Of a stretch of DNA of 64,000 nucleotides, positions 1 to 64,000 are shown in pieces. The stretch covers positions 1 to 64,000 of the forward strand of contig JANQPH010000044.1 in the NCBI GenBank assembly GCA_028285405.1, given 5' to 3'. The translations under genes were made by a program, and so were the position numbers. A model generated the notes under the pieces. That model ran no database searches and was not told the DNA's origin. It saw only the letters and a program-made list of their open reading frames with translations. Numbering within the stretch: position 1 is the first letter of the stretch; each line of letters begins with the position of its first letter. The stretch comes from Thermoleophilia bacterium. GTDB taxonomy: Bacteria > Actinomycetota > Thermoleophilia > Miltoncostaeales > Miltoncostaeaceae.

Positions 1-975
1 GAGGGCTGGAACGACGTGCACGCCTCGTTTGCCGGCCGCTCGCTCGTCGTCAGCGACGCGGCGACGGTCCGGCTCGATCCGCGCCGAACACCGGGCCCGC
101 GCGTCCCGGGAGCGACCCCCTTCGTCTACTACCGCGTCGAGGCGAACGTCTCCGCGCTCGACCGGCGCCGACTGCGCTTCGTCGGCGCGCCCGAGGAGCA
201 GCTGTCGGTCCGGACCAGCATCGGACGGATGTGGAGCGGAGACCTCGGGACCAACGGACGGGGCGGCTACCTCCTCGTGCCGGGCGCCCCGCGGTTCCCG
301 ACGCCGGTCGTCTACTGCTGCAACGAGGAGACCGAGGCGGTCATCGAGTCCAGGAGCCGCCCAGACGCGCCGCGACCGATCGCGGGCAGCCTCGACGGTC
401 CGCGGGCCCGGTGGCTCGCGATCGACGGGGCGGGGGCGCTCACGCTCAACTGGGCCGACCCGAGCGTCCCGACGAGCCGCGACACCGTGCCGTTCGAGGG
501 CCCCACGCCCGCGAACCGCCTCGCGTCCATGGGCGGTCCGCTGCTGGCCTACGTCTCGAACGCCGACCGCGCCTCGCTCGTCGTGGCGCGAGTCGGGGAC
601 GAGGGGGCGTTCGGAACCAGGACGATCCCGATGCCGGGACGGATCGTCGACGTGGCCGCACAACGAAACACGGTGGCCGTCGCCGTGAGGCGCGGCAGCC
701 GCTTCGAGGTCCACCGCCTGCGCTGGCCGAGTCTGGCGCCGGTGGTCGTCTGGCGGGGCACGGCGAAGCCGAAGGTCGCCGTCGGCAAGGGGACGGTCGG
801 CGCCGCCGCCGGACGGCGGGCGTTCGCCGGTCGTACCGGACGGCTCGTGCCGATCCGGACGGCGAAGGGACGCGTCGCCGCGATCGCCGTCGACGGCAAT
901 CGTGCCGCGGTGCTCGAGCGCCGCAAGGTCAAGGGCAAGCGCGCGACGGTCGCCCGACTCTGGAGGGTGGGGTGA
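1..975 (+). CDS. Propeller-like hypothetical protein (5' truncated)
   Basis: The frame is open from the first base, so the true start lies outside the window; the GTG at 16 is only an internal candidate. The 324 visible residues contain several short beta-strand-like hydrophobic segments (GPLLAYVSN, NTVAVAVRR, VAAIAVDGN) spaced roughly 40 residues apart, which suggests a beta-propeller or similar all-beta fold, and there is no membrane segment. I do not recognise the family. Its stop overlaps the GTG of the next gene by four bases (GTGA), so it is translationally coupled to the exopolysaccharide locus. A secreted or surface role is inferred only from that context. Confidence 0.6.
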   Translation, partial: EGWNDVHASFAGRSLVVSDAATVRLDPRRTPGPRVPGATPFVYYRVEANVSALDRRRLRFVGAPEEQLSVRTSIGRMWSGDLGTNGRGGYLLVPGAPRFPTPVVYCCNEETEAVIESRSRPDAPRPIAGSLDGPRARWLAIDGAGALTLNWADPSVPTSRDTVPFEGPTPANRLASMGGPLLAYVSNADRASLVVARVGDEGAFGTRTIPMPGRIVDVAAQRNTVAVAVRRGSRFEVHRLRWPSLAPVVVWRGTAKPKVAVGKGTVGAAAGRRAFAGRTGRLVPIRTAKGRVAAIAVDGNRAAVLERRKVKGKRATVARLWRVG

Positions 976-2111
976 GCAGACGAGCCGTCTGGCTGGTGGC
1001 TGCGCTCGCCGCGACGCTCGGTGTGCTGCTCGCTGCCGCGATCGCGTCGGGGCGGCCAATCGCCTCGCTCCAGGACGACCAGCTTCCGAACTTCGAGGGC
1101 GCCGTCCTCGCCGAGCGGCAGGACATGCTCGCCGACACGGGCGTGAAGGTGACCCGCGTCGACGTCATCTGGAGCGACGTCGCCAAGCGCCGACCGGCCA
1201 GCGCCGGCGACCCGGCGGACCCGGCCTACGACTGGGACCGCTACGACCAGATCATGCGGGGGTTCGCGGCCCGCGGGATCACCGTGCTGCTCGACTTCTA
1301 CAGCACCCCAAAGTGGGCCTCGCGCACCAAGCGGCCCGGGGCCGCTCCGCGCGCCCCCGACGCCGGCCGCTTCGCGCGTGCGCTCGCCGCCCGCTACTCG
1401 GGCACGTTTCCGGATCCGGCCGGCGGCACCCTCCCCGCGGCCCGGGCGATCGAGATCTGGAACGAGCCGAACATCCCACGCTTCTTCCAGCCGCAGTGCG
1501 CGAAGCGTCGCGGCAAGCGGGCCGAGTCGGTGTCACCCCGGCTTTATGCCGCGATCCTCGCCGCCTCCTACGCGCGCATCAAGGCCGTGAGCCCGGACAC
1601 GATCGTGGTCGCGGGGGTGACCGGCCCGGCGGGCAGCACGCCCCGCTTCTGCGAGACGGGCGTCGCGACGGGAGCCGTCGACTTCATCAAGGGCCTCGCG
1701 AAGGAGCGGCCGAACTTCGACGCCTTCAGCATCCACTTCTACCCGATCGGACTCCCGCGCCAGGCCTTCTTCGTGCCGTCTTGGAACACGCTCGATCGCG
1801 TCATCCGAACCGTGGATAGGATCCGCCCCGGGCGGCCGATTCACGTCACCGAGACCGGCTACCACACCTCCTACAACCGGTTCCACCGGTACTTCGTGAG
1901 CGAGGATCAGCAGGCCGTGTCCGTGGATCAGACGTTCGAGATGGCAGCCCGCCACCCCAGGGTGAAGGTCGTGAACTGGTTCAACATGCAGGACAATCCG
2001 TTCTGGACAGGGGGCCTGCTGCGCGGCGACCTCTCGCGCAAGCCATCGTGGGACCGCTTCTCGGCGGTGGCTGCCGCCCATCCCCCATATGGGCCCTGGG
2101 CCCAGCGCTAG
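972..2111 (+). CDS. Secreted GH39/PslG-like glycoside hydrolase
   Basis: The protein has 379 residues. Residues 1-25 form a signal peptide or anchor (RRAVWLVAALAATLGVLLAA). The rest looks like a TIM-barrel clan A glycosidase: EIWNEPN places the acid/base Glu at residue 165, and HVTETGYHTS places the nucleophile Glu at 294. Such enzymes (for example PslG of Pseudomonas) sit in exopolysaccharide loci and trim or release the polymer outside the membrane. The start chosen is the GTG overlapping the previous stop; upstream extension of the frame is antisense-like sequence inside the preceding gene. The substrate cannot be read from the sequence. Confidence 0.8.
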   Translation: MSRRAVWLVAALAATLGVLLAAAIASGRPIASLQDDQLPNFEGAVLAERQDMLADTGVKVTRVDVIWSDVAKRRPASAGDPADPAYDWDRYDQIMRGFAARGITVLLDFYSTPKWASRTKRPGAAPRAPDAGRFARALAARYSGTFPDPAGGTLPAARAIEIWNEPNIPRFFQPQCAKRRGKRAESVSPRLYAAILAASYARIKAVSPDTIVVAGVTGPAGSTPRFCETGVATGAVDFIKGLAKERPNFDAFSIHFYPIGLPRQAFFVPSWNTLDRVIRTVDRIRPGRPIHVTETGYHTSYNRFHRYFVSEDQQAVSVDQTFEMAARHPRVKVVNWFNMQDNPFWTGGLLRGDLSRKPSWDRFSAVAAAHPPYGPWAQR

Positions 2112-2127
2112 AGGCGACCCGACCCTC

Positions 2128-2907
2128 GTGAGCCGCGACCTCTCGGACGTCCAGAGCTACTACGACCACCTCGCGCCCCGGCTCGTCGCCGTCGAGGGTC
2201 GCAACTGGCACCTGCAGAGCCGGATGGCGCTCGTGCTCGACGCCGTCAACCGGCTCGGCGGCGCGGCGCGCCCCTCCACCTCGGATTCGGGTCACAGAGG
2301 CCGCCTGCTGGATGTCGGCTGCGGCACCGGCTTCCTCCTGGAGCGTCTCGGCCTGGCCGGATGGTCCGGTGTCGGCATCGATCTGTCGCCGGAGTCCGTT
2401 GCGCTCGCGCAGGAGCGGCTCGCGCGCGTCGGGGTCGCCGACCGACTCGATGCCGCGGTCGGCAGCGCATACGAGCCCCCGACCGGACCGTTCGACCTGG
2501 TCACGGTCACCGACGTCCTCGAGCACCTCGAGGACCCGCGCGCCTGCCTGACCGCGATTCGCCGCCAGATCGCGCCGGGCGGGCTGCTCGTGATCTCGAC
2601 GCCGAACCGACGGAGCCTTCCGGGGGCGCGCCGGTGGCTGGCCGAGCACGGGGTTCCGGGGATCACGCTCCACCTCGCCCCGATCGACCGCTGGCAGACC
2701 TGGACGGACCTCGAGAGCCACGCGGCGGCGGCGGACTTCGTGCGGGTGAGCCGGAAGGGGATCTTCTTCCGGCCCGGCGGGCGGATCGGCTCGCAGATCG
2801 GGCGCGCCTATCGCTGGCCGGCCGTGCGACGTGCCGAGCTCGCCATCTCGGGTGAGCCGCTCGGACGGTTCGGCTTCTATATCTGCGTGGGGTTTCGCCC
2901 GACGTAG
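2128..2907 (+). CDS. Class I SAM-dependent methyltransferase
   Basis: The 259-residue product carries motif I LLDVGCGTGFLLERL, the acidic strand-2 end GVGIDLS, and a post-motif segment FDLVTVTDVLEHLEDP, as in UbiG/Coq3-like and sugar O-methyltransferases. The GTG at 2128 is preferred because the product then begins with the typical helix SRDLSDVQSYYDHLA; an ATG at 2089 would add 13 unremarkable residues overlapping the glycosidase gene. The position in the locus suggests methylation of a sugar or lipid-linked intermediate, but the acceptor is unknown. Confidence 0.85.
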   Translation: MSRDLSDVQSYYDHLAPRLVAVEGRNWHLQSRMALVLDAVNRLGGAARPSTSDSGHRGRLLDVGCGTGFLLERLGLAGWSGVGIDLSPESVALAQERLARVGVADRLDAAVGSAYEPPTGPFDLVTVTDVLEHLEDPRACLTAIRRQIAPGGLLVISTPNRRSLPGARRWLAEHGVPGITLHLAPIDRWQTWTDLESHAAAADFVRVSRKGIFFRPGGRIGSQIGRAYRWPAVRRAELAISGEPLGRFGFYICVGFRPT

Positions 2908-2926
2908 GCCTCGGAGCCCGGAGGCT

Positions 2927-3946
2927 GTGGTGGACGGCAAAACGCGACGCTCGATCACTGCGCTCGGCGTGCTCGCGCTCAGCGCGCTCGCGCTGGCCGT
3001 CTTCGTGCTGCCGTTCGCGTTTCCGACCCCGCCGCCGATCATCACCCGGTTCCAGGCGACCCAGGTCTTCAGCCCGAACGACGACGGCCGACGGGACGTC
3101 GCGCGCGTCTCGATCCGCGTCCGCGAGACCAGCGACATCACCCTCGACGTCCGCCGGGGCGGAAACACCGTCGCACGACTCGTGACCGACGAGGAGGTCC
3201 CTCCGGGCTGGCTCGTGGTCCCGTGGGACGGACGCGGCGACGACGGGCAGCCGCTCCCGGACGGCGCGTACTCCCTCAAGCTCCAAGCCCGGTCGGGCGA
3301 GAAGCGCTTCAACGCGTCGAGGCGAATCGAGATCGACACCGCTCCCCCGGGCTTCCTGCGGTTCGACGTCGTGTCGGCGGCGCTCGCGGGCCCGGGTCCA
3401 GGGCAGTGCCGCACCACGATCGTCGCCGACGAGGACGCCTCGGCGAGAATCGAGGCGCTCCCACCCGGTGGCGGGCAGCCCGTGGCCACCATCGGACCTC
3501 GGCCGGTCACCGCCGAGACGGCCTCGGCCTGGGCGTGGAACGGTCGAGCGGACGGTCGGCCCGTCGCACCGGGCCTCTACACGCTGTCCGCGCGCCTCCA
3601 GGATCCTCCGGGCAACAGATCGACCGCCCAGCGGACGTGCTGGGTCGGCAACATGATCGGCACGCCACGCGGGTCCGGCGACAGCCGTGGCGTACGGCTC
3701 GTCGAGACGGACGGGACCCCCGTGCCGGGCGGAACGCCGGTGACCCTGTCCGTGCACCGGCGTGTCGGCACGCCGGGCACCGAGCGCGGCCCCGTCGTCG
3801 GCGCGCGACTCTCCGGTCCGGTGACCGGCTCGGCGGGTTCGGTCGAGGTCTCGATTCCCGACGAGCCGCTGTCGGAGCTGTGGCTCGTGGCGAGCACACG
3901 TGACGCGCGCGCGCTCGTACCGCTGATCCCGGAGCGAGCGCCGTGA
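2927..3946 (+). CDS. Membrane-anchored FlgD-Ig-like protein
   Basis: The 339-residue product has one N-terminal hydrophobic helix (about residues 10-32) followed by an extracytoplasmic region. Residues of the type FSPNDDGRRDVARVSIRV, then VPWDGRGDDGQPLPDGAYSL, match the FlgD Ig-like/CHU_C-type fold; a second similar module (WAWNGRADGRPVAPGLYTL) follows. The C-terminal part has no recognised domain. Two adjacent GTG codons (2927 and 2930) follow a GGAG at 2920, and either could start. It is probably a surface structural or adaptor protein of the polysaccharide machinery; that is inferred from the neighbourhood. Confidence 0.75.
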   Translation: MVDGKTRRSITALGVLALSALALAVFVLPFAFPTPPPIITRFQATQVFSPNDDGRRDVARVSIRVRETSDITLDVRRGGNTVARLVTDEEVPPGWLVVPWDGRGDDGQPLPDGAYSLKLQARSGEKRFNASRRIEIDTAPPGFLRFDVVSAALAGPGPGQCRTTIVADEDASARIEALPPGGGQPVATIGPRPVTAETASAWAWNGRADGRPVAPGLYTLSARLQDPPGNRSTAQRTCWVGNMIGTPRGSGDSRGVRLVETDGTPVPGGTPVTLSVHRRVGTPGTERGPVVGARLSGPVTGSAGSVEVSIPDEPLSELWLVASTRDARALVPLIPERAP

Positions 3947-5505
3947 CCGACGTCGCGCGCGAGGTGGCCTCGGTCATCGCCGTTCTGGGCGTGCTCGCCC
4001 TGCTCGTGCCCATCCCTCGGATCCCTCCGACGCTTCGGCGCGCGCTGGGACTCGTCGCGGTCGTCGTCGCCTGGATCGCCCTCGTCTGGACCCTCCTGCC
4101 GTCAGACCTGGCAACCGATCGGCTCGCGAGCCCAGTCGGGATCGGCGCAGTCGTGGTCGGTGTCCTCGTCGTCGCGGCGATCGCCTACGGCGCGATGCGG
4201 CTCGTGCTCGCGTTCCCGTGGGTGTGGTTCCTGCTCCTGGGTCTCGCGCTGCCGTTCCGGATCCCGGTGTCGCTCGGAAGCGAGCAGGCCAACCTCCTCG
4301 TTCCCCTCTATGCCGTCATCGCCCTCGGCGTCCTGGCGTGGGCCTATGGGCGGCTCACGCGGCGGTTCGGGCCGGACGAGGATCCGACCACGCCGCTGGA
4401 TCTGCCGCTCGGCATCTTCGTCGGCTTCGTGGTGCTGTCGAGCACGTGGAGCGCCGACCCCGAGGAGGCGGCGGTCCAAACGGTCTTCTTCTACCTGCCG
4501 TTCACCCTGCTCTACCTCGCCGTGGTGGCGTGGTGGCCGAAGGCCCGGGCGCTCGCCATCCTGGCCGCGACCACGATCGGTCTGGCGGTGCCGATCGCCG
4601 TCCTGGCCCTCGGGCAGTACGCCACGCGGGACATCTTCTGGAACGCGACGCTCCAGCAGGCCAACATCTACAGCCAGTTCTACCGGGTGAACGCGGTCTT
4701 CTTCGACCCGAACATCCTCGGCAGATACCTCGTCATCGCGATGATCGGCGCCGTCGCGATCGCCTGGGTCAGCCAGAACACCCGGCTGATCGCCGGTCTG
4801 TGGCTCGCGACCGCGATCCTCGGCGTGGGTCTCGTGGTGACCTTCTCGCGCTCGAGCGCCCTCATGCTGCTCGTGGCCCTGTTCCTGCTGTCGTGGCGCG
4901 CGTTCGGGGCGAAGCGGACCGCCGTGGTGAGCGCCGTGGCTGTGGGTGTGGTGCTGGTGCTCGCGCTCGGCACCAGCCAGAGCGTGCGCGATGCCGCCAC
5001 GTCGACCGATCGGCTCGAGGAGGTCTCGGAGGGCCGGTTCGGGCTGGTCCGAGGCGGCCTCACGATCTGGAGGGACGAGCCGGTCGTGGGGGCGGGCCTC
5101 GGCGGCTTCGAGCCCCGCTTCGAGGAGACGCTCACCCCGACCGAGCAGCGACGGATCCGTGTCGTGGTCTCGCACAACACCCCGGTGACCGTGCTGAGCG
5201 AGCAGGGCGTGGTCGGCTTCGCCCTCTTCCTGGTCCTGCTCGCATCGGCGGCCGCGGCCATGACGCGCGCCAGCTGGCGGACCAGTGGCAATGACTCGTG
5301 GGCGATCTGGACCCTCCAGGCGATCGTGGCCGGCATATTCGTCCACGCGCTGCTCTACTCGGCGCTGTTCGAGGATCCAGCGACCTGGGTGCTGACCGCG
5401 AGCGCGCTCGCGATCGCCGCGAACGCGAGGGCAACGGTGCCCGAGGCGGCGCCGGCAGACGGCGAGCCGCCGCCCGAGCTCGCCCCGAGCGCGGGCTCGC
5501 CCTAG
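3943..5505 (+). CDS. O-antigen ligase/polymerase family protein (Wzy-like, copy 1)
   Basis: This 520-residue integral membrane protein has about a dozen hydrophobic helices. It carries the family signature FFDPNILGRYL in the middle and the large-loop motif SHNTPVTVLSEQGVVG near the C-terminus, typical of Wzy_C/O-antigen ligase proteins that polymerise or transfer undecaprenyl-linked repeat units outside the membrane. The GTG start overlaps the previous stop (GTGA). A second family member lies at 6655-8142, with only 25-30 percent resemblance by eye. The C-terminal 30 residues are Pro/Ala/Glu rich and probably disordered. Confidence 0.85.
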   Translation: MTDVAREVASVIAVLGVLALLVPIPRIPPTLRRALGLVAVVVAWIALVWTLLPSDLATDRLASPVGIGAVVVGVLVVAAIAYGAMRLVLAFPWVWFLLLGLALPFRIPVSLGSEQANLLVPLYAVIALGVLAWAYGRLTRRFGPDEDPTTPLDLPLGIFVGFVVLSSTWSADPEEAAVQTVFFYLPFTLLYLAVVAWWPKARALAILAATTIGLAVPIAVLALGQYATRDIFWNATLQQANIYSQFYRVNAVFFDPNILGRYLVIAMIGAVAIAWVSQNTRLIAGLWLATAILGVGLVVTFSRSSALMLLVALFLLSWRAFGAKRTAVVSAVAVGVVLVLALGTSQSVRDAATSTDRLEEVSEGRFGLVRGGLTIWRDEPVVGAGLGGFEPRFEETLTPTEQRRIRVVVSHNTPVTVLSEQGVVGFALFLVLLASAAAAMTRASWRTSGNDSWAIWTLQAIVAGIFVHALLYSALFEDPATWVLTASALAIAANARATVPEAAPADGEPPPELAPSAGSP

Positions 5506-6605
5506 TGCGAGTCCTCTGCGTCACCAACATGTATCCCGGGCCGAGCGATCCCGACTACGGAGCGTTCGTCGAGCGCATGTGCGTGGCGCTGGACGAGCTC
5601 GGTCACGACGTCCAGGTGGCGGCGATCGACTCCCGCCGCAGCGGCCCGATCCGAACGCCGCGAAAGTACCTCCGGCTGCTGGCCGAGACGGCGCGCAAGG
5701 CGCGCTGGGCGGACGTGCTCTACGCCCACTATCTCGTTCCCACCGGCGTGATCGCGGTTGCCTGCGGCGCCCTGACGGGCCGGCCCACCGTCGTGACCGC
5801 CCACGGCGGGGACGTCGCGCTCGCCGCGCGCTGGCTGCCCCGCACGCTCGCCGCCTGGGCGGTCACCCGCGCCGCCGCGACGATCGCGGTCTCGAACGAC
5901 CTGCGCGAGCAGCTCGTTGAGCGGCTCGGCACGCCCGCAGACGTCCACGTCATCAACATGGGCGTCGACCTCGACCGCTTCGTCGTGAGAGATCGGGCCG
6001 ACGCGCGAGCCCGCCTCGGCCTCGACTCGGCGCCGCTCGTCCTGGCGGTCGGCGGTCTGACGAGCCGCAAGAACCCGGTCGCGCTGATGCAGGCGATCTC
6101 GCGTCTGGCGCGCCATCCAGACGCCCGCCTCGTGCTCGTCGGCGACGGGCCGCTGCGGCCGACGCTCGAGCTCGCCCGAGCCCGACTCGGCCTCGAGGCG
6201 GCGGTGACCCTCACCGGCGCCATCCCTCACGATCAGGTGGCCGACTGGATGGCGGCCTGCGACGTGCTGGCGCTCGTGAGCACGCGCGAGCCGCTCGGGA
6301 TCGTCGCCCTCGAGGCCCTCGCCAGCGGCCGGCCGGTCGTCGCGACGGCGGTCGGTGGCACGCCCGAGATCGTCCCGAGCTCCGGCCCCGGCCGGATCGT
6401 CGACCCGAGGTCGCCCGACGCGATCGCCGACGCGATCGCCGACGTACTCGCGGATCCGCCGTCTCCCACCAGCTGTCGCGACGCTGCGCGCCCGAGCGGG
6501 CTCGATCGCCAGGCCGCGGCCGTTGCGGACGTTCTCGGTGCTGCCGTCGGTCGCACCGGGGAACGGGCGGGCTCGGACCGAACGCCGCCCCCGAACTCGG
6601 GCTGA
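5505..6605 (+). CDS. Glycosyltransferase family 4 (GT-B), copy 1
   Basis: The 366-residue product starts MRVLCVTNMYPGPSDPDYG and ends with the GT4 donor-binding half: VLVGDGPLRPTLE, then STREPLGIVALEALASGRPVVAT with the conserved E-x7-E pattern. GT4 enzymes transfer a nucleotide-activated sugar at the cytoplasmic face, with retention. The GTG start shares one base with the TAG stop of the preceding polymerase (TAGTG). It resembles the gene at 8139, which opens RVLMLSHMYPSAVNP, so the two are probable paralogues. Donor and acceptor sugars cannot be assigned. Confidence 0.88.
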   Translation: MRVLCVTNMYPGPSDPDYGAFVERMCVALDELGHDVQVAAIDSRRSGPIRTPRKYLRLLAETARKARWADVLYAHYLVPTGVIAVACGALTGRPTVVTAHGGDVALAARWLPRTLAAWAVTRAAATIAVSNDLREQLVERLGTPADVHVINMGVDLDRFVVRDRADARARLGLDSAPLVLAVGGLTSRKNPVALMQAISRLARHPDARLVLVGDGPLRPTLELARARLGLEAAVTLTGAIPHDQVADWMAACDVLALVSTREPLGIVALEALASGRPVVATAVGGTPEIVPSSGPGRIVDPRSPDAIADAIADVLADPPSPTSCRDAARPSGLDRQAAAVADVLGAAVGRTGERAGSDRTPPPNSG

Positions 6606-6637
6606 CCCGGCCAGGCACGGGCCAACCCGCCAGCCGC

Positions 6638-6643
6638 TACCGT
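6638..6643 (+). promoter_or_regulatory. Candidate -10 element (TACCGT)
   Basis: TACCGT lies 11 bases before the ATG of the second polymerase gene, in the only real intergenic gap of this part of the locus (6606-6654). No convincing -35 is visible. It would give a leaderless or nearly leaderless transcript and may be an internal promoter. Confidence 0.4.
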
Positions 6644-6654
6644 TTCGCGCGCTG

Positions 6655-8142
6655 ATGTCGACCCTTGGCCAGAGCACGCGAGGGCCGGTCGCCGCCGAGG
6701 GCCCGGACACCGGCGACGGGCCAGCGCGCGGCGGCGGCATCCCACCGAGGCTCGCCGCGACGATCGGGGTCGCGGCCCTGCTCGCCGGCGCGCTCGCGGT
6801 GTTCCAGCCCCTGCTCGGGCTGGGCCTCGCGGTTATCGTGCTCGTGGTCGTCGTGCTGCAGGCGACCCCGATCCCGGCGATCGGACGGGTGCTCCTCGGC
6901 TTGACCGCGGTGGCCGCGGTCGCCGGCCCGAGCCTCGCGGCCCCGGCCATCCCATGGCTGTTCGGCTTCCGCATCCTGATCGTGCTGCTCGGGATGGGGC
7001 TCGTGGCCTACCTGCTGATGGACGGTCCGCTCACGCTCCCCGCCGGGTTGCCGCGACCCGCCGCGCTCCTGGGTGTCTGGCTCGCATGGTCCGTGCTCTC
7101 GATCGGGTGGTCGGCGGACGTGATCGCCGCGGCCCGTTGGAGCCTCTTCCTGGCGATGATGTCCCTGCTCGCCATCGGCATCGCGGTCGTCTGCCGAGAG
7201 CCGCGACGCGCACGGCGGCTGCTGTGGGCGCTCGGGGGCGCCTTCGCCGCGGCGTGCCTGGTCGCGCTCGCCGAGCTCGCGACCGGCCGGCACCTTCCGA
7301 GCGCGCGGGGCGAGGCCGGCCAGGACATCATCTTCGGAGCCGCGTCGTTCTTCGGAAACGAGAACAACTTCGCGATCTTCCTGGCGCTCGCGATGCCGTG
7401 GTTCCTGGCGCTGCCGGTCGTCTACCGCGACGCGAGGCTGCGGATCCTGGGAACCGCCGGGGCCCTCGTGTCGGGGGGATTCCTGGTCCTGACCGGCAGC
7501 AAGACGGCGCTCCTGGCGTTCGGCATCGTGCTCTTGGTGCTGCTCGTCGTCGTCGGCGCCGACCGACAGCAGCGCGGTCGCATCGTCGCCGCCGGCGCCG
7601 TCGCCGCCGTCGCGATCCTGCTCGTGGTGCCGAGCGTCCTCGGCACGGGCCTGATCCCGCTCGATCAGCGAACGGTGACCAAGTTCGACTTCGGCCTTCT
7701 CGCCCAGCAGGTCGAGACGGGCCAGGGCTCCGGCGGGGTGCGGACCGCCCTCCTCGAGGAGGGGCTCGGGCTCGTCGGGCAGACCGGAGGGCTCGGGGTG
7801 GGCGCCGGACAGGCAGAGGTCGAGGTGCGGGCGCTCGACAGCTTCCCCGGCGTCGGCAACCTCCACAACTGGTGGCTCGAGGTGCTGGTCAACGGCGGGA
7901 TCGTCGCCTTCGGCCTCTACCTCGCGTTCTTCTTCGGGTTGGTACGAGGGACGTTCCGGGCGGCCAGGCGTGGCACGGATCCGCTGGTCCGGTACTTCGG
8001 GCTCGCCTCGCTCCTGGGACTCGCCGCCTGGGCGTTCGGATCGCTCGGACCGTCGACCGCGATCCACTACGCGCCGATGTGGATCACCTTCGGGCTCGCG
8101 ATGGGCGCCATGGTCCTGCTCGCCCGGGAGGCGCGCCGGTGA
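6655..8142 (+). CDS. O-antigen ligase/polymerase family protein (Wzy-like, copy 2)
   Basis: This 495-residue polytopic protein has a hydrophilic N-terminus (about 35 residues) and then about 11-12 membrane helices. The family motifs are FFGNENNFAIFL in the centre and NLHNWWLEVLVNGG in the late periplasmic loop. The ATG is chosen because upstream codons in this frame overlap the preceding gene and have no hydrophobic character. It shares family with the gene at 3943 but is clearly diverged. Having two such enzymes suggests one polymerase and one ligase, or two acceptors. Confidence 0.85.
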   Translation: MSTLGQSTRGPVAAEGPDTGDGPARGGGIPPRLAATIGVAALLAGALAVFQPLLGLGLAVIVLVVVVLQATPIPAIGRVLLGLTAVAAVAGPSLAAPAIPWLFGFRILIVLLGMGLVAYLLMDGPLTLPAGLPRPAALLGVWLAWSVLSIGWSADVIAAARWSLFLAMMSLLAIGIAVVCREPRRARRLLWALGGAFAAACLVALAELATGRHLPSARGEAGQDIIFGAASFFGNENNFAIFLALAMPWFLALPVVYRDARLRILGTAGALVSGGFLVLTGSKTALLAFGIVLLVLLVVVGADRQQRGRIVAAGAVAAVAILLVVPSVLGTGLIPLDQRTVTKFDFGLLAQQVETGQGSGGVRTALLEEGLGLVGQTGGLGVGAGQAEVEVRALDSFPGVGNLHNWWLEVLVNGGIVAFGLYLAFFFGLVRGTFRAARRGTDPLVRYFGLASLLGLAAWAFGSLGPSTAIHYAPMWITFGLAMGAMVLLAREARR

Positions 8143-9332
8143 GGGTCCTGATGCTGAGCCACATGTACCCGAGCGCGGTCAACCCGACCGCGGGGATCTT
8201 CGTCGAGGAGCAGGTCCGCGCGCTCGTCCGGCGCGGCCACGACGTTCGCGTCGTGTCTCCGCGCGCGCTCGCCCCGCCGCTGATCCCGCGCTGGAAGGCC
8301 CACCGGCAGGTGCCCGGCGTCGAGGTCTGGGACGGCATCCCCGTACTGCGACCGCGCAAGCTGTCGCTTCCCCGAGCGCTGCTCGGACACCGCAACAGCG
8401 ACGCGATGCTCGCGGCGATCGCCCGGCCCCTGAAGCGGGTGCACGCGGCGTGGCCGTTCGACGTGATCCACGCGCACATGCTCGTTCCCGACGGCTGGGC
8501 CGCGGCCTGTGTCGGCGCTGAGCTCGACGTTCCCGTGCTCGCGACGGCCCACCGCGCCGACGTGCTCGACGTCCCGGCCCGAAGCGAGGCGTCCCGTCGC
8601 AAGGTCGCGCAGGCGATCGACTCGATCGAGCAGATCGCGACCGTCAGCGACGCGATCCGCCAGGCGACCGAGTCGGTCGGAACGCCCCGACGGCCGGTGC
8701 GGGTCGTCCCGAACGGCGCGGACACCGAGGTCTTCCGTCCGATCGACAGAGACGAGGCCCTGCGATCGCTCGGAATCGACGCCGACGGACCGGTCATCAG
8801 TTACGTCGGGAAGCTGGTCCCGCGCAAAGGCGTGATGGACCTCGCCGAGGCGCTCGGCGAGCTCTCGCGGGGCCCGAACCCGCCACCGACGCTCGTCGCG
8901 GCGGGGATCGGCGAGCTGCGCGAGGACTTCGAGCGCCGGGTCGCCGAGCTCGGCATCGCCGATCGCGTCCACCTCCTCGGCAAGGTGCCGCACGAGCGGG
9001 TCGCGACGGTCATGTGCGCGGGAGACGTCTTCGTGCTCCCCAGCCTGAGCGAGGGCCTGCCGACCGTCGTCTGCGAGGCCATGGCGTGCGCGCGACCCGT
9101 CGTCGCGACCGCGGTGGACGGCACCCCCGAGATCGTCCGCGACGGAGAGACCGGGCGGCTGGTGCCCCCTCGCGACCCCGCCGCACTGGCCGCCGCGCTG
9201 GGTGAGGTGCTCTACGACGACGAGACCGCCGCGCGGATGGGCGCGCGCGCGCTCGAGATCGGCCTCGAGACCTACACCTGGGACGCCAACGCGGCGCTGA
9301 CCGAGGAGCTCTACGAGGCGATTCGCCGGTGA
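8139..9332 (+). CDS. Glycosyltransferase family 4 (GT-B), copy 2
   Basis: The product has 397 residues with an N-terminal GT4-type acceptor domain (MRVLMLSHMYPS, GIFVEEQVRALVRRGHDVRVVSP) and a C-terminal donor domain with VSYVGKLVPRKG-like and LPSLSEGLPTVVCEAMACARPVVAT segments containing the E-x7-E catalytic/ribose-binding pair. The GTG overlaps the polymerase stop by four bases. The similarity to capsule mannosyl- and glucosyltransferases is family-level only. Confidence 0.88.
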   Translation: MRVLMLSHMYPSAVNPTAGIFVEEQVRALVRRGHDVRVVSPRALAPPLIPRWKAHRQVPGVEVWDGIPVLRPRKLSLPRALLGHRNSDAMLAAIARPLKRVHAAWPFDVIHAHMLVPDGWAAACVGAELDVPVLATAHRADVLDVPARSEASRRKVAQAIDSIEQIATVSDAIRQATESVGTPRRPVRVVPNGADTEVFRPIDRDEALRSLGIDADGPVISYVGKLVPRKGVMDLAEALGELSRGPNPPPTLVAAGIGELREDFERRVAELGIADRVHLLGKVPHERVATVMCAGDVFVLPSLSEGLPTVVCEAMACARPVVATAVDGTPEIVRDGETGRLVPPRDPAALAAALGEVLYDDETAARMGARALEIGLETYTWDANAALTEELYEAIRR

Positions 9333-10480
9333 GCGTCGCGGTCGTCCTGCAGGCGTCCGGGCCCAACGCCCTCGGGATCATCCGGAGCCTCGCCCGCGCT
9401 CGGATCCCGGTCGTCGCGACCGACCACGACCCGACCGCGCTCGGCCTGCGGTCGAGGTACGCCCAGCCGGAGGTCCTGCCAAATCCGATCGACGAGCCGA
9501 GTGCCTTCGTGGACGAGCTTGTCGCCCTGGGGCAGCGGCGGGGCGGACGACCCGTGCTGTTCGCCACCCACGACGACGCGCTCGCGGCGATCGGGCCGCG
9601 CGAGGACGAGGTCGACGCCCTGTTTCGCCGGCCGTGGAGCCCATGGGGCACACTCGAGCCGATCCTCGACAAGTCGCACCAGCACGCCGTCGCTCGCAGC
9701 ATCGGTTTCCCCGTGCCCGAGACCCACGAGCCGGCCGACGAGCGCGAGCTCGAGCAGGTCCTGGAGCGCATCAGGTACCCGGTCGTCCTGAAGCCCCGCG
9801 AGCAGGCCGCGTTTCGCGCGAGGTTCCGGTCGCAGGTGCTCGAGGCCGCCACCCCGGACGAGCTGCGCGAGCGCTTTGGGGACGCGCAGGCGTACCGACC
9901 GCAGGTGAGCGAGGTCATCCCCGGCGGCGACGAGACGCTCTGGACCCTCGGCAGCTATCGCGACGCAGACGGTGTCCCGCTCGGCTCCTTCACCGGCAGA
10001 AAGCTCCGGCAGTGGCCCCCGCGATTCGGCACGGCCCGGGCCGCCGAGGCCAGCTGGGATCCCGATCTGGCAGCCCGCTGCCATGCGCTCCTCGACGCGC
10101 TCGGCTACCACGGGATCTCTCAGGTCGAGGTGAAGCGCGATCCCCGTGACGGGCGAGACGTGCTCATCGAGGTGAACCCGCGGTCGTGGCTGTGGATCAG
10201 CCTCGCCACCTCGGTCGGCGTGAACCTGCCGGCGCTGTGCTTCGCCGACGCGACGGGCGCGGCCGTCCGGCCCGCGCTGGGACACCGCTCGGGACGGCGC
10301 TGGACGCTCGCGGCGAAGCACCTGGTCGCGAGCCCCCGCGAGATCCGGCGCGGACAGTGGACCGCCGGAGCGTTCGCTCGCAGCCTGCGACCGCCGATCA
10401 TCGACGGGGTCCTCGACCCGCGCGACCCGAGACCGGGCCTCGCGATGATCGAGCGCCGGACCGGGCGCCGGCGTGGCTGA
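9329..10480 (+). CDS. ATP-grasp ligase
   Basis: The 383-residue product opens with a Rossmann-like preATP-grasp domain (VAVVLQASGPNALGIIRSLA) and continues with ATP-grasp features: a lysine strand VVLKPREQAAFRARF and the metal/ATP-binding end VLIEVNPRSWLWISLA. This resembles carboxylate-amine ligases and the CarB-like enzymes found in polysaccharide loci. The expected chemistry is ATP-dependent ligation of a carboxylate to an amine, for example adding an amino acid to an amino sugar or uronic acid. It is joined by GTGA to the upstream glycosyltransferase and overlaps the downstream fusion gene by eight bases. The substrate is unknown. Confidence 0.8.
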   Translation: MSVAVVLQASGPNALGIIRSLARARIPVVATDHDPTALGLRSRYAQPEVLPNPIDEPSAFVDELVALGQRRGGRPVLFATHDDALAAIGPREDEVDALFRRPWSPWGTLEPILDKSHQHAVARSIGFPVPETHEPADERELEQVLERIRYPVVLKPREQAAFRARFRSQVLEAATPDELRERFGDAQAYRPQVSEVIPGGDETLWTLGSYRDADGVPLGSFTGRKLRQWPPRFGTARAAEASWDPDLAARCHALLDALGYHGISQVEVKRDPRDGRDVLIEVNPRSWLWISLATSVGVNLPALCFADATGAAVRPALGHRSGRRWTLAAKHLVASPREIRRGQWTAGAFARSLRPPIIDGVLDPRDPRPGLAMIERRTGRRRG

Positions 10481-12827
10481 GCTGCGCGTCGCGATCGACG
10501 GCGGGCGCGAGGCGTTCCTCCCCCGAGCCCGGTGGGTGCTCGAGGAGCTGGTGTCGGCCCTCGGCCACGAGGCGCGGTTCGTCTCCGGCGAGGCAGACCT
10601 CACCTATTCGCCGGTCCGCCCCGATTCGGGCGTGTGGATCCCGCTCGACCCCGGCGCCCAGGACTTCCTCCTCTCCGGCCCGGCCTTCCCGCCCGCCGGA
10701 CATGCCGAGCGCGTCGCGGACCTGACGCTGCTCTTTCCCGCCGTCGACGAGTCGGCGCCGATCCCCGGAGACATCGTCGCCAGCGCCTTCTACCTGCTGG
10801 CCCGCATCGACGAGCTTCGGGTCGCGGAGCGGGACCGGTTCGGGCGGCTGCCCTTCACGGCGAGCGCATTCGCGAACATCGCGGGCCTCGAGATCGAGGA
10901 CCCGCCGGTCGAGGGGTATCTTGCCCGGCTGCGCGCGGAGCTCGGCCTCGAGGCACCCGAGCGGTGGTCGGTGTTCCTCACGCACGACATCGATCGCATC
11001 CGGCGCCGGACGATCAAGGGGATCGCGGGGGTCGCCCGGCGACGGGGGCTGTCCGGTGTCGCCGCCCTCGCCCGCCGAGACCCGTGGGACAACCTCGTCG
11101 AGCTGCTCTGGACGAGCGGACGGCGCGGGCTCACTCCGACGGTCTTCCTGATCGGTCGCAACGCCCACCCGCTCGACGGCACGCCCCGCCGGACCTACGA
11201 GCGCGAGCGGGGCCGGCTTGCGGCTGCGGTGAGAGCGGCGGGCGGAGAGGTGGGCCTGCATGCGGCATTCGCGTCGGCCGAGGCGGAGGACGCGCTCGCC
11301 GAGGAGGCCGACCGCCTGCGCGCGGAGGCCGGCGAGGTCGTCGGCTCGCGCTTCCACTACCTGCGGTTCGGGTACCACACCACCGTGCCCTGGCTGGAGC
11401 GCGCCGGTCTGCGGTACGACGCGAGCCTCGGCTTCAGCGAGCGACCCGGGTACGCGGCGGGGATCGCCCGGCCGTTTCGCCCCTACGTCATCTCCGAGGA
11501 GCGCCCTGCCGAGGTCACCCTCGTCCCCCTCGCGGTGATGGACACGAGCCTGCACTCGCACCTCGGACTCGATGCCGCCGAGGCTCGCGATCGGGCCCTA
11601 CGGGTGCTGGACGTCTGCCGGCGCTTCGGGGGCGCGGCCGCCCTTCTCTGGCACAACACGTACCTAGCCGACGAGCGCGCGCCGGGGTACCGCTCGACCT
11701 GGGAGGAGCTCCTGGACGCGCTCGGCGACCGTGGGGCCACGATGGGGCCGATCGCGCCGCCGCCGACCCCCACGGGCGCAACGCTCGACGGCGAGCGGGT
11801 CGTGCACCTCACGAGCGTGCACCGACCGCGCGACGTCCGGATCTTCCACAAGGAGGCGCGTGCCCTCGCCGGCGCTGGAGCATCGGCCGTGGTCGGAGCG
11901 CCCGCGACGCCGATCCCGCGAAAGCGCCGACTCGCCGCCGGCTGGCGGCTCGCCCGAGCGGCCGCGGACCTCGACGCCGATGCCTTCCACGTGCACGACC
12001 CCGAGCTGATCCCGCCCGCGCTCTGGCTGGCCCGCCGGACCGGGGCGCCGGTCATCTACGACGCGCACGAGTACCTCGGCGAGACCGTTCGCACCAAGCG
12101 ATGGATCCCGCGGCTGGCTCGCCTTCCGATCGCCGTGCTCGCCGAGCGGGTGGAGGCCGCCGGCGGTCGTGCGCTCGCCGGGGTCGTCGCCGTCAACCCG
12201 GATCTGGCCGCTCGCTTCGCGCGTCGCGGAGCGCGGGTCGCGAGCGTCGCCAACAGCCCCTGGGCCGACGCGTACCCGACGCCGGAAGCCCCGACCGGGT
12301 CGGGGATCGTCTACGTCGGAGGCATCGGGCCGCTCCGGGGCATCGGCCTGATGCTCGACGCATTCCCGCGTGTCGAGTCCCCCGACGCGACCCTGCTGCT
12401 GGTCGGCCCGGGCGAGCCCGGGCACCTGCCGCCACGCGTCGAGGCCGTCGGCCCGATCGACCACGCCGCCGTCCCGAGCGTGCTCGCAGACGCGCGGATC
12501 GCGTGGATCCCATTGCAGCGCCACGGCAACTACGATCGCGCGGTGCCCACGAAGCTGGTCGAAGCGATGGCCGCCGGTCGACCGGTGGTCGCGAGCAACC
12601 TCGGTCGGATGAGCGCCGTCGTGCGCGAGTCAGGGTGCGGACTGCTCGTGCCCCCCGACGACCCGGTCGCCCACGCCGACGCGTTGACGGAGCTGCTGAC
12701 AGACGACGCCCAGGCCCGGGAGCGCGGCGCGGCGGGCCGGCGCGCGTTCGAGACCGGCCTCTCCTTCGAGCGCGAGGCCGATGCGCTCACGTCCTTCTAC
12801 TCGGACGTGCTCGGAGTCGGCTCGTGA
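10473..12827 (+). CDS. Polysaccharide deacetylase-like (DUF7033-type) / GT4 fusion
   Basis: The 784-residue product has two parts. Residues 1 to about 425 resemble the DUF7033-plus-polysaccharide-deacetylase arrangement: FLTHDIDRIRR places the metal/catalytic acids at D172 and D174, with later GLHAAFAS and LLWHNTYL segments. A Pro-rich linker (about 426-442) leads to a GT-B glycosyltransferase from residue 443 (VVHLTSVHRPRDVRIFHKEA) ending with PTKLVEAMAAGRPVVAS. Deacetylation of an N-acetylated sugar and glycosyl transfer are therefore linked in one chain. The GTG start overlaps the ATP-grasp gene by eight bases. The deacetylase half has no signal peptide, so it would act on a cytoplasmic-face intermediate. 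Confidence 0.8.
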   Translation: MAELRVAIDGGREAFLPRARWVLEELVSALGHEARFVSGEADLTYSPVRPDSGVWIPLDPGAQDFLLSGPAFPPAGHAERVADLTLLFPAVDESAPIPGDIVASAFYLLARIDELRVAERDRFGRLPFTASAFANIAGLEIEDPPVEGYLARLRAELGLEAPERWSVFLTHDIDRIRRRTIKGIAGVARRRGLSGVAALARRDPWDNLVELLWTSGRRGLTPTVFLIGRNAHPLDGTPRRTYERERGRLAAAVRAAGGEVGLHAAFASAEAEDALAEEADRLRAEAGEVVGSRFHYLRFGYHTTVPWLERAGLRYDASLGFSERPGYAAGIARPFRPYVISEERPAEVTLVPLAVMDTSLHSHLGLDAAEARDRALRVLDVCRRFGGAAALLWHNTYLADERAPGYRSTWEELLDALGDRGATMGPIAPPPTPTGATLDGERVVHLTSVHRPRDVRIFHKEARALAGAGASAVVGAPATPIPRKRRLAAGWRLARAAADLDADAFHVHDPELIPPALWLARRTGAPVIYDAHEYLGETVRTKRWIPRLARLPIAVLAERVEAAGGRALAGVVAVNPDLAARFARRGARVASVANSPWADAYPTPEAPTGSGIVYVGGIGPLRGIGLMLDAFPRVESPDATLLLVGPGEPGHLPPRVEAVGPIDHAAVPSVLADARIAWIPLQRHGNYDRAVPTKLVEAMAAGRPVVASNLGRMSAVVRESGCGLLVPPDDPVAHADALTELLTDDAQARERGAAGRRAFETGLSFEREADALTSFYSDVLGVGS

Positions 12828-14038
12828 GCCGGATCCTCTACGTGTCGCAGTACTTCGTGAGCGCGGACCAGCCCGGCGGCGTCCGCCACTGGCAGCACAC
12901 CCGCGCGCTCGCAAACGCCGGGCACGACGTCAGCGTGGTCACCTCCTACGTGCAGCACAAGGAACGGGAGGTCCCCGAGGAGTACCGCGGCAAGCGCGTG
13001 GTGCGCGAGGAGGCCGACGGCCTCACGATCTATCGCACCTACGCGACCCCCGGCTACGGGCGCGACCTGCGCTCACGGCTCGCGAACTACACGACGTTCG
13101 CATCGTGGTCGATGGTGGCCATGATGCGGGCGGCGCGACCCGACGTCGTGGTCGCCTCCTCGCCGCCGCTCCCCGCGGCCGCCGCGGCGGCGGCCGTCGC
13201 GAAAGGGCGCCGGGTGCCCTTCGTGCTCGAGGTCCGCGACCTGTGGCCCGATTCGGCCGTCGCGATGGGCCTGCTCAACGAGGGCCCGGCCGTCCAGGCC
13301 GCGGCGCGCCTCGAGGCGTCGCTGTACGCCCAGGCGACGCGCATCGTCGCCCTGACCGAGGGCATCCGCGACGGGATCCTCGAGAAGGGGGTCAGCCCCG
13401 GCAAGGTGCGCCTGGTCACCAACGGCGTCGACCTCGACATCGCCGAGGGCGAGGCCGACGCGACGGTGGACCTTCCGCAGGAGCCGTTCGTCGCCATGTA
13501 CGTCGGCGCCCACGGCACCTACTCCTCGCTCGGAACGGTGCTCGACGCGGCCGAGCACCTCCTCGACGATCGGAACATCCTCTTCGTGCTGGTCGGCGGG
13601 GGGGACCAGAAGGCGGCGCTCGTCGAGGAGGCCGCCGCGCGCGAGCTCCACAACGTCCGCTTCGTGGATCCGATCCCGAAGCGCGAGGTCCCGGCGTGGC
13701 TGGCCCGCGCCGACGCGTGCATCCTGCCGTACCAGGACCGCGAGCTCTTCGCGGGGGCCCTTCCCAACAAGACCTTCGACTACCTCGCATCGGGATCGCC
13801 CATCGTGGTCGCCGCTCCGACGGGCGAGCTGACGCGCCTGATCGAGGAGGGGCACTGCGGGGTCGTGGTGCCGCCCGAGGACGGCGCGGCCATGGCCGCC
13901 GCGATCGCCGCGCTCGCGGGCGATCGAGACCACGCCGCGCAGCTCGGGACGAACGGGGAGCGCCTGGTCCGGAGCCGCTACGACCGCCGAGCGCTGGCGG
14001 CGCAGTTCGTCGAGACGGTCGAGTCCGTTGCCCGCTGA
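12824..14038 (+). CDS. Glycosyltransferase, WbuB/GT4 type
   Basis: The 404-residue product starts MSRILYVSQYFVSADQPGG and shows VLEVRDLWPDSAVAMG in the acceptor half, characteristic of the WbuB-like GT4 group (fucosamine transferases among them). The donor half contains the segments LVGGGDQKAALVEEA and LPNKTFDYLASGSPIVVA. The start GTG overlaps the preceding stop (GTGA). The WbuB name is a family resemblance and does not fix the sugar. Confidence 0.85.
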   Translation: MSRILYVSQYFVSADQPGGVRHWQHTRALANAGHDVSVVTSYVQHKEREVPEEYRGKRVVREEADGLTIYRTYATPGYGRDLRSRLANYTTFASWSMVAMMRAARPDVVVASSPPLPAAAAAAAVAKGRRVPFVLEVRDLWPDSAVAMGLLNEGPAVQAAARLEASLYAQATRIVALTEGIRDGILEKGVSPGKVRLVTNGVDLDIAEGEADATVDLPQEPFVAMYVGAHGTYSSLGTVLDAAEHLLDDRNILFVLVGGGDQKAALVEEAAARELHNVRFVDPIPKREVPAWLARADACILPYQDRELFAGALPNKTFDYLASGSPIVVAAPTGELTRLIEEGHCGVVVPPEDGAAMAAAIAALAGDRDHAAQLGTNGERLVRSRYDRRALAAQFVETVESVAR

Positions 14039-14684
14039 CGGGGTCGGGTCGAGCCGGCTCGGCCGTGGCCCGGTCGGGGGCCGGGTCAAGCGCGCGATCG
14101 ACCTCGGGGTCGCCGTTCCGCTCGCGATCGTCACCGCCCCCGTCATGGCGGGGATCGCCGCCTGGATCAGCAGCGACTCGCCCGGCTCTCCGATCTTCCG
14201 CCAGCAGCGGATCGGGTACGGCGGAACGCCGTTCACGCTTCTGAAGTTCCGGACGCTCCACACCGGCAGCGAGCACGCGGGCACCGGGCATCGGGTGGGC
14301 GCGACGGACAGGCGGGTCACCAAGGCCGGACGGATTCTGCGCGCGACCTCGCTCGACGAGCTCCCACAGCTCTGGAACGTGATCCGCGGAGACATGAGCG
14401 TGGTCGGCCCCCGGCCCACGGTCGGCTGGCAGGTCGAGCAGTACACGCCCCACCAGCGCCGCCGCCTTCTGGCGCGCCCTGGGATCACCGGCCTCGCGCA
14501 GGTTCGAGGGCGCAACTCGATCCCCTGGTCACAGCGGATCGAGATCGACATCGAGTACGTCGAGCGCTGGAGCCTTCGCCTCGATCTCGAGGTGCTCGCG
14601 CAGACGGTGCGGGTCATCCTGGGGCGCCGCGACACCCACACCGAGGCGCCGGCCTTCGATCTCGGGCGCCGCCCGAGCGCCTGA
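14028..14684 (+). CDS. Initiating sugar-1-phosphate transferase (WcaJ/PglC-type)
   Basis: The 218-residue product has one N-terminal hydrophobic hairpin (about residues 20-45) and the conserved polyprenyl-phosphate sugar-phosphotransferase catalytic core: LLKFRTL, SLDELPQLWNVIRGDMS, VGPRP and RPGITGLAQVRG. These enzymes load the first sugar phosphate onto undecaprenyl phosphate at the membrane and start repeat-unit assembly. The start is a TTG overlapping the upstream gene by 11 bases; no ATG or GTG exists before the membrane segment. It lacks the long N-terminal domain of WbaP/CpsE proteins. Confidence 0.9.
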   Translation: MPADGVGSSRLGRGPVGGRVKRAIDLGVAVPLAIVTAPVMAGIAAWISSDSPGSPIFRQQRIGYGGTPFTLLKFRTLHTGSEHAGTGHRVGATDRRVTKAGRILRATSLDELPQLWNVIRGDMSVVGPRPTVGWQVEQYTPHQRRRLLARPGITGLAQVRGRNSIPWSQRIEIDIEYVERWSLRLDLEVLAQTVRVILGRRDTHTEAPAFDLGRRPSA

Positions 14685-14721
14685 ACGAACCGGGCGCGCG
14701 CCTACCGGAGGGCCCGGGCGC

Positions 14722-14727
14722 TAATAT
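14722..14727 (+). promoter_or_regulatory. Candidate -10 element (TAATAT)
   Basis: TAATAT stands out in very GC-rich sequence and lies nine bases before the GTG of the Wzz-like gene, within the 52-base gap after the sugar transferase. It predicts a leaderless transcript that starts a second transcription unit for the co-polymerase and propeller genes. No clear -35 is seen. Confidence 0.5.
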
Positions 14728-14736
14728 CGCCGCGCC

Positions 14737-15576
14737 GTGGAGCGCGAGATCACACTACGCGACTACGGTCGAGTGCTCTGGCGCGGCCGATGGATCATCA
14801 TCGCGACGACCGTCGTCGCCGCCCTCGTCGGCCTGGTCCTGAGTTTCGTCGGTGGCACCGAGTACACCGCCACCGCGCGGGCGTACCTCGGCCAGGCCAC
14901 CTCGATCACGGGGATCCCGATCGCGACCCCCCAGACCAACAACGTCACCGCGTCCGACGTGCTCGAGCGGGACGAGATCTCGTCCGAGGTCGCCGAGGCG
15001 GTCGGCGTCAAGGAGTCGCGGGTGCGCTCGGGGGTCGAGGTCAGCGTGCCCGAGGCTCGTGGCGCCGCCGCGATGGCTCCCACGGTCGCAACGGTGACCT
15101 TCACGGACTCGGACCGGGACGTCGCCCAACAGGGAGCCGAGGTCTATGCCACTGCACTGGTCGCCGATGCCTCGACGAACTACGACCAGGTCGTCGGCGT
15201 CTACCAGCAGCGCCTCGAGCGCGGCCAGGCCGAGCTCGATCGCCTCGACCGGCAGATCGCGACCTTCGAGCGACAGCTCGCGGCGAACGCGGGCACCGAG
15301 CAGGAGGCGCTGTACCAGTCGCTGCTCTTCAGCGCCCTCGATCGCCGCGCGGATCTGGTCGACGAGGTCGGCGAGCAGGAGCTCAACATCGCCAAGGCGG
15401 AGCAGATCGAGCAGCCGGTCCTGATCACCGAGACCGCCAGCGTCAGCTCGAACGCGGCGACGGGGTCGCGAGTGCGGACCGTCGGGCTGGCCGCGGCGAT
15501 CGGGCTGCTGATCGGGATCGTGATCGCATTCGTCTGGCGGGGCAGCCCGTCGGCGCGTGAAGCGCAAGACGCGTAG
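14737..15576 (+). CDS. Wzz-type polysaccharide co-polymerase
   Basis: The 279-residue protein has a short cytoplasmic start (MEREITLRDYGRVLWR), a first transmembrane helix at about residues 18-38, an extracytoplasmic region with a Glu/Gln-rich coiled coil (about 148-215) and a second transmembrane helix at about 247-268. This is the Wzz/chain-length-determinant topology. It lacks a C-terminal BY-kinase domain, and no separate kinase is seen in the window. It probably sets chain length with one of the two Wzy-like proteins. The start follows a TAATAT box by nine bases. Confidence 0.85.
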   Translation: MEREITLRDYGRVLWRGRWIIIATTVVAALVGLVLSFVGGTEYTATARAYLGQATSITGIPIATPQTNNVTASDVLERDEISSEVAEAVGVKESRVRSGVEVSVPEARGAAAMAPTVATVTFTDSDRDVAQQGAEVYATALVADASTNYDQVVGVYQQRLERGQAELDRLDRQIATFERQLAANAGTEQEALYQSLLFSALDRRADLVDEVGEQELNIAKAEQIEQPVLITETASVSSNAATGSRVRTVGLAAAIGLLIGIVIAFVWRGSPSAREAQDA

Positions 15577-16939
15577 GGCGCTCGCGGGTTCTCTCGTCCT
15601 CGTCGGAGCCGCCGCCGCGGGATGCTCGAGCACGGGCGGTGGGGAACTCGCCCCCGGGCCGCAGGTGAACCTCGTCCCCCGCGTGCTGGTCACCGTCAAC
15701 GACGGCGACACCGGTGCGCCCGTGCGAGGAGCAACGGTCCGTGGCGCGCACCGCTCGGTCAACGCGCGGACGGACCGCGACGGCGAGGTTCGGCTCGTGG
15801 GCCCGGTCAGCACCGTCGTCGGGTCGGCGCCGGGGTACGCGCGCTCCACGACCGAGGTCAGGCGCGGCTCTGCGGGCATCGAGCTGCACGCCCCGCGGCT
15901 CCAGAGCCGCCAGTACGGCGGCGGACCGGCGCGCCGGCGCCACGTGCCGGCGGTACGCGTCGGCCCGCCGGGGGCGCGCCCGGCGTGGACGTTCGACGCC
16001 CGGACGCTGGTCGAGTTCCCGCCGGTCGTCGAGAACGGCCTTCTCGCGTTCGGAACGAACGGCGGGCGGGTGTTCGCGCTCGACGCCAAGACCGGAACGC
16101 GCCGCTGGGATGACCGACTGGGTGGCGCGATCGCGTCGAGTCCGTCCATCATCGACGGCATCGTCTACGTCACGGCAATGGACGGCACGATCTCCGCCTA
16201 TCGCGGCGACGACGGCGCGCGCCTCTGGCGCCTTCGCACCGGCAGCCCGATCGAGAGCTCGCCGCTGGTCGTCGGCGGGCTGGTCTACTTCGGCAACTGG
16301 GCGGGTGTCGTCTACGCGGTTCAGGCCGCAACCGGCCGGGTGCGCTGGACGTACCGGGCGCCGGGCCAGATCAAGGGCAGCGCGGCGCTCGCGGACCGCA
16401 AGGTGGTGATCGGCGACTACTCGGGACGGGTGCACGCCCTCGATCCCCGAACTGGCGACAAGCGCTGGACGTTTGCCGGCGGCACACGCTTCTACGGAGG
16501 TCCGGCCGCCGCCGGAGGACGCATCGTGATCGGCGACGTCGGGGGTGCCGTCTACGGGTTGAGCGCACGCACCGGCCGCCAGCTCTGGCGTCACTCCACG
16601 GGCGGCGCGTACGTGTACGCCTCGCCGGCGCTGGCCCGCGGCGCGGCCTACATCGGCTCCTACAACGGCAACTTCCAGGCGCTCGATCTGCGCACCGGGC
16701 GCGTGCGGTGGACCTTCGACATGGGCGGCAGGATCTCGGGCTCGGCGACCGTCGTGGACGGCGTCGCCTACGCCGCTCGCCTGTATCGACAAGGCGAGCC
16801 GCGGCGCACGGTCGGCGTTCGCATCCGCGACGGCCGGCTGGTGCACGACAGCCGTGACGGGCGCTACTCGCCCGCGGTCGCGGCAGGAAACCGCCTGTAC
16901 CTCGTCGGAACCCGAAAGGTCTATGCCTACACAGCGTGA
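15557..16939 (+). CDS. PQQ-like beta-propeller lipoprotein
   Basis: The 460-residue product has a basic N-terminus and a lipobox ending GAAAAGC (Cys about residue 23), so it is probably a lipoprotein. Residues of about 40-110 resemble a carboxypeptidase-regulatory/Ig-like module (VTVNDGDTGAPVRGATVRG). From about residue 135 onward there are six or so PQQ/BamB-like blades with GxVYAL-type strands and Trp-docking repeats such as FALDAKTGTRRWD, YAVQAATGRVRWT and QALDLRTGRVRWT. It overlaps the Wzz gene by 20 bases. A PQQ cofactor is not implied; such blades usually form scaffolds. The next gene is a paralogue. Confidence 0.8.
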   Translation: MKRKTRRALAGSLVLVGAAAAGCSSTGGGELAPGPQVNLVPRVLVTVNDGDTGAPVRGATVRGAHRSVNARTDRDGEVRLVGPVSTVVGSAPGYARSTTEVRRGSAGIELHAPRLQSRQYGGGPARRRHVPAVRVGPPGARPAWTFDARTLVEFPPVVENGLLAFGTNGGRVFALDAKTGTRRWDDRLGGAIASSPSIIDGIVYVTAMDGTISAYRGDDGARLWRLRTGSPIESSPLVVGGLVYFGNWAGVVYAVQAATGRVRWTYRAPGQIKGSAALADRKVVIGDYSGRVHALDPRTGDKRWTFAGGTRFYGGPAAAGGRIVIGDVGGAVYGLSARTGRQLWRHSTGGAYVYASPALARGAAYIGSYNGNFQALDLRTGRVRWTFDMGGRISGSATVVDGVAYAARLYRQGEPRRTVGVRIRDGRLVHDSRDGRYSPAVAAGNRLYLVGTRKVYAYTA

Positions 16940-18368
16940 CAAGCGGCACCCGCTCCGCGGGGCCCTGAAGGCGCTTGCGGCGATCTGGCTCGGCGCCGCC
17001 CTGGCGGCAGATCGCGACCTCACGCGCGAGCGGCGCCGGCGCCAGGCGCTGGCCGACTCGATCGCGCCCTCGAGCGCGGCGGCCGCCGCCTCACCCGTCG
17101 CGGACGACGATCGCGCGGGTGCGGGGCGCCCGCCCCTTCTGCGTCGCGGCTGGGTCCAGTTGTGGGCCGCGATGGCGCTGCTGGGGCTCGTCGTCGTGAT
17201 CTTCGCCGGAGTCGCCGTCGCACGTGGATGGTTCGACGACGGCGACATCACCGGCACCAGCGAGGGCTTCGTCGCGGCTGCCGCACCCGCGGGCACGGCA
17301 GCCGCCGCCAGCTGGCCGGAGTACGGCTTCGACCACCAGCGCACGCGCGCCAACCCGGCGCTACGCATGCGACCGCCGTTCGAGGAGACATGGTCGTTCG
17401 ATGCGGGCTCGCTGCTCGAGTTCCCGCCGGTCATCGCCGAGGGTCGAGCGATCGTCGGCACCAACGCCGGGCTCGGGCTCGCTGTCGACACCCAGACGGG
17501 ACGCGAGCTGTGGCGGGTCCGGCTGCGCGGTCGGGTCGCCTCCTCGCCGGCCATCGCCGGCGACCTCGCCCTGTTCACCACGATCAACGGCCGGTTCGTC
17601 GCGGTCGAGGCCGCGACCGGGCGGGTCGTGTGGCGCGTCAACCTCGGGGGTGGCAGCGAGTCCTCACCGCTGGTGATCGACGGTGACGCCTACATCGGCA
17701 CGTTGGACGGGCGGGTGATGCGCTACGACCTGGAGCGCAAGCGCCCGGTGTGGGTCGCCCGCGCGACCGGAGAGGTGAAGGCCAGCCTCGCGCAGGCGGG
17801 GCCGAACGTGATCGTCGGTGACTACGGCGGGAACGTCAGCGCGTTCTCGCGCCGCGACGGCTCGCTGGCATGGCGGACCAAGAGCCCGGCGCCCGCGCTG
17901 CGCGGGCCCGGACGCTTCTACGCCGGGCCGGCCGTCGCCTACGGGCGCGTCTACGTCGGCAACATCAACGGCCGGGTGCTCGGCCTGTCGGCGCGAACCG
18001 GAGACGTCTCGTGGGTGCGCAGCGCCGACGACTGGGTCTACTCGAGCGCGGCGGTGGCGAACCAGACCATCTTCATCGGAAGCTACGACGAGCGGCTCTA
18101 CGCGCTCGATGCGGTCACGGGCCTTCCCAAGTGGACGTTCCCGGCCGGGGAGCGCATCTCCGGCTCGCCGTCGGTGATCGGAGACCTGGTGTACGTCTCG
18201 ACCATCGCACGCAACCCCAAGGACGGGCGGACGTTCGCGCTCGACGTGGACACCGGCCGGCGCGTCTGGCAGTTCCCGGACGGCCGCTACAGCCCGGCTG
18301 TCGCGGTCGACGGACTCATGGTCCTCACCGGGGTGCGCACGATGTACGGGTTCGTCCCTGCGGCCTGA
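16923..18368 (+). CDS. PQQ-like beta-propeller protein with membrane anchor
   Basis: The 481-residue product starts with a cytoplasmic Arg/Ala-rich segment, then a single transmembrane helix (about residues 80-100, LWAAMALLGLVVVIFAGVAVA), then an extracytoplasmic propeller with blades such as LAVDTQTGRELWRV, VAVEAATGRVVWRV and FALDVDTGRRVWQF. The ATG at 16923 overlaps the upstream paralogue by 17 bases; longer forms would only read into that gene. The shared EFPPV entry into the propeller and the parallel blade order indicate tandem duplication followed by a change in membrane attachment. Confidence 0.8.
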   Translation: MPTQRDKRHPLRGALKALAAIWLGAALAADRDLTRERRRRQALADSIAPSSAAAAASPVADDDRAGAGRPPLLRRGWVQLWAAMALLGLVVVIFAGVAVARGWFDDGDITGTSEGFVAAAAPAGTAAAASWPEYGFDHQRTRANPALRMRPPFEETWSFDAGSLLEFPPVIAEGRAIVGTNAGLGLAVDTQTGRELWRVRLRGRVASSPAIAGDLALFTTINGRFVAVEAATGRVVWRVNLGGGSESSPLVIDGDAYIGTLDGRVMRYDLERKRPVWVARATGEVKASLAQAGPNVIVGDYGGNVSAFSRRDGSLAWRTKSPAPALRGPGRFYAGPAVAYGRVYVGNINGRVLGLSARTGDVSWVRSADDWVYSSAAVANQTIFIGSYDERLYALDAVTGLPKWTFPAGERISGSPSVIGDLVYVSTIARNPKDGRTFALDVDTGRRVWQFPDGRYSPAVAVDGLMVLTGVRTMYGFVPAA

Positions 18369-18431
18369 CCCGGGGGGCGCCGCGGCGAGCGGCGCCAAGG
18401 CAACCGGTCGTTCGAGCCGAACTGAGACGGC

Positions 18432-19979
18432 GTGACCGTCCGTCGCCTCGCACGGGCCGCGGCAATCGTGGCCATCTTCGGGCTCGTCTCGCGGCTGCTC
18501 GGCTTCGCGCGCGAGATCGTGCTCGCGGCGAGCTTCGGTGCCAGCGCGGCGACGGACGCGTTCGTGAGCTCGATGCTCATCGTCAACTCCGTGGCCGCCG
18601 TCCTGCTCTACACGATGGTCACGCTCGTCATCCCGATTTTCCAGCAGGAGCGGGAGCGCCACGGCCAGCGGAGCGCCTGGCAGCTCGTCTACGCCCTCTC
18701 CGCCTGGGTCGGCGTCGTGCTCATCGGCCTCACGGCGCTCGTGGCAATCTTCCCCGAGGCGCCGGCGTGGCTGTTCCAGCTGGACACCGAACGAGCGGAC
18801 CTGACCGAGCGCCTGATCCGGATCATGGCCCCGGCGCTGATGCTGCAGGGGCTGTCCGCGCTCTTCACCGCGCTCCTGCAGATCCACGGCCGCTTCGCCG
18901 GGCCCGCGGCCGTCGGGGTCGTCTTCAACCTCGGGATCATCACCGGCACGCTGATCGGCGCCGCCGGTGGCGGGATCGAGGCCGCCGCCTGGGGTGTATC
19001 GGCCGGCGCCGTCGCGCAGATCCTCCTGCAGACGCCGCAGTTCGTGGGCCTCGTCCGGGAGTCCCGAACCCGGCCGGTCGTGGTGCACCCCCGGCTGGCT
19101 CAGGTGAGCATGCTCGCGCTCCCCGTCCTCGGGGCGTCCGTGCTCCAGCAGGTCAACAACTTCACGGACAAGCTGTTCGCGTCCTCGCTCGAGGCGGGGC
19201 GCGTGACGGCGCTCCAGTTCGCCAACACGCTCGGTCAGGCGCCGCGCGCCGCCCTGCTCCTGCCGCTCCTGACCCCACTGTTTCCGACCATCGCCCGGCT
19301 GGTCGCCGAGGGGCGCGAAGGAGACGCGCTCGGCGCGTTTCGGCGGGCCGCCGGGCTGCTCGGGTTCCTCGCCGTTCCGATCACCGTCGTGATGGCGATC
19401 TACGCACAGGAGATCGCGCAGCTCGCGTTCGGCCGGGGCGAATGCGACGCGCAGTGCGTCGACGAGACGGCCTCACCGCTCTTCTTCTACGCCTTTGCGG
19501 TCTGGTCCGGCTTCGCGTCGATGCTCATGAACCGGACGCTCTCGGCCGCCCACCGCCAGCGCGCGATCATGATCGCGACCGCGATCACGGTCGCGCTGAC
19601 CATCGTCCTCGACATCATCCTGCTGGGCCCGCTCGAGCAGGCCGGCCTCGCCCTCGCCAGCGCGATCGCCGTCTGGGTCAACGCATTCATGCTGCTCGGG
19701 ATCATGCAGCGACGGTTTCCCGAGCTCGAGCTGACCGCCCTCGGCGCCCAGGCCGTGCGGCTGGTGTTCGCGGGCGCCGTCGCCGCGGGCGTGGCCCTCG
19801 CGATCGACGTCGGATTGCCGACCGACGACATGACCTCTCCGTGGCTCTGGCTGCTGATGGCGATCAAGGCCGGCGTCGTCGTGGTCGCCTACCTCGTGGC
19901 CGCCCGGTTCCTCGCGCCCGCCGAGCTGCGCGAGGGGCACACGTCGGTCCGCGCCGTGATCTCCCGGCGGCGCGGGTAG
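18432..19979 (+). CDS. MurJ/MviN-family lipid-linked oligosaccharide flippase
   Basis: The 515-residue polytopic protein (about 13-14 helices) begins [30 protein letters not shown], the hallmark MurJ/MviN N-terminus, and has the mid-protein [15 protein letters not shown] and [13 protein letters not shown] segments. The family flips lipid-linked precursors across the membrane. In this locus it most likely acts as the Wzx for the exopolysaccharide repeat unit, although a role for lipid II cannot be excluded. The GTG start follows a 63-base gap. Confidence 0.88.
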
Positions 19980-20026
19980 CGCAACCGCCCGCGTTGCGGG
20001 ACCCGACACGAGCCCCGCGTTCGGGA

Positions 20027-20032
20027 TACGCT
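20027..20032 (+). promoter_or_regulatory. Candidate -10 element (TACGCT)
   Basis: TACGCT is seven bases before the GTG of the UDP-glucuronate decarboxylase gene in a 60-base intergenic gap. Its placement predicts a leaderless mRNA. No -35 is recognisable. Confidence 0.4.
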
Positions 20033-20039
20033 CCCCGCC

Positions 20040-20987
20040 GTGCCACAGACCTCGGTCGTCACCGGCGGCGCCGGCTTCCTCGGCTCACATCTCTGCGATC
20101 GGCTTCTCGCCGATGGGCACCGCGTGATCTGCGTCGACAACCTCGACACGGGGACGCTCGAGAACATCGAGCACATCCGGAACGGCCAGTTCGAGTTCGT
20201 CCAGCACGACGTCACCGAATACGTCGACGTCGCCGGCCCGGTGGACTACGTGTTCCACCTCGCCTCGCCGGCGAGCCCGATCGACTATCTGCGCCTGCCG
20301 CTCCACACGCTCAAGGTGGGCTCCTACGGCACCCACAACGCGCTGGGCCTGGCGAAGCGTCATCGCGCCAAGTTCCTGCTCGCGTCCACGAGCGAGGTCT
20401 ACGGCGATCCCCAGGAGCACCCCCAGAGCGAGACCTACTGGGGTCACGTGAACCCGATCGGCCCGCGTGGCGTCTACGACGAGGCCAAGCGATACGCGGA
20501 AGCGCTGACGATGGCGTACAACCGCCAGCAGGGCGTCGACACGCACATCGTTCGGATCTTCAACACCTACGGGCCACGGATGCGCCCGCACGACGGCCGG
20601 GCGATCCCCACGTTCCTCCGCCAGGCGCTCGAGGGCGAGCCGCTCACGGTGTTCGGCGAGGGGGATCAGACCCGCTCCTTTTGCTACGTCTCGGACCTGA
20701 TCGAGGGCCTCGTCCGGCTGATCAACGCCGAGGCGCACGAGCCCGTCAACATCGGCAACCCCGGCGAGTACACCATCCTCCAGCTCGCCGAGACGGTCAT
20801 CGCGGTCACCGGCAGCACGTCCGAGATCGTGTACGAGGCCCTTCCCCAGGACGATCCCACCGTCCGCCGCCCCGACATCGGCAGGGCACGCGAGCTGCTC
20901 GGCTGGGAGCCGACGGTCGGGCTCGAGGACGGCCTCACGATGACCCTCGCAACCCTTCGTCCGCAGGCTGCCACTCCCGCATCCTGA
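20040..20987 (+). CDS. UDP-glucuronate decarboxylase (UDP-xylose synthase)
   Basis: The 315-residue short-chain epimerase-type enzyme has the NAD-binding motif GGAGFLGSH (from residue 9), the UXS-type [11 protein letters not shown] and [10 protein letters not shown] segments, and the catalytic YDEAK (Tyr146, Lys150). It fits UDP-glucuronate decarboxylases, which make UDP-xylose, better than dTDP-glucose dehydratases, whose active site differs. It would supply a pentose donor for the glycosyltransferases upstream. The GTG start follows a TACGCT box. Confidence 0.88.
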
Positions 20988-21918
20988 GCCGCGCGTCGTC
21001 GCTCGCGCGGAGGGCCTTCGCAAGCAGTTCGGCGATGCCGTCGCCGTCGACGGCATCGACTTCGAGATCCGGGCACAGGAGTGCTTCGGCTTCCTCGGAC
21101 CGAACGGCGCCGGCAAGACCACCACGATGCGGATCCTCGCGTGCCTGTCGCCACGCGACGCCGGCGAGGTCTCGGTCCTCGGGCTCGACCCGGCGGCGAG
21201 CCCGCGCGAGCTGAAGGCGCGCCTCGGGGTCGTCGCGCAGGAGTCCAACCTGGACCTCGAGCTGACGGTCCTCGAGAACATGCTCGTCTACGCCCGCTAC
21301 TTCGGGCTGACCGGCGCGACCGCCCGGGCGCGAGCGCAGGAGCTGCTCGGGCTGGTCGGGCTCTCGGAGCGGGCAGACGACACGGTCGACCACCTGTCGG
21401 GTGGGATGAAGCGGCGCCTCCAGATCGCCCGCAGCCTGGTCAACGACCCGGAGCTCGTCCTGCTCGACGAGCCGACGACCGGGCTCGATCCGCAGGCTCG
21501 CCACGTCGTGTGGGAGCGACTGCGCCGCCTGAAGCGCGACGGGGTCAGCCTCGTGCTCACGACGCACTACATGGACGAAGCCGAGCAGCTCTGCGATCGG
21601 CTCGTCGTCATGGACCACGGGCGGATCGTGCGGTTCGGCTCACCCGCCCAGCTGATCCGCGAGGAGGTGGGTCGGGAGGTGCTCGAGATCCGGGTGAGCG
21701 ACGCCGATGCCGCATGGGCGATCGCGGCTGGCGGCGGGGACGTCCACGGCCACGAGTTGCACGAGGGGTTGCTGTCGCTCTACACCGAGGACGCCGACGC
21801 GCTCGGCCACCGTCTTCGCTCCGAGGGCGTTCCCGGAGAGACGGTCGCCGCGAGGCGGGCGACGCTCGAGGACGTCTTCCTCTCGATCACCGGCCGAACG
21901 CTTCGCGACGAGGAGTGA
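20968..21918 (+). CDS. ABC transporter ATPase (DrrA/NodI type), CTG start
   Basis: The 316-residue ATPase carries Walker [11 protein letters not shown]-loop VVAQESNLD, signature [14 protein letters not shown], Walker [14 protein letters not shown] and H-loop [10 protein letters not shown], as in ABC-2 export systems. Between the in-frame stop at 20941 and Walker A there is no ATG, GTG or TTG; the first ATG (21127) lies after Walker A. The CTG at 20968, 20 bases inside the preceding gene, is the only common alternative start and yields [20 protein letters not shown]. No permease follows: the next gene is convergent and starts its stop codon on the adjacent base. Confidence 0.8.
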
Positions 21919-22932
21919 TCAGCGGCCCCGCGACGCTGGCGCGACCATCGAGGCGCCGACCCCCCGTGCCAGGCGCTCGGCGACGCCGGACATGTGCGCG
22001 ATCAGCTCGGGGGGTGACCGGATCTCGAAGTCGACGCCGAGCATCGCGATCCGCTGGGTGAGCCAATCCAGGTCGTCGTCCGTCGTCCGGAACTCGCTGG
22101 TGCGCTCGTCGATCGGCTCCACCGACCCCCACAGCCACCGCGCGCGCTCGGCGATCTCATGGGCCGGCACGTCGAGCGTGACCCGCGCCTCGTATCTGCC
22201 CCCCGCTCCGATGTGGGCCGCGACGAAGTCGGCGGGATCCTCCGGGAGCTGGCGAGCCTCGAAGGAGGTTCGCCGGCCGGCGACCCGCTCGGCTCGATCG
22301 AGACGAAAGGTCCGCCAGTCGCGCCTGTCGCGGTCCCAGGCGACGAGGTACCACCGCCGGCCGCGGCTCACGAGGGCATGGGGCTCGACCTCTCTCCGAC
22401 TCTCGTTGCCGGCGCGATCGCGGTAGACGAAGCCGATCCGCTCACGGTCGCGAATCGCCTCGGCCATCGCGGTCAGGCTCCCCGCGTCGATCAGGGCCGC
22501 CCCCGCCGGCTCGGCGGTGATCGCGGCCTGGAGCGTGCGGACGCGCTCGCGCAGGTGGCTCGGCAGGACCTGCTCCAGCTTGACCAGCGCCTGAACCGCT
22601 CGCTCGCCGACGCCGATGACAGGTGACGTCGCCGCACCCGTCAGGGCGACGGCGATGGCGATGGCATCCTCCTCCTCGAGGAGCAGCGGCGCCATGTTCG
22701 CGCCCGGGCGCAGGCGGTACCCACCGCCGGGCCCACGCGTCGACTCGACGACGTAGCCGAGGTCGCGCAGGCGGTCCACGTCCCTGCGAACCGTTCGCCC
22801 GGAGACCGCGAGTCGCTCCGCGAGCGTGGGTGCCGGCCACTCACGTCGCGTCTGCAGCAGCGCGAGGAGCTCCAGGAGTCGAACCGATGCTGGACTCGAT
22901 TCCGGCAAGAAGCGGACTGTATCTGACCGCAA
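21919..22932 (-). CDS. WYL-domain transcriptional regulator (YafY/PafC-like)
   Basis: The protein has about 330 residues with an N-terminal HTH_11 winged helix (LAERLAVSGRTVRRDVDRLRDLGY) and a WYL domain (RGRRWYLVAWDRDR), followed by the WCX-type C-terminal region. WYL regulators sense ligands, often nucleic-acid or nucleotide signals. The listed start is a TTG at 22932; a second TTG at 22911 is equally possible and no good ribosome site separates them. It is divergent from the VOC gene at 22978, a common regulator-target arrangement. Confidence 0.88.
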   Translation of the reverse strand: MRSDTVRFLPESSPASVRLLELLALLQTRREWPAPTLAERLAVSGRTVRRDVDRLRDLGYVVESTRGPGGGYRLRPGANMAPLLLEEEDAIAIAVALTGAATSPVIGVGERAVQALVKLEQVLPSHLRERVRTLQAAITAEPAGAALIDAGSLTAMAEAIRDRERIGFVYRDRAGNESRREVEPHALVSRGRRWYLVAWDRDRRDWRTFRLDRAERVAGRRTSFEARQLPEDPADFVAAHIGAGGRYEARVTLDVPAHEIAERARWLWGSVEPIDERTSEFRTTDDDLDWLTQRIAMLGVDFEIRSPPELIAHMSGVAERLARGVGASMVAPASRGR

Positions 22933-22977
22933 TTGGCCGTACGGTGGAACGACTCAGCCGAACCGATTGGAGACCAG

Positions 22978-23337
22978 ATGATCCGCAAGCTCGACTTCGT
23001 CGGGATTCCCACTCGAGACCCGGAGCGCGCCCGGGCCTTCTACGTGGACACGCTCGGGCTGACCCCGGACGACAACGCGCCCTACGAGGTGTGGCTCGGC
23101 CAGACCTGTCTCGCCATCTGGGAGCCCGAGCGGTTCGGCATGCCGTTTCAGCCGCAGAAGAACGCCCACCTGGCGCTCGAGGTCGAGGACGTCGAGGCCA
23201 GCCGCAGAGACCTCGAGGAGAAGGGGATCGAGTTCCTCGGCGAGACGATCGACGGCGGCGCCTGCAAGATGGCCCTCTTCACCGATCCGGACGGCAACGA
23301 CCTGATGCTCCACCACCGGTACGCGCCGTACGACTGA
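22978..23337 (+). CDS. VOC-family (glyoxalase/bleomycin-resistance fold) protein
   Basis: The 119-residue single-module protein starts MIRKLDFVGIPTRDPERARAFY and ends with DPDGNDLMLHHRY, the standard vicinal-oxygen-chelate layout. An ATG at 22978 with GGAGA seven bases upstream is preferred over a GTG-like extension at 22933. It may bind a metal and act in detoxification or small-molecule binding, but the substrate is unknown. The divergent WYL gene probably controls it. Confidence 0.85.
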   Translation: MIRKLDFVGIPTRDPERARAFYVDTLGLTPDDNAPYEVWLGQTCLAIWEPERFGMPFQPQKNAHLALEVEDVEASRRDLEEKGIEFLGETIDGGACKMALFTDPDGNDLMLHHRYAPYD

Positions 23338-23354
23338 CCGAGTTGTCAGCGGCG

Positions 23355-23374
23355 GCGCCTCGGCGTCGAGGCGC
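23355..23374. terminator. GC hairpin between convergent VOC and tatC genes
   Basis: A perfect 7-bp stem GCGCCTC/GAGGCGC with a six-base loop fills the 36-base space between the two converging stop codons. No T-run follows on either strand, so this is a GC-stem barrier or bidirectional terminator candidate of low certainty. Confidence 0.4.
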
Positions 23375-24180
23375 TACCCGCCGGCCGGTGCCTCGGAGTC
23401 CTCGGCGCCGTCGGTGAAGCGAGAGATCAGCGGCCGCCCGCCGAACGCGGCCGAGAGCCAGATGCCCACCTGGTAGAGGATGATCTGCGGGATCATCAGC
23501 AGGATCATCGTGAACGGGTCGCCTCCGGGCAGGATCGCCGCGATGATCGCGATCACGACGATCGCGTAGCGCCACTGCCGCCGATAGAAGGCGGCGTCGG
23601 CCACACCCAGCCGCGCGAGCGCGACCATTGCCACCGGCACCTCGAAGACGAGCCCCGTGGCGAGAAGCAGGGTGGTCGCAAAGCCGAAGTACTCCCCGGC
23701 CCGCAGCTCGGTCGTGAACGCGTCGCCGCCGAAGGACAGCAGGAACTCGAGCGCCACCGGCAGCACCACGAAGTAGCCGAACGCCACGCCGACCAGGAAC
23801 AGCGCGGACACCGCGGCCACGACCAGCAGCGCCTTCCGGCGGGACTGGTGACCGACCGCCGGGACCACGTAGGCGTACAGCTGGTACAGCCAGACCGGCA
23901 GCGCGACGATGATCGCCGCCCAGAAGCAGACCTTCAGGATCGTGATGAGCGGCTCGGTCGGGCCGAGGGTGACGAGGCGATCGACCTCGCTCGGGACCGG
24001 GGCCTCGAGCACCTCGATCAGCGGCCCGCGCACGATGTACATCCCGACGAAGGCGATCACCAGCGCGATGATCGAGATGACGATCCGTCGTCGGAGCTCC
24101 TCGAGGTGCTCGACGACCGACACCTGCTCGGTCGGGCCCAGACGTCGGACGCCGAACTTGAGTCGTCGCCACAGGGTCAC
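23374..24180 (-). CDS. tatC: Sec-independent protein translocase TatC
   Basis: This 268-residue protein has the TatC hallmark SVVEHLEELRRRI near the N-terminus and six membrane helices, with the conserved cytoplasmic loop region LPVWLYQLYAYVVPAV. It forms the twin-arginine signal receptor with TatA/B. The GTG start overlaps the tatA stop (GTGA), so the two are co-translated. Confidence 0.95.
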   Translation of the reverse strand: MTLWRRLKFGVRRLGPTEQVSVVEHLEELRRRIVISIIALVIAFVGMYIVRGPLIEVLEAPVPSEVDRLVTLGPTEPLITILKVCFWAAIIVALPVWLYQLYAYVVPAVGHQSRRKALLVVAAVSALFLVGVAFGYFVVLPVALEFLLSFGGDAFTTELRAGEYFGFATTLLLATGLVFEVPVAMVALARLGVADAAFYRRQWRYAIVVIAIIAAILPGGDPFTMILLMIPQIILYQVGIWLSAAFGGRPLISRFTDGAEDSEAPAGG

Positions 24181-24566
24181 GGTCGGCCCCTCCGCCCGCG
24201 GACGACCATGTCCTCCACGGCGGGCCCCTGCTCCTGCGGGGGCTGACCGTCGTCCGTCTCGCCGTCTCGGTCGACGACGTCGTCCGTCGTCGGAGGCGCG
24301 GTCAGCTCATCGAGGTCCTCACCACCGACGGCCACCGCCCTGGCCGATCCGGAGTCGACCTCGCCCGTGACCACATCAGTGCGGGTCGGCGTTCGATCTC
24401 GCCGGTCGGCGCCGTCCTCGCCGGCGTCGTCGAGCGAGATCACTCCTCGCACCTCGCGCATCGTCCGCCCGATCGTCCGCCCGACTTCGGGCAGGCGCTT
24501 GGGCCCGATGGCAAGCAGGGCGATCACCAGGACCAGGACGAGCTGGATGGGCGACAGATCGAACAT
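24177..24566 (-). CDS. tatA: Twin-arginine translocase subunit TatA/TatB
   Basis: The 129-residue protein begins MFDLSPIQLVLVLVIALLA, followed by GPKRLPEVGRTIGRTMREV: one transmembrane helix, the GPK hinge and an amphipathic helix. The acidic tail after residue 50 (DDAGEDGADRRD) is disordered. The ATG at 24566 is chosen because the helix starts immediately; a longer frame would place 22 polar residues before it. TatA and TatB cannot be separated by eye. Confidence 0.85.
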   Translation of the reverse strand: MFDLSPIQLVLVLVIALLAIGPKRLPEVGRTIGRTMREVRGVISLDDAGEDGADRRDRTPTRTDVVTGEVDSGSARAVAVGGEDLDELTAPPTTDDVVDRDGETDDGQPPQEQGPAVEDMVVRGRRGRP

Positions 24567-24639
24567 GGGTCGCCGGCCAAGACTAGCGGCGGGCCGGTGA
24601 CCCCCCACCGAAGGCCGGCTCGAAGAGGGCAAGCGTTGC

Positions 24640-24645
24640 TACGTT
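24640..24645 (+). promoter_or_regulatory. Candidate -10 element (TACGTT)
   Basis: TACGTT ends six bases before the GTG of the chorismate mutase gene, which predicts a leaderless transcript. No ribosome-binding site precedes that GTG. Confidence 0.45.
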
Positions 24646-24651
24646 GGACTC

Positions 24652-24957
24652 GTGGGCGACGCCAACACGGACGCGGTCGTGCGCCAGATGCGCGACCAGA
24701 TCATCGACAACGACGTGAAGCTCCTGCAGGCGGTCAACGCGCGTCTGACCCTGGTCGCAAAGCTCCGCGCCTACAAGGCCGCGCACGACATGGGGTTCGT
24801 CGACCACGCGCGCGAGGACTGGATGAAGCGCTACCTGCTCGGAGCCAACTCCGGGCCGTTGTCGGACGACGGGGTCCTCGAGCTGTTCGAGCACGTGCTG
24901 GAGCTGACCAAGCGGGAGACCAGCAAGGAGTCGGAGGCCGCCGCCCAGTTGCCCTGA
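24652..24957 (+). CDS. Chorismate mutase, AroQ type
   Basis: The 101-residue all-helical protein shows MRDQIIDNDVKLLQAVNARL, VAKLRAYKAAHDM and FVDHAREDWMKRYL, matching the AroQ fold where an Arg and Lys bind the chorismate carboxylates. It would convert chorismate to prephenate in phenylalanine and tyrosine synthesis. It is a stand-alone mutase with no DAHP synthase or prephenate dehydratase fused or adjacent. The start follows a -10-like box directly, so the transcript is probably leaderless. Confidence 0.82.
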   Translation: MGDANTDAVVRQMRDQIIDNDVKLLQAVNARLTLVAKLRAYKAAHDMGFVDHAREDWMKRYLLGANSGPLSDDGVLELFEHVLELTKRETSKESEAAAQLP

Positions 24958-25007
24958 CGATCGGCAGGTCGTTCGGCGCCGAGGAGCGCGGTCAGCGACT
25001 CCTCCCC

Positions 25008-25131
25008 CGACTTCGGCCGGTCACTTCACCCTGAGGGCACGCCCGAGTAGGCAAGACCACGCGAACGGATTGCCCTCAGGGCGAAGCGCTGCGGCCTGCG
25101 CGTCGGGCAACCAGCTCCGGAGGCGACGACC
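25008..25131. repeat. Dispersed copy of the 175-bp inverted-repeat element
   Basis: This stretch closely matches the core of the tandem element at 62427-62816, in the same orientation. It keeps the 11-bp inverted repeat CCCTGAGGGCA (25029-25039) / TGCCCTCAGGG (25071-25081) and the GCGCTGCGGCCTGCGCGTCG block, while the flanking hairpins have decayed. It fills most of the gap between the chorismate mutase and DUF151 genes. No coding frame is convincing. Confidence 0.75.
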
Positions 25132-25171
25132 AGGGTCGTCAGCGGCAAACGACCGGAACTCTGTGCCCTCC

Positions 25172-25708
25172 TTACCCCTCGGTCAGGAAGTCCTCCGGCG
25201 AGACCTCGTCGAGGAACTCCTTGAACTTGTCGACGACGTCCTCCTGGTCCTCGGCCTCGTGCTCGAACTCGATCCCGCTCTCCTCGATCACCTCGTCGGC
25301 GGCGAAGATCGGCGCGTTCGAGCGCACGGCGAGCGCGAGCGCGTCGCTGGGACGGGAGTCGATCTCGATCACGCCGTCCGACGACTCCTCGAGCTTCAGG
25401 GTGATCATCGCGTAGAAGGTGTTCTCGCGGAGCTCGGTGACGGTGATCCGCGTGATGTCGGCCTGCAGCTGCCCGAGCATGTCCTTCAGCAGGTCATGAG
25501 TCATCGGGCGAGGGGTGTCGGCGCCCTGGAGCTTCATCAGGATCGCGGCAGCCTCGGCGTGGCCAATCCAGATGGGCAGGAACTTGTTGCCGCTGACCGT
25601 CTTGAGCAACACGATCGGCTGCTTGCCGACCATGTCGAAGCTCACCCCGTAGATCACCATCTCCTGCACGCAAAGCTCGCTTTCGGCGCAGCGGGACTCG
25701 CCCATCAT
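25172..25708 (-). CDS. Bifunctional nuclease family protein (DUF151)
   Basis: The 178-residue product contains the DUF151/BFN core: VGKQPIVLLKT, LPIWIGHAEAAAI, RPMTHDLLKDML and IDSRPSDALALAVR. The C-terminal 35 residues are acidic. The family has been reported to have DNase and RNase activity, but its role in actinobacteria is unclear. Two consecutive ATG codons (25708 and 25705) follow GGAGGG with good spacing; the first is used. No partner gene is adjacent. Confidence 0.88.
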   Translation of the reverse strand: MMGESRCAESELCVQEMVIYGVSFDMVGKQPIVLLKTVSGNKFLPIWIGHAEAAAILMKLQGADTPRPMTHDLLKDMLGQLQADITRITVTELRENTFYAMITLKLEESSDGVIEIDSRPSDALALAVRSNAPIFAADEVIEESGIEFEHEAEDQEDVVDKFKEFLDEVSPEDFLTEG

Positions 25709-25835
25709 AGCCCTCCAATGGTGATCGCCCGGCCCCGATCCAGGCGGCCCGGCGGGGCCCCACGGCCGGGCGCTCGCAGCGCGCCACGCGCTGGCGCCTG
25801 ACGCCCACCTCCTCGCTGCCCAGCACCCCCGGTGC

Positions 25836-25841
25836 TAGTCT
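25836..25841 (+). promoter_or_regulatory. Candidate -10 element for tRNA-Ile (TAGTCT)
   Basis: TAGTCT lies 16 bases before the mature 5' end of the tRNA, a suitable position for a promoter with a short 5' leader for RNase P. A hairpin GCGCCA/TGGCGC (25781-25797) lies further upstream. Confidence 0.4.
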
Positions 25842-25857
25842 CCTTCGTCGCTCTGGA

Positions 25858-25931
25858 GGGCGATTAGCTCAGGCGGTTAGAGCGCATCCCTGATAAGGAT
25901 GAGGTCCCTGGTTCGAGTCCAGGATCGCCCA
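25858..25931 (+). tRNA. tRNA-Ile (anticodon GAT)
   Basis: A 74-base cloverleaf can be drawn: acceptor GGGCGAT/ATCGCCC with discriminator A, D-arm AGCTCAGGCGGTTAGAGC, anticodon stem CATCC/GGATG with loop CTGATAA (GAT at 25892-25894), a short variable loop and T-arm CCTGG-TTCGAGT-CCAGG. The CCA end is not encoded. The ATG of the LuxR-type gene follows just 11 bases after the 3' end, so a shared transcript is likely. Confidence 0.97.
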
Positions 25932-25942
25932 TTCCCACGGCC

Positions 25943-26221
25943 ATGGAGCCACCCACTCCCAAGCTCGCTGACATCGGCGCCGACGACGCGCCGGTCAGTC
26001 GAGCCCGCGGCGCCGACCACGGGCCGAGCCCCCTCAGCAGCCGCGAGGTCGAGATCCTCCAGCTGCTCGCTGACGGGTGCTCGAATCGGGACGTCTCCGA
26101 GCGGCTGGTCGTCTCGATCGAGACGGTCAAGACGCACGTGAAGAACATCCTGGCCAAACTCGGCGCGCAGCATCGTGCGCAGGCGGTCGCGATCGCGCTT
26201 CGCCGCTCGCTGATCGAGTAG
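25943..26221 (+). CDS. Small LuxR-family (GerE) DNA-binding protein
   Basis: The 92-residue protein has a disordered N-terminal 28 residues and a complete LuxR/GerE tetrahelical HTH: LSSREVEILQLLADGCSNRD, then VSIETVKTHVKNILAKLG. It has no receiver or ligand-binding domain. The ATG lies 11 bases after the tRNA-Ile 3' end, leaving no room for its own promoter outside the tRNA. Its targets are unknown. It converges on parB, with nine bases between stops. Confidence 0.85.
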   Translation: MEPPTPKLADIGADDAPVSRARGADHGPSPLSSREVEILQLLADGCSNRDVSERLVVSIETVKTHVKNILAKLGAQHRAQAVAIALRRSLIE

Positions 26222-26230
26222 CGCGGCGCC

Positions 26231-27106
26231 CTAGGCTTCGGTGAGCGCCCCGCGCTCGAGCCGGTCCAGCGCAGCCTCGAGCGCAGCCTCGTCGGCGAAC
26301 CGCAGCTCGACGACGAGCTCGCCCCTCCCCGAGCGCTTCACGCGCACCGGCGCCTCGAACGTCCGCATGAAGACGTCCAGCGCGTCGTCCGCCGCTGCCG
26401 GCATCGGCGGCGCCTTGCGAGCCCGCCGACTCGTCTCCTCCCGCCGCCCGAGCGCCTCGGCGTCCCTGACGGACAGGCCCTCCGACACGATGCGCTCAGC
26501 CAACGCACGGCGAGCCTTCGAGCCGTCGGCCTGGAGCACGGCTCGGGCCGCGCCTTCGCTCAGCCGACCTTCGGCCACCAGCTCCTGCACGTCGTCGGGC
26601 AGCTCCAGCAGCCTGACCAGGTTGCTGATCGCCGGACGGCTGCGGCCGAGGCTCGTCGCGAGATCCGCGTGGCTGCGGTCGAAGTCCTCGATCAGCGTCG
26701 CGCACGCGGCGGCGACCTCGATCGGGTTGAGGTCCTCTCGAACCAGGTTCTCGACGAGCGCGAGCTCGAGCCGGTCTTGCTCGTCCGCGGCACGGATGAC
26801 CGCCGGAATCCGCTCGAGGCCGGCCTGCTGGGCCGCCCGCCAGCGGCGCTCGCCGGCGATCAGCTGGTGGATCCCGTCCGGATTGGAGGGCTGCACGACA
26901 ACTGGCTGCACCACGCCGCTCACGGCGATCGACTCCGCGAGGGCCGCGAGGGCCGCGGGCTCGACGTTGACTCGGGGCTGATTCGGGTTCGGCCCGATCC
27001 GATCGAGTGGCAGCTCGATCAGCCCGGCCGCGGTCTGACGCTCGTGCTCCTCCCCCAGCAGCGAGCTCAGTCCCCGGCCCAACCCGCGTCGCTTGCGCTC
27101 AACCAC
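26231..27106 (-). CDS. parB: Chromosome partitioning protein ParB
   Basis: The 291-residue protein begins MVERKRRGLGRGLSSLLG, typical of ParB/Spo0J. It carries the CTPase/ParB box (LIAGERRWRAAQQAG), the HTH region for parS binding (ATSLGRSRPAISNLVRLLEL) and a C-terminal dimerisation segment. The GTG at 27106 is chosen because GGAGG lies about nine bases upstream and longer frames read into parA; it overlaps the parA stop by eight bases. Its parS target is seen at 28599. Confidence 0.95.
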   Translation of the reverse strand: MVERKRRGLGRGLSSLLGEEHERQTAAGLIELPLDRIGPNPNQPRVNVEPAALAALAESIAVSGVVQPVVVQPSNPDGIHQLIAGERRWRAAQQAGLERIPAVIRAADEQDRLELALVENLVREDLNPIEVAAACATLIEDFDRSHADLATSLGRSRPAISNLVRLLELPDDVQELVAEGRLSEGAARAVLQADGSKARRALAERIVSEGLSVRDAEALGRREETSRRARKAPPMPAAADDALDVFMRTFEAPVRVKRSGRGELVVELRFADEAALEAALDRLERGALTEA

Positions 27107-27848
27107 GCTCGGCAACCTCCTTGGCAGCGTCGAAGTAGGCATCGCTCCCCGCGCAATACGGGTCGTAGCGAATGGCGGGCTCGCCGAAGGACGGCGCCTC
27201 GGACAGCCGCACGTTGCGAGGGATGACGGTTCGAAACGCAAGCGTCGGGAAGTGCCGCCTCACCTCGGCGACGACCTCGCCGGACACGCGCGTCCGCGAG
27301 TCGTGCATCGTCATCAGCATCCCGGTGACGCGCAGGTCGGGGTTCAGCCGATCGCGGATCCCGGCAACGGTCTCCATCAGTCGGGAGAGGCCCTCGAGCG
27401 CGTAGTACTCGCACTGGACCGGCACGATCAGTCGGTTGGCCGCCACGAGCGCGTTCACCGTCAGCAGGTCGAGCGAGGGTGGACAGTCGAGGAAGACGTA
27501 CCCGTACTCCTCGGTGACACCCGCGAGCGCCTGTCGGAGCAAGCGGTCTCGGTGGGGTCGCTCGATCAGCTCGACACCAGCGCCGGCCAGGTCCGGCGAG
27601 GAGGGAACCATGTCGAGGTGGTCGACCCGGGTGTGACGGATCGCGTCCGAGACGGCCGCGCCATCGAGGATGACCTCGGCCGTACCGGTTCCACCGACCT
27701 CGAGCCCGAGCCCGCTCGTCGCGTTGGCCTGCGGGTCGACGTCCACCAGGAGCACCCGCTGGCCGGCCTCGGCGAGGCACGCGGCCAGGTTGACCGCGGT
27801 CGTGGTCTTTCCCACGCCGCCCTTCTGGTTGGCGATCGCGTAGATCAT
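27099..27848 (-). CDS. parA: Chromosome partitioning ATPase ParA (Soj)
   Basis: This 249-residue deviant Walker ATPase has NQKGGVGKTTTAVNLAA (signature Lys at about residue 9), DVDPQANAT and VFLDCPPSLDLLTVNAL. It drives segregation of ParB-parS complexes over the nucleoid. Its ATG overlaps the rsmG stop by four bases (27845-27848), and the pair parA-parB is co-directional with the jag-yidC-rnpA-rpmH cluster. Confidence 0.96.
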   Translation of the reverse strand: MIYAIANQKGGVGKTTTAVNLAACLAEAGQRVLLVDVDPQANATSGLGLEVGGTGTAEVILDGAAVSDAIRHTRVDHLDMVPSSPDLAGAGVELIERPHRDRLLRQALAGVTEEYGYVFLDCPPSLDLLTVNALVAANRLIVPVQCEYYALEGLSRLMETVAGIRDRLNPDLRVTGMLMTMHDSRTRVSGEVVAEVRRHFPTLAFRTVIPRNVRLSEAPSFGEPAIRYDPYCAGSDAYFDAAKEVAERG

Positions 27849-28606
27849 GCGAGCGGCCGCTTGCTCGCACGGCCGGGCCGGCGGGGAAACCGCTCCGGTG
27901 TCGGCCGGTGCTTGCGGAAGACGATGAGGTTGCGCTCGGCGCCGGGAACGGCGGGGACCGGTCGGGCGTCACCGCGCTCGAATCCGAGCTCGACGCCGGC
28001 CTGCGCCGCGCGGTCCTCGATCTCGCGGTCCCGGGGGCCGGTCCAGAGCACCGCGGACCCGCCGACCGCGACGTATGGTGCCGCGAGCTCGAGCGCGGCC
28101 GGGGCTTCAGCCACCGCCCGGATCGTGGCGACGTCCCAGCGCTCCCGGGCGCCCGCCACCACCTGTTCGCTGCGCCCGTGCACGGCCCTGACGTTAGTCA
28201 GATCGGCGGACGCTCGCTGAAGCCATTCGGCCTTGCGCCGCTCGCTCTCGACGAGCGTCACCGCGACCCGAGGATCGGCGATCCCGATCACGATCCCCGG
28301 AAAGCCGGCCCCGGAGCCGATGTCCACCAGGCTCGAGGCGCGGCACACCTCGGGGGTCGTCAGGGCGGCGAGGCTGTCCGCCAAGTGTCGGTCGACGGCA
28401 TCCCATGTGTCGTCGATCGCCGTCAGGTTCTGGGGCGAGAGCGCGATACGGTCGAGCAGCGCGACCAGACGCGCCGCGGTCGCCGGCTCCACGGGTACCC
28501 GCAGGCGGTCGGCGGCCTCGAGGAGCTGCTGGAACGGGCTGGTGGCGCGCGGTGGCGCGACCGCCGGCCCAGCGCTCCCCGGCTCGCGCGACCGAGGGTG
28601 TTTCAC
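27845..28606 (-). CDS. rsmG: 16S rRNA (guanine-527-N7)-methyltransferase RsmG
   Basis: The 253-residue enzyme has the GidB/RsmG layout: PQNLTAIDDTWDAVDRHLADSL, SAM motif LVDIGSGAGFPGIVI and the later VATIRAVAEAPAALELA. It methylates 16S rRNA in the 530 loop; loss often gives low-level streptomycin resistance. The start GTG at 28606 lies inside a parS palindrome (28599-28614), so ParB binding would cover the start codon. The basic C-terminal tail (RFPRRPGRASKRPLA) is longer than in most homologues. Confidence 0.95.
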   Translation of the reverse strand: MKHPRSREPGSAGPAVAPPRATSPFQQLLEAADRLRVPVEPATAARLVALLDRIALSPQNLTAIDDTWDAVDRHLADSLAALTTPEVCRASSLVDIGSGAGFPGIVIGIADPRVAVTLVESERRKAEWLQRASADLTNVRAVHGRSEQVVAGARERWDVATIRAVAEAPAALELAAPYVAVGGSAVLWTGPRDREIEDRAAQAGVELGFERGDARPVPAVPGAERNLIVFRKHRPTPERFPRRPGRASKRPLA

Positions 28607-28614
28607 GTGAAACC
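28599..28614. promoter_or_regulatory. parS site
   Basis: TGTTTCACGTGAAACC matches the bacterial parS consensus TGTTTCACGTGAAACA at 15 of 16 positions, with the inner 14 bases a perfect palindrome. It overlaps the GTG start codon of rsmG. No second parS was found in the window by eye. Confidence 0.93.
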
Positions 28615-28655
28615 GAGGTCGCGAGCCCCGGGACCGAGGATCGGACGTGCCGTCG

Positions 28656-29147
28656 TCAGTCGGCCGACTCGTCGGCGGGCTCGACGATGATCCGGCGGCG
28701 CGGCTCGTTGCCCTCGCTGCGCGTCACGACGTCGTCCCGGTCCTTCAGCGCCATGTGGACCGTTCGCCGATCCTGTGGGGACATGGGGTCGAGCTCGATC
28801 TCGTCTCCGGACTCGAGGGCCTCGCTCGCGGCGCGCCCGGCGAGATCCTCCAGCGCGGCGGCGCGCTTGGCCCGGTAGCCGTCCGCATCCACCACGATCC
28901 TGCGCCGGTCGCCGCTGGCGCGCGAGGCCACCTGGACGGACAGGTACTGGAGCGCGTCCAGCACGTCCGCCCCCCCGGCCACGAGCGAGGACGCCCCGGG
29001 GCCGCTCAGCTCGAGGACGACCTGTCCGTCCTCGTCGCCGTCGCGCAGCTCGACCGTCGCGTCGACACCGAACCCGGCGATGACCGCGGCGGCGGTTCGC
29101 TCGAGCGCCTCACGGCTGGCCTGCTCACCTGCATCGTTCGTGCTCAT
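28656..29147 (-). CDS. jag: Jag/KhpB RNA-binding protein (KH and R3H)
   Basis: The 163-residue protein has a KH-type domain (VLELSGPGASSLVAGGADVLDALQ shortened here as LELSGPGASSLVAGGADVL) and a C-terminal R3H domain (LDPMSPQDRRTVHMALKD). It lacks the separate Jag_N domain of firmicute proteins. In other bacteria it works with KhpA as an RNA chaperone linked to cell division. Its ATG overlaps the yidC stop by four bases (29144-29147). Confidence 0.9.
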   Translation of the reverse strand: MSTNDAGEQASREALERTAAAVIAGFGVDATVELRDGDEDGQVVLELSGPGASSLVAGGADVLDALQYLSVQVASRASGDRRRIVVDADGYRAKRAAALEDLAGRAASEALESGDEIELDPMSPQDRRTVHMALKDRDDVVTRSEGNEPRRRIIVEPADESAD

Positions 29148-30307
29148 CGCTTCCTCCGCGGCGCGCGCCGCTTGCCGGACTTCGACTGCTTGCCACCCTT
29201 GCCGCGCGGGCGACGCTTGCCAGCGCCGGCCGCCTTCCCCTTCGGCGAGCCGGTGGACGGCTTCGACTCCTTGTCGCCCGTCGGCTGGCCGTTCTCCTGC
29301 TGCGAGCCATCGGCCCGCCCGTTCGCCTGCCCGCCGTCACCGTCGGTGGCGGCCCCATCCTCGTCGGGGCGCTCCTCGACGGCAACCGCGCCCTCCTCGG
29401 GCGCCGCCTGAGCGCCCCCGGCGTCGGTGGCCGGCGGTGCCTCCTGCGGCTCCGGCGCGTCGGCGGCCTCGGGGGCCTCCGCCGCCTCCGGCGGGTCGGC
29501 CTCCGGCTGGTCGTCGTCGCTCGAGGACCCGCTCTCCTCGGACGCGGCCACCGCGGCGGGCGCGGCCTCCTGAGGCGCGGTTCGACTCGACTTCTTGCCG
29601 GTCGCCTTGTCCTGAGCCTCGGGGGTCGCAAGATGCAGCCCGATGCGGTGGCGCATCACCAGCTGCTGGCCTGCGGTCCACAGGTTGGTGGTCGCCCAGT
29701 AGAGCACGAGGCCAGCCGGCAGCGGGAAGTTGTCGAACATGAAGAACGACGCGATCACGACGACCGGGATGATCCGGAAGATCCGCCGCTGGAAGTCGGG
29801 CATGTTGGGGGTCGCCGACAGCTCGGTCGAGAGCAGCTGGGAGATGCCGTAGATCCCAAGGACGACGGCCGCGCCCCATCCGATCTCCGTGATCCGCTGC
29901 GAGATGTCTGGGATGACCCACATGAACGAGGGGTCCGTCCCGTCGAGCGCGTCGTCGTCCGAGAACCGGCGCAGCGTGAAGTAGAGCGCGATGAAGATCG
30001 GCAGCTGGGCGGCGATCGGCAGACACGAGGCCAGCGGGTTGATCTGGTTCTCGCGGTAGAACCGCATGAGCTCTTCCTGCTGCTTCGTGCGGTTGCCCTT
30101 GTACTTGGCCTGGATCTCCTTGATCTGCGGGGAGTAGGCCTGCAGCTGGCGCATCGACTGGTACTGCTTGATCACCAGCGGCAACAGCACGAGCCGCACG
30201 ATCACCGTCAGGACGACGATCGCCCAGCCGTACGTGAGGTTGACCTCGTCGTGGAGGAAGTCGAGCAGCCACTCGAGTGGCTCGATGAGGAAATCGAGCG
30301 GGTTCAC
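29144..30307 (-). CDS. yidC: Membrane protein insertase YidC/Oxa1
   Basis: This 387-residue protein has an Oxa1/YidC core over about residues 1-245 with five membrane helices ([20 protein letters not shown], then [19 protein letters not shown] and later helices). The positively charged groove arginine is in TVIVRLVL. A 130-residue tail follows: acidic Ala/Glu/Pro-rich sequence, then a strongly basic end ([18 protein letters not shown]). The tail may bind ribosomes. The start overlaps the yidD stop by four bases. Confidence 0.95.
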
Positions 30308-30627
30308 CGGCGAAACAGCCTCTGGTCCTCAGGGTGGTCGACCCCGCCGTGGCTCCACGGGTTGCACCGCAGCAGCCGCCAGCCGGCGAGGATGCTGCCG
30401 CGCACCACCCCGAACCGCTCGATCGAGCCCACCGCGTAGCTGGAGCAGCTCGGGTAGTACTTGCAGCGATCGCCGAGCAGGGGCGAGACCGCCTTCTGGT
30501 AGGCACGAATCGGCATCGTCGCCAGCCGTCGTCCGAACGGCACGGGCGACCCGCCGCTCGCAGCGGACGGCGTCTCGTTCGGGGTGCCGAGATCGGCGCC
30601 CGCCGAGGACTCCTCGTACGCGCCCAT
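30304..30627 (-). CDS. yidD: Membrane protein insertion efficiency factor YidD
   Basis: The 107-residue protein has the YidD core [24 protein letters not shown] in two parts: [16 protein letters not shown] and [17 protein letters not shown], with the conserved cysteines. It lies between rnpA and yidC as usual. The N-terminal 35 residues are extra compared with most homologues; an ATG just before PIRAYQ (codon 38) is an alternative start. The ATG used shares one base with the rnpA stop (TGATG). Confidence 0.92.
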
Positions 30628-31046
30628 CAAGTCCCTAGCCTAGGGCCCCCGCCGTCCCCCGTGTCGGACGCCGGTGACGCAACCTGACGCGCGAGCTCGT
30701 CGAGCCGCTCACCGACCGCCGCGCTGCCGCGCTCCTCGAGGTACTCCGCGAGCCCCGGCCGAGCGATCACGACCACGTCGACCCCGGGACGGAGCGCATC
30801 GAGCGTCTGCGCGAACTGCTCCCTGAGGACCCGCTTGACCCGGTTGCGATCGGCCGCGGTGCCCACCTTGCGCGAGACGGCCAGCCCGAGCCGAGGCGTG
30901 CTGTCACCATCTCCCACCGCGCGATCGAACGCGTACACGACCATGTGGCGGTTGGCGGCCGACGCCCCTCGGCGAACCGCGTTGTCGAAATCGCCCGACC
31001 GGCTCAGCCGGCGGCGACGCCGGCGGGACACGGACGGCTCAGTCAC
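30627..31046 (-). CDS. rnpA: Ribonuclease P protein component
   Basis: The 139-residue protein contains [35 protein letters not shown] and REQF, the RnpA fold with the RNR motif. It assists the catalytic RNA in trimming tRNA 5' ends. The GTG at 31046 ([13 protein letters not shown]) is chosen because it falls 10 bases after the rpmH stop; the longer frame would read through rpmH. Confidence 0.93.
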
Positions 31047-31056
31047 CCCTCGCGCG

Positions 31057-31191
31057 TCAGACGGCGAGCTTGGCGCGACCCTTCGCGCGCCGGCGCCGGA
31101 CGATGGCCCGACCACCCTGCGTTCGCATCCGGGCTCGAAAGCCGTGCGTGCGACGACGCTTGCGCTTCTTGGGCTGATACGTGCGCTTCAC
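31057..31191 (-). CDS. rpmH: 50S ribosomal protein L34
   Basis: This 44-residue protein begins [20 protein letters not shown] and ends with [13 protein letters not shown], a complete match to bacterial L34. It starts with GTG and has GGAG eight bases upstream. It heads the rpmH-rnpA-yidD-yidC-jag-rsmG-parA-parB series. Confidence 0.98.
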
Positions 31192-31266
31192 TGTTCGCGC
31201 TCCAGAGCGAGAGGGGCACGGGCGAACTGCGCACGAAGATGTGACGGCGCCCGAGTAGCTCCGCTG

Positions 31267-31272
31267 AGCCTA
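31267..31272 (-). promoter_or_regulatory. Candidate -10 element for rpmH operon (TAGGCT)
   Basis: On the minus strand TAGGCT lies about 75 bases upstream of the rpmH start, which would give an ordinary leader of about 70 bases with a GGAG ribosome site. The -35 is not clear. Confidence 0.3.
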
Positions 31273-31295
31273 GCAGAGCCCGCGTGGCCGTCGCG

Positions 31296-31470
31296 CCGCA
31301 TTCATCCACAGATGTGGAGACGTGTGTGGAAAGTCTCGGGATCGCCGCTGCCGACGGGCGTTCTGCCACCTCGACGGCCGATCGTGCGCTGTGGCATCCA
31401 AACGATTTCGCCGCACTCTCGGACCTTTCTTTTCCACACGCGCGCTCTTCCTCTTTCGCCACACAAGCGC
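31296..31470. other. Candidate oriC: DnaA-box cluster between rpmH and the GHKL gene
   Basis: The 315-base gap 31192-31506 separates divergent gene sets. It holds DnaA-box-like 9-mers relative to TTATCCACA: TCATCCACA (31302-31310), TGTGGAGAC (31313-31321) as a close inverted pair (TCCACA-GA-TGTGGA), TGTGGAAAG (31325-31333), and TTTTCCACA (31430-31438, 8 of 9). A weaker TTCGCCACA lies near 31455. The strand switch of surrounding genes supports an origin here, but a second candidate region is dnaA-dnaN. Confidence 0.5.
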
Positions 31471-31477
31471 GCGGCGT

Positions 31478-31483
31478 TACATT
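31478..31483 (+). promoter_or_regulatory. Candidate -10 element (TACATT)
   Basis: TACATT lies 23 bases before the ATG of the GHKL/winged-helix gene, leaving a leader of roughly 16-18 bases. It is close to the DnaA-box-like TTTTCCACA, so DnaA binding might affect this promoter. Confidence 0.35.
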
Positions 31484-31506
31484 CGCTCACCCCCGACAAG
31501 ACGAGC

Positions 31507-32229
31507 ATGCCACGAACCCTGACCGCAGTCTCCGACGCCGATCCGCCCGTCCACGCCGCGTTCTCCGCTCAGCTGTCAGTGAGCGGCTGCGAGCGCGGGG
31601 TCCCGCCGGACGTGACCGAGATCCGAGCCGGAGGACAAGCCCAGCTCCTCGAGGAGCTGTTCGTCGCCGTCGCGAGCAAGGCGTCCGTGCCCGTGCTCGC
31701 CCTCCGGGAGATCATCGAGAACTTCGTCCACGCCAAGTTTCGCGGGGTGGTCGTGACGATCCTGGATGGGGGGCGGTTGGTTCGGTGTACCGACTCGGGC
31801 CCCGGGATCTGCGACCCGGACCGCGCGCTCCAAGAGGGGTACACGTCGGCGACCGACGCCGACCGGGAGCTGATCCGAGGGGTTGGCAGCGGCCTTCCTC
31901 TCGCCACACGAGCCATGGATGAGGTGGGGGGAGTCCTCACGCTGGACGAGAACCTGGGTGGAGGGACGGTGCTTGCGCTGCACGCACCTCGCGCCGCAGC
32001 GCAAGCGCCGATCGCCGAGACGCCGGAGAGCGCACAGGCCGCTCTGGCGCTCCTGCTCGAGATGGGAAGCGCCGGGCCCTCCGAGCTGGCGGACGAGCTG
32101 GGTTGCTCGGTCGGCAGCTGCGGCCGGGACCTCGTGTTGCTCGAGCATCGCGGACTGGTCGCACGAGAGACCAGCGGCAACCGCCGCCTCACCGAGTCCG
32201 GGGCTGCCATGATCGCGGCCCTCTTCTAA
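31507..32229 (+). CDS. GHKL ATPase-like protein with C-terminal winged helix, at the origin
   Basis: The 240-residue protein has a GHKL/HATPase_c region at about residues 60-160: N-box LREIIENFVHA, G1 CTDSGPGICDP and G2-like GVGSGLPLATRAMD. Residues of about 175-240 form a winged helix (GPSELADELGCSVGSCGRDL, then LLEHRGLVARETSGNRRL). There is no DHp/histidine phosphoacceptor domain and no sensor or membrane segment, so it is not a normal histidine kinase. It lies between the DnaA-box cluster and dnaA, 16 bases upstream of dnaA. An ATP-controlled DNA-binding regulator of dnaA or the origin is a reasonable inference, not a demonstrated function. Confidence 0.8.
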   Translation: MPRTLTAVSDADPPVHAAFSAQLSVSGCERGVPPDVTEIRAGGQAQLLEELFVAVASKASVPVLALREIIENFVHAKFRGVVVTILDGGRLVRCTDSGPGICDPDRALQEGYTSATDADRELIRGVGSGLPLATRAMDEVGGVLTLDENLGGGTVLALHAPRAAAQAPIAETPESAQAALALLLEMGSAGPSELADELGCSVGSCGRDLVLLEHRGLVARETSGNRRLTESGAAMIAALF

Positions 32230-32245
32230 GGACGCCGCGACGCCG

Positions 32246-33628
32246 ATGCTCCCGGACTCTCCGACGCAGCAACTCGACTCCGTCTGGGACGAGGTGCGCC
32301 AGCGCCTCCGAAACACGGTCAACCCGGCCACCTACGAGTTCGCGTTCGATCGGGCGAGGCCGGTCGATCTGACGAGCGGCCGGCTCACGCTGGCGGTCGA
32401 GACCGAGTTCGCGCGCGGCTGGGTCCACGCCAGGTACCTGCCGCTGCTGCGCGACGCGCTCTTCGAGGTTCTCGGCACCGACGTCGACGTCGACATCACC
32501 GTCGCGCCGCGGCCCGCCGGCGAAGGCGAGACCGGCGAGATCGAGGAACCCGCACCGGAGCCGCAGCCGCCGAAGCGCCGCCAGACCAACTGTCGCCTGC
32601 AACCGCGCTTCACGTTCGAGGCCTTCGTCACCGGGCCCTCGAACCACTTCGCCCATGCGGCGGCGCTGGCTGTCGCCGAGGCGCCGGCGAGCGCGTACAA
32701 CCCGCTTTTTGTCTACGGCGGTGTCGGCCTCGGCAAGACGCACCTCCTCCACGCGATCGGGAACTTCGTCGACCAGAACCTGCCGGAGCTCGCGTACCAC
32801 TACGTCTCGGTCGAGACCTTCACGAACGACTTCATCAACGCGCTGCGCGACGGCGGGATGCGCTCGTTCAAGGACCGGTACCGGAGCACGGACATCCTGC
32901 TCATCGACGACATCCAGTCCCTGGCCGGCCGCGAGCAGACCCAGGAGGAGTTCTTCCACACGTTCAACGCGCTGCACGACAGCGGCAAGCAGATCGTGAT
33001 CAGCTCGGACCGGCCCCCGAAGGAGATCGCCACCCTCGAGGACCGGCTCCGGTCCCGGTTCGAGATGGGGCTGATGGCCGACGTCCAGGCACCCGACCTC
33101 GAGACCCGCATCGCGATCCTCCAGAAGCGGGCCAAGCGCGAGGGCTACGAGATCCAGGACGCGGAGGTCCTGAACTACGTCGCGAATCGCGTCTCGACGA
33201 ACGTCCGAGCGCTCGAGGGTGCGCTCACCCGCGTCGTCGCGCATGCGTCGATCTCGGGAACCGCCGTGAGCGTCGACCTCGCCAGCGAGGTGCTGGCGGA
33301 CCTCTTCCCGCGCGGGGAGGGCTCGATCCGGATCGAGACCATCCAGTCGGAGGTGTGCCGCCACTTCGGCGTGACCCGTGACGAGCTCCTGAGCCAGCGC
33401 CGGACGCGCCGCATCGCCACGCCGCGCCAGGTCGCGATGTACCTCAGTCGCGAGCTCACCGAGGCCTCGCTTCCGGCGATCGGCCGCGAGTTCGGCGGCC
33501 GCGACCACACGACCGTGCTGTACGCGGTCAACAAGATCGGCGAGATGATGGCCGACGAGGGCGAGATCTTCGGAGCGGTCAGGGAGCTGACGACCCAGCT
33601 CACCGGCAACACCGCTCCCGCCGCCTGA
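32246..33628 (+). CDS. dnaA: Chromosomal replication initiator DnaA
   Basis: The 460-residue protein has domain I (residues 1-80, VWDEVRQRLRNTVNPATYEF), a Pro/Glu-rich linker, an AAA+ domain with Walker A GGVGLGKT (158-165), Walker B ILLIDDIQ and a C-terminal DNA-binding domain ending with the DnaA signature GGRDHTTVLYA. It binds DnaA boxes and melts oriC. AAGGA lies about 12 bases before the ATG, and the gene follows the GHKL gene closely, so the two may share a transcript. Confidence 0.98.
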   Translation: MLPDSPTQQLDSVWDEVRQRLRNTVNPATYEFAFDRARPVDLTSGRLTLAVETEFARGWVHARYLPLLRDALFEVLGTDVDVDITVAPRPAGEGETGEIEEPAPEPQPPKRRQTNCRLQPRFTFEAFVTGPSNHFAHAAALAVAEAPASAYNPLFVYGGVGLGKTHLLHAIGNFVDQNLPELAYHYVSVETFTNDFINALRDGGMRSFKDRYRSTDILLIDDIQSLAGREQTQEEFFHTFNALHDSGKQIVISSDRPPKEIATLEDRLRSRFEMGLMADVQAPDLETRIAILQKRAKREGYEIQDAEVLNYVANRVSTNVRALEGALTRVVAHASISGTAVSVDLASEVLADLFPRGEGSIRIETIQSEVCRHFGVTRDELLSQRRTRRIATPRQVAMYLSRELTEASLPAIGREFGGRDHTTVLYAVNKIGEMMADEGEIFGAVRELTTQLTGNTAPAA

Positions 33629-34010
33629 CGCAGGCTCGCGGGTCCGCCCGCGCCGCGACCCACAGCCCGCCACGCCGGCGGCGTCCGGTCGCTCGACTCA
33701 TCCCCTCCGCCTGTGGGAGGGCCGTGCCGATCGTCCCCGGTTTCGATCCGACGACCGGGCTCACTCCCCGGGCTCCGGAAACTGGGGAGGGTCCACTCGC
33801 GATACCGACGGCCCCCTCCACGGCCCGTGAGCACTCGAAACCTCGGCGCCACGGCGATCTTCGTCGTTCTCCGCACCCTCCACAGCCCCTACGACGACTT
33901 CCTCCATCTGATTCTCAAATAGAGAGAAAGACGACGGAGAGTGGTCGTTGTGGGGATTGAATTCCCGCAACGCGATTCCCGACGGCGAGGGACACAGGTA
34001 GATTCTCGGG
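33629..34010. other. dnaA-dnaN intergenic region (possible origin part)
   Basis: This 382-base stretch has no credible gene. It contains partial DnaA-like 9-mers (CCTCCACAG and TGTGGGAGG, each with several mismatches), a locally AT-richer patch at about 33900-33965, and short inverted repeats TTCTC/GAGAA (33912-33928) and GGGATTGAATTCCC near 33953. In many actinobacteria oriC lies in this gap, so it may be all or part of the origin. The box matches here are weaker than in 31296-31470. Confidence 0.4.
33999..34004 (+). promoter_or_regulatory. Candidate -10 element for dnaN (TAGATT)
   Basis: TAGATT ends six bases before the dnaN GTG, which predicts a leaderless dnaN transcript. No Shine-Dalgarno sequence precedes that GTG. 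Confidence 0.5.
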
Positions 34011-35114
34011 GTGCGCGTCGAGTGCCCCAGCAGTGTCCTCGCCGCCGCCCTGGCCAGCGCCGGGCGGGCTGCGTCGACCAAGACGACCATCCCGGTCCTC
34101 TCCCATCTCCTCCTCGATGCAGGTGAGGGCGGGGTCACGATCTCGGCGACGGACATGGAGCTGTCGCTCCGCGTGCCCGTTCCGGAAGCGACCAGCAGCG
34201 AGGGTGGGGCGGTCGCGCTGCCACGGCTCGCGGCGGACGTCGTCCGCTCGCTCCCCGAGGGCATGGTCAGCATCGAGTACCGCGAGGGAGAGGCTGCGGC
34301 GACCATCGAGGGTGGGCAGTCCCGCTTCTCGCTGAACGTGCTCCCGTCCGGAGACTTCCCCGAGCTACCGCCGGACGCCGGCTCGGGCGTCACCATGCCC
34401 TCCGACCCGGTGGTGCAGGCGATCGAGCGGGTTGCGAAGGCCGCCTCCCGGGACGAGACGCGGCCGGTGCTGACGGGTGTGCTCACCAAGATCGGTCCCG
34501 ACGGCCTCATGCTCGTCGCCACGGACTCCTACCGTTTGGCGGTCGAGGAGGCGTCGCTCGAGACCGCTCCGTCCGGACAATCCGAGGCCATCGTTCCGGC
34601 GCGGGCACTGTGGGAGCTGGCACGGCTGGCCGGATCCGAGCGCGCCGAGGAGATCGAGCTCGTACTGGGCGATGCCGTGGCCCTGGCGCGGGTCGGGGGC
34701 GTGCGGCTGACGAGCCGCCTGATCGACGGCCAGTTCCCCGACCACACCCAGCTGCTGCCGACCGAGTTCGCTCACGATGTCATCTTCGAGCGCAGCGAGC
34801 TGCTGGCGGTGCTCGCCCGCATCGGCGTGCTGGCCCAGCGCAGCTCGCCGGTCAAGCTGGCGTTCACCGAAGGCCAGGTCACCATCTCGACGGTCAGCGA
34901 GACGCTTGGCGAGGGCCGCGAGTCGGTTCCCGTCGCGTTCTCGGGCGAGGACCTCGAGGTCGGATTCAACGTCGAGTTCTTGCGCGCCGGGGTCGAGAGC
35001 GTGGCCGGCGACGAGCTTCGGCTCGGGCTGATCAGCCCGCTCCGTCCGGGATTGATGCGGGGTGAGGATGAGCGATACCGCTATCTCCTCATGCCGATCC
35101 GGCTCAACGCCTGA
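34011..35114 (+). CDS. dnaN: DNA polymerase III beta sliding clamp
   Basis: The 367-residue protein shows three clamp domains (starting MRVECPSSVLAAALASAGRA) and ends with the conserved YLLMPIRL. It tethers the polymerase to DNA. It starts with GTG, six bases after TAGATT, and overlaps the start of recF by about 50 bases. Confidence 0.97.
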   Translation: MRVECPSSVLAAALASAGRAASTKTTIPVLSHLLLDAGEGGVTISATDMELSLRVPVPEATSSEGGAVALPRLAADVVRSLPEGMVSIEYREGEAAATIEGGQSRFSLNVLPSGDFPELPPDAGSGVTMPSDPVVQAIERVAKAASRDETRPVLTGVLTKIGPDGLMLVATDSYRLAVEEASLETAPSGQSEAIVPARALWELARLAGSERAEEIELVLGDAVALARVGGVRLTSRLIDGQFPDHTQLLPTEFAHDVIFERSELLAVLARIGVLAQRSSPVKLAFTEGQVTISTVSETLGEGRESVPVAFSGEDLEVGFNVEFLRAGVESVAGDELRLGLISPLRPGLMRGEDERYRYLLMPIRLNA

Positions 35115-36249
35115 GGTCGCCGAGCGCGCGCCGGGTTGGCGCGTCGGACAGCTCGAGGTGCTCGACGTGCGGTGCTGGCGCCGGGCCGAGATCACGCTTC
35201 CCGACGGCCTGGTCCTGATCACCGGCCTGAACGGTGCGGGCAAGACCAGCCTGGTCGAGGCGGTGACCCTGGCTCTCGTCGGCGTGTCGCCGCGCACCAG
35301 CCGCGAGGCCGAGATCGTCCGCGCCGGCGCCGAGGCCCTGTTCGTCAAGGCGTCGGTGGTGACGCCCGACGGCGCGCGCCTGCGTGAGATCGGCTACGCG
35401 CAGGGCATGGGCCGGCGGATGCGCGTGGACGAGCAGGCCGTTCGCTCGTTGCGGGCGTTTCGCGCACACGGCTCGGTCCTGGTCTTCCTCCCGGACGAGC
35501 TCAGGGCCGTGAAGGGCCCGCCCGCCGCTCGGCGCCGGCACCTCGATCGCGTCGTCGAGGGGGCGATCCGGGGCTATGCGGACACCCTGTCGCGGTACCA
35601 ATCCGCGACCGCGCAGCGAAGCGCGCTCCTGCGCCGGATCCGAGCCGGCGAAGGCGGTGAGCAGGAGCTCGACGTCTGGGATAGCCAGGTCGCGGAGCTC
35701 GGCGCCGCCGTGATCGCCGCCCGTCGGAGCACGCTCGCGGCGCTGTCGGCTCCGTTCGGCGACTACCTGGAGCGGCTCGGCGGCGGCCGAGGAGGGGCGC
35801 TCGGCCACGAGCCATCTCCATCCGTGGTCGAGGATACGTCGGACGACGACCTCGAGGGGGTGCTACGGGAGCGGCTGCTGGCCACCCGCATGCGGGACGT
35901 CGCGGCGGCCCAGACCCTGTCGGGGCCACACCGGGACGACGTCGGCATCTTCTCGAGCGGCGGTGTCGACCTGCGAAAGCTCGGCAGCCAGGGCGAGCAG
36001 CGCACCGCCGCGCTCGCGCTCGTCCTGGCCCAGCGCGATCACCTCGCCGCGGTCGCCGCGCGGCCGATCCTCCTGCTCGACGACGCGCTCAGCGAGCTCG
36101 ACGCCGAGCGCCGCCGCCGCGTCCTCGATGCGCTCGGAGCGGCGGGTCAGACGGTCGTGACGAGCGCGGACCCCGATGTCGCAGAGCTGGCCGCGCGCCG
36201 AGCGGCCGCCCATCTGCGTGTGGAGCAGGGCGAGGTGGTCGATGCCTGA
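35062..36249 (+). CDS. recF: DNA replication/repair protein RecF
   Basis: The SMC-like ATPase has Walker A TGLNGAGKTS, signature LGSQGEQRTAALAL and Walker B PILLLDDALSELD. RecF acts with RecO and RecR to load RecA at gaps. Starts at 35062 (GTG) and 35068 (ATG) both overlap dnaN; the conserved region begins at QLEVLDVRCWRRAEI, so about 30 residues precede it, longer than usual. The stop overlaps the DUF721 gene's start. Confidence 0.94.
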   Translation: MRMSDTAISSCRSGSTPEVAERAPGWRVGQLEVLDVRCWRRAEITLPDGLVLITGLNGAGKTSLVEAVTLALVGVSPRTSREAEIVRAGAEALFVKASVVTPDGARLREIGYAQGMGRRMRVDEQAVRSLRAFRAHGSVLVFLPDELRAVKGPPAARRRHLDRVVEGAIRGYADTLSRYQSATAQRSALLRRIRAGEGGEQELDVWDSQVAELGAAVIAARRSTLAALSAPFGDYLERLGGGRGGALGHEPSPSVVEDTSDDDLEGVLRERLLATRMRDVAAAQTLSGPHRDDVGIFSSGGVDLRKLGSQGEQRTAALALVLAQRDHLAAVAARPILLLDDALSELDAERRRRVLDALGAAGQTVVTSADPDVAELAARRAAAHLRVEQGEVVDA

Positions 36250-36763
36250 GCGCAGGCGGCGGCGCAAGGATGCGGTCCCGGCGAAGGCGCTGGTGGCGAG
36301 GGGCATGCGCCACCTCGGTCCGCCGCCGGCCGTCGCGGCGCTCGAGGCGATCGGCGACGGCTGGGCGGCGCTCGTCGGAGCGGTCGGGGCCGGGAGCAGG
36401 CCCATCGGCCTCAGCCGCACCGGGACCCTGACCGTCGCGTGCGTGTCGGCCGCCCAGGCGCAGCGACTCTCGGACGAGGCCGACACCCTCGTCGAACGCC
36501 TCGCGGACGAGCGCGTCCGCGATCTTCGCGCCGTTGTCTCGAGTGCCCCGCAGCCGGCCACCGCTGACACGCCGTCAGACGGTGACAAACCTCCAAAACC
36601 GACCGTTCGGCCCCGACATCGGGTGGCCGCCCGCCAGGTGGCCGGGGGGGTTGAGGATCCGGCGCTCAAGCAGCTGGTCGAGCGCGGCGCCGCTGCCAGC
36701 CTGGCGAGGGAGGATTCTCCTGCAAAAGACCGAAAAGACAGGGGTGCTGACCAGCACGGCTGA
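36242..36763 (+). CDS. DUF721/DciA-like protein
   Basis: The 173-residue protein lies between recF and gyrB, the standard actinobacterial place for DUF721. The core is VGAVGAGSRPIGLSRTGTLT, then VACVSAAQAQRLSDEADTLV. DciA proteins load the replicative helicase DnaB in bacteria without DnaC. The C-terminal part is low-complexity and basic. The ATG overlaps the recF stop by eight bases. Confidence 0.8.
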   Translation: MPERRRRRKDAVPAKALVARGMRHLGPPPAVAALEAIGDGWAALVGAVGAGSRPIGLSRTGTLTVACVSAAQAQRLSDEADTLVERLADERVRDLRAVVSSAPQPATADTPSDGDKPPKPTVRPRHRVAARQVAGGVEDPALKQLVERGAAASLAREDSPAKDRKDRGADQHG

Positions 36764-39229
<2,466 letters not shown>

Positions 39230-39237
39230 GGGGCGCG

Positions 39238-41781
39238 ATGGCCATCGACCGCGACGGGCGAATCGAGCCCCAGGAGCTCGAGCACGAGATGCGCACGTCG
39301 TATCTCGACTACGCGATGAGCGTCATCGTCGGGCGGGCGCTACCCGACGTCCGTGACGGCCTGAAGCCGGTCCACCGGCGCGTGCTCTTCGCGATGCACG
39401 ACACCGGTTTGCAGCCCGACCGGCCCTACCGAAAGAGCGCGAACATCGTCGGAACGGTGATGGGTGACTACCACCCGCACGGTGACTCGGCGATCTACGA
39501 CACCCTGGTCCGCCTCGCCCAGGACTTCGCGTCGCGCTACCCGCTCGTCGACGGCCAGGGCAACTTCGGCTCCAGCGAGTTCGAGGCCGCGGCCATGCGG
39601 TACACCGAGGCCCGGCTCTCGCCGATCGCGACGGAGATGCTCCGCGACATCGACGAGGAGACCGTCGACGTCGCGCCGACGTACGACGACCGTCGCACCG
39701 AGCCGGTCGTGCTCCCGGCCCGGGTCCCGAACCTCCTGATCAATGGCGCCTCCGGCATCGCCGTCGGGATGGCGACCAACATCCCCCCGCACAACGTCGG
39801 CGAGACGATCGACGCGGTGGTCGCGATGATCGACGACCCCGACATCGCGGTCGAGGGCCTGATGCGCCACGTTCACGGGCCGGACTTTCCGACCGGCGGG
39901 ATCATCACCGGCCTGCAGGGCATCCGCGATGCCTACGCCACCGGCCGCGGGCGGATCGTGGTGCGGGGGCGGGCGCACAACGAGCCCCTGAAGGGTGGCC
40001 GCAACGCGATCGTCTTCACGGAGCTGCCGTACCAGATCAACAAGGCCGAGCTGGTCAAGAAGATCGCCGAGCTGAAGCGCGACGGCGTCATCCAGGAGAT
40101 CTCCGACGACGGCCTTCGTGACGAGAGCGGGCGGGACGGCCTGCGGGTCGTGATCGAGCTGAAGCGTGACGCGGTGCCGCTGGTCGTGCTGAACAAGCTC
40201 TACAAGCACACCGCCGTTCAGAGCACGTTCGGCGTCAACGCCATCGCGCTCGTCGACGGCGTGCCGCGCACGCTCAGCCTGCGCGAGATGATCCGCCACT
40301 ACCTCGACCACCAGCGCGAGGTCGTCACCCGGCGCTCGCGGTTCCGGCTCGAGCGCGCCGAGGCGCGGGCCCACATCCTCGAGGGGCTGCTGAAGGCCCT
40401 CGACGCGATCGACGAGGTGATCGCCCTCATCCGCGGCGCCGCCGACCCGGACGAGGCCCGAGCCGGCCTCATCAGCAGGTTCGGGCTGACCGAGATCCAG
40501 GCGCGGGCCATCCTCGACCTGCGCCTGCAGCGCCTCACCCAGCTCGAGGCCGGGAAGATCCAGGCCGAGTTCGAGGAGATGCAGGCGAAGATCGCCGAGC
40601 TCCGCGCGATCCTCGGCGACGAGCAGCGCATCCTCGCGGTGATCCGCGAGGAGCTGCTCGAGATCAGGGGGCGCTACGCCGACGAGCGCCGGACCGAGAT
40701 TGCTCCCGGAGAAGGCGAGATCGACCTCGAGGACCTGATCGCCGACGAGGAGATGGTGATCTCGATCACCCGCGGCGGCTACATCAAGCGACTGCCGCTC
40801 GCGACCTACCGCGCGCAGCGACGGGGAGGAAAGGGACTCCGGGGCGTCCGCCTCAAGGACGACGACCTGATCGACCACCTGTTCATCGCGTCGACCCACG
40901 ACTACCTGCTCTTCTTCACCGACCAGGGTCGCGTCTACCGGCAGAAGGTCCACGAGCTCCCGAAGGGCAGCCGGGACGCGCGCGGAAGCCACATCGCGAA
41001 TGTCCTCGCGCTGCAGGCCGACGAGGAGATTCGCGCCGTCTTCGCCACCCGCGACTACACCGAGGGCAAGTTCCTGGTGCTCGCGACCCGGAACGGGCTC
41101 GTCAAGAAGACGGAGTTCTCGGCATACGACACCGTGCTCCGAGAGGCGGGCCTGATCGCGATCAAGCTCGAGGGCGACGACGAGCTGATCGGCGTGCAGC
41201 TGACCGACGGTGACGAGGACCTGCTGATGGTGTCGGCCCGCGGGCAGGCCGCGCGCTTCGCCGAGGACCAGGCGCGACCGATGGGCCGGGATACGCGTGG
41301 GGTGAAGGGCATCAACCTCGACAAGGGAGACCGCGTCCTCGCGCTGTGCGTCGCGCGCGACGACGAGGACCTGCTCGTCGTGACCGGCAACGGGTTCGGT
41401 AAGCGGACGCCCATGAGCGAGTACCCGCGCAAGGGTCGGCCGACCAAGGGCGTGCGCACGATCAAGGTGACCGACACCAAGGGCGAGCTCGTCGCGGCCC
41501 GGCGGGTCCGCGAGGGCCGGCAGCTGCTGATGGTGTCGAGCCAGGGCCTCGTGATCCGGATCGACATCGGCTCGATCCGCCAGATCGGCCGCTCCACCCA
41601 GGGGGTTCGCCTCATGGACATCGGCGAGGACGATCGGGTCTGCGGTCTGGCCGAGGTCACCGAGGCGGCCGAGGATCTCGAGATGAACGGGACCGACGGG
41701 ACCGACGGGACCGACGGGACCGACGGGGACGACGGGGACGCGCCGGACTCGGCCGCACCGGCCGCGCCCGCCGACGCCTGA
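39238..41781 (+). CDS. gyrA: DNA gyrase subunit A
   Basis: The 847-residue protein has the winged-helix/tower region with [20 protein letters not shown] (quinolone-determining region), catalytic Tyr122 in [10 protein letters not shown] and a beta-pinwheel C-terminal domain with the GyrA box QRRGGKG. The last 30 residues are an acidic tail with a GTD tandem repeat. The ATG lies eight bases after the gyrB stop. Confidence 0.98.
41689..41742 (+). repeat. 9-bp tandem repeat in the gyrA tail
   Basis: GGGACCGAC is repeated four times without change (41689-41724) and then twice in degenerate form. It encodes (GTD)4-GDD-GDA. Unit changes keep the frame, so length can vary without truncating GyrA. 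Confidence 0.9.
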
Positions 41782-41838
41782 GCCGACCGCGGCTCGTGAC
41801 ATCCGCATGGTGGTGCCGCGCGCCGGTGTGTGGCCGGC

Positions 41839-41844
41839 TACCCT
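41839..41844 (+). promoter_or_regulatory. Candidate -10 element for ftsH (TACCCT)
   Basis: TACCCT lies eight bases before an ATG at 41853 that opens a short upstream ORF and about 88 bases before the ftsH ATG. It predicts a transcript starting at or next to that ATG. Confidence 0.4.
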
Positions 41845-41852
41845 CGGTGGCG

Positions 41853-41937
41853 ATGGGTCAGCCACGGCACCGCGTTCGGATGCCCCGGTCCAGCCACCGG
41901 TCCCCGGCGCCGTCCGCTGACGCGCGACGCGATGGCT
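41853..41937 (+). CDS. Candidate leaderless upstream ORF overlapping ftsH
   Basis: A 28-codon-range frame starts at ATG 41853 (an in-frame GTG lies at 41847) just after a TACCCT box. Its TGA (41935-41937) overlaps the ftsH start region (ATGGCTGA). The peptide (MGQPRHRVRMPRSS...) is basic and has no recognised family. It could couple or control ftsH translation; equally it may be untranslated leader. Confidence 0.3.
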
Positions 41938-44019
41938 GACGAGCAGACCACCGCACCGAGCCGCGAGGCGCGCAAGGAGACCTCGTCCAAGGGGAGCGGC
42001 CCGCAGTGGCGTGTCGAGGGCGCTCGCAAGCAGCCCGAGAGCGAGGGCGAGGAGCCGCCGCGCCAAGCCCGTCCGCCGTGGGCCGGCGTCACCTTCTGGA
42101 TCGTCCTCGCCGGCCTCCTGGTCCTGAGCTTCACGATCGTCTCGCAGTTCTCGGGCGAGGAGGATCGGCTGAACGTGCCCTACACCGTCTTCGTCACGCA
42201 GGTGCAGGACGGCAACGTCACCGAGATCACCTCCGAAGGCGAGACGATCCAGGGCGACTTCGCGGAGTCCGTCGAGTACGACGGCGACAGCAACACCAAG
42301 TTCGAGACGCAGCGCCCCGAGTTCGCCCAGGACAACCTGCTCCAGGAGCTCACCAACCAGGGCGTCGTCGTCAACGCGAACCCGATCGACGACGGCCGGC
42401 CGCTGTGGCAGACGCTGCTGTTCACCTTCGGCCCGGTCCTGCTCCTCGTGGGGCTCTTCCTCTTCATCTTCCGCCGCGCGGCGCAGGGCGCGGCCGGCGG
42501 CGCAGGTGCGCTCGCCGGACTCGGACGCTCACGGGCACGGCGATTTGACGAGGGCGCCCGGCGGGTCAGCTTCGACGACGTCGCTGGCATCCAGGAGGCG
42601 AAGGACGAGCTCGTCGAGATCGTCGACTTCCTTCGAGACCCCGAGAAGTACCGTCGCCTCGGCGGCGAGATCCCGCGCGGCGTGCTCCTCTACGGCCCGC
42701 CTGGGACCGGGAAGACCCTGCTCGCGCGGGCGGTCGCCGGCGAGGCCGACGTGCCTTTCTTCTCGCTGTCGGCCTCGGAGTTCGTCGAGATGATCGTGGG
42801 GGTGGGGGCAAGCCGCGTCCGTGACCTCTTCCAGCAGGCCAAGGATGCCGCCCCGGCGATCATCTTCATCGACGAGCTGGACGCCATCGGGCGCCGGCGC
42901 GGAGGTGCCGCCACCGTCGGCACCAACGACGAGCGCGAGCAGACGCTCAACCAGATCCTGACCGAGATGGACGGCTTCACGGGCACGGAGGGCGTCATCG
43001 TGCTCGGTGCGACGAACCGCCCCGAGGTGCTGGATGCCGCGCTGCTGCGCCCGGGGCGGTTCGATCGGCGGGTCGCCGTCCAGCCCCCCGACCAGCAGGG
43101 GCGCGCGAAGATCCTCGCCGTCCACACCCGCAACATGCCGCTCGGCGACGACGTCGACCTCGACGCGATCGCGAGCTCGACACCCGGGATGGTGGGCGCT
43201 GACCTGAAGAACCTGACCAACGAGGCCGCCCTCACCGCGGCGCGCCGGGGCCACGACGCAGTCGAGAACGCCGACTTCACGGACGCGCTCGAGAAGGTGG
43301 TGCTGGGGACCGAGCGCAACATCATGCTGTCCGCGGCGGAGCGCGAGCGCACCGCCTACCACGAGTCGGGGCACGCGCTGCTCGGCATGCTCATCCCGGG
43401 CGCCGACCCGGTCAGGAAGGTCTCGATCGTGCCGCGCGGACAGGCGCTCGGCGTCACGTTCCAGGCGCCGGACGCCGACCGCTACGGGTACGACGCCGAG
43501 TATCTGCGTGGGCGGATCATCGGCGCGCTCGGTGGACGGGCAGCTGAGGACATCGTGTACGGCAACGTCACGACAGGTGCCGAGAGCGACCTGGAGCAGG
43601 TCACCGGGATCGCCCAGCGCATGGTCGGGCGCTGGGGGATGAGCGAGCAGATCGGACCGATCGCGGTCCTGCCGCCCGACGCCGACAATGGGCTGGTCGC
43701 GCCACGGGTGTCACCGCACACCCAGGAGCTGGTCGACCGCGAGATCCGGCGGATCGTCGACGGCTGCTACGAGCGCGCGATCGAGCTGCTCACCGAGAAC
43801 CGCGACAAGCTCGAGGCGCTGACGCAGCGGCTGCTCCAGGAGGAGACCCTGGACGAGCTGGATGCCTACGAGGCGGCCGGGATCGAGCGACCTCGATCCG
43901 ACCCGGCTCCGGGTGGCTCGCGAGCCGACGGCTCGGGCTCGCCCGACGGCCGGCCGGCCGCGCCGGATGCGGGTGAGAGCGCGCCGCCTGCGCCCGGAGG
44001 GCACTCCTCGCCGTACTGA
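41932..44019 (+). CDS. ftsH: ATP-dependent zinc metalloprotease FtsH
   Basis: The 695-residue protein has two transmembrane helices flanking an extracytoplasmic domain, an AAA+ module (YGPPGTGKT, residues 254-262) with arginine fingers in the SRH, and the protease site HESGH (477-481). It degrades membrane and regulatory proteins. The N-terminal 50 residues and the C-terminal 60 (Pro/Gly/Ser rich) are disordered extensions. The ATG is chosen because longer forms add low-complexity residues and a small upstream ORF ends here. Confidence 0.97.
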
Positions 44020-44037
44020 GGACCTGCGGCACCCGGC

Positions 44038-44865
44038 TCAGCTCGCGCTGGCGGGGGCCTCCTCCTCGGCTGGGGTCGCGCCCTCGTCGACCCCGGCGGC
44101 ATCGAGGCTCGCCTTGAGGGCGGCCATCAGGTCAACGACCGGCACGGCCTCCGGCTCCTCCGGTGCGGCGACCGGCTCCTGACCCGCCGCCTTGGCCTCG
44201 AGGAAGTCCAGCAGCTTCGCCCGAGCCTCGTTGTGGAGCGCATCCGGCGTGAACTCCTTCACGCCCGCCTGGATGAGCTGCTCGGCCATCGCCAACTCCT
44301 GCTCCCCGACGTCGATCTCGGAGACCCTGGCGGCGATCTCGTCCTTGTCGGAGCTGCGCACGTCCTCGGCGTAATACAACGTCTGGAGCGCGAGCATTCC
44401 GTCGAAAGCCCTGATCAGGACCAGGTGCTCCTTCGTCGACAGGACGAACCGTCCGAGCGCCGCCCGGCCCGCCTGGTCGAGCGCGGTCGTGAGCAGGGCG
44501 TACGGGCGCTCAGCGCGCTCCTGGGGCTCGAGCCAGTACGCGCGATCGAAAAAGACCGGGTCGACCTCGCCGACCTCGACGAACTGGTGGATCTCGATCG
44601 TCTTCTCCTGCCGCGCCGCGAACCTCGAGAGCTCGTCGTCCTCGATCGGCACGTACTGCCCCTTGGCGACCTCCCACCCCTTCACGGTGTCGTCGGGGCC
44701 GACCTCGACGTCGCGTTCGGGGTCCCAGCGCTTCTGCTTCACGGGCCGCATCGTCGAGCGCGACAGCGTCCGGAAGCTCACGTCCTTGCGCTGCTGGGCC
44801 AGGCCGACCGACACCGGGATCGTGACGAGCCCGAAGCTGATGAAGCCGTTCCAGATCGCGCGCAT
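44038..44865 (-). CDS. ku: Ku protein (bacterial non-homologous end joining)
   Basis: The 275-residue protein begins MRAIWNGFISFGLVTIPVSV, the bacterial Ku signature, with the core beta-barrel and bridge region (ALLTTALDQAGRAALGRFVL). The C-terminal 55 residues are acidic Ala/Glu/Pro rich instead of the Lys-rich tail seen in some homologues. Ku binds DNA ends and recruits LigD. No LigD or ligase gene is in the window. It converges with ftsH. Confidence 0.95.
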   Translation of the reverse strand: MRAIWNGFISFGLVTIPVSVGLAQQRKDVSFRTLSRSTMRPVKQKRWDPERDVEVGPDDTVKGWEVAKGQYVPIEDDELSRFAARQEKTIEIHQFVEVGEVDPVFFDRAYWLEPQERAERPYALLTTALDQAGRAALGRFVLSTKEHLVLIRAFDGMLALQTLYYAEDVRSSDKDEIAARVSEIDVGEQELAMAEQLIQAGVKEFTPDALHNEARAKLLDFLEAKAAGQEPVAAPEEPEAVPVVDLMAALKASLDAAGVDEGATPAEEEAPASAS

Positions 44866-44875
44866 CGCGGATGGC

Positions 44876-45712
44876 TCAGGACGCGCGTTCGGGCGGGGTG
44901 GGCGGTGTCGTCGTCGCTACCCCGTCACCGCTGCCGTTGTCCGCGATCGCGTTCTGCATGTCGGTGAACGCCTTGATTCCCTCGAGCATCTCGACCGGGA
45001 ACGGGACGATCACCGTGCTCGCCTCCCCGTTGCCGCCGATTTCGTTGATCGTCTGCAGGTACCGCAGCTGCATCGCGGCCGGCTCGGCGTGGATGACCCG
45101 GGCCGCGTCGGCGAGCTTGGTGGACGCCTCGAACTCACCGTCGGCCGCGATGATCTTGGCGCGCCGCTCGCGCTCCGCCTCGGCCTGGCGCGCGATCGCG
45201 CGCTGCATGTCGCCCGGCAGCTCGACGTCCTTCACCTCGACGACGCTCACGATGATCCCCCACGGGGTGGTCTGCTCGTCGATGATCCGCTGCAGCCGCT
45301 CGTTGATCGAGTCCCGCTCCGAGAGCAGGTGGTCGAGGTCGACCTGGCCGAGCACGCTTCGCAGCGTCGTCTGCGCGATTTGCGAGGTGGCGACCAGGTA
45401 GTTCTCGACCTGGACGATCGCCTTCGCCGCATCGGTGACCCGGAAGTACGCGACGGCGTTCACGCGGACCGTGACGTTGTCGCGCGTGATCACCTCCTGG
45501 GGCGGCACGTTCAGCGTGACGGTCCGCAGGTCGATCTTCACGGCCTTGTCGATGAAGGGGATCAGCAGGAAGAGCCCGGGGCCCTTGATGCCGATGAGCC
45601 GGCCGAGTCGGAACACGACGCCGCGCTCGTACTCGCGCGCAACCCTGACGGAGGCCGCGAGGAACAGCAGCGCCACGACGATGACGATGACGATCGCGAT
45701 GAGGGCAGCCAT
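44876..45712 (-). CDS. SPFH/stomatin-like membrane protein (slipin)
   Basis: The 278-residue protein has an N-terminal transmembrane helix ([20 protein letters not shown]) and a full SPFH/PHB domain ([40 protein letters not shown]). It ends with a coiled coil containing [17 protein letters not shown]. It forms membrane scaffold oligomers; the usual NfeD partner is not adjacent. It lies next to Ku and is divergent from the fatty-acid operon. The ATG at 45712 is chosen at the helix start. Confidence 0.9.
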
Positions 45713-45819
45713 TCTCGGCTCTCCGTCCTGTGGCGGTGCAACTGGCTGCCCACATGGTTGCATGCCCGTGCCCGCTTCACCGACACAGCGGCCGCTGGGC
45801 GGATGGGCGGGTCGTCGGC

Positions 45820-45825
45820 TAGCCT
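45820..45825 (+). promoter_or_regulatory. Candidate -10 element for the fatty-acid operon (TAGCCT)
   Basis: TAGCCT ends seven bases before the fabZ ATG. No Shine-Dalgarno sequence lies between them, so a leaderless operon transcript is predicted. Confidence 0.45.
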
Positions 45826-45832
45826 CGCCGAG

Positions 45833-46282
45833 ATGAACGCGGCTCCCGGCGCGCATCCGTCCCCGACGGACCTGATCCCCCATCGGCCGCCGTTCCTCTT
45901 CGTGGACGAGATCCTCGAGCTCGAGGCTGGGGTGATGGCGCGGGCGCGCTTTCACGTCGACGAGGAGCTGCCGCTGCTCGCCGGCCACTTCCCCGGCAAC
46001 CCCATCCTCCCCGGCGTCGTGATCGTCGAGGCGCTTGCGCAGACCGGAGCGCTCGCCGCGGCGGCGATGCCTGACGCCAAGGGAAAGCTCGCCCTCTTCG
46101 CCGGAATCGATCGCGCCCGGTTCCGGCGGGTCGTTCGGCCCGGTGACACGCTCGAGCTACAGACCACCGTCACGCGTCAGCGCGGCCCGATCGGCGAAGC
46201 CGAGGGCGAGGCGCGGGTCGACGGGGAGCGGGCCTGCGATGCCAAGCTGCGGTTCGCCTTCGTCGACGAGGAGTCCGCATGA
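45833..46282 (+). CDS. fabZ: 3-hydroxyacyl-ACP dehydratase (FabZ-like)
   Basis: The 149-residue hotdog-fold protein has [30 protein letters not shown] with the catalytic His, and [11 protein letters not shown] with the catalytic Glu. It removes water from 3-hydroxyacyl-ACP in fatty-acid elongation. It is the first gene of the operon and overlaps fabH by four bases (ATGA). The ATG lies just after a -10-like box. Confidence 0.93.
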
Positions 46283-47295
46283 TCGGGGTGCGCAACGGCC
46301 ATCCCGCACGCGCCCGGATGGTGGCCCTCGGCGCCTACGTGCCGGACGAGGTCGTCACCAACGACGATCTCGCCGAGCGGATCGACACGAGCGACGAGTG
46401 GATCGTGAGCCGCACCGGCATCCGCGAGCGCCGATTCGCGGCACCCGAGGAGGCGTCGAGCGACCTCGGGATCAAGGCGGCCGAGGACGTGCTCGCCAAC
46501 GCCGGAATCGACGCGGTCGACATCGACACGGTCATCCTCGCGACCACGACGCCCGACCACCTCTTCCCGTCGACCGGCGCGCTCGTGGCCGATGCGATCG
46601 GCGCGCGAAACGCCGCGGCGTACGACCTGCTGACGGCGTGCACTGGCTTCGTCTACGGGCTGGCACAAGGTGTCGCCGCCATCGAGGCCGGGCTGGCTCG
46701 CTGCGTCCTGGTGCTCGGGGCGGAGGTGATGAGCAGGATCCTCGACTTCGACGACCGCTCGACGTGCGTGCTCTTCGGCGATGGGGCCGCCGGGGCGCTG
46801 CTGGTCGCCGGCGATCCGGACCAGACCGCCGGGTTCATGGGCTTCGAGCTCGGCGCCGACGGTGGCCGCGGGCGCGAGCTGATCATCGAGGGCGGCGGCG
46901 GACGGCTGCCGCTCGGCGAGCATCCGACCGGCGAGGCGTGCTACCTGCAGATGAACGGCCGCGAGGTCTTCAAGTTCGCGACCCGGGCGATGGTCGACTC
47001 GGCGCGCGAGCTGATCGACTCGCTCGAGATGCCGATCGACGAGATCGACCTGCTCGTCCCGCATCAGGCCAACGTTCGCATCATCGACCACGCCGTCGAG
47101 CGTCTCGAGATCTCGCCCGAGCGCGTCTACAACAACCTCGAGCGTTACGGGAACACCTCGTCCGCGTCGATTCCGCTCGCCCTCGTCGAGGCGCGTGACG
47201 AGGGCAAGCTCGTCCCGGGCTCCCGGGTGCTGATGATCGGGTTCGGCGGCGGCCTGTCCTGGGGCTCGGCGATCGGGCACTACGAGCCGCTGTGA
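46279..47295 (+). CDS. fabH: 3-oxoacyl-ACP synthase III
   Basis: The 338-residue thiolase-fold enzyme has the catalytic triad Cys121 (LLTACTGFVYG), His262 (PHQAN) and Asn292 (RYGNTSSAS). It condenses an acyl-CoA primer with malonyl-ACP to begin fatty-acid synthesis. It is coupled to fabD by GTGA. Confidence 0.96.
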   Translation: MIGVRNGHPARARMVALGAYVPDEVVTNDDLAERIDTSDEWIVSRTGIRERRFAAPEEASSDLGIKAAEDVLANAGIDAVDIDTVILATTTPDHLFPSTGALVADAIGARNAAAYDLLTACTGFVYGLAQGVAAIEAGLARCVLVLGAEVMSRILDFDDRSTCVLFGDGAAGALLVAGDPDQTAGFMGFELGADGGRGRELIIEGGGGRLPLGEHPTGEACYLQMNGREVFKFATRAMVDSARELIDSLEMPIDEIDLLVPHQANVRIIDHAVERLEISPERVYNNLERYGNTSSASIPLALVEARDEGKLVPGSRVLMIGFGGGLSWGSAIGHYEPL

Positions 47296-48227
47296 TCGCG
47301 CTGTGCTTTCCGGGGCAGGGCGCGCAGTCCGTGGGCATGGGCGCCGACCTGGTCGAGCGATATCCGGTCGCGGCCGAGACCTTCGCGGAGGCTGACGAGG
47401 CGCTCGACATGGGCCTCTCGAAGGTGTGCTTCACCGGTCCGATCGAGCGCCTCACCGAGACCGCCGTCTGCCAGCCGGCCATCGTCGCGATGTCCGTCGC
47501 GGCGCTGCGGGTCGCCCGCGAGATGGGCCTCGAGGCGGACGTCGCGTTCGGCCACTCGCTGGGCGAGTATCCGGCGCTCGTGGCCGCGGGCGCGATGGAC
47601 TTCGCCACCGCGATCCGCGTCGTCGCCGAGCGCGGAGCGGCGATGCAGGCAGCCTCCGAGGCGACGCCCGGCGGCATGGCGGCGCTGATCGGTCTCGACG
47701 ACGCCGCGGCGGAGGCGCTGTGCGAGCGCGCCGGTGAGGTGTGGCCCGCGAACTACAATTGCCCCGGCCAGGTCGTCGCGTCCGGGGCGGCGGCCGGGAT
47801 CGACCGTCTCCTGGCGCTCGCGGGCGAGGAGGGCGTTCGTGCGACCGAGCTCCGCGTGAGCGGGGCGTTCCACTCGCCGCTCATGGAGCCGGCCGCGACC
47901 CGGGTCGACGCCGCCCTCGAGGACTGGACTCCCGAACCGACCACGATGACGTTCCTCTCGACGACCACCTGCCGCGAGGAGGCTCCCGACGACATGCGCG
48001 CGACGCTCGTCGCCCAGCTGACGTCTCCGGTGCGCTTCGCCCAGACCGTGCACGCGGCACGCGCGCTCGGCGCCGACCGGTTCGTGGAGCTCGGGCCGGG
48101 CAAGGTCCTGGCCGGCCTGATCCGGCGAATCGATCGCTCGGCGGCGACGGCCAGCCTCGGAACCGTCGAGAGCCTCGACGACGCGGCCGAGCTCGGGCTC
48201 GGTCCCGCCGCGGGGGCGCCGGCCTGA
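47292..48227 (+). CDS. fabD: Malonyl-CoA:ACP transacylase
   Basis: The 311-residue enzyme opens IALCFPGQGAQSVGMG and has the nucleophile motif GHSLGEYPAL (Ser89) and GAFHSPLM. It loads malonate onto ACP. The stop overlaps the fabG ATG by one base (TGATG). Confidence 0.95.
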   Translation: MIALCFPGQGAQSVGMGADLVERYPVAAETFAEADEALDMGLSKVCFTGPIERLTETAVCQPAIVAMSVAALRVAREMGLEADVAFGHSLGEYPALVAAGAMDFATAIRVVAERGAAMQAASEATPGGMAALIGLDDAAAEALCERAGEVWPANYNCPGQVVASGAAAGIDRLLALAGEEGVRATELRVSGAFHSPLMEPAATRVDAALEDWTPEPTTMTFLSTTTCREEAPDDMRATLVAQLTSPVRFAQTVHAARALGADRFVELGPGKVLAGLIRRIDRSAATASLGTVESLDDAAELGLGPAAGAPA

Positions 48228-48961
48228 TGGCCGTCGCGCTCGTCACAGGTGGGGGCCGGGGAATCGGCGCGGCGTGCGCGCGGGCGCTGGCCGCTCGCGG
48301 CTACGACGTCGGCCTCGGCTACGCGCAGGACGAGGAGGCCGCCCGAGCGGTGGCCGACGAGATCATCGCCGCCGGCCAGCGGGCGATCGTCGTCCAAGCG
48401 GACGTCGCCGACGAGGAGCAGGCCGGGGCGCTCGTCAGCACGACCGAGGAGGACCTCGGTCCGATCGACGCGCTCGTCCTCAACGCCGGGCTCACTCGGG
48501 ACGGCCTGGCCGTTCGGATGAGCGGAGACGACTGGCGAACGGTGATCGACACCGATCTGTCCGGCGCGTTCTATGTCGCTCGTCCGACGCTTCGCAGCAT
48601 GCTGAAGCGCCGAGCCGGGAGCATCGTCGCCGTCTCGTCGGTCGTCGGCCTGACGGGGAACGCGGGCCAGGCCAACTACTCGGCGGCCAAGGCCGGGATG
48701 ATCGGCATGGTGAAGGCGCTCGCTCGTGAAGGGGGCGCGCGAGGCGTGCGCGTGAACGCGGTGGCGCCCGGCTACATCTCGACCGACATGACCGCGGTCC
48801 TCTCGAACGAGCTCAGGGATGGTGTCGTCGGCCAGACGCCCCTCGGCCGGCTTGGCACACCCGAGGACGTCGCCGGCGCGGTCGCGTTCCTGTGCTCTGA
48901 CGATGCCGCCTTCGTCACCGGGACGGTGCTGACCGTCGACGGTGGCCTCACGATGGCATGA
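48227..48961 (+). CDS. fabG: 3-oxoacyl-ACP reductase
   Basis: The 244-residue short-chain dehydrogenase has the TGGGRGIG cofactor motif, LNAGLTRDGL, catalytic Ser in VSSVVGLTGNAGQ and YSAAK, plus the FabG-type ending FVTGTVLTVDGG. It reduces 3-ketoacyl-ACP with NADPH. Its operon position supports the FabG call over a generic dehydrogenase. Confidence 0.93.
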   Translation: MAVALVTGGGRGIGAACARALAARGYDVGLGYAQDEEAARAVADEIIAAGQRAIVVQADVADEEQAGALVSTTEEDLGPIDALVLNAGLTRDGLAVRMSGDDWRTVIDTDLSGAFYVARPTLRSMLKRRAGSIVAVSSVVGLTGNAGQANYSAAKAGMIGMVKALAREGGARGVRVNAVAPGYISTDMTAVLSNELRDGVVGQTPLGRLGTPEDVAGAVAFLCSDDAAFVTGTVLTVDGGLTMA

Positions 48962-50232
48962 GCGACCACACGGTCCAGATCACCCAGCCGCGCGTGGTCG
49001 TCACGGGCCTCGGTGCCGTGTCGCCGATCGGGATCGGCGCCGAGGAGGTGTGGGAGTCGGCACGAGAGGGTCGCTCGGGCGCCGGCCCGATCACGCGCTT
49101 CGACGCGTCCGAGCTGAAGTGCCAGATCGTCTGCGAGGTCTCCGACTTCGAGCCGACCGACTTCATCGACAAGCGCGCCGCGCGTCGCATGGACAGGTTC
49201 GCGCAGATGGCGGTGGCCGCTGGCCGCCTCGCCCTCGCCGATGCCGGGCTCACCGTGGACGACTCCAACCGCGACACGATCGGCGCGATGGTCGGCAGCG
49301 GGATCGGGGGGCTCGAGACCTTCATCGAGCAGGTGAAGATCGGGTACGACCGCGGAGCGGATCGCATGACCCCGCTGTTCATCCCGATGATCATCCCGAA
49401 CATGGCCGCCGCCCACGTCTCGATGCAGACGGGGATCAAGGGGCCCCTCTCGTGTGTGGCGACCGCGTGCGCGACCGGCAACCACTCGGTCGGGGACGCG
49501 ATCGCGGCGCTCCGCGCCGGCCACGCCGAGGTGATGCTCGCGGGCGGCAGCGAGGCCGGCATCACCGAGTTCGGGATGGCGTCGTTCGACTCGATCCGAG
49601 CGCTCAGCCATCGCAACGACGATCCGGTGGCCGCGAGCCGCCCGTTCGAGACGGGTCGGGACGGGTTCGTGATGGGCGAGGGATCGGCGATCCTGGTGCT
49701 CGAGACGCTCGAGCACGCGAGGAATCGGGGAGCGCGGATCCTCGCCGAGGCGCTCGGCTACGGGATGACCGGGGACGCCCACCATCTCACCGAGCCCGAT
49801 CCCACCGGCGAGGCGCCGGCGAACGCGATGCGCATGGCCATGCGGGACGCGCGCGTGAGCCCGGACGAGGTCGGCTACCTGAACGCCCACGCGACCGCCA
49901 CGCCGGTCGGCGACGTCGGCGAGGTGCGATCGATCCAGCAGGCGTTCGGCGAGGAGCTGGCGGCGTCGCTTCCCGTCAGCTCGACGAAGTCGATGCACGG
50001 GCACCTGCTCGGCGGCGCCGGCGGCCTGGAGGGTGTCATCACCGTGCTGGCGCTGCGGGACCAGGTCCTGCCGCCGACGGTCAACCTGGACGAGCTCGAT
50101 CCCGATTGCGCCGGCGTCGACCACATCGCGAACGTCGCTCGGGACGCCGATGTGAAGATCGCGCTCTCGAACGGCTTCGGCTTCGGAGGCCACAACGCGG
50201 TCGTCGCGCTGTCTCGCTGGGAGGACGGCTGA
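48958..50232 (+). CDS. fabF: 3-oxoacyl-ACP synthase II
   Basis: The 424-residue KAS-II enzyme has Cys171 (VATACATGNHS), His311 (NAHATATPVGD, the mycobacterial KasA-like variant of the usual HGTST) and His349 (KSMHGHLLGGAGG). It elongates acyl-ACP. The ATG overlaps the fabG stop (ATGA). Its stop overlaps the CTG of the next gene (CTGA). No acpP gene lies in the operon. Confidence 0.95.
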   Translation: MSDHTVQITQPRVVVTGLGAVSPIGIGAEEVWESAREGRSGAGPITRFDASELKCQIVCEVSDFEPTDFIDKRAARRMDRFAQMAVAAGRLALADAGLTVDDSNRDTIGAMVGSGIGGLETFIEQVKIGYDRGADRMTPLFIPMIIPNMAAAHVSMQTGIKGPLSCVATACATGNHSVGDAIAALRAGHAEVMLAGGSEAGITEFGMASFDSIRALSHRNDDPVAASRPFETGRDGFVMGEGSAILVLETLEHARNRGARILAEALGYGMTGDAHHLTEPDPTGEAPANAMRMAMRDARVSPDEVGYLNAHATATPVGDVGEVRSIQQAFGEELAASLPVSSTKSMHGHLLGGAGGLEGVITVLALRDQVLPPTVNLDELDPDCAGVDHIANVARDADVKIALSNGFGFGGHNAVVALSRWEDG

Positions 50233-50774
50233 GCGCCGGGCGGGGGCTGCGCGAGGGCCTGCGCAGCCTGACGGGGCGGGTCTACCGACCGAGCAGGCAC
50301 AACCGCGGCCACTCCTGGATCGGTGACGAGCGCATCGCGATCGGAAGCCTTCCGGTCGCAGGTGAGCTCGAGCGGCTCCCGCGCGCCGGCGTCACCCATG
50401 TCGTGAACTGCCGGGCCCGTCCGCAGACGATCCTCTCGCAGGACCTGTGGGCCGAGCGCGCGCTGTTCGGAGCCGAGAACGTCGTCCATGCGCCCATGTG
50501 GGACCACGGGCGCGAGCAGCCGACCGAGCTCTGGGCCGAGGCAGCGCTGTTCGCGGCGCGGGCCCTGGACGATCCCGAGGCCGGGGTGCTCATCCACTGC
50601 CAGCAGGGACGCAGGCGTTCGGCGATGGTCGCCTACGCGGCGCTGCGGCTGCGCGGGCACCCCGAAGAAGCCGCTGCCAGCCTGGTTTTGACCGGTCGCC
50701 CGGTCGCCCGTTTGGTCCCCGCGTACCGGCGTTCCGTGGAGGACTGGCTGGAGATGGGCTCGCCACTGCCATAA
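50229..50774 (+). CDS. Cysteine-dependent (dual-specificity-like) phosphatase, CTG start
   Basis: The 181-residue protein has the CX5R phosphatase signature in IHCQQGRRRSAMVAYAALRL (Cys124, Arg130) and an upstream region typical of small DSP/PTP enzymes (IGSLPVAGELERLPRAGVTH). No ATG, GTG or TTG lies upstream in this frame within the conserved part. The CTG at 50229 follows GGGAGGA by four bases and overlaps the fabF stop as CTGA, exactly like the ATGA/GTGA joints in the rest of the operon. The substrate is unknown; the location between fabF and accD suggests control of fatty-acid synthesis or a phospho-intermediate. Confidence 0.8.
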   Translation: MSAGRGLREGLRSLTGRVYRPSRHNRGHSWIGDERIAIGSLPVAGELERLPRAGVTHVVNCRARPQTILSQDLWAERALFGAENVVHAPMWDHGREQPTELWAEAALFAARALDDPEAGVLIHCQQGRRRSAMVAYAALRLRGHPEEAAASLVLTGRPVARLVPAYRRSVEDWLEMGSPLP

Positions 50775-50781
50775 TCACGCG

Positions 50782-51762
50782 ATGGCTCGCGTCCACATCT
50801 CGATCGATCGCCTTCGCGGAAAGCCACGGGACCGTCCCCCGCGGGGTGTCTCGGGCGAAGGGGAGACCTGTCCCAAGTGCGGCACGCACTTTCGCGCCGA
50901 GGAGCTCGTTCGCAACGCGCGCGTCTGCACGTCCTGCAGCCACCACTTCGCCGCGACCGCGCGCCAGCGCCTCGACGCGCTCGCCGATGGCGGGGAGTGG
51001 TCAGAGCCCTGGACCGATCTCCGCGCTGGTGACCCGCTTCGATTCAGCGACCTCGAGTCGTACACCAGCCGGGTGGCGAAGGCCGAGGCGAAGACCGACG
51101 GATCGGGTGAGGCGCTGTCGGTTGCCCGGCTCGAGATCCAGGGTCACCCGGCGATCGCCGCCGCGATGGACTTCGGCTTCCTGGGTGGGAGCATGGGATC
51201 GGTCGTCGGCGAGAAGCTGGCCCGGGCGAGCGAGCGCGCGGCCGAGTCGGGCCTTCCGCTGGTCGTGATCACGGCGTCGGGCGGCGCCCGCATGCAGGAG
51301 GGGATCCTCGCGCTGATGCAGATGGCCAGAAGCGTGGTCGCCTACGAGACGATGGCCGACGCCCACCTGCCGGTGATCGTCGTCTTGGGTCACCCGACGA
51401 CTGGTGGCGTGTGGGCGTCGTTTGCCGCGCTGGGAGACGTCACGTACGCCGAGCCCGGAGCCCTGATCGCCTTCTCGGGGCCGCGGGTGATCGAGCAGAC
51501 GACCAGGGAGAAGCTCCCCGACGACTTCGGTCGTGCCGAGACGCAGCTGGCGAACGGGCAGATCGACGCCGTCGTGGACCGGCGCGAGCTGCCGCACCGA
51601 ATCGGGCGGGTGCTCGCGATCCTCGAGCGCCCGAGGGGGCTCGAGGCGCCGCCGGCCTTCGTGTGGGCGCAGGAGCGCGCGCAGTGGGCGGCTCAAACGC
51701 TCCCGACGTTGCCCAAGCGTCTGGCCGATCGCATTCGCGGAGACGACGGAGCGCAGGGATGA
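50782..51762 (+). CDS. accD: Acetyl-CoA carboxylase carboxyltransferase subunit beta
   Basis: The 326-residue protein has the AccD zinc site Cys30-x2-Cys33 and Cys49-x2-Cys52 and the crotonase-type core VITASGGARMQEGILALMQM. It transfers CO2 from carboxybiotin to acetyl-CoA. It starts eight bases after the phosphatase stop and overlaps accA (ATGA). Actinobacteria often use AccD paralogues of other types; this is the bacterial AccA/AccD split type. Confidence 0.95.
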   Translation: MARVHISIDRLRGKPRDRPPRGVSGEGETCPKCGTHFRAEELVRNARVCTSCSHHFAATARQRLDALADGGEWSEPWTDLRAGDPLRFSDLESYTSRVAKAEAKTDGSGEALSVARLEIQGHPAIAAAMDFGFLGGSMGSVVGEKLARASERAAESGLPLVVITASGGARMQEGILALMQMARSVVAYETMADAHLPVIVVLGHPTTGGVWASFAALGDVTYAEPGALIAFSGPRVIEQTTREKLPDDFGRAETQLANGQIDAVVDRRELPHRIGRVLAILERPRGLEAPPAFVWAQERAQWAAQTLPTLPKRLADRIRGDDGAQG

Positions 51763-52721
51763 CTGCACGCCGAGGACGTCGGTTCGTCCGTCGCCTGACC
51801 GACCGCATCTCCTCCAAGCCCCCGGAGGAGGAGGAGACGACCTGGCAGACGATCCAGCTGGTTCGCCACCCCGAGCGGCCTTACACGCTGGACTACATCG
51901 ATCGGCTCTTCTCGGACTTCGAGGAGCTCCACGGTGATCGCTCGCACGGCGACGACGCGGCGATCGTCGCCGGGATCGCCAGGTACGGGCGCGGCGCCGT
52001 GGCCGTGATCGGTCACCAGAAGGGCCGAGACGCCCAGGACCGGGTCTTCCGGAACTTCGGGATGCCCGGACCGGAGGGCTATCGCAAGGGCATGCGCGTG
52101 ATGGGGATCGCGGAGCGCCTGGGGCTCCCGGTCCTGACCCTGATCGACACGCCGGGGGCGTTTCCGGGTGCCGAGGCCGAGAAGCGCGGACAGGGTGTCG
52201 CGATCGCCGCGAGCATGCGCACGATGCTGCGGCTGGACGTTCCGGTGATCGCTGTCGTGATCGGCGAGGGCTCGTCCGGTGGCGCGCTGGCCCTCGGTGT
52301 CGCCGACCGCGTCCTGATGCTCGAGAACGCAACGTACTCGGTGATCTCGCCCGAGGGCGCCGCGGCCATCCTGTGGCGGGACGCAGCCAAGGCTCCGCTC
52401 GCCGCGGCCGCGTTCAAGCCGACCGCGGCGAACTGCTACCGGTGGGGTGTCACCGATGTCGTCGTACCCGAGCCGGCCGGCGGGGCGCACGCCGATCCGG
52501 ACGAGGCGGCTCGGCTGCTCGACGGATACCTGCACCGCTCGCTCAGGGATCTCGCCGCGCTCGAGCCGGCGGAGCGGCGGCGGGTGCGCCGGGAGCGCTA
52601 CCGGCGCATCGGGGCGCACCGCGAGCTGGCGCTCGGGGACGGCGCCACGATGATCACGCCGCCGCGATCCAGCAACAGCGATGGCGCCACGGCCGAGCCG
52701 GCCAAGGAGAAGACCGACTAG
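51759..52721 (+). CDS. accA: Acetyl-CoA carboxylase carboxyltransferase subunit alpha
   Basis: The 320-residue protein has YTLDYIDRLFSDFEELHGDR, LTLIDTPGAFPGAEAEKRGQ and IGEGSSGGALALGVAD, typical of AccA. Together with AccD it makes malonyl-CoA. It is the last gene of the operon; the C-terminal 35 residues are disordered. A convergent gene ends four bases downstream. Confidence 0.95.
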   Translation: MTARRGRRFVRRLTDRISSKPPEEEETTWQTIQLVRHPERPYTLDYIDRLFSDFEELHGDRSHGDDAAIVAGIARYGRGAVAVIGHQKGRDAQDRVFRNFGMPGPEGYRKGMRVMGIAERLGLPVLTLIDTPGAFPGAEAEKRGQGVAIAASMRTMLRLDVPVIAVVIGEGSSGGALALGVADRVLMLENATYSVISPEGAAAILWRDAAKAPLAAAAFKPTAANCYRWGVTDVVVPEPAGGAHADPDEAARLLDGYLHRSLRDLAALEPAERRRVRRERYRRIGAHRELALGDGATMITPPRSSNSDGATAEPAKEKTD

Positions 52722-52725
52722 TCGC

Positions 52726-53256
52726 TCAGGCCGCGAATGCGGCCACGAGCTCCCGCTCGAAGTCGGGGATGTCGGCGACCACCCGGCCCCACACGAGGTT
52801 CCCGTCGCGAAACGCGGCCTCGTCGACCCACGTCGCCCCCGCGTTCACGAGGTCGTCCTTGATCCCGAGCGACCCCGTCGCGCGTGCTCCCGAGACGATC
52901 CCGGCCGAGATCGCGACGAGGCCGCCGTGGCAGATGATCCCGATGATCTTGCCCTGCTCGTGGACGGCCCGGGTGAGGTCGACCACCGCCGGGTCCCGTC
53001 GGAGCTTGTCCGGCGCCCACCCGCCGGGGATCACCAGCCCGTCGATCGTGACCGGGTCGACGTCGCCGGCGAGCTCGTCCGCCTGCACACGCAGGCCCTG
53101 TTTGCCCCGATGCGGCTCGGTGTCGCGACCGACGCTCACGACGGCCGCGCCCTCCTCCTGAAGGCGCATGACCGTGACCCAGTACTCGAGGTCCTCGACG
53201 CCGTCGTCGACCAGGACCGCGTATCTGCGACCGAGGAGCCTCATCTGCGCGGGCAC
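52726..53256 (-). CDS. DJ-1/PfpI family protein
   Basis: The 176-residue protein has the PfpI/DJ-1 flavodoxin-like fold: YAVLVDDGVEDLEYWVTVMR, GLVIPGGWAPDKLR and the nucleophile elbow IICHGGLVAISAG. The Cys and following His fit the family; the activity may be glyoxalase/deglycase or protease-like. The start is GTG 53256 or the ATG at 53244. Confidence 0.88.
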   Translation of the reverse strand: MPAQMRLLGRRYAVLVDDGVEDLEYWVTVMRLQEEGAAVVSVGRDTEPHRGKQGLRVQADELAGDVDPVTIDGLVIPGGWAPDKLRRDPAVVDLTRAVHEQGKIIGIICHGGLVAISAGIVSGARATGSLGIKDDLVNAGATWVDEAAFRDGNLVWGRVVADIPDFERELVAAFAA

Positions 53257-53361
53257 GGCGATGGCGCCGACCGCCCCAGGCCGGCCGCTTCGGGAGAACG
53301 CGCTGCTTCGAGCCGCACGGCCCGCAGACTACTGCGCGTCACACCGCTCGGCAGCCGCCGC

Positions 53362-53628
53362 CTAGCTGGGCTCGGTTCCCTGCGTCACACGCTCGAGGGC
53401 GCGCTCGAACGCGGCGTCGCGCAGGATCCGGTCGATGCGCAGCGCTCCGTCGAGCAGCTCACGGTTCGTGCGGACAGGTGCCGGCTCGATCCCGACGTTG
53501 TGGGCGAGCTCTCGGTGCCAGCGGAGCATCTCCTGGCTCGGCTGACGGTCGGGATCCGCGCGCGCCATGTCGAGCACGAGCGCCATGAGACCTTTCAGTG
53601 AGGCTCGTGGGTCTGGTTGGTCGGTCAT
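53362..53628 (-). CDS. Small hypothetical protein
   Basis: The 88-residue product (MTDQPDPRASLKGLMALVLD...) is predicted mostly helical and soluble, with repeated Arg/Asp pairs. AAGG lies seven bases before the ATG at 53628. I do not recognise the family. The flanking gaps (53257-53361 and 53629-53746) hold nothing recognisable. Confidence 0.6.
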   Translation of the reverse strand: MTDQPDPRASLKGLMALVLDMARADPDRQPSQEMLRWHRELAHNVGIEPAPVRTNRELLDGALRIDRILRDAAFERALERVTQGTEPS

Positions 53629-53746
53629 GGCAGCCTTTCGTCCGCGGTCAGGCATCCGGTCTGCCGGGCTCACCCCGATTGTCGGCGGCCGGACGCGATG
53701 ACTTGAGCGCCGTGCCCGCGTTTCGCCGGCTCGTGCCGGAGTCGGC

Positions 53747-54721
53747 TCAGACGGGGCGGTGCGGGAGCAGCGTGTGCAGGGACGGCCCGGGCTCGACCGT
53801 TGCGTCGGCGTGCCAGCCGATCGGCTCCCCGTCGCACTGGATCGCCACGGCGGGCTCGGAGTGGACCGACAGCGAGGTGCGAAAGCGTCCGCCGACGATC
53901 GCGCTGGTTCCCAGCTCTCGCCCCGAGAGGCCACCGATCACGGCCGCGGTCGCGTTCTTGACGCTCATGTGAACCAGCGCTCGCCACGCGAGCTCGTCGT
54001 TGAACGCCGCGCCCGGCACGAGGTCGAGGGGGCGGTGCCCGAGGAACGTGTACGGGCTGCCGCATGCGACGAGGAGTGTTGCTGCGTCGATAGGCTCACC
54101 TCCGTCCACGCTCACCGAGAGCCGAGCCGGCTCTCGGGCGAACATGGCGCCGCTGCGCCAGGCGCCGATCACGAACGCCGCTTGGCGCAGTCGTTGCTTC
54201 AGGCGGGGATGGGCCTCGACCCAGTGCACGGTCTCGGCGTCGACCCCGAAGCCCACGTTGATCACGACGACGCGGTCGTTGTTCCCGGCGCGAAGGCGCC
54301 CGAGCCGCAGCCTCGCCGTCTGCGCATGTGACGTTCCGTGCGGGATCTGCGCCAGGGCGGACTCGAGATCGCTGGGCCAGCCGACCGCTCGCGCGAAGAC
54401 GTTGGTCCCACCGGCCGGAAGCGGGACGACCACGACGTCGGTGCCGGCGAGCGCGCCGGCGACCTCGGCCACGATTCCGTCGCCCCCGAGGGACGCGATC
54501 ATGCGAACGCCGTCGGCGATGGCCGAGTGGACCTCTTCTGCGACGGCCCCGGGGCTCCTCGAGATCACCACCCGCTCCAGTCCGAGCGGCTCGAGCGCCC
54601 GCACCGCCGTGGCCCTCGCACCCGTCGTCGAGCGGGTGGCGTACGGGTTGACGACGAGCGCGACCGGGCCGATCGGCCATGGCACGGCGCCCCCTCCGCC
54701 CACCTCGCCGATCGAGGTCAC
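53747..54721 (-). CDS. Diacylglycerol/sphingosine kinase-like lipid kinase
   Basis: The 324-residue protein has the DAGK catalytic fold: ALVVNPYATRSTTG, MIASLGGDGIVAEVAGALAG and VPLPAGGTNVFARAVG. It would phosphorylate a lipid such as diacylglycerol. The GTG start overlaps the stop of the hydrolase gene upstream (GTGA), and the longer frame is read-through of that gene. Confidence 0.88.
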   Translation of the reverse strand: MTSIGEVGGGGAVPWPIGPVALVVNPYATRSTTGARATAVRALEPLGLERVVISRSPGAVAEEVHSAIADGVRMIASLGGDGIVAEVAGALAGTDVVVVPLPAGGTNVFARAVGWPSDLESALAQIPHGTSHAQTARLRLGRLRAGNNDRVVVINVGFGVDAETVHWVEAHPRLKQRLRQAAFVIGAWRSGAMFAREPARLSVSVDGGEPIDAATLLVACGSPYTFLGHRPLDLVPGAAFNDELAWRALVHMSVKNATAAVIGGLSGRELGTSAIVGGRFRTSLSVHSEPAVAIQCDGEPIGWHADATVEPGPSLHTLLPHRPV

Positions 54722-55389
54722 CCGGCGCCCTCTGCCAGCGCGAGCTCGAGCCGAGCGAGGAACGCGGCGGCCAGCAGGTCGATGGCGGCCGATGCCTCGA
54801 TCGGCGAGGCGTGACCGGCCGCCGGGAGCACGGCCAGCCCGGCGTCGGCGCGCTCGCGAGCGAGCTCCTCCGCCCCCTCCAGCGGGACGAGCCGGTCTTG
54901 GCCGCCGGCGACCAGGAGCGTCGGCTGCTCGACGGCGGCGAGTCGTCCGGCCAGGTCGAGCGCGGCCCATGCGCTGAGGGCCTCCTGGAGCACGTCGTCG
55001 TGGAGCTCTCCGAGCGCCCCGCGGACTCGGCCGGCCTCGGGCGCCGCCGAATCGGCGAACGCGGCCTCGACGATCCGGTCGACGTCACGGTCCGTGGTCG
55101 GGACGCGGGTCTCCACGCCGAGCCCGATGAGCATCAGGCCGTCGATCAGCTCCGGTCGGGCCGCCGCGAGCTGAAGCGCGGCGACGGCACCGAGGCCGTG
55201 CCCGATCACGGCGCGCGGATGTGGTGTCGCGGCCAGCTCGCTCGCCAGCCACTCGGTGAGCCCCGTCGTCCCCGCCCGGTCCAGCGTCTCCAGATGGGTG
55301 GCCCCCTCGAACCGCTCGACTTGCGCCGAGAACAGTCCGCGGCCGAGCAGGGGCCCCGCGACGAACACGGGGTGCGGGGCGGCGCTCAC
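54718..55389 (-). CDS. Alpha/beta-hydrolase fold protein lacking the nucleophile Ser
   Basis: The 223-residue protein has the alpha/beta-hydrolase layout, but the nucleophile elbow reads IGHGLGAVAAL, with Gly in place of the usual Ser of GxSxG. A possible acid (GGQDRLVPLEG) and His (PAAGHASPIEA) remain. It may be a non-catalytic or binding protein. It overlaps both neighbours (GTGA with the lipid kinase, and TGA/ATG contact with the LOG gene at 55386-55389), so the three form one unit. Confidence 0.8.
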   Translation of the reverse strand: MSAAPHPVFVAGPLLGRGLFSAQVERFEGATHLETLDRAGTTGLTEWLASELAATPHPRAVIGHGLGAVAALQLAAARPELIDGLMLIGLGVETRVPTTDRDVDRIVEAAFADSAAPEAGRVRGALGELHDDVLQEALSAWAALDLAGRLAAVEQPTLLVAGGQDRLVPLEGAEELARERADAGLAVLPAAGHASPIEASAAIDLLAAAFLARLELALAEGAG

Positions 55390-55862
55390 AGGCCGACCGC
55401 GATCTCGACGGCGTCCTGGGCGCTCGTCGCGAGCAGCGGTGCGTCGCCGGGATCCCAGCCGTCAGGCGCACCGACATGCCACGTTCCGAGCAGGACGAGT
55501 CCTCTCCCGATTCGCTTGGCCAGACCGATCTCGGACAGTGTGCCCCAACCTCCGCCGATCGCGATCGCGGCTCGGGCGGATGCGACGACCGCCAGGTTGC
55601 GACCTTCACCGGAGCCGGTGCAGACGACGACGTCGGCGTGTGGGTTCGCCACCCCAGGATCGATGCCCGGCAGCACCGCGACCACGAGGCCCCCCTCGGA
55701 CTTCGCGCCCCGAGACGCGGCCGCCATCACGCCCCCGAGGCCGCCGGTGACCACGGTGACGCCGCGTCGCGCGAGCAGCCGCCCACATTCCTCGGCATCG
55801 TCGATCGCCCGTCCGGAGTCGGGGGATCCCTGGCCGATGATCGCGATGGCATGGGGCGCCAC
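55386..55862 (-). CDS. LOG/TIGR00725-like Rossmann protein
   Basis: The 158-residue protein opens APHAIAIIGQGSPDSGRAID and contains VTGGLGGVMAAASRGA and IAIGGGWGTLSEIGLAKR, the TIGR00725/LOG-like motifs. The family includes nucleotide phosphoribohydrolases and possible molybdenum-cofactor carriers. The GTG at 55862 is used because a -10-like TAGGAT lies seven bases upstream and homologous sequence starts at the next residues. Confidence 0.85.
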   Translation of the reverse strand: MAPHAIAIIGQGSPDSGRAIDDAEECGRLLARRGVTVVTGGLGGVMAAASRGAKSEGGLVVAVLPGIDPGVANPHADVVVCTGSGEGRNLAVVASARAAIAIGGGWGTLSEIGLAKRIGRGLVLLGTWHVGAPDGWDPGDAPLLATSAQDAVEIAVGL

Positions 55863-55869
55863 GACCCAG

Positions 55870-55875
55870 ATCCTA
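55870..55875 (-). promoter_or_regulatory. Candidate -10 element for LOG gene (TAGGAT)
   Basis: On the minus strand TAGGAT lies seven bases before the GTG of the LOG-like gene, giving a leaderless transcript. It faces the plus-strand TACCCT at 55900; the two promoters overlap. Confidence 0.45.
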
Positions 55876-55899
55876 GAGCGTCGCCTGGGGTGGTTCTGG

Positions 55900-55905
55900 T
55901 ACCCT
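55900..55905 (+). promoter_or_regulatory. Candidate -10 element for HAD-ileS operon (TACCCT)
   Basis: TACCCT lies eight bases before the GTG of the HAD phosphatase gene. The ileS gene follows by overlap, so this is the likely promoter for both, with no room for a T-box leader. Confidence 0.45.
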
Positions 55906-55913
55906 GCGGCGGG

Positions 55914-56567
55914 GTGAATGCCCTGCTGATCGCCTGCGATTTCGACGGCACGATCACGCAACGGGACACCCTCCGGCTGATCGTCGCCCAGTACGGATCG
56001 GTCGAGGTGTGGGAGGAGATCGAGCCCCGATTGCGGCGGGGTGAGGTGAGCCTCGAGCAGGCGATGGAGCTTGAGTTCGCAGCGGTCCAAGCGACACCCC
56101 AAGACGTCCGGGAGTTCGTCCGTGAGTCCGCGCCGCTGCGCGCGGGTTTCGCAGAGCTCGTCGAGTGGGCCGGCGATCGCGGCCACCGGGTGGTCGTGCT
56201 CTCGAGCGGCTTTCGCACGGTGATCGACAGCGTGCTCCACGAGGCCGGTCTCGGCGATCTCCCCGTCGAGAGCCACGATGCGGTGTTCCATCCCTCCGGC
56301 ACGACGATCCGGTGGTCGGAGCGGGGCGAGCCATGCGGGCACTGCGGTCGCCGGTGCAAGCGCCACGACCTCGGGCGTCATCATGACCAGGAGGTCGTCG
56401 TCTATGTCGGCGACGGCGTCTCGGATCGCTGCGCCGCTCAGGCGGCGGACGTGATCTTCGCCCGCGACGATCTCGCGCGCTATCTCGACGAGGAGCGTGT
56501 CGGCTTCCGCGCGTTCGAGGACTTCCACGACATCAGAACGGCGCTCGCCGAAGGCGAGGCCGCGTGA
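55914..56567 (+). CDS. HAD-family phosphatase (MtnX/SerB-like)
   Basis: The 217-residue HAD hydrolase has motif I ACDFDGTITQRDTLR (Asp9, Asp11), motif II VVLSSGFR, and motif III VYVGDGVSDR. It also has two close cysteines plus His (GEPCGHCGRRCKRHDL), an insertion that may bind metal. The overall length and order fit MtnX-like phosphatases; the substrate is not certain. The GTG overlaps no other gene, and the ileS start overlaps its stop. Confidence 0.85.
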   Translation: MNALLIACDFDGTITQRDTLRLIVAQYGSVEVWEEIEPRLRRGEVSLEQAMELEFAAVQATPQDVREFVRESAPLRAGFAELVEWAGDRGHRVVVLSSGFRTVIDSVLHEAGLGDLPVESHDAVFHPSGTTIRWSERGEPCGHCGRRCKRHDLGRHHDQEVVVYVGDGVSDRCAAQAADVIFARDDLARYLDEERVGFRAFEDFHDIRTALAEGEAA

Positions 56568-59500
56568 GCGCGCACGGTTGGACCCCCGTCGCGTCCGAGT
56601 CGGACTGGGGCGAGATGGAGGCGCGCGTGCTCGAGCGCTGGCGCGCCGGTGACGTCTTCGCGCGCTCCCTGGAGCAGCGCGCGGGCGGGCGCAGCTACGT
56701 CTTCTACGAAGGGCCGCCCACCGCCAACGGCCGCCCGGGCTCACACCACGTGCTCGCGCGGGTGTTCAAGGACGTCTACCCGCGGTTCCACACGATGCGT
56801 GGCGCCTACGTCGAGCGGCGCGGAGGCTGGGACTGTCACGGGCTCCCGGTCGAGCTCGAGGTCGAGCGACAGCTGGGGATCTCGGGCAAGCCGGAGATCG
56901 AGGCCTACGGCATCGAGCGCTTCAACGCGCTCTGCCGGGAGTCGGTGCTGCGCTACGTCGCCGAGTGGGAGCAGCTGACCGAGCGGATCGGCTTCTGGCT
57001 CGACACCGAGCACGCGTACCGGACGATGGACACCCCGTACGTCGAGTCCGTGTGGTGGAGCCTCGCCGAGCTGTGGAAGGCCGGCCGGATCTACGAGGGG
57101 TTTCGGGTCGTGCCCTACTGCACCCGGTGCGGGACGGCGCTCTCGAGCCACGAGGTCGCCCTCGGGTACAAGGACGTGGAGGACCCGTCGGTCTACGTCA
57201 CGCTGCCGCTGCGCGATGGCAGCCGGCGCGAGCTGCTCGTCTGGACGACCACACCCTGGACGCTCCCCGCCAACCAGGCCGCCGCGATCAACCCCGACGT
57301 CGCGTACGTCGAGGCCGACCTCGACGGCCGCCGGCTGATCCTGGCCGAGCCCCTGGTCGGCGCGGCGCTCGGGGAGAGTGCCGAGGTCCGCGGGCCGGTC
57401 CCGCTCGATGAGCTGGTTGGCGCCGAGTACGAGCCGCCGTTTCCGTACGTGCCGGGAGCGCACCGGGTGGTTCCGGCCACCTTCGTCACCACGGAGGACG
57501 GGACCGGCATCGTCCACATCGCGCCGGCGTTCGGCCAGGACGACCTCGAGACCGGCACCGAGCACGGCCTCGACACCCCACGGCCGGTCGGCACCGACGG
57601 ACGCTTCACAGACGCCGTCCCTATCGTCTCGGGCCAGTTCTTCAAGGACGCCGACCAGCCGCTGATCGACGACCTGCAGGCCCGTGGGCGGCTGGTTCGC
57701 GCGGAGCGGTTCGTGCACGGCTATCCCCACTGCTGGCGGGACGGCTCCCCGCTCATGAACATGGCGACGCCGTCCTGGTACATCGCCACCTCGGCGGTCC
57801 GTGAGCGCATGCTCGAGCTCAACAGCGAGATCGGATGGCACCCGGAGCACGTCCGCGACGGGCGCTTCGGCAAGTGGCTCGAGGGGAACGTCGACTGGGC
57901 CATCTCGCGCTCGCGCTACTGGGGGACGCCGCTCCCCTTCTGGCGCTGTGACGAGTGCGACCAGATCACGGTCATCGAGTCGATCGACGCGCTGCGCGAG
58001 CGCGCGAAGGGCGACGTCGCCGAGGGATTCGATCCGCACCGACCGTACGTCGACGACGTCGCGATCGCCTGCTCCTCGTGCGGTGCGGACGCGCACCGAG
58101 TCCCCGAGGTGCTCGACGTCTGGTACGACAGCGGCGCGATGCCCTTCGCGCAGCTCGGCTATCCCCACTCGGGAGCCGAGCTCGACGCGGCGTTCCCGGC
58201 GGACTTCATCAGCGAGGCGCTCGATCAGACGAGGGGGTGGTTCTACTCCCTGCTGGCCGAGAGCACGCTGCTCTTCGACACCCCCGCGTACAGGAACGTC
58301 GTGTGCCTCGGTCTGATCCTCGACTCCGAGGGTCAGAAGATGAGCAAGAGCAAGGGCAACGTCATCGAGCCATGGTCGGTGCTCGACGCCCACGGCGCGG
58401 ACGCGTTCCGGTGGTATCTGCTCACCGCGCAGACCCCGGGTGAGTCCTTCCGGTTCAGCCTCGACGCGGTCGCCGACGCCAAGCGGCGGTTCCTGCTCAC
58501 GCTCTGGAACACGTACTCGTTCCTGGTCGGCTACGCGTCGCTGCCGGACGGGTGGAGCCCGACCGACGGCGCCCCGGCCGTGCCCGAGCGACCTCCGATC
58601 GATCGGTGGGTGCTGTCCCGCCTCGACGCGACCGTCGAGGAGGCGACCGATCTGCTCGAGGCGTATGACGCCACCGCCGCAGGGCGGCGCATCGAGGGCT
58701 TCGTCGACGAGCTCAGCAACTGGTACGTGCGCAGCAGCCGGGCGCGCTTCTGGGCCGGTCGCTTCGGGGAGGCGGGCGACGACGCCCGGGCGGCTTTTGC
58801 GACCCTGCACGAGTGCCTTGCGACCGCCGCGAGGCTGCTCGCGCCCTTCTGCCCCTTCGTCGCCGACGAGCTGTACGCCAACCTCGTCGCCGGTCACGAT
58901 CCGTCTGCGCCGGACAGCGTTCACCTCGCCGACTGGCCGACCTCGGGTGGCCGGCGGGACGCAGCGCTCGAGGCTGGCATGGCGACCGCGCGCGAGGCTG
59001 TCTCGCTCGGTCGGGGCGCTCGGGCCGAGGCCAAGATCAAGGTGCGGCTGCCGTTGCAGGAGGCCGTGATCGCCTCCGCGGGAAACGGCGCCAGCGAGAT
59101 CGACGAGCTGATCGAGCTGATCCGGGACGAGCTGAACGTGAAGTCGGTGCGGTTCGTGAGCGACCCGGGCGAGCTGGTCGACGTGGCGCTGAAGCCCAAC
59201 TTCCGAGAGCTCGGGCCCCGGTTCGGGAAGGAGATGAAGGCGCTGGCCGCGGCGATCGGTGAGCTGCCCACGTCCGAGACGGCGCGCAAGCTCGACGGGG
59301 GCGAGCCGGTCCGGGTTCGGCTCGGCGACCGCGAGGTCGAGCTGTCCTCACAGGACATCCTGCGCGAGGCGCGGCCGACCGAGGGGTACGTGGTCGGAAA
59401 CGCCGGGGGGATGGCCGTCGGTCTGGCGACCGAGCTGACACCCGAGCTGCGCCGCGAGGGTCTCGCGCGGGACGTGATCAGGCTCGTGCAGGACGCCCGC

Positions 59501-59728
59501 CGCACCGCCGACCTGCGAGTCGATCAGCGCATCAGGCTCCACCTCGACGGCTCGGGGCTCGTTCGCGAGGCGATCGACACGCACCGGGAGGCGATCGCCG
59601 CGGAGACGCTGGCGGTGCAGCTGTCGGTCGGGCACGGCGCGCCGTTCGCCGGGGTCGCCCGCGAGGAGCACCTGGTGGAGGGTGAGCCGCTGGCGATCCG
59701 CTTCGAGGGCGCCGAGCGAGAGGCCTGA
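56564..59728 (+). CDS. ileS: Isoleucyl-tRNA synthetase
   Basis: The 1054-residue class Ia synthetase has PPTANGRPGSHHV (HIGH equivalent), an editing domain, KMSKS (592-596) and a C-terminal anticodon-binding part. The GSHH form is normal for the actinobacterial, eukaryote-like type. It charges tRNA-Ile, whose gene is at 25858. It starts with GTG overlapping the HAD stop (GTGA). No T-box precedes it. Confidence 0.97.
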   Translation: MSAHGWTPVASESDWGEMEARVLERWRAGDVFARSLEQRAGGRSYVFYEGPPTANGRPGSHHVLARVFKDVYPRFHTMRGAYVERRGGWDCHGLPVELEVERQLGISGKPEIEAYGIERFNALCRESVLRYVAEWEQLTERIGFWLDTEHAYRTMDTPYVESVWWSLAELWKAGRIYEGFRVVPYCTRCGTALSSHEVALGYKDVEDPSVYVTLPLRDGSRRELLVWTTTPWTLPANQAAAINPDVAYVEADLDGRRLILAEPLVGAALGESAEVRGPVPLDELVGAEYEPPFPYVPGAHRVVPATFVTTEDGTGIVHIAPAFGQDDLETGTEHGLDTPRPVGTDGRFTDAVPIVSGQFFKDADQPLIDDLQARGRLVRAERFVHGYPHCWRDGSPLMNMATPSWYIATSAVRERMLELNSEIGWHPEHVRDGRFGKWLEGNVDWAISRSRYWGTPLPFWRCDECDQITVIESIDALRERAKGDVAEGFDPHRPYVDDVAIACSSCGADAHRVPEVLDVWYDSGAMPFAQLGYPHSGAELDAAFPADFISEALDQTRGWFYSLLAESTLLFDTPAYRNVVCLGLILDSEGQKMSKSKGNVIEPWSVLDAHGADAFRWYLLTAQTPGESFRFSLDAVADAKRRFLLTLWNTYSFLVGYASLPDGWSPTDGAPAVPERPPIDRWVLSRLDATVEEATDLLEAYDATAAGRRIEGFVDELSNWYVRSSRARFWAGRFGEAGDDARAAFATLHECLATAARLLAPFCPFVADELYANLVAGHDPSAPDSVHLADWPTSGGRRDAALEAGMATAREAVSLGRGARAEAKIKVRLPLQEAVIASAGNGASEIDELIELIRDELNVKSVRFVSDPGELVDVALKPNFRELGPRFGKEMKALAAAIGELPTSETARKLDGGEPVRVRLGDREVELSSQDILREARPTEGYVVGNAGGMAVGLATELTPELRREGLARDVIRLVQDARRTADLRVDQRIRLHLDGSGLVREAIDTHREAIAAETLAVQLSVGHGAPFAGVAREEHLVEGEPLAIRFEGAEREA

Positions 59729-59731
59729 GCG

Positions 59732-59977
59732 CTACCGCTTGAAGGCGCGCCGACCCAGCTCGATGTCGTCGTCGCCACGGATGCGCGCCCAGACGAGGTG
59801 CGGCGGGATCTCGTAGCGCTCGATCAGCTCCGGGAGCTTCAGCACCATCTCGGACTCGGGCAGCCTGATGCCGACGATCTGCCCGTCGGCCCGGACGATC
59901 TTGATGTCGTCCTCGATGACCTCGGACTCGATGTCCGCAAACGGCTGCGTGGGCCTGATGCTGAGATAGAGCGACAT
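59732..59977 (-). CDS. Small hypothetical protein
   Basis: The 81-residue protein (MSLYLSIRPTQPFADIESEV...) is mixed alpha/beta and contains the conserved-looking LPELIERYEIPPHLVWARIR. It has a plausible ATG but I see no clear Shine-Dalgarno. It converges with ileS, three bases apart, and is followed by a 42-base gap to trxA. I do not recognise the family. Confidence 0.6.
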   Translation of the reverse strand: MSLYLSIRPTQPFADIESEVIEDDIKIVRADGQIVGIRLPESEMVLKLPELIERYEIPPHLVWARIRGDDDIELGRRAFKR

Positions 59978-60019
59978 GTGCGCGATGCCTTCGGCTGGGG
60001 GCGATGCGTCCCGGGAAGA

Positions 60020-60346
60020 CTAGTCGGCCAGGTGGCGCGCGAGGGCCTTCTCGAGCTTCTTCTCGGACACCGCGCCGTGGAGTCGCTCGACGGGCTCGCC
60101 GCCCTTGAACACGATCAGGGTCGGGAGCGAGAGGACGCTGTAGCGCTGGGCGGCCGACGGGTGCTGATCCACGTCGAGGGTGGCGGCCACGAGCCGTCCG
60201 GCATGGCGCTCGCCGGCGCTCTCGACGATCGGGCTGACCTTCTTGCACGGCACGCACCACGGTGCCCAGAAGTCCACGAGCACGGGAACGTCGGACCCGA
60301 GGACGGCGTCGTCCCAGGTCGCGTCGGTCAGCTCGATCGGGGTCAC
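60020..60346 (-). CDS. trxA: Thioredoxin
   Basis: The 108-residue protein has the active site WAPWCVPCKK (Cys31, Cys34) and the cis-Pro segment SLPTLIVFKGG. Val replaces the usual Gly in the WCGPC motif, which may shift its redox potential. The GTG at 60346 gives a normal thioredoxin length; a TTG at 60370 would add eight residues. Confidence 0.9.
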   Translation of the reverse strand: MTPIELTDATWDDAVLGSDVPVLVDFWAPWCVPCKKVSPIVESAGERHAGRLVAATLDVDQHPSAAQRYSVLSLPTLIVFKGGEPVERLHGAVSEKKLEKALARHLAD

Positions 60347-60367
60347 GCGCCCGTCTCTCGCGCCGAG

Positions 60368-60517
60368 CAACCGGCGCGAGGCGCCGCGTGCTCTCGGTGG
60401 GCGCTCACAGGCAACCGGACGGTCCGGGTCGTCCGGACCCGGCTGCGTCCTCTCGCGCCAACACCTGCGACCAACCGGCGCGGGGCGCCGCTTGCTCTCG
60501 GTGGGCGCTCACGGGCA
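60368..60517. repeat. 46-bp direct repeat pair with a short third copy
   Basis: Two 46-base copies, 60368-60413 and 60472-60517, differ at three positions. Each starts CAACCGGCGCG and ends with GTGGGCGCTCAC(A/G)GGCA. The 12-base GTGGGCGCTCAC appears a third time at 60518-60529, directly in front of the L,D-transpeptidase stop. Each 12-mer is nearly palindromic. This lies in the 182-base trxA-ldt gap. Confidence 0.8.
60421..60442. terminator. Two overlapping hairpins between trxA and the transpeptidase gene
   Basis: GGTCCGG-GTCGT-CCGGACC (60421-60439) and the shifted CCGGGTC-GTCCG-GACCCGG (60424-60442) are two mutually exclusive 7-bp hairpins. They may terminate the minus-strand transpeptidase transcript. 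There is no T-run, so this is a weak call. Confidence 0.35.
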
Positions 60518-60528
60518 GTGGGCGCTCA

Positions 60529-62124
60529 CTAGCTCTGGAACGTGACTTCCATCCCGAGCGCCACGCTCTCGTAGAGCTCCTCCACGTCGGGGATGTGCAT
60601 CCGAATGCAGCCGTGTGAGGCAGCGCTTCCGATGGAGCCGCTGTCGTAGGTGCCGTGGATGCCGATCGCCGGCGCCGAGGTGCCGATCCAGCGCGTGCCG
60701 AGCGGGTTGCCCGGCCCGGGCGGAATCGGGCCGAGGCCTTCGGCCCACGGCGAGTCCGGCGGGTTCCAGGTCGGATCGACCTGCTTGGTCGTGATCGTGT
60801 AGCTGCCGAGCGGGCTCGGGTGGGCCGCCGTTCCGATCGCGACCGGGTAGGTCTTCACCGGCTTGTTGTCGCGGATCAGCGTCAGTCGGCGGTCACCGAG
60901 GTCGACGATGATCTCGCCGACCAGGGCCGAGCGGGTCGCCTCGTCGATCTGCCCGTTGATCGGAAGGCGCTGGCGCTTCTGGTAGCTGCGCACCGCCCCC
61001 TCGGTCTTCTTGTCGAACTTCTCGGTCGTCTTGCCCTTGTAGGTGCCGGCTTCCTTCAGCCGCTCCTGCAGCTGGGTCACGTCCGCGCCGACCGCGCCGC
61101 GGACCATGTCGTTGTCGCCGAACTCGCTGGTGGTGTCGACGAACACCTCGCGCTTGACCTTGGCCAAGTTCCCGGCGCGATCACGGACCCACACGACGAC
61201 GGTGTTCTCGCCCTGGGGCAGCGGGTCCGAGGTGAGGGTGAAGCGGCGCCCGTCCAGGCTGAGCGTCGGCTCGGGGTCGAATCCGTACAGCTCGAGGGTC
61301 GAAGCGGTGTCCGACGCCTCGATACCGGCGACCTCGGTCCACTTCTTGCCGTTCACCGTGACCCCGTACACGAGGTGCTCCGGGGGGTCCTTCGGCACGG
61401 CTCCCGAGACCTCGAGGATGTCGGTGTCGGTCAGCTTGGACTTGGCGCCGGGGGCGTTCAGCCCGAGCTCGGGGGCGATGCTGTCGACCCGGACGCGCCG
61501 GGACGTGCTCGTCGAGTTGCCGGCCTTGTCGGTCGCGGTGATCTCGAGCTGAACCGCTCCCTCGGGGAGGTCGGGTTGTGCGGACCACTTGCCGCGCGCA
61601 CCCGCGCGCACCCGCTTCTTGCCGCCCTCCCAGCCGATGAGCACCTGGCCTCCCGGCTCCGTCGTCCCGGTGATCCTCACGGTCTCGTTCGAGATCCAGG
61701 CGTTCTGCATCGGCGCCGTGACCTCGATCGGAGGCGCCTTGGTGTCGACCGAGAACGCCCATGCTCGCGACGCGGAGTCCTCGATCAGGTTGTTGCTCGC
61801 CAGCTGAACCGAGACCTGGTGGTCACCTTCGGCGAGCGGGGTCTCGGGAACGAGCATGATCTTGTCGTCCGGGGTCCGCATCGCGTCGGCCGTGACGTCC
61901 TCGCCGTCCAGGACGACCCGCAGGTCGGTGACGTCCCCGACGCCCGGGTCGAACGAGATCACCGGCCGGGGCTCGTTCGTCGCGCTGTCGGGTGCGGGGG
62001 TCGGGGCATCGACGGCGGGGCGCCCGAACACCTGGTTGACGGCGAAGGTGCCCGCGGCGACAACCGCGATCACGCCGACACCGACGGTGACGTACACGCC
62101 ACGACGCGAACCAAGGATCTGCAC
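60529..62124 (-). CDS. L,D-transpeptidase (YkuD) with Ig-like and peptidoglycan-binding domains
   Basis: The 531-residue protein has an N-terminal membrane anchor (about residues 9-32), two or three Ig-like modules, a PG_binding_1-like domain (VGADVTQLQERLKEAG to INGQIDEATRSALVG) and a C-terminal YkuD domain (IVDLGDRRLTLIRDNKPVKT) with the active site SHGCIRM (Cys506). It makes 3-3 cross-links in cell-wall peptides. A -10-like TAGGAT lies upstream on the minus strand at 62205-62210. It ends next to the 46-bp repeats. Confidence 0.92.
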   Translation of the reverse strand: MQILGSRRGVYVTVGVGVIAVVAAGTFAVNQVFGRPAVDAPTPAPDSATNEPRPVISFDPGVGDVTDLRVVLDGEDVTADAMRTPDDKIMLVPETPLAEGDHQVSVQLASNNLIEDSASRAWAFSVDTKAPPIEVTAPMQNAWISNETVRITGTTEPGGQVLIGWEGGKKRVRAGARGKWSAQPDLPEGAVQLEITATDKAGNSTSTSRRVRVDSIAPELGLNAPGAKSKLTDTDILEVSGAVPKDPPEHLVYGVTVNGKKWTEVAGIEASDTASTLELYGFDPEPTLSLDGRRFTLTSDPLPQGENTVVVWVRDRAGNLAKVKREVFVDTTSEFGDNDMVRGAVGADVTQLQERLKEAGTYKGKTTEKFDKKTEGAVRSYQKRQRLPINGQIDEATRSALVGEIIVDLGDRRLTLIRDNKPVKTYPVAIGTAAHPSPLGSYTITTKQVDPTWNPPDSPWAEGLGPIPPGPGNPLGTRWIGTSAPAIGIHGTYDSGSIGSAASHGCIRMHIPDVEELYESVALGMEVTFQS

Positions 62125-62426
62125 GCGTGCTCCTTACGCCGCGCGGCGCGGGTCCGGGATCCCGCATGACGACCGCGTTTGGCGCCTCTCTCGAGAGCGG
62201 CAGGATCCTACCAGCGGCCCCCGTCGCGCCAGAACGAACGTGGCATCTCACACAAAGCCTGCAACGGCGACATCCGGGGGACCGTTGCACGGGTACGACC
62301 AGTTCGGGCTCCTGTGAGGCGACCCGGGAACGAGCGATGCCTCGCATCGGTTGGTCGCGGGTGTTCGGCGAGAGGACTCAAGCGGACGTCCGGATGACCC
62401 CGACGTCCGGTTGGACGACTGACCGT
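62125..62426. other. Intergenic leader region of the transpeptidase gene
   Basis: There is no credible gene in these 302 bases. They contain TAGGAT (minus, 62205-62210), a palindrome CTCTCGAGAG near 62187, the hairpin CGATGC-CTC-GCATCG (62335-62349) and two GACGTCCGG copies (near 62385 and 62402). Upstream of the tandem repeats the sequence has mixed composition and no clear function. Confidence 0.5.
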
Positions 62427-62816
62427 GCTCGTCTCGGTAAGGACCGAGCTGTGCGCCTCCTTGCCTTTCGACTTCGGCCGGTCACTTCACCCTGAGGGCA
62501 CGCCCGATGGGCATGACCAAACGGACAGATTGCCCTCAGGGCAAAGCGCTGCGGCCTGCGCGTCGGCGACCAGCTCGGCAGGGACTCGGGCGACGAGCTG
62601 CGCTCGTCTCGGTAAGGACCGAGCTGTGCGCCTCTTTGCCCCAACTCCGGCCGGTCACTTCACCCTGAGGGCACGCCCGACGGGCATGACCAAACGGACA
62701 GATTGCCCTCAGGGCAAAGCGCTGCGGCCTGCGCGTCGGCGACCAGCTCGGCAGGGACTCAGGCGACGAGCTGCGCTCGTCTCGGTAAGGACCGAGCTGT
62801 GCGCCTCCTTGCCGCC
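62427..62816. repeat. 175-bp tandem inverted-repeat element (two units plus a partial third)
   Basis: Units at 62427-62601 (175 bases) and 62602-62774 (173 bases) are nearly identical, and a third begins at 62775. Each unit has hairpins GACGAGC-TGC-GCTCGTC (at 62592-62608 and 62765-62781) and CTCGGT-AAGG-ACCGAG (for example 62433-62448). Each also has the 11-base inverted repeat CCCTGAGGGCA/TGCCCTCAGGG (62490-62500/62531-62541 and 62663-62673/62704-62714). A diverged copy is at 25008. No transposase or IS ends are seen. Confidence 0.85.
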
Positions 62817-64000
62817 GTACACTGGGTGGATCGCTGCCGACCTGCCCGACAACAGGGCGATCGCCGAGGCGTTTCAGCTTCTCGGCGACCTCCTCCAGCT
62901 CGAGGGTGCCGATCGGCATCGGGTGCTCGCGTACCACCGGGCGGCGACGCGAGCTCGGGAGGAGGCGCGCCCGCTCGCCGAGCTCGCGCTCCAGGGTCGG
63001 GCCACCGAGGTCGCCGACATCGGGACGACCCTCCAGGCCAAGATCGTCGAGCTCGCCGAGACCGGCCGGATCGCCGCGCTCGAAACCGCGCGCGAGCGGA
63101 CCCCGGAGGGCCTGGTCGAGGTGGCCGGCCTGCGTGGTCTGGGACCGAAGCGGGCGATGGCGGCTCATGAGACCCTGGGTGTCGCCTCGCTGCGGGACCT
63201 CGGCGCGGCGCTCCACGACGGTCGGCTCGCCGACGTCCCGGGTTTCGGCAAGGGCACCATCGAGTCGATCGGAGAGCAGCTCGCCGAGCGCGCGATGCGG
63301 GCGGCCGCGCCCGGCGGTGAGCGGATCCCGCTCGGGCGCGGGCTCCTCATCGCTCGCCGGCTGAGCCGCGAGCTGGCGGAGGCACCCGGCGTGATCTCGG
63401 TCGACATCGCCGGCTCGTTGCGGCGTGGGCGCGAGAGCGCTCACGACGTCGATCTCGTCGCCAGCGAGGAGCACCCGGGAGCCGCGGCGGCCGCGCTCGG
63501 CGCGAGCCCCGGATCGGTCGGCGACGACGGGGTCACCCACGCTCGCGCGCAAGCGGGGGACGGGACGTGGGTCGAGCTGATCGCCGGGCCGGCCGAGAGC
63601 CACGGAAACCGTCTGCAGCACGCGACCGGCTCGGCGGCGCACAACGTCCGTCTGCGCGAGCGAGCGGTGAGGCTCGGCCTCTCGGTCTCCCAGCACGGGA
63701 TCGTGGATGCCGACGGCGTGCGCCATGTCCACGCCGACGAGGCCGGTGTCTACCGGGCGCTCGGGTTGCCCGACATCCCCCCGGAGCTGCGCGAGGACCG
63801 AGGCGAGATCGAGGCGGCCCTTCGGGACGAGCTCCCTCAGCTGGTCCGGCTCGAGGATCTGCGGGGTGACGTCCACATCCACACGGACTGGAGCGACGGT
63901 CGCGACTCGCTCGAGGACATGGTCGTCGCGGCCAGGGCTCGCGGGTACGCGTACGTCGCGATCAGCGACCACTCGCCGCGCCTGCGGATGGCGCGCGGTC
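62809..64000 (+). CDS. polX: DNA polymerase/3'-5' exonuclease PolX (3' truncated)
   Basis: The visible part shows an N-terminal HhH/8-kDa-type domain (LLGDLLQLEGADRHRVLAY, VPGFGKGTIESIGEQL), a pol-beta-type nucleotidyltransferase site (GSLRRGRESAHDVDLVAS), and the beginning of the PHP domain (DVHIHTDWSDGRD, ISDHSP). The frame is open to the end of the window. No ATG or GTG lies at a sensible place in frame. TTG 62809 is used; it falls in the third repeat unit and before a TACACT box (62818). Confidence 0.82.
   Translation, partial: MPPYTGWIAADLPDNRAIAEAFQLLGDLLQLEGADRHRVLAYHRAATRAREEARPLAELALQGRATEVADIGTTLQAKIVELAETGRIAALETARERTPEGLVEVAGLRGLGPKRAMAAHETLGVASLRDLGAALHDGRLADVPGFGKGTIESIGEQLAERAMRAAAPGGERIPLGRGLLIARRLSRELAEAPGVISVDIAGSLRRGRESAHDVDLVASEEHPGAAAAALGASPGSVGDDGVTHARAQAGDGTWVELIAGPAESHGNRLQHATGSAAHNVRLRERAVRLGLSVSQHGIVDADGVRHVHADEAGVYRALGLPDIPPELREDRGEIEAALRDELPQLVRLEDLRGDVHIHTDWSDGRDSLEDMVVAARARGYAYVAISDHSPRLRMARG
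62818..62823 (+). promoter_or_regulatory. Candidate -10 element near polX (TACACT)
   Basis: TACACT ends six bases before the ATC codon at 62830, where PolX homology effectively begins. By the pattern seen elsewhere in the window, transcription would start at that codon. An out-of-frame GTG lies at 62826. Confidence 0.35.

Follow-up and report, generated by a model that had tools for sequence, protein, structure and literature searches.

Tandem membrane-anchored β-propeller proteins beside Wzz in a Miltoncostaeales polymer locus: candidate scaffolds for polymer assembly

Results

The window analyzed here, a 64,000-nucleotide stretch of DNA from a bacterium of the Miltoncostaeales (Thermoleophilia), contains an initiating transferase, a flippase, Wzy_C proteins and a Wzz-type protein in one locus, the gene set of a Wzx/Wzy/Wzz-type cluster (Table 1). 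Between Wzz and the MurJ-family flippase, presumed to serve as Wzx here (231.4 bits; MurJ family cut-off 235.55), sit two propeller genes, P1 and P2. Packing is close: Wzz overlaps P1 by 20 bases, P1 overlaps P2 by 17, and 63 bases separate P2 from the flippase, an arrangement that agrees with the tandem of one lipid-anchored and one helix-anchored propeller placed next to Wzz by the initial annotation. The 61-base gap between Wzx and the epimerase gene in the window holds no GT-C gene. Single-helix proteins of the FlgD_ig type also occur near propellers of other families. A further reading frame (1-975), cut by the contig edge, had been put forward as a third propeller-like protein; searches of Pfam, NCBIfam and PDB sequences gave no match, leaving that proposal without sequence support there.

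Table 1. Features of the polymer locus in the window
Feature	Coordinates	Strand	Description
Single-helix membrane protein	2831..3946	+	FlgD_ig domain; profile match
Wzy_C membrane protein 1	3943..5505	+	polymerase/ligase-type; profile match
Wzy_C membrane protein 2	6715..8142	+	polymerase/ligase-type; profile match; putative start, chosen by us
Initiating sugar-phosphate transferase	14028..14684	+	Bac_transf, EPS type; profile match
Wzz-type chain-length protein	14737..15576	+	PF02706, E 1.4e-11; two membrane helices
P1	15557..16939	+	460 aa; lipoprotein, β sandwich, eight-bladed PQQ_2-type propeller
P1 parts			lipid-anchor C23; carboxypeptidase-regulatory-like β sandwich ~aa 42-110; propeller ~aa 144-459
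P2	16923..18368	+	481 aa; N-terminus, one membrane helix, eight-bladed PQQ_2-type propeller
P2 parts			cytoplasmic N-terminus ~70-75 aa; membrane helix ~aa 71-100; propeller ~aa 153-479
MurJ-family flippase (Wzx)	18432..19979	+	profile match
Nucleotide-sugar epimerase/dehydratase family enzyme	20040..20987	+	NAD-dependent; profile match

P1 matches Pfam PQQ_2 (PF13360) at E 2.4e-41 (142.4 bits, above the gathering cut-off of 27.6), and its AlphaFold2 model (mean pLDDT 95.4) has eight blades, counted by hand from strand lists. Inspection of the N-terminus upholds the lipobox proposed for this protein: its sole cysteine, C23, closes a predicted lipoprotein-type signal, and G22 and C23 are invariant across 11 aligned P1-type proteins. 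The Ig-like module described alongside it does exist as an extra β-sandwich domain, but its best match is CarboxypepD_reg (PF13620; E 8.1e-6), and its 26.5 bits, like the 29.2 and 19.0 bits of the corresponding domain in two relatives, fall below the gathering cut-off of 32.3.

P2 matches PQQ_2 at E 1.4e-43 (149.7 bits, above the same cut-off) and is likewise modeled with eight blades, counted in the same way (mean pLDDT 94.3). The protein has no cysteine and carries the single membrane helix previously assigned to it, but the long cytoplasmic head (~75 aa) is not conserved: in relatives the helix is preceded by some 5 to 35 residues if translation begins at the first start codon. P1 and P2 are 41% identical across 347 residues of P2 and both contain EFPPV, consistent with the shared entry motif and similar PQQ/BamB-type blades first noted for them.

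Comparison across Thermoleophilia drew on nine family codes, of which f1 is the window's own family and f2, f3, f5, f7, f8 and f9 are others. In f1, the propeller directly follows Wzz on the same strand in all 22 genomes with both matches (at most 374 bases apart), cases that share common ancestry. In f3, propeller and Wzz lie within 960 bases of each other in 8 of 18 genomes, in reversed order and with another gene intervening in two of the eight, and adjacency is seen in none of the three f2 genomes with both matches. Conservation of Wzz-propeller pairing in relatives, on which the initial annotation had staked its proposal beforehand, is thus present in f1 and in part of f3. A Wzx match starts at most 45 bases after P2 in 18 of the 19 loci L102-L120; L108 has none because its contig ends there. 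At least two polymer genes lie near the propeller in 22/23 f1, 9/13 f3 and 2/2 f9 loci, and two of the tested polymer genes do so in 0/2 f2 and 0/1 f8 loci, the f8 locus having a Wzy_C gene beside its propeller. GT-C-type genes are found near the propeller in some relatives; three of the four candidates match PMT_2 (one below cut-off) and one GT87.

In 16 of the 19 f5 and f7 loci, the related propeller occupies a different setting, a histidine/sepF region devoid of polymer genes, with at least three his, yggS, sepF, proC or rpsB genes around it. Proteins of this kind are thus not bound to Wzz. A PF02706 search finds Wzz in 101 of 119 genomes, and among propeller-bearing genomes in 4/6 of f5 and 11/14 of f7 (15/20 together); among the matches listed, which cover 14 of these 15 genomes, Wzz is either on a different contig from the propeller or separated from it by at least 92 kb, although the assemblies are fragmented and location on another contig does not in itself prove distance.

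The P1/P2 pair is not essential, since the P2-type alone is found in 14 of 23 f1 genomes. In a 45-row tree, f1 P1 and f1 P2 form one group (support 96/91.5), and a clade of f1 P2 with f3 P2 is rejected (AU p 0.008); clades uniting f1 P1 with f3 P1 (p 0.094) or f3 P1 with f3 P2 (p 0.20) are not rejected, and a 72-row tree does not resolve how the f5/f7 group, f1 P1 and f1 P2 branch. The pair may go back to a single ancient duplication, to gene conversion or to duplications that took place separately.

A ring of residues (E-A-E-K-Y-Y-S) at matching positions of seven blades is largely common to the propellers of seven of the nine family codes. The ring was picked from alignments A1 and A2, whose rows were among the class rows then scored, so that the class counts are descriptive and do not amount to a test. 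Among the 25 f1P2 rows are fragments from G067, a genome whose P1 is split into two frames in that assembly. E. coli BamB has none of the seven residues, and 19 propellers from other classes have a mean of 0.74, a comparison in which a shift of one or more blades could mask matches. A register-free check, its motifs composed after the class proteins had been viewed, recovers the ordered chain in 53/75 class proteins, 0/19 outside propellers and 0/1 BamB. The f5/f7 propellers beside his/sepF keep the ring equally well, indicating that the ligand of these residues may lie outside polymer assembly. Conservation is higher in the D-A loops than in the remainder of the protein (permutation p 0.0007 for P2-type, 0.00005 for P1-type), in part owing to the S-P motif that this repeat carries generally.

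The order Miltoncostaeales is a little-studied one among actinobacteria. The host genome (97.56% complete) yielded no match to Omp85 (PF01103), in a search that was positive in 7 of 14 control genomes, and no Wza; two LCP proteins were found. This combination fits a monoderm, as had been supposed.

Discussion

The best precedent for P1 and P2, by analogy, is Rv3035/MMAR_1667 (PDB 9p3g, 9p3f), likewise an extracytoplasmic eight-bladed propeller in Actinomycetota. PMC12802301 describes the M. marinum protein MMAR_1667 as a predicted lipoprotein, as P1 is, that co-purifies with FecB and the arabinosyltransferase AftB, making it a partner of a polymer-assembly enzyme, and whose disruption impairs growth; the same paper reports that the orthologue Rv3035 has no conventional lipobox and that an attempt to co-purify tagged AftB directly with tagged FecB did not succeed. 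Over 340 residues in each case, the Rv3035 structure aligns with P1 (Z 39.7, rmsd 2.8) and with P2 (Z 39.3, rmsd 2.6), at 18-19% identity. Judged from sequence and model, P1 combines the lipid anchor and extracytoplasmic eight-bladed propeller of an Rv3035-type protein. The mycobacterial protein differs in its partners, FecB and AftB, whereas the gene context here is Wzz/Wzx/Wzy_C; it also has no paired propeller, and P2 bears a membrane helix in place of a lipid anchor. Searches of the openly licensed literature on Wzz with propeller or PQQ proteins, BamB-like actinobacterial propellers and Thermoleophilia returned no paper on the propeller pair.

The lipobox, membrane helix, fold, close gene packing and conserved placement between Wzz and Wzx are established by sequence or model. 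As the likeliest reading, to which we give an even chance, P1 and P2 would be anchored outside the cytoplasm as scaffolds or adaptors, without enzymatic activity, at the site where a Wzx/Wzy/Wzz-type polymer is assembled. In such an arrangement, the propellers would face outward beside the Wzy_C proteins and Wzz, and the conserved face of D-A loops (E, E, K, Y, Y) would contact a protein partner or the lipid-linked glycan and might thereby keep polymerase, co-polymerase and flipped repeat units together; the lipoprotein P1 may be an optional second subunit. Adjacency to Wzz in f1 and f3, the polymer genes nearby, the GT-C-type genes in some relatives and the mycobacterial precedent argue for scaffolding, and the lack of cysteines beyond the P1 anchor, with scores far below PQQ-dehydrogenase cut-offs, argues for a non-enzymatic role. 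Counting against it are the f2 and f8 loci, the f1 genomes with the P2-type alone, the shared ancestry of the f1 cases, the ring kept in f5/f7 propellers beside his/sepF, the failed AftB-FecB co-purification, the absence of a GT-C gene between Wzx and the epimerase in the window, and the fact that propellers of many functions score alike structurally: Cake8, a designed protein (43.4), tetrathionate hydrolase (41.8) and YxaL (41.3). YxaL of Bacillus velezensis (7eq5, 7dxn, 7evf) is one of the top matches by structure (Z 41-42), but is a plant growth-promoting factor according to its PDB titles. Of the extracellular scaffold for polymer export or attachment originally suggested, conservation with Wzz in f1 and f3 stands; the f5/f7 propellers lie elsewhere, the scaffold itself is an inference, and attachment is conjecture.

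Alternatively, P1 and P2 could be lectin-like, glycan-binding proteins with a task other than scaffolding the synthesis proteins, namely to retain completed polymer at the surface or to move it across the wall. The conserved loops and the extra β-sandwich of P1 would suit such proteins, and a carbohydrate-binding-module-like role is suggested for FecB and MMAR_1667 by the mBio authors in PMC12802301. Loop conservation, however, is in part generic to the repeat, and the specific residues are kept equally in f5/f7 propellers distant from polymer genes; we consider this reading rather unlikely. Those same f5/f7 loci, with their his/sepF surroundings and shared residues, would instead suit general Thermoleophilia envelope proteins, acting for example in division or in making the wall, with a gene that ended up inside a polymer cluster in f1 and f3. 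The occurrence of Wzz nearby in both gene orders and two families, the polymer genes near the f9 propellers and the Wzz/P1 overlap weigh against this origin, which we judge unlikely.

Enzymatic roles, as a quinoprotein dehydrogenase or a putative polymer-trimming propeller lyase, are improbable. PQQ-dependent alcohol dehydrogenases have a related propeller fold and repeat motif and are larger, PQQ- and metal-dependent proteins, and tetrathionate hydrolase is alike in fold; P1 and P2, however, reach 84.9 and 78.6 bits against TIGR03075 (PQQ-dependent dehydrogenase; cut-off 480.05), which with their cysteine content speaks strongly against identity as PQQ enzymes. A BamB-like role in an outer-membrane barrel assembly machine, to which the PQQ_2 and TIGR03300 similarity, the eight blades and the lipid anchor of P1 might point, is very unlikely and the least probable of all, as no Omp85 partner or Wza was found, P1 (141.1 bits) and P2 (149.0 bits) stay below the NCBIfam TIGR03300 cut-off (285.2), E. 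coli BamB lacks the ring, and P2 is helix-anchored. The BamA-contact residues of E. coli BamB, which we take to be L192, L194, R195, D246 and D248, look unshared by P1 and P2 in alignment, although repeat proteins can align out of register.

A broader proposal, which we hold tentatively and regard as somewhat unlikely, is that most Thermoleophilia families own a membrane-anchored propeller family whose E-A-E-K-Y-Y-S ring, spread over seven consecutive blades, would recognize the same ligand of the envelope throughout, for instance a lipid-linked glycan. The protein would then be a general adaptor, coupled to Wzz machines in some families and doubled there into lipid- and helix-anchored forms, and lying beside his/sepF in others.

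"BamB family" annotations in Actinomycetota should not be read as outer-membrane functions. To our knowledge, the extramembrane organization of Wzy-type polymer assembly in monoderms is poorly understood. The Wzz-propeller-(propeller)-Wzx block recurs through an order, and a mycobacterial propeller is reported to co-purify with an enzyme of polymer synthesis; given both, the idea that anchored propellers have a general part in building the envelope polymers of actinobacteria can be put to a direct test.

Results

P1, a lipid-anchored propeller protein, and P2, a helix-anchored one, reside in a Wzx/Wzy/Wzz-type polymer cluster. The initial annotation placed both open reading frames where we find them, overlapping and beside Wzz; a third propeller-like protein proposed at the contig edge fared less well, since searches of that frame against Pfam, NCBIfam and the sequences of the PDB gave nothing.

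Features of the window's polymer cluster, and GT-C type genes in relatives
Feature	Position	Remarks
ORF at contig edge	1-975	
FlgD_ig membrane protein	2831-3946	upstream part of cluster
Two Wzy_C proteins, several glycosyltransferases		upstream part of cluster
Fused ORF	10473-12827	DUF7033/deacetylase-like region + group 1 glycosyltransferase
Initiating sugar-phosphate transferase	14028-14684	upstream of Wzz
Wzz	14737-15576	20-base overlap with P1
P1	15557-16939 (+)	overlaps P2 by 17 bases
P2	16923-18368 (+)	
P2 head	16923-17150	first ~70 residues
MurJ-family flippase (Wzx)		starts 63 bases after P2
Nucleotide-sugar epimerase-family enzyme		next after flippase, downstream
GT-C type genes (PMT_2 or GT87), near propeller	L049:7481-8956; L074:5888-7360; L066:4809-6107; L066:14551-15732	fetched loci of relatives

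The fused frame, a single ORF, is 60-66% identical in loci of f1 (the family code taken as Miltoncostaeaceae, order Miltoncostaeales, class Thermoleophilia) where matched. Families f9 and f3 likewise have a protein of the FlgD_ig type close to their propeller (loci L085, L089, L097, L098), which may therefore be a further part of the system. Searches of the window's own genome (97.56% complete) found neither Omp85 nor a Wza-type exporter but did return two LCP proteins, fitting the probable monoderm envelope suggested initially.

Across 119 genomes of the class, P2 matches (E 1e-20) occur in 72 and matches to the window's Wzz (1e-5) in 57. All 22 f1 genomes with both carry them on one strand, Wzz ahead of the propeller, with at most 374 bases between matches; f1 genome G078 has the propeller, and a Wzz match was not found there. 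The two lie within 960 bases in 8 of the 18 f3 genomes with both, the propeller first in all eight (five spacings of at most 341 bases and three of 938-960, two of these with an intervening gene, L066 and L070), and are close together in none of three f2 genomes. The proximity to Wzz on which the initial proposal depended is thus conserved in f1 and, in reversed order, in part of f3. Of the 23 f1 genomes, 8 yielded a P1-type protein, G067 has one as a broken frame on a short contig, and in 14 the P2-type alone was found. Among 19 named f1-type loci (L102-L120), partly from the genomes already counted, Wzx directly follows P2 in 18 and Wzz lies upstream in 17. Two MAG records titled Bifidobacterium breve (L108, CAMCOB010000028.1; L110, CAMAVU010000008.1) bear this Miltoncostaeales-type locus and appear mislabelled.

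P1 comprises a lipoprotein-type signal up to C23, its sole cysteine, a small beta-sandwich and eight blades (model mean pLDDT 95.4), and some f3 proteins share the lipoprotein and sandwich layout. G22 and C23 are invariant among 11 aligned P1-type proteins; three positions before the cysteine stands alanine in P1 and the usual leucine in several relatives. The lipobox noted initially therefore stands, but the supposed Ig-like module matches CarboxypepD_reg (E 8.1e-6, under the curated cut-off). P2 has eight blades, no cysteines (mean pLDDT 94.3) and, as anticipated, one membrane helix, but its long cytoplasmic head is not common to aligned relatives, whose start codons sit nearer to the helix. 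The head is read as an extension or insertion of the window's lineage. It is charged, alanine-rich and less typical in G+C by coding position (0.84/0.66/0.86 versus 0.68/0.55/0.93 in the propeller). Genome G007 retains the P2 start overlapping the P1 end, with a short N-terminus.

The best-conserved parts of the propellers are the loops joining the last strand of one blade to the first of the next, owing in part to the general S-P motif of the repeat. At one position of seven blades, P1 carries E153-A193-E233-K273-Y313-Y354-S394 and P2 E166-A206-E246-K286-Y333-Y373-S413, a ring that, from propeller topology, would encircle the central channel at one of its openings. All seven residues occur in 8 of 8 f1 P1 rows; among the 25 rows of f1 P2, every one of the first six positions is matched by 24, whereas the serine is matched by 12. 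Out of seven positions, the average row matches 6.8 in f7 (12 rows), 6.3 in f2 (3), 6.0 in f5 (7), 6.0 among P1-type rows of f3 (5, with T replacing K in each), 5.75 among the remaining f3 rows (12), and 5.0 in f8 (1) and f9 (2). One f4 protein and E. coli BamB score 0, and 19 propellers outside the class average 0.74 (maximum 2). The family profile, too, matches f4 and f6 weakly, which leaves seven of the nine family codes seen in which the propeller family is clear.

At least two polymer genes flank the propeller in 22/23 f1, 9/13 f3, 2/2 f9, 0/2 f2 and 0/1 f8 loci, and two of those tested in 0/19 f5/f7 loci, the loci compared varying from 4 to 18 kb. In f5 and f7 the neighbours of the propeller are histidine genes and yggS/sepF/proC/rpsB; three or more of them accompany it in 6/7 f5 and 10/12 f7 loci fetched (names read by eye from two loci; Pfam confirmed SepF and a HisH-like glutamine amidotransferase). 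Wzz occurs in 15 of 20 f5/f7 genomes with a propeller; among the matches listed, covering 14 of these, none lies near it. In L079 and L093 the propeller is on the opposite strand within this conserved neighbourhood.

Discussion

The best structural matches are eight-bladed propellers, designed and natural (Cake8, Z 43; tetrathionate hydrolase, 42; YxaL, 41-42), followed by Rv3035 (39-40) and the best BamB rows (36-38); such scores do not separate propeller functions. Among them Rv3035 is the useful precedent: PMC12802301 reports that FecB and the arabinosyltransferase AftB co-purify with the M. marinum orthologue, MMAR_1667, and that disrupting it slows growth, and also that tagged AftB and tagged FecB could not be co-purified directly. 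The GT-C type genes near relatives' propellers recall AftB, partner of MMAR_1667; in the window no GT-C gene lies between Wzx and the epimerase.

The propellers may have a general envelope role, a reading favoured mainly by the his/sepF-linked proteins, which keep the ring equally well; they may also be glycan-binding proteins that retain polymer. Neither the propeller fold nor the notion of a propeller scaffold is new, and the literature searched contains no description of a Wzz-linked, doubly anchored propeller pair or of the shared ring. Support for P1 and P2 as a scaffold for extracytoplasmic polymer assembly, an even chance, comes from gene packing, from a proximity to Wzz that is conserved in two arrangements of the genes and from the mycobacterial case.

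Follow-up and report, generated by a model that had tools for sequence, protein, structure and literature searches.

An ancient GHKL-ATPase/winged-helix gene fixed immediately before dnaA in basal Actinomycetota and Sysuimicrobiota: a candidate regulator of replication initiation

The window analysed here is a 64,000-nucleotide stretch of DNA from a Thermoleophilia bacterium (assembly GCA_028285405.1, contig JANQPH010000044.1, positions 1 to 64,000). Between rpmH and dnaA it carries an open reading frame, exactly as delimited in the initial annotation, that encodes a protein combining a GHKL ATPase fold with a C-terminal winged helix. The features of the locus are as follows.

31060–31191, minus strand: rpmH, the divergent neighbour
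31192–31506, plus strand: rpmH-GHKL intergenic region, probably promoter and part of oriC
31302 (plus), 31313 (minus), 31325 (minus), 31430 (plus) and 31455 (plus): five DnaA-box-like sites
31404–31421, plus strand: 18-bp element GATTTCGCCGCACTCTCG (family consensus GTTTTTCCCGCTCNNACG), candidate regulatory site
31507–32229, plus strand: GHKL-ATPase/winged-helix gene, 240 amino acids (P0001)
31636–31983, plus strand: GHKL fold in the AlphaFold2 model, residues about 44–159
31702–31734, plus strand: N box LREIIENFVHA, residues 66–76, with invariant R67, E68, E71, N72, H75 and A76
31792–31809, plus strand: G1 box DSGPGI, with invariant D96, G98 and G100
31876–31896, plus strand: G2 box RGVGSGL, residues 124–130, with invariant G125, G127 and G129
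32026–32223, plus strand: C-terminal winged helix in the AlphaFold2 model, residues 174–239
32110–32148, plus strand: recognition helix of the winged helix, residues 202–214, with invariant R207
32246–33628, plus strand: dnaA, the next gene, its ATG at 32246 lying 16 nt past the GHKL stop codon

Two further genes near the origin were recorded. A stand-alone 92-residue LuxR/GerE helix-turn-helix protein (25943–26221) without a receiver domain sits between a tRNA-Ile gene (25858–25931) and parB, and DciA (helicase loader-like, PF05258) is encoded at 36176–36763 in the recF-gyrB interval, as in other actinobacteria.

The domain assignment rests on Pfam profile searches and structure prediction. 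The window protein matched HATPase_c at E 8e-8, with a score above the gathering threshold. Searched alone, it matched winged-helix profiles weakly (MarR at 5e-4 and HVO_A0261_N at 4.5e-6, both under the cutoff), but the assignment is strong across the family, with TrmB down to 3e-9, IclR at 1.2e-7 and HVO_A0261_N matched in 60 of 74 homologues. AlphaFold2, given the 74-sequence alignment as input, produced a confident two-domain model of GHKL plus winged helix (mean pLDDT 87.6, pTM 0.80). The same two domains were predicted for a remote homologue of the Sysuimicrobiota type (pLDDT 84.6), for which the pTM of 0.59 makes the placement of the domains relative to each other less sure. The N, G1 and G2-like boxes and the C-terminal winged helix described in the initial annotation are thus borne out by the HATPase_c match, the family profiles and the models of both proteins alike. 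In the model of the window protein, the GHKL fold starts after only about 43 residues and the winged helix follows it directly through a short linker, without an intervening transducer (S5-like) domain. HisKA gave no match at E <= 1 in Pfam, and the model has no helix pair ahead of the GHKL domain; neither Pfam nor the model revealed a sensor domain or a membrane segment, in agreement with the earlier description of a protein devoid of phosphoacceptor, sensor and membrane parts. In several Coriobacteriia (loci L181, L185, L186, L191 and L230), the linker between the ATPase and the winged helix is long and P/Q/Y-rich, reaching more than 100 residues, and is probably disordered. Both domains are conserved at the loci inspected despite this expansion; we therefore rejected the idea that Coriobacteriia carry the ATPase half only, since the winged helix is retained beyond the long P/Q-rich linker.

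Residue conservation was judged over the 74 homologues, which come from two phyla. Besides the invariant residues listed above, the wing residue R226 is unchanged in all of them. E68, four residues ahead of N72, and N72 itself align with the N-box motif of MutL, 'KELVENSLDA' (ELVEN), which indicates that the catalytic-base position is kept, and to judge from these residues the protein may hydrolyse ATP. A role as phosphoacceptor is improbable for the invariant H75, which sits within the N box. The retained catalytic-Glu and Mg-Asn positions, which the protein has in common with MutL and other GHL ATPases, together with the invariance of E68, E71 and N72, could point away from a regulator and towards an ATP-driven DNA clamp or a structural component of the origin, in the style of MutL or topoisomerase VI B. 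We regard this as improbable: fold searches group the protein with histidine-kinase ATPase domains, the transducer and endonuclease domains of the GHL ATPases are absent, the G2 box and lid are histidine-kinase-like, and the GHKL gene is missing from most relatives whose replication genes are the same.

Indeed, nearly all close structural matches were ATPase domains of histidine kinases or of the related mitochondrial kinases. One exception is the best single fold match, DIP2311 (PDB 3lmm; Foldseek E 9e-7 over 255 columns), which we take to be a COG2865 regulator of the AlbA_2/HATPase_c_4/winged-helix kind. The alignment covers both the GHKL and the winged-helix parts of the window protein, and the order of GHKL followed by a C-terminal winged helix is common to COG2865-like regulators and the window protein. 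However, DIP2311 is twice as long, shows 18% identity and superimposes poorly (TM 0.48, r.m.s.d. 14 Å), it is not in the top 50 fold matches of the remote member, and it has no known linkage to dnaA; neither AlbA_2 (Schlafen-like) nor HATPase_c_4 was matched in the window protein by Pfam. With the catalytic (CA) domains of histidine kinases (ShkA, 6qrj; HK853) the protein shares the GHKL fold and the G1, F and G2 boxes, but the HisKA/DHp domain with its phosphoacceptor His, the sensor and the membrane part of sensor histidine kinases are all missing, and E68 with the ELVEN-like N box is closer to GHL ATPases.

The GHKL fold could also belong to a kinase or anti-sigma switch of the SpoIIAB/RsbW kind, or to an orphan histidine-kinase ATPase domain with some partner protein as its phosphorylation target, the winged helix serving for targeting. 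The spIIAB profile matches 40 of the 74 members, weakly, and the positions of E68 and N72 fit SpoIIAB-type chemistry. Yet a HisKA/DHp domain is absent, the best matches are histidine-kinase ATPase domains and not SpoIIAB, and SpoIIAB and RsbW consist of a single GHKL domain accompanied by an anti-anti-sigma gene, whereas the window protein has an additional winged helix and only rpmH and dnaA as fixed neighbours. No conserved anti-anti-sigma or response-regulator gene lies next to it because its sole fixed downstream neighbour is dnaA. Such a switch is therefore an unlikely reading, although a shade less so than the clamp. A different precedent is NifL, whose GHKL domain is a sensor of adenylate (ADP) without kinase output. 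The nifL profile matches 55 of the 74 members, and the NifL-NifA structure is among the fold matches of the remote member; NifL has a PAS sensor and a partner activator and lacks a winged helix of its own.

The most telling property of the gene is its position. With all loci taken together and identical proteins reduced to one, the gene that follows on the same strand is dnaA wherever the downstream side is readable (142 of 142 non-redundant loci); five further loci stop at a contig end. The gap between the two genes has a median of about 12 nt, with many overlaps of 4 nt, and the pair is probably co-transcribed. In the family of the window organism the order is constant, with yidC-rnpA-rpmH divergent from GHKL-dnaA, and the same arrangement occurs at named loci of Thermoleophilia (Miltoncostaeales), Rubrobacteraceae, Coriobacteriia, Aquicultor, Hakubella and 'Armatimonadetes'/ANGP1/CSP1-3; the GHKL-dnaA linkage was confirmed at the DNA level in more families of Actinomycetota. 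The place given by the initial annotation, with a cluster of DnaA boxes upstream and dnaA 16 nt downstream, is hence that of the orthologues, and looking for the domain pair beside dnaA in Thermoleophilia and other classes revealed a gene locked to dnaA rather than a scattered one. In a few families (loci L029, L057, L067 and L136–L140) rpmH was not found upstream, and the GHKL-dnaA pair is still present, which shows that the association is with dnaA and argues against hitch-hiking with rpmH. Unbroken linkage at so many loci in two phyla argues strongly against chance placement. A general ATP-binding transcription factor unrelated to replication, its place kept by chance or by selection on the operon promoter, is accordingly the least probable of the explanations we considered and a very improbable one, given this linkage without exception.

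Homologues were collected with a narrow alignment pattern scanned over all phyla of the collection; a single-sequence pattern gave no match. The gene is present in many basal families of Actinomycetota (Thermoleophilia, Rubrobacteria, Coriobacteriia, Aquicultor and Hakubella) and in 38 of the 43 genomes of the phylum around 'Armatimonadetes CSP1-3' (Sysuimicrobiota). The best 80 matches of the scan were labelled as, or placed by the tree with, Actinomycetota and Sysuimicrobiota. Within the class of the window organism, 47 of 229 genomes carry the gene at E <= 1e-20, and in four families (f3, f5, f7 and f8) rpmH directly adjoins dnaA in the same neighbourhood minus the GHKL gene. According to the initial annotation, nothing lies between rpmH and dnaA in most actinobacteria; this holds for other families of the class, but 152 of 396 sampled genomes of the phylum possess the gene. 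Four genomes of the window's own family without a GHKL match also lack dnaA, indicating that the stretch is missing from these assemblies, and we rejected true absence there. At family-level stringency the gene is single-copy. Its tree groups by organism, which agrees with vertical inheritance accompanied by losses, but the placement of the root and of several long branches is uncertain. The rpmH-GHKL-dnaA regions of three metagenome-assembled genomes submitted as 'Bifidobacterium breve' and 'Acidobacteria' (L032, CAMCDF010000004.1; L047, CAMAVU010000001.1; L034, JAGWYY010000028.1) group with Miltoncostaeales-like Thermoleophilia, and the submitted names look wrong.

The gene is inherited together with dnaA: pairwise distances of the GHKL protein correlate with those of DnaA (Mantel r 0.63) and DnaN (0.67), compared with 0.74 between DnaA and DnaN. 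This co-variation, the absolute linkage to dnaA with nearly overlapping reading frames and the identical context in two phyla would also suit a protein partner comparable to Hda, SirA or YabA, in which the GHKL domain binds DnaA or the orisome, the winged helix docks at the origin and effects on transcription are secondary. The linkage, however, fits transcriptional autoregulation equally well, and the GHKL distances follow DnaN as much as DnaA and so give no sign of DnaA-specific co-evolution. We consider a DnaA partner to be the foremost of the alternatives, albeit one with rather low odds.

The DNA preceding the gene bears on where the protein might act. The rpmH-GHKL gap of the window contains its five DnaA-box-like sites against 0.15 expected from shuffles, and under the same rule the dnaA-dnaN gap of the window contains none. 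DnaA boxes precede the GHKL gene in nearly all loci, several-fold over expectation, and in many lineages the upstream gaps align on two facing boxes followed by a third. Other lineages have boxes in both gaps, upstream and between dnaA and dnaN; Rubrobacter-type loci (L072, L074, L078, L083, L094, L097, L102 and L103) have 17–19 boxes between dnaA and dnaN, where about 0.3 are expected, and the side of dnaA on which most of the origin is placed seems to differ among lineages. A de novo motif search uncovered GTTTTTCCCGCTCNNACG in 23 of 23 relatives of the same family, at a near-constant distance upstream of the operon; the first strong upstream motif was rejected as a coding stretch (R-x-AVY) of the N terminus, and GTTTTTCCCGC emerged after trimming. 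A pattern search located only one other site of the 18-bp element in the whole genome. Nevertheless, TTTTCCCGC is present in the rpmH-dnaA gap of two of nine relatives that lack the GHKL gene, from which it follows that the element may belong to the origin or promoter and not to the GHKL protein. We do not claim GTTTTTCCCGC as a GHKL operator, as it also occurs outside GHKL-bearing genomes. A cross-lineage palindrome search brought up no clear non-coding motif common to all lineages besides the DnaA boxes, and a sigma-70 promoter/terminator scan of the region upstream of the GHKL gene returned no match.

We favour, at slightly better than even odds, a nucleotide-gated DNA-binding regulator whose gene opens the dnaA operon and which acts on its own promoter/oriC. 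The intact ATP pocket, the invariant residue of the recognition helix, the TrmB/IclR/MarR-like winged helix and the dnaA linkage speak for it, and so do the DnaA boxes ahead of the gene and its co-inheritance with dnaA. Actinobacteria without the gene, which do without such a protein, count against it, as does the outcome of the operator search, which turned up no site specific to GHKL-bearing genomes. In the mechanism we propose, binding of ATP or ADP, perhaps with slow hydrolysis via E68, would alter the dimer or linker arrangement, and the altered arrangement would change the grip of the winged helix on the rpmH-GHKL DNA. Because this region probably has the operon promoter as well as DnaA boxes, the protein would tune the supply of DnaA and/or its access to the origin, and the signal read could be the adenylate state or the level of DnaA itself. 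Nucleotide binding, the DNA target and the direction of the effect are inferred, and the winged helix could instead make protein contacts. As suggested at the outset, the protein may plausibly couple energy or stress state to the expression of dnaA or the firing of the origin. ATP-modulated origin binding exists in Actinobacteria: AdpA of Streptomyces is an ATP-modulated, oriC-binding repressor of initiation, even though it has no recognisable ATP-binding motif (PMC3411110). AdpA and the window protein are unrelated and resemble each other in the proposed ATP-dependent DNA binding at the origin. To our knowledge, the AdpA gene is not adjacent to dnaA.

Searches of Pfam and NCBIfam gave no dedicated family model for the GHKL/winged-helix protein, and a search of the accessible literature yielded no paper naming or describing the gene, so the suggestion that it may be undescribed stands as far as these searches reach. 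Regulators combining GHKL and winged-helix domains are a known kind; the placement next to dnaA is unusual and well supported. The gene is ancient and syntenically fixed before dnaA. Whether it represents an undescribed, ancient class of initiation regulator, one that responds to ATP/ADP and governs the supply of DnaA or its access to the origin in basal Actinomycetota and Sysuimicrobiota, is a more tentative proposition, to which we give a little less than an even chance. DnaA regulators are poorly known in Actinobacteria, and according to the Rv0004 paper (PMC5720831) homologues of DnaA regulators have not been identified in many bacteria, mycobacteria among them. A gene locked to dnaA in two phyla that couples an ATPase pocket to a DNA-binding domain is about the strongest candidate that genomic context can provide, and a strong one for a missing regulator of the start of replication. 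If the proposal is true, initiation in basal Actinomycetota and Sysuimicrobiota would be under a dedicated control that is gated by ATP and differs from SeqA, Hda, SirA, YabA and Soj.
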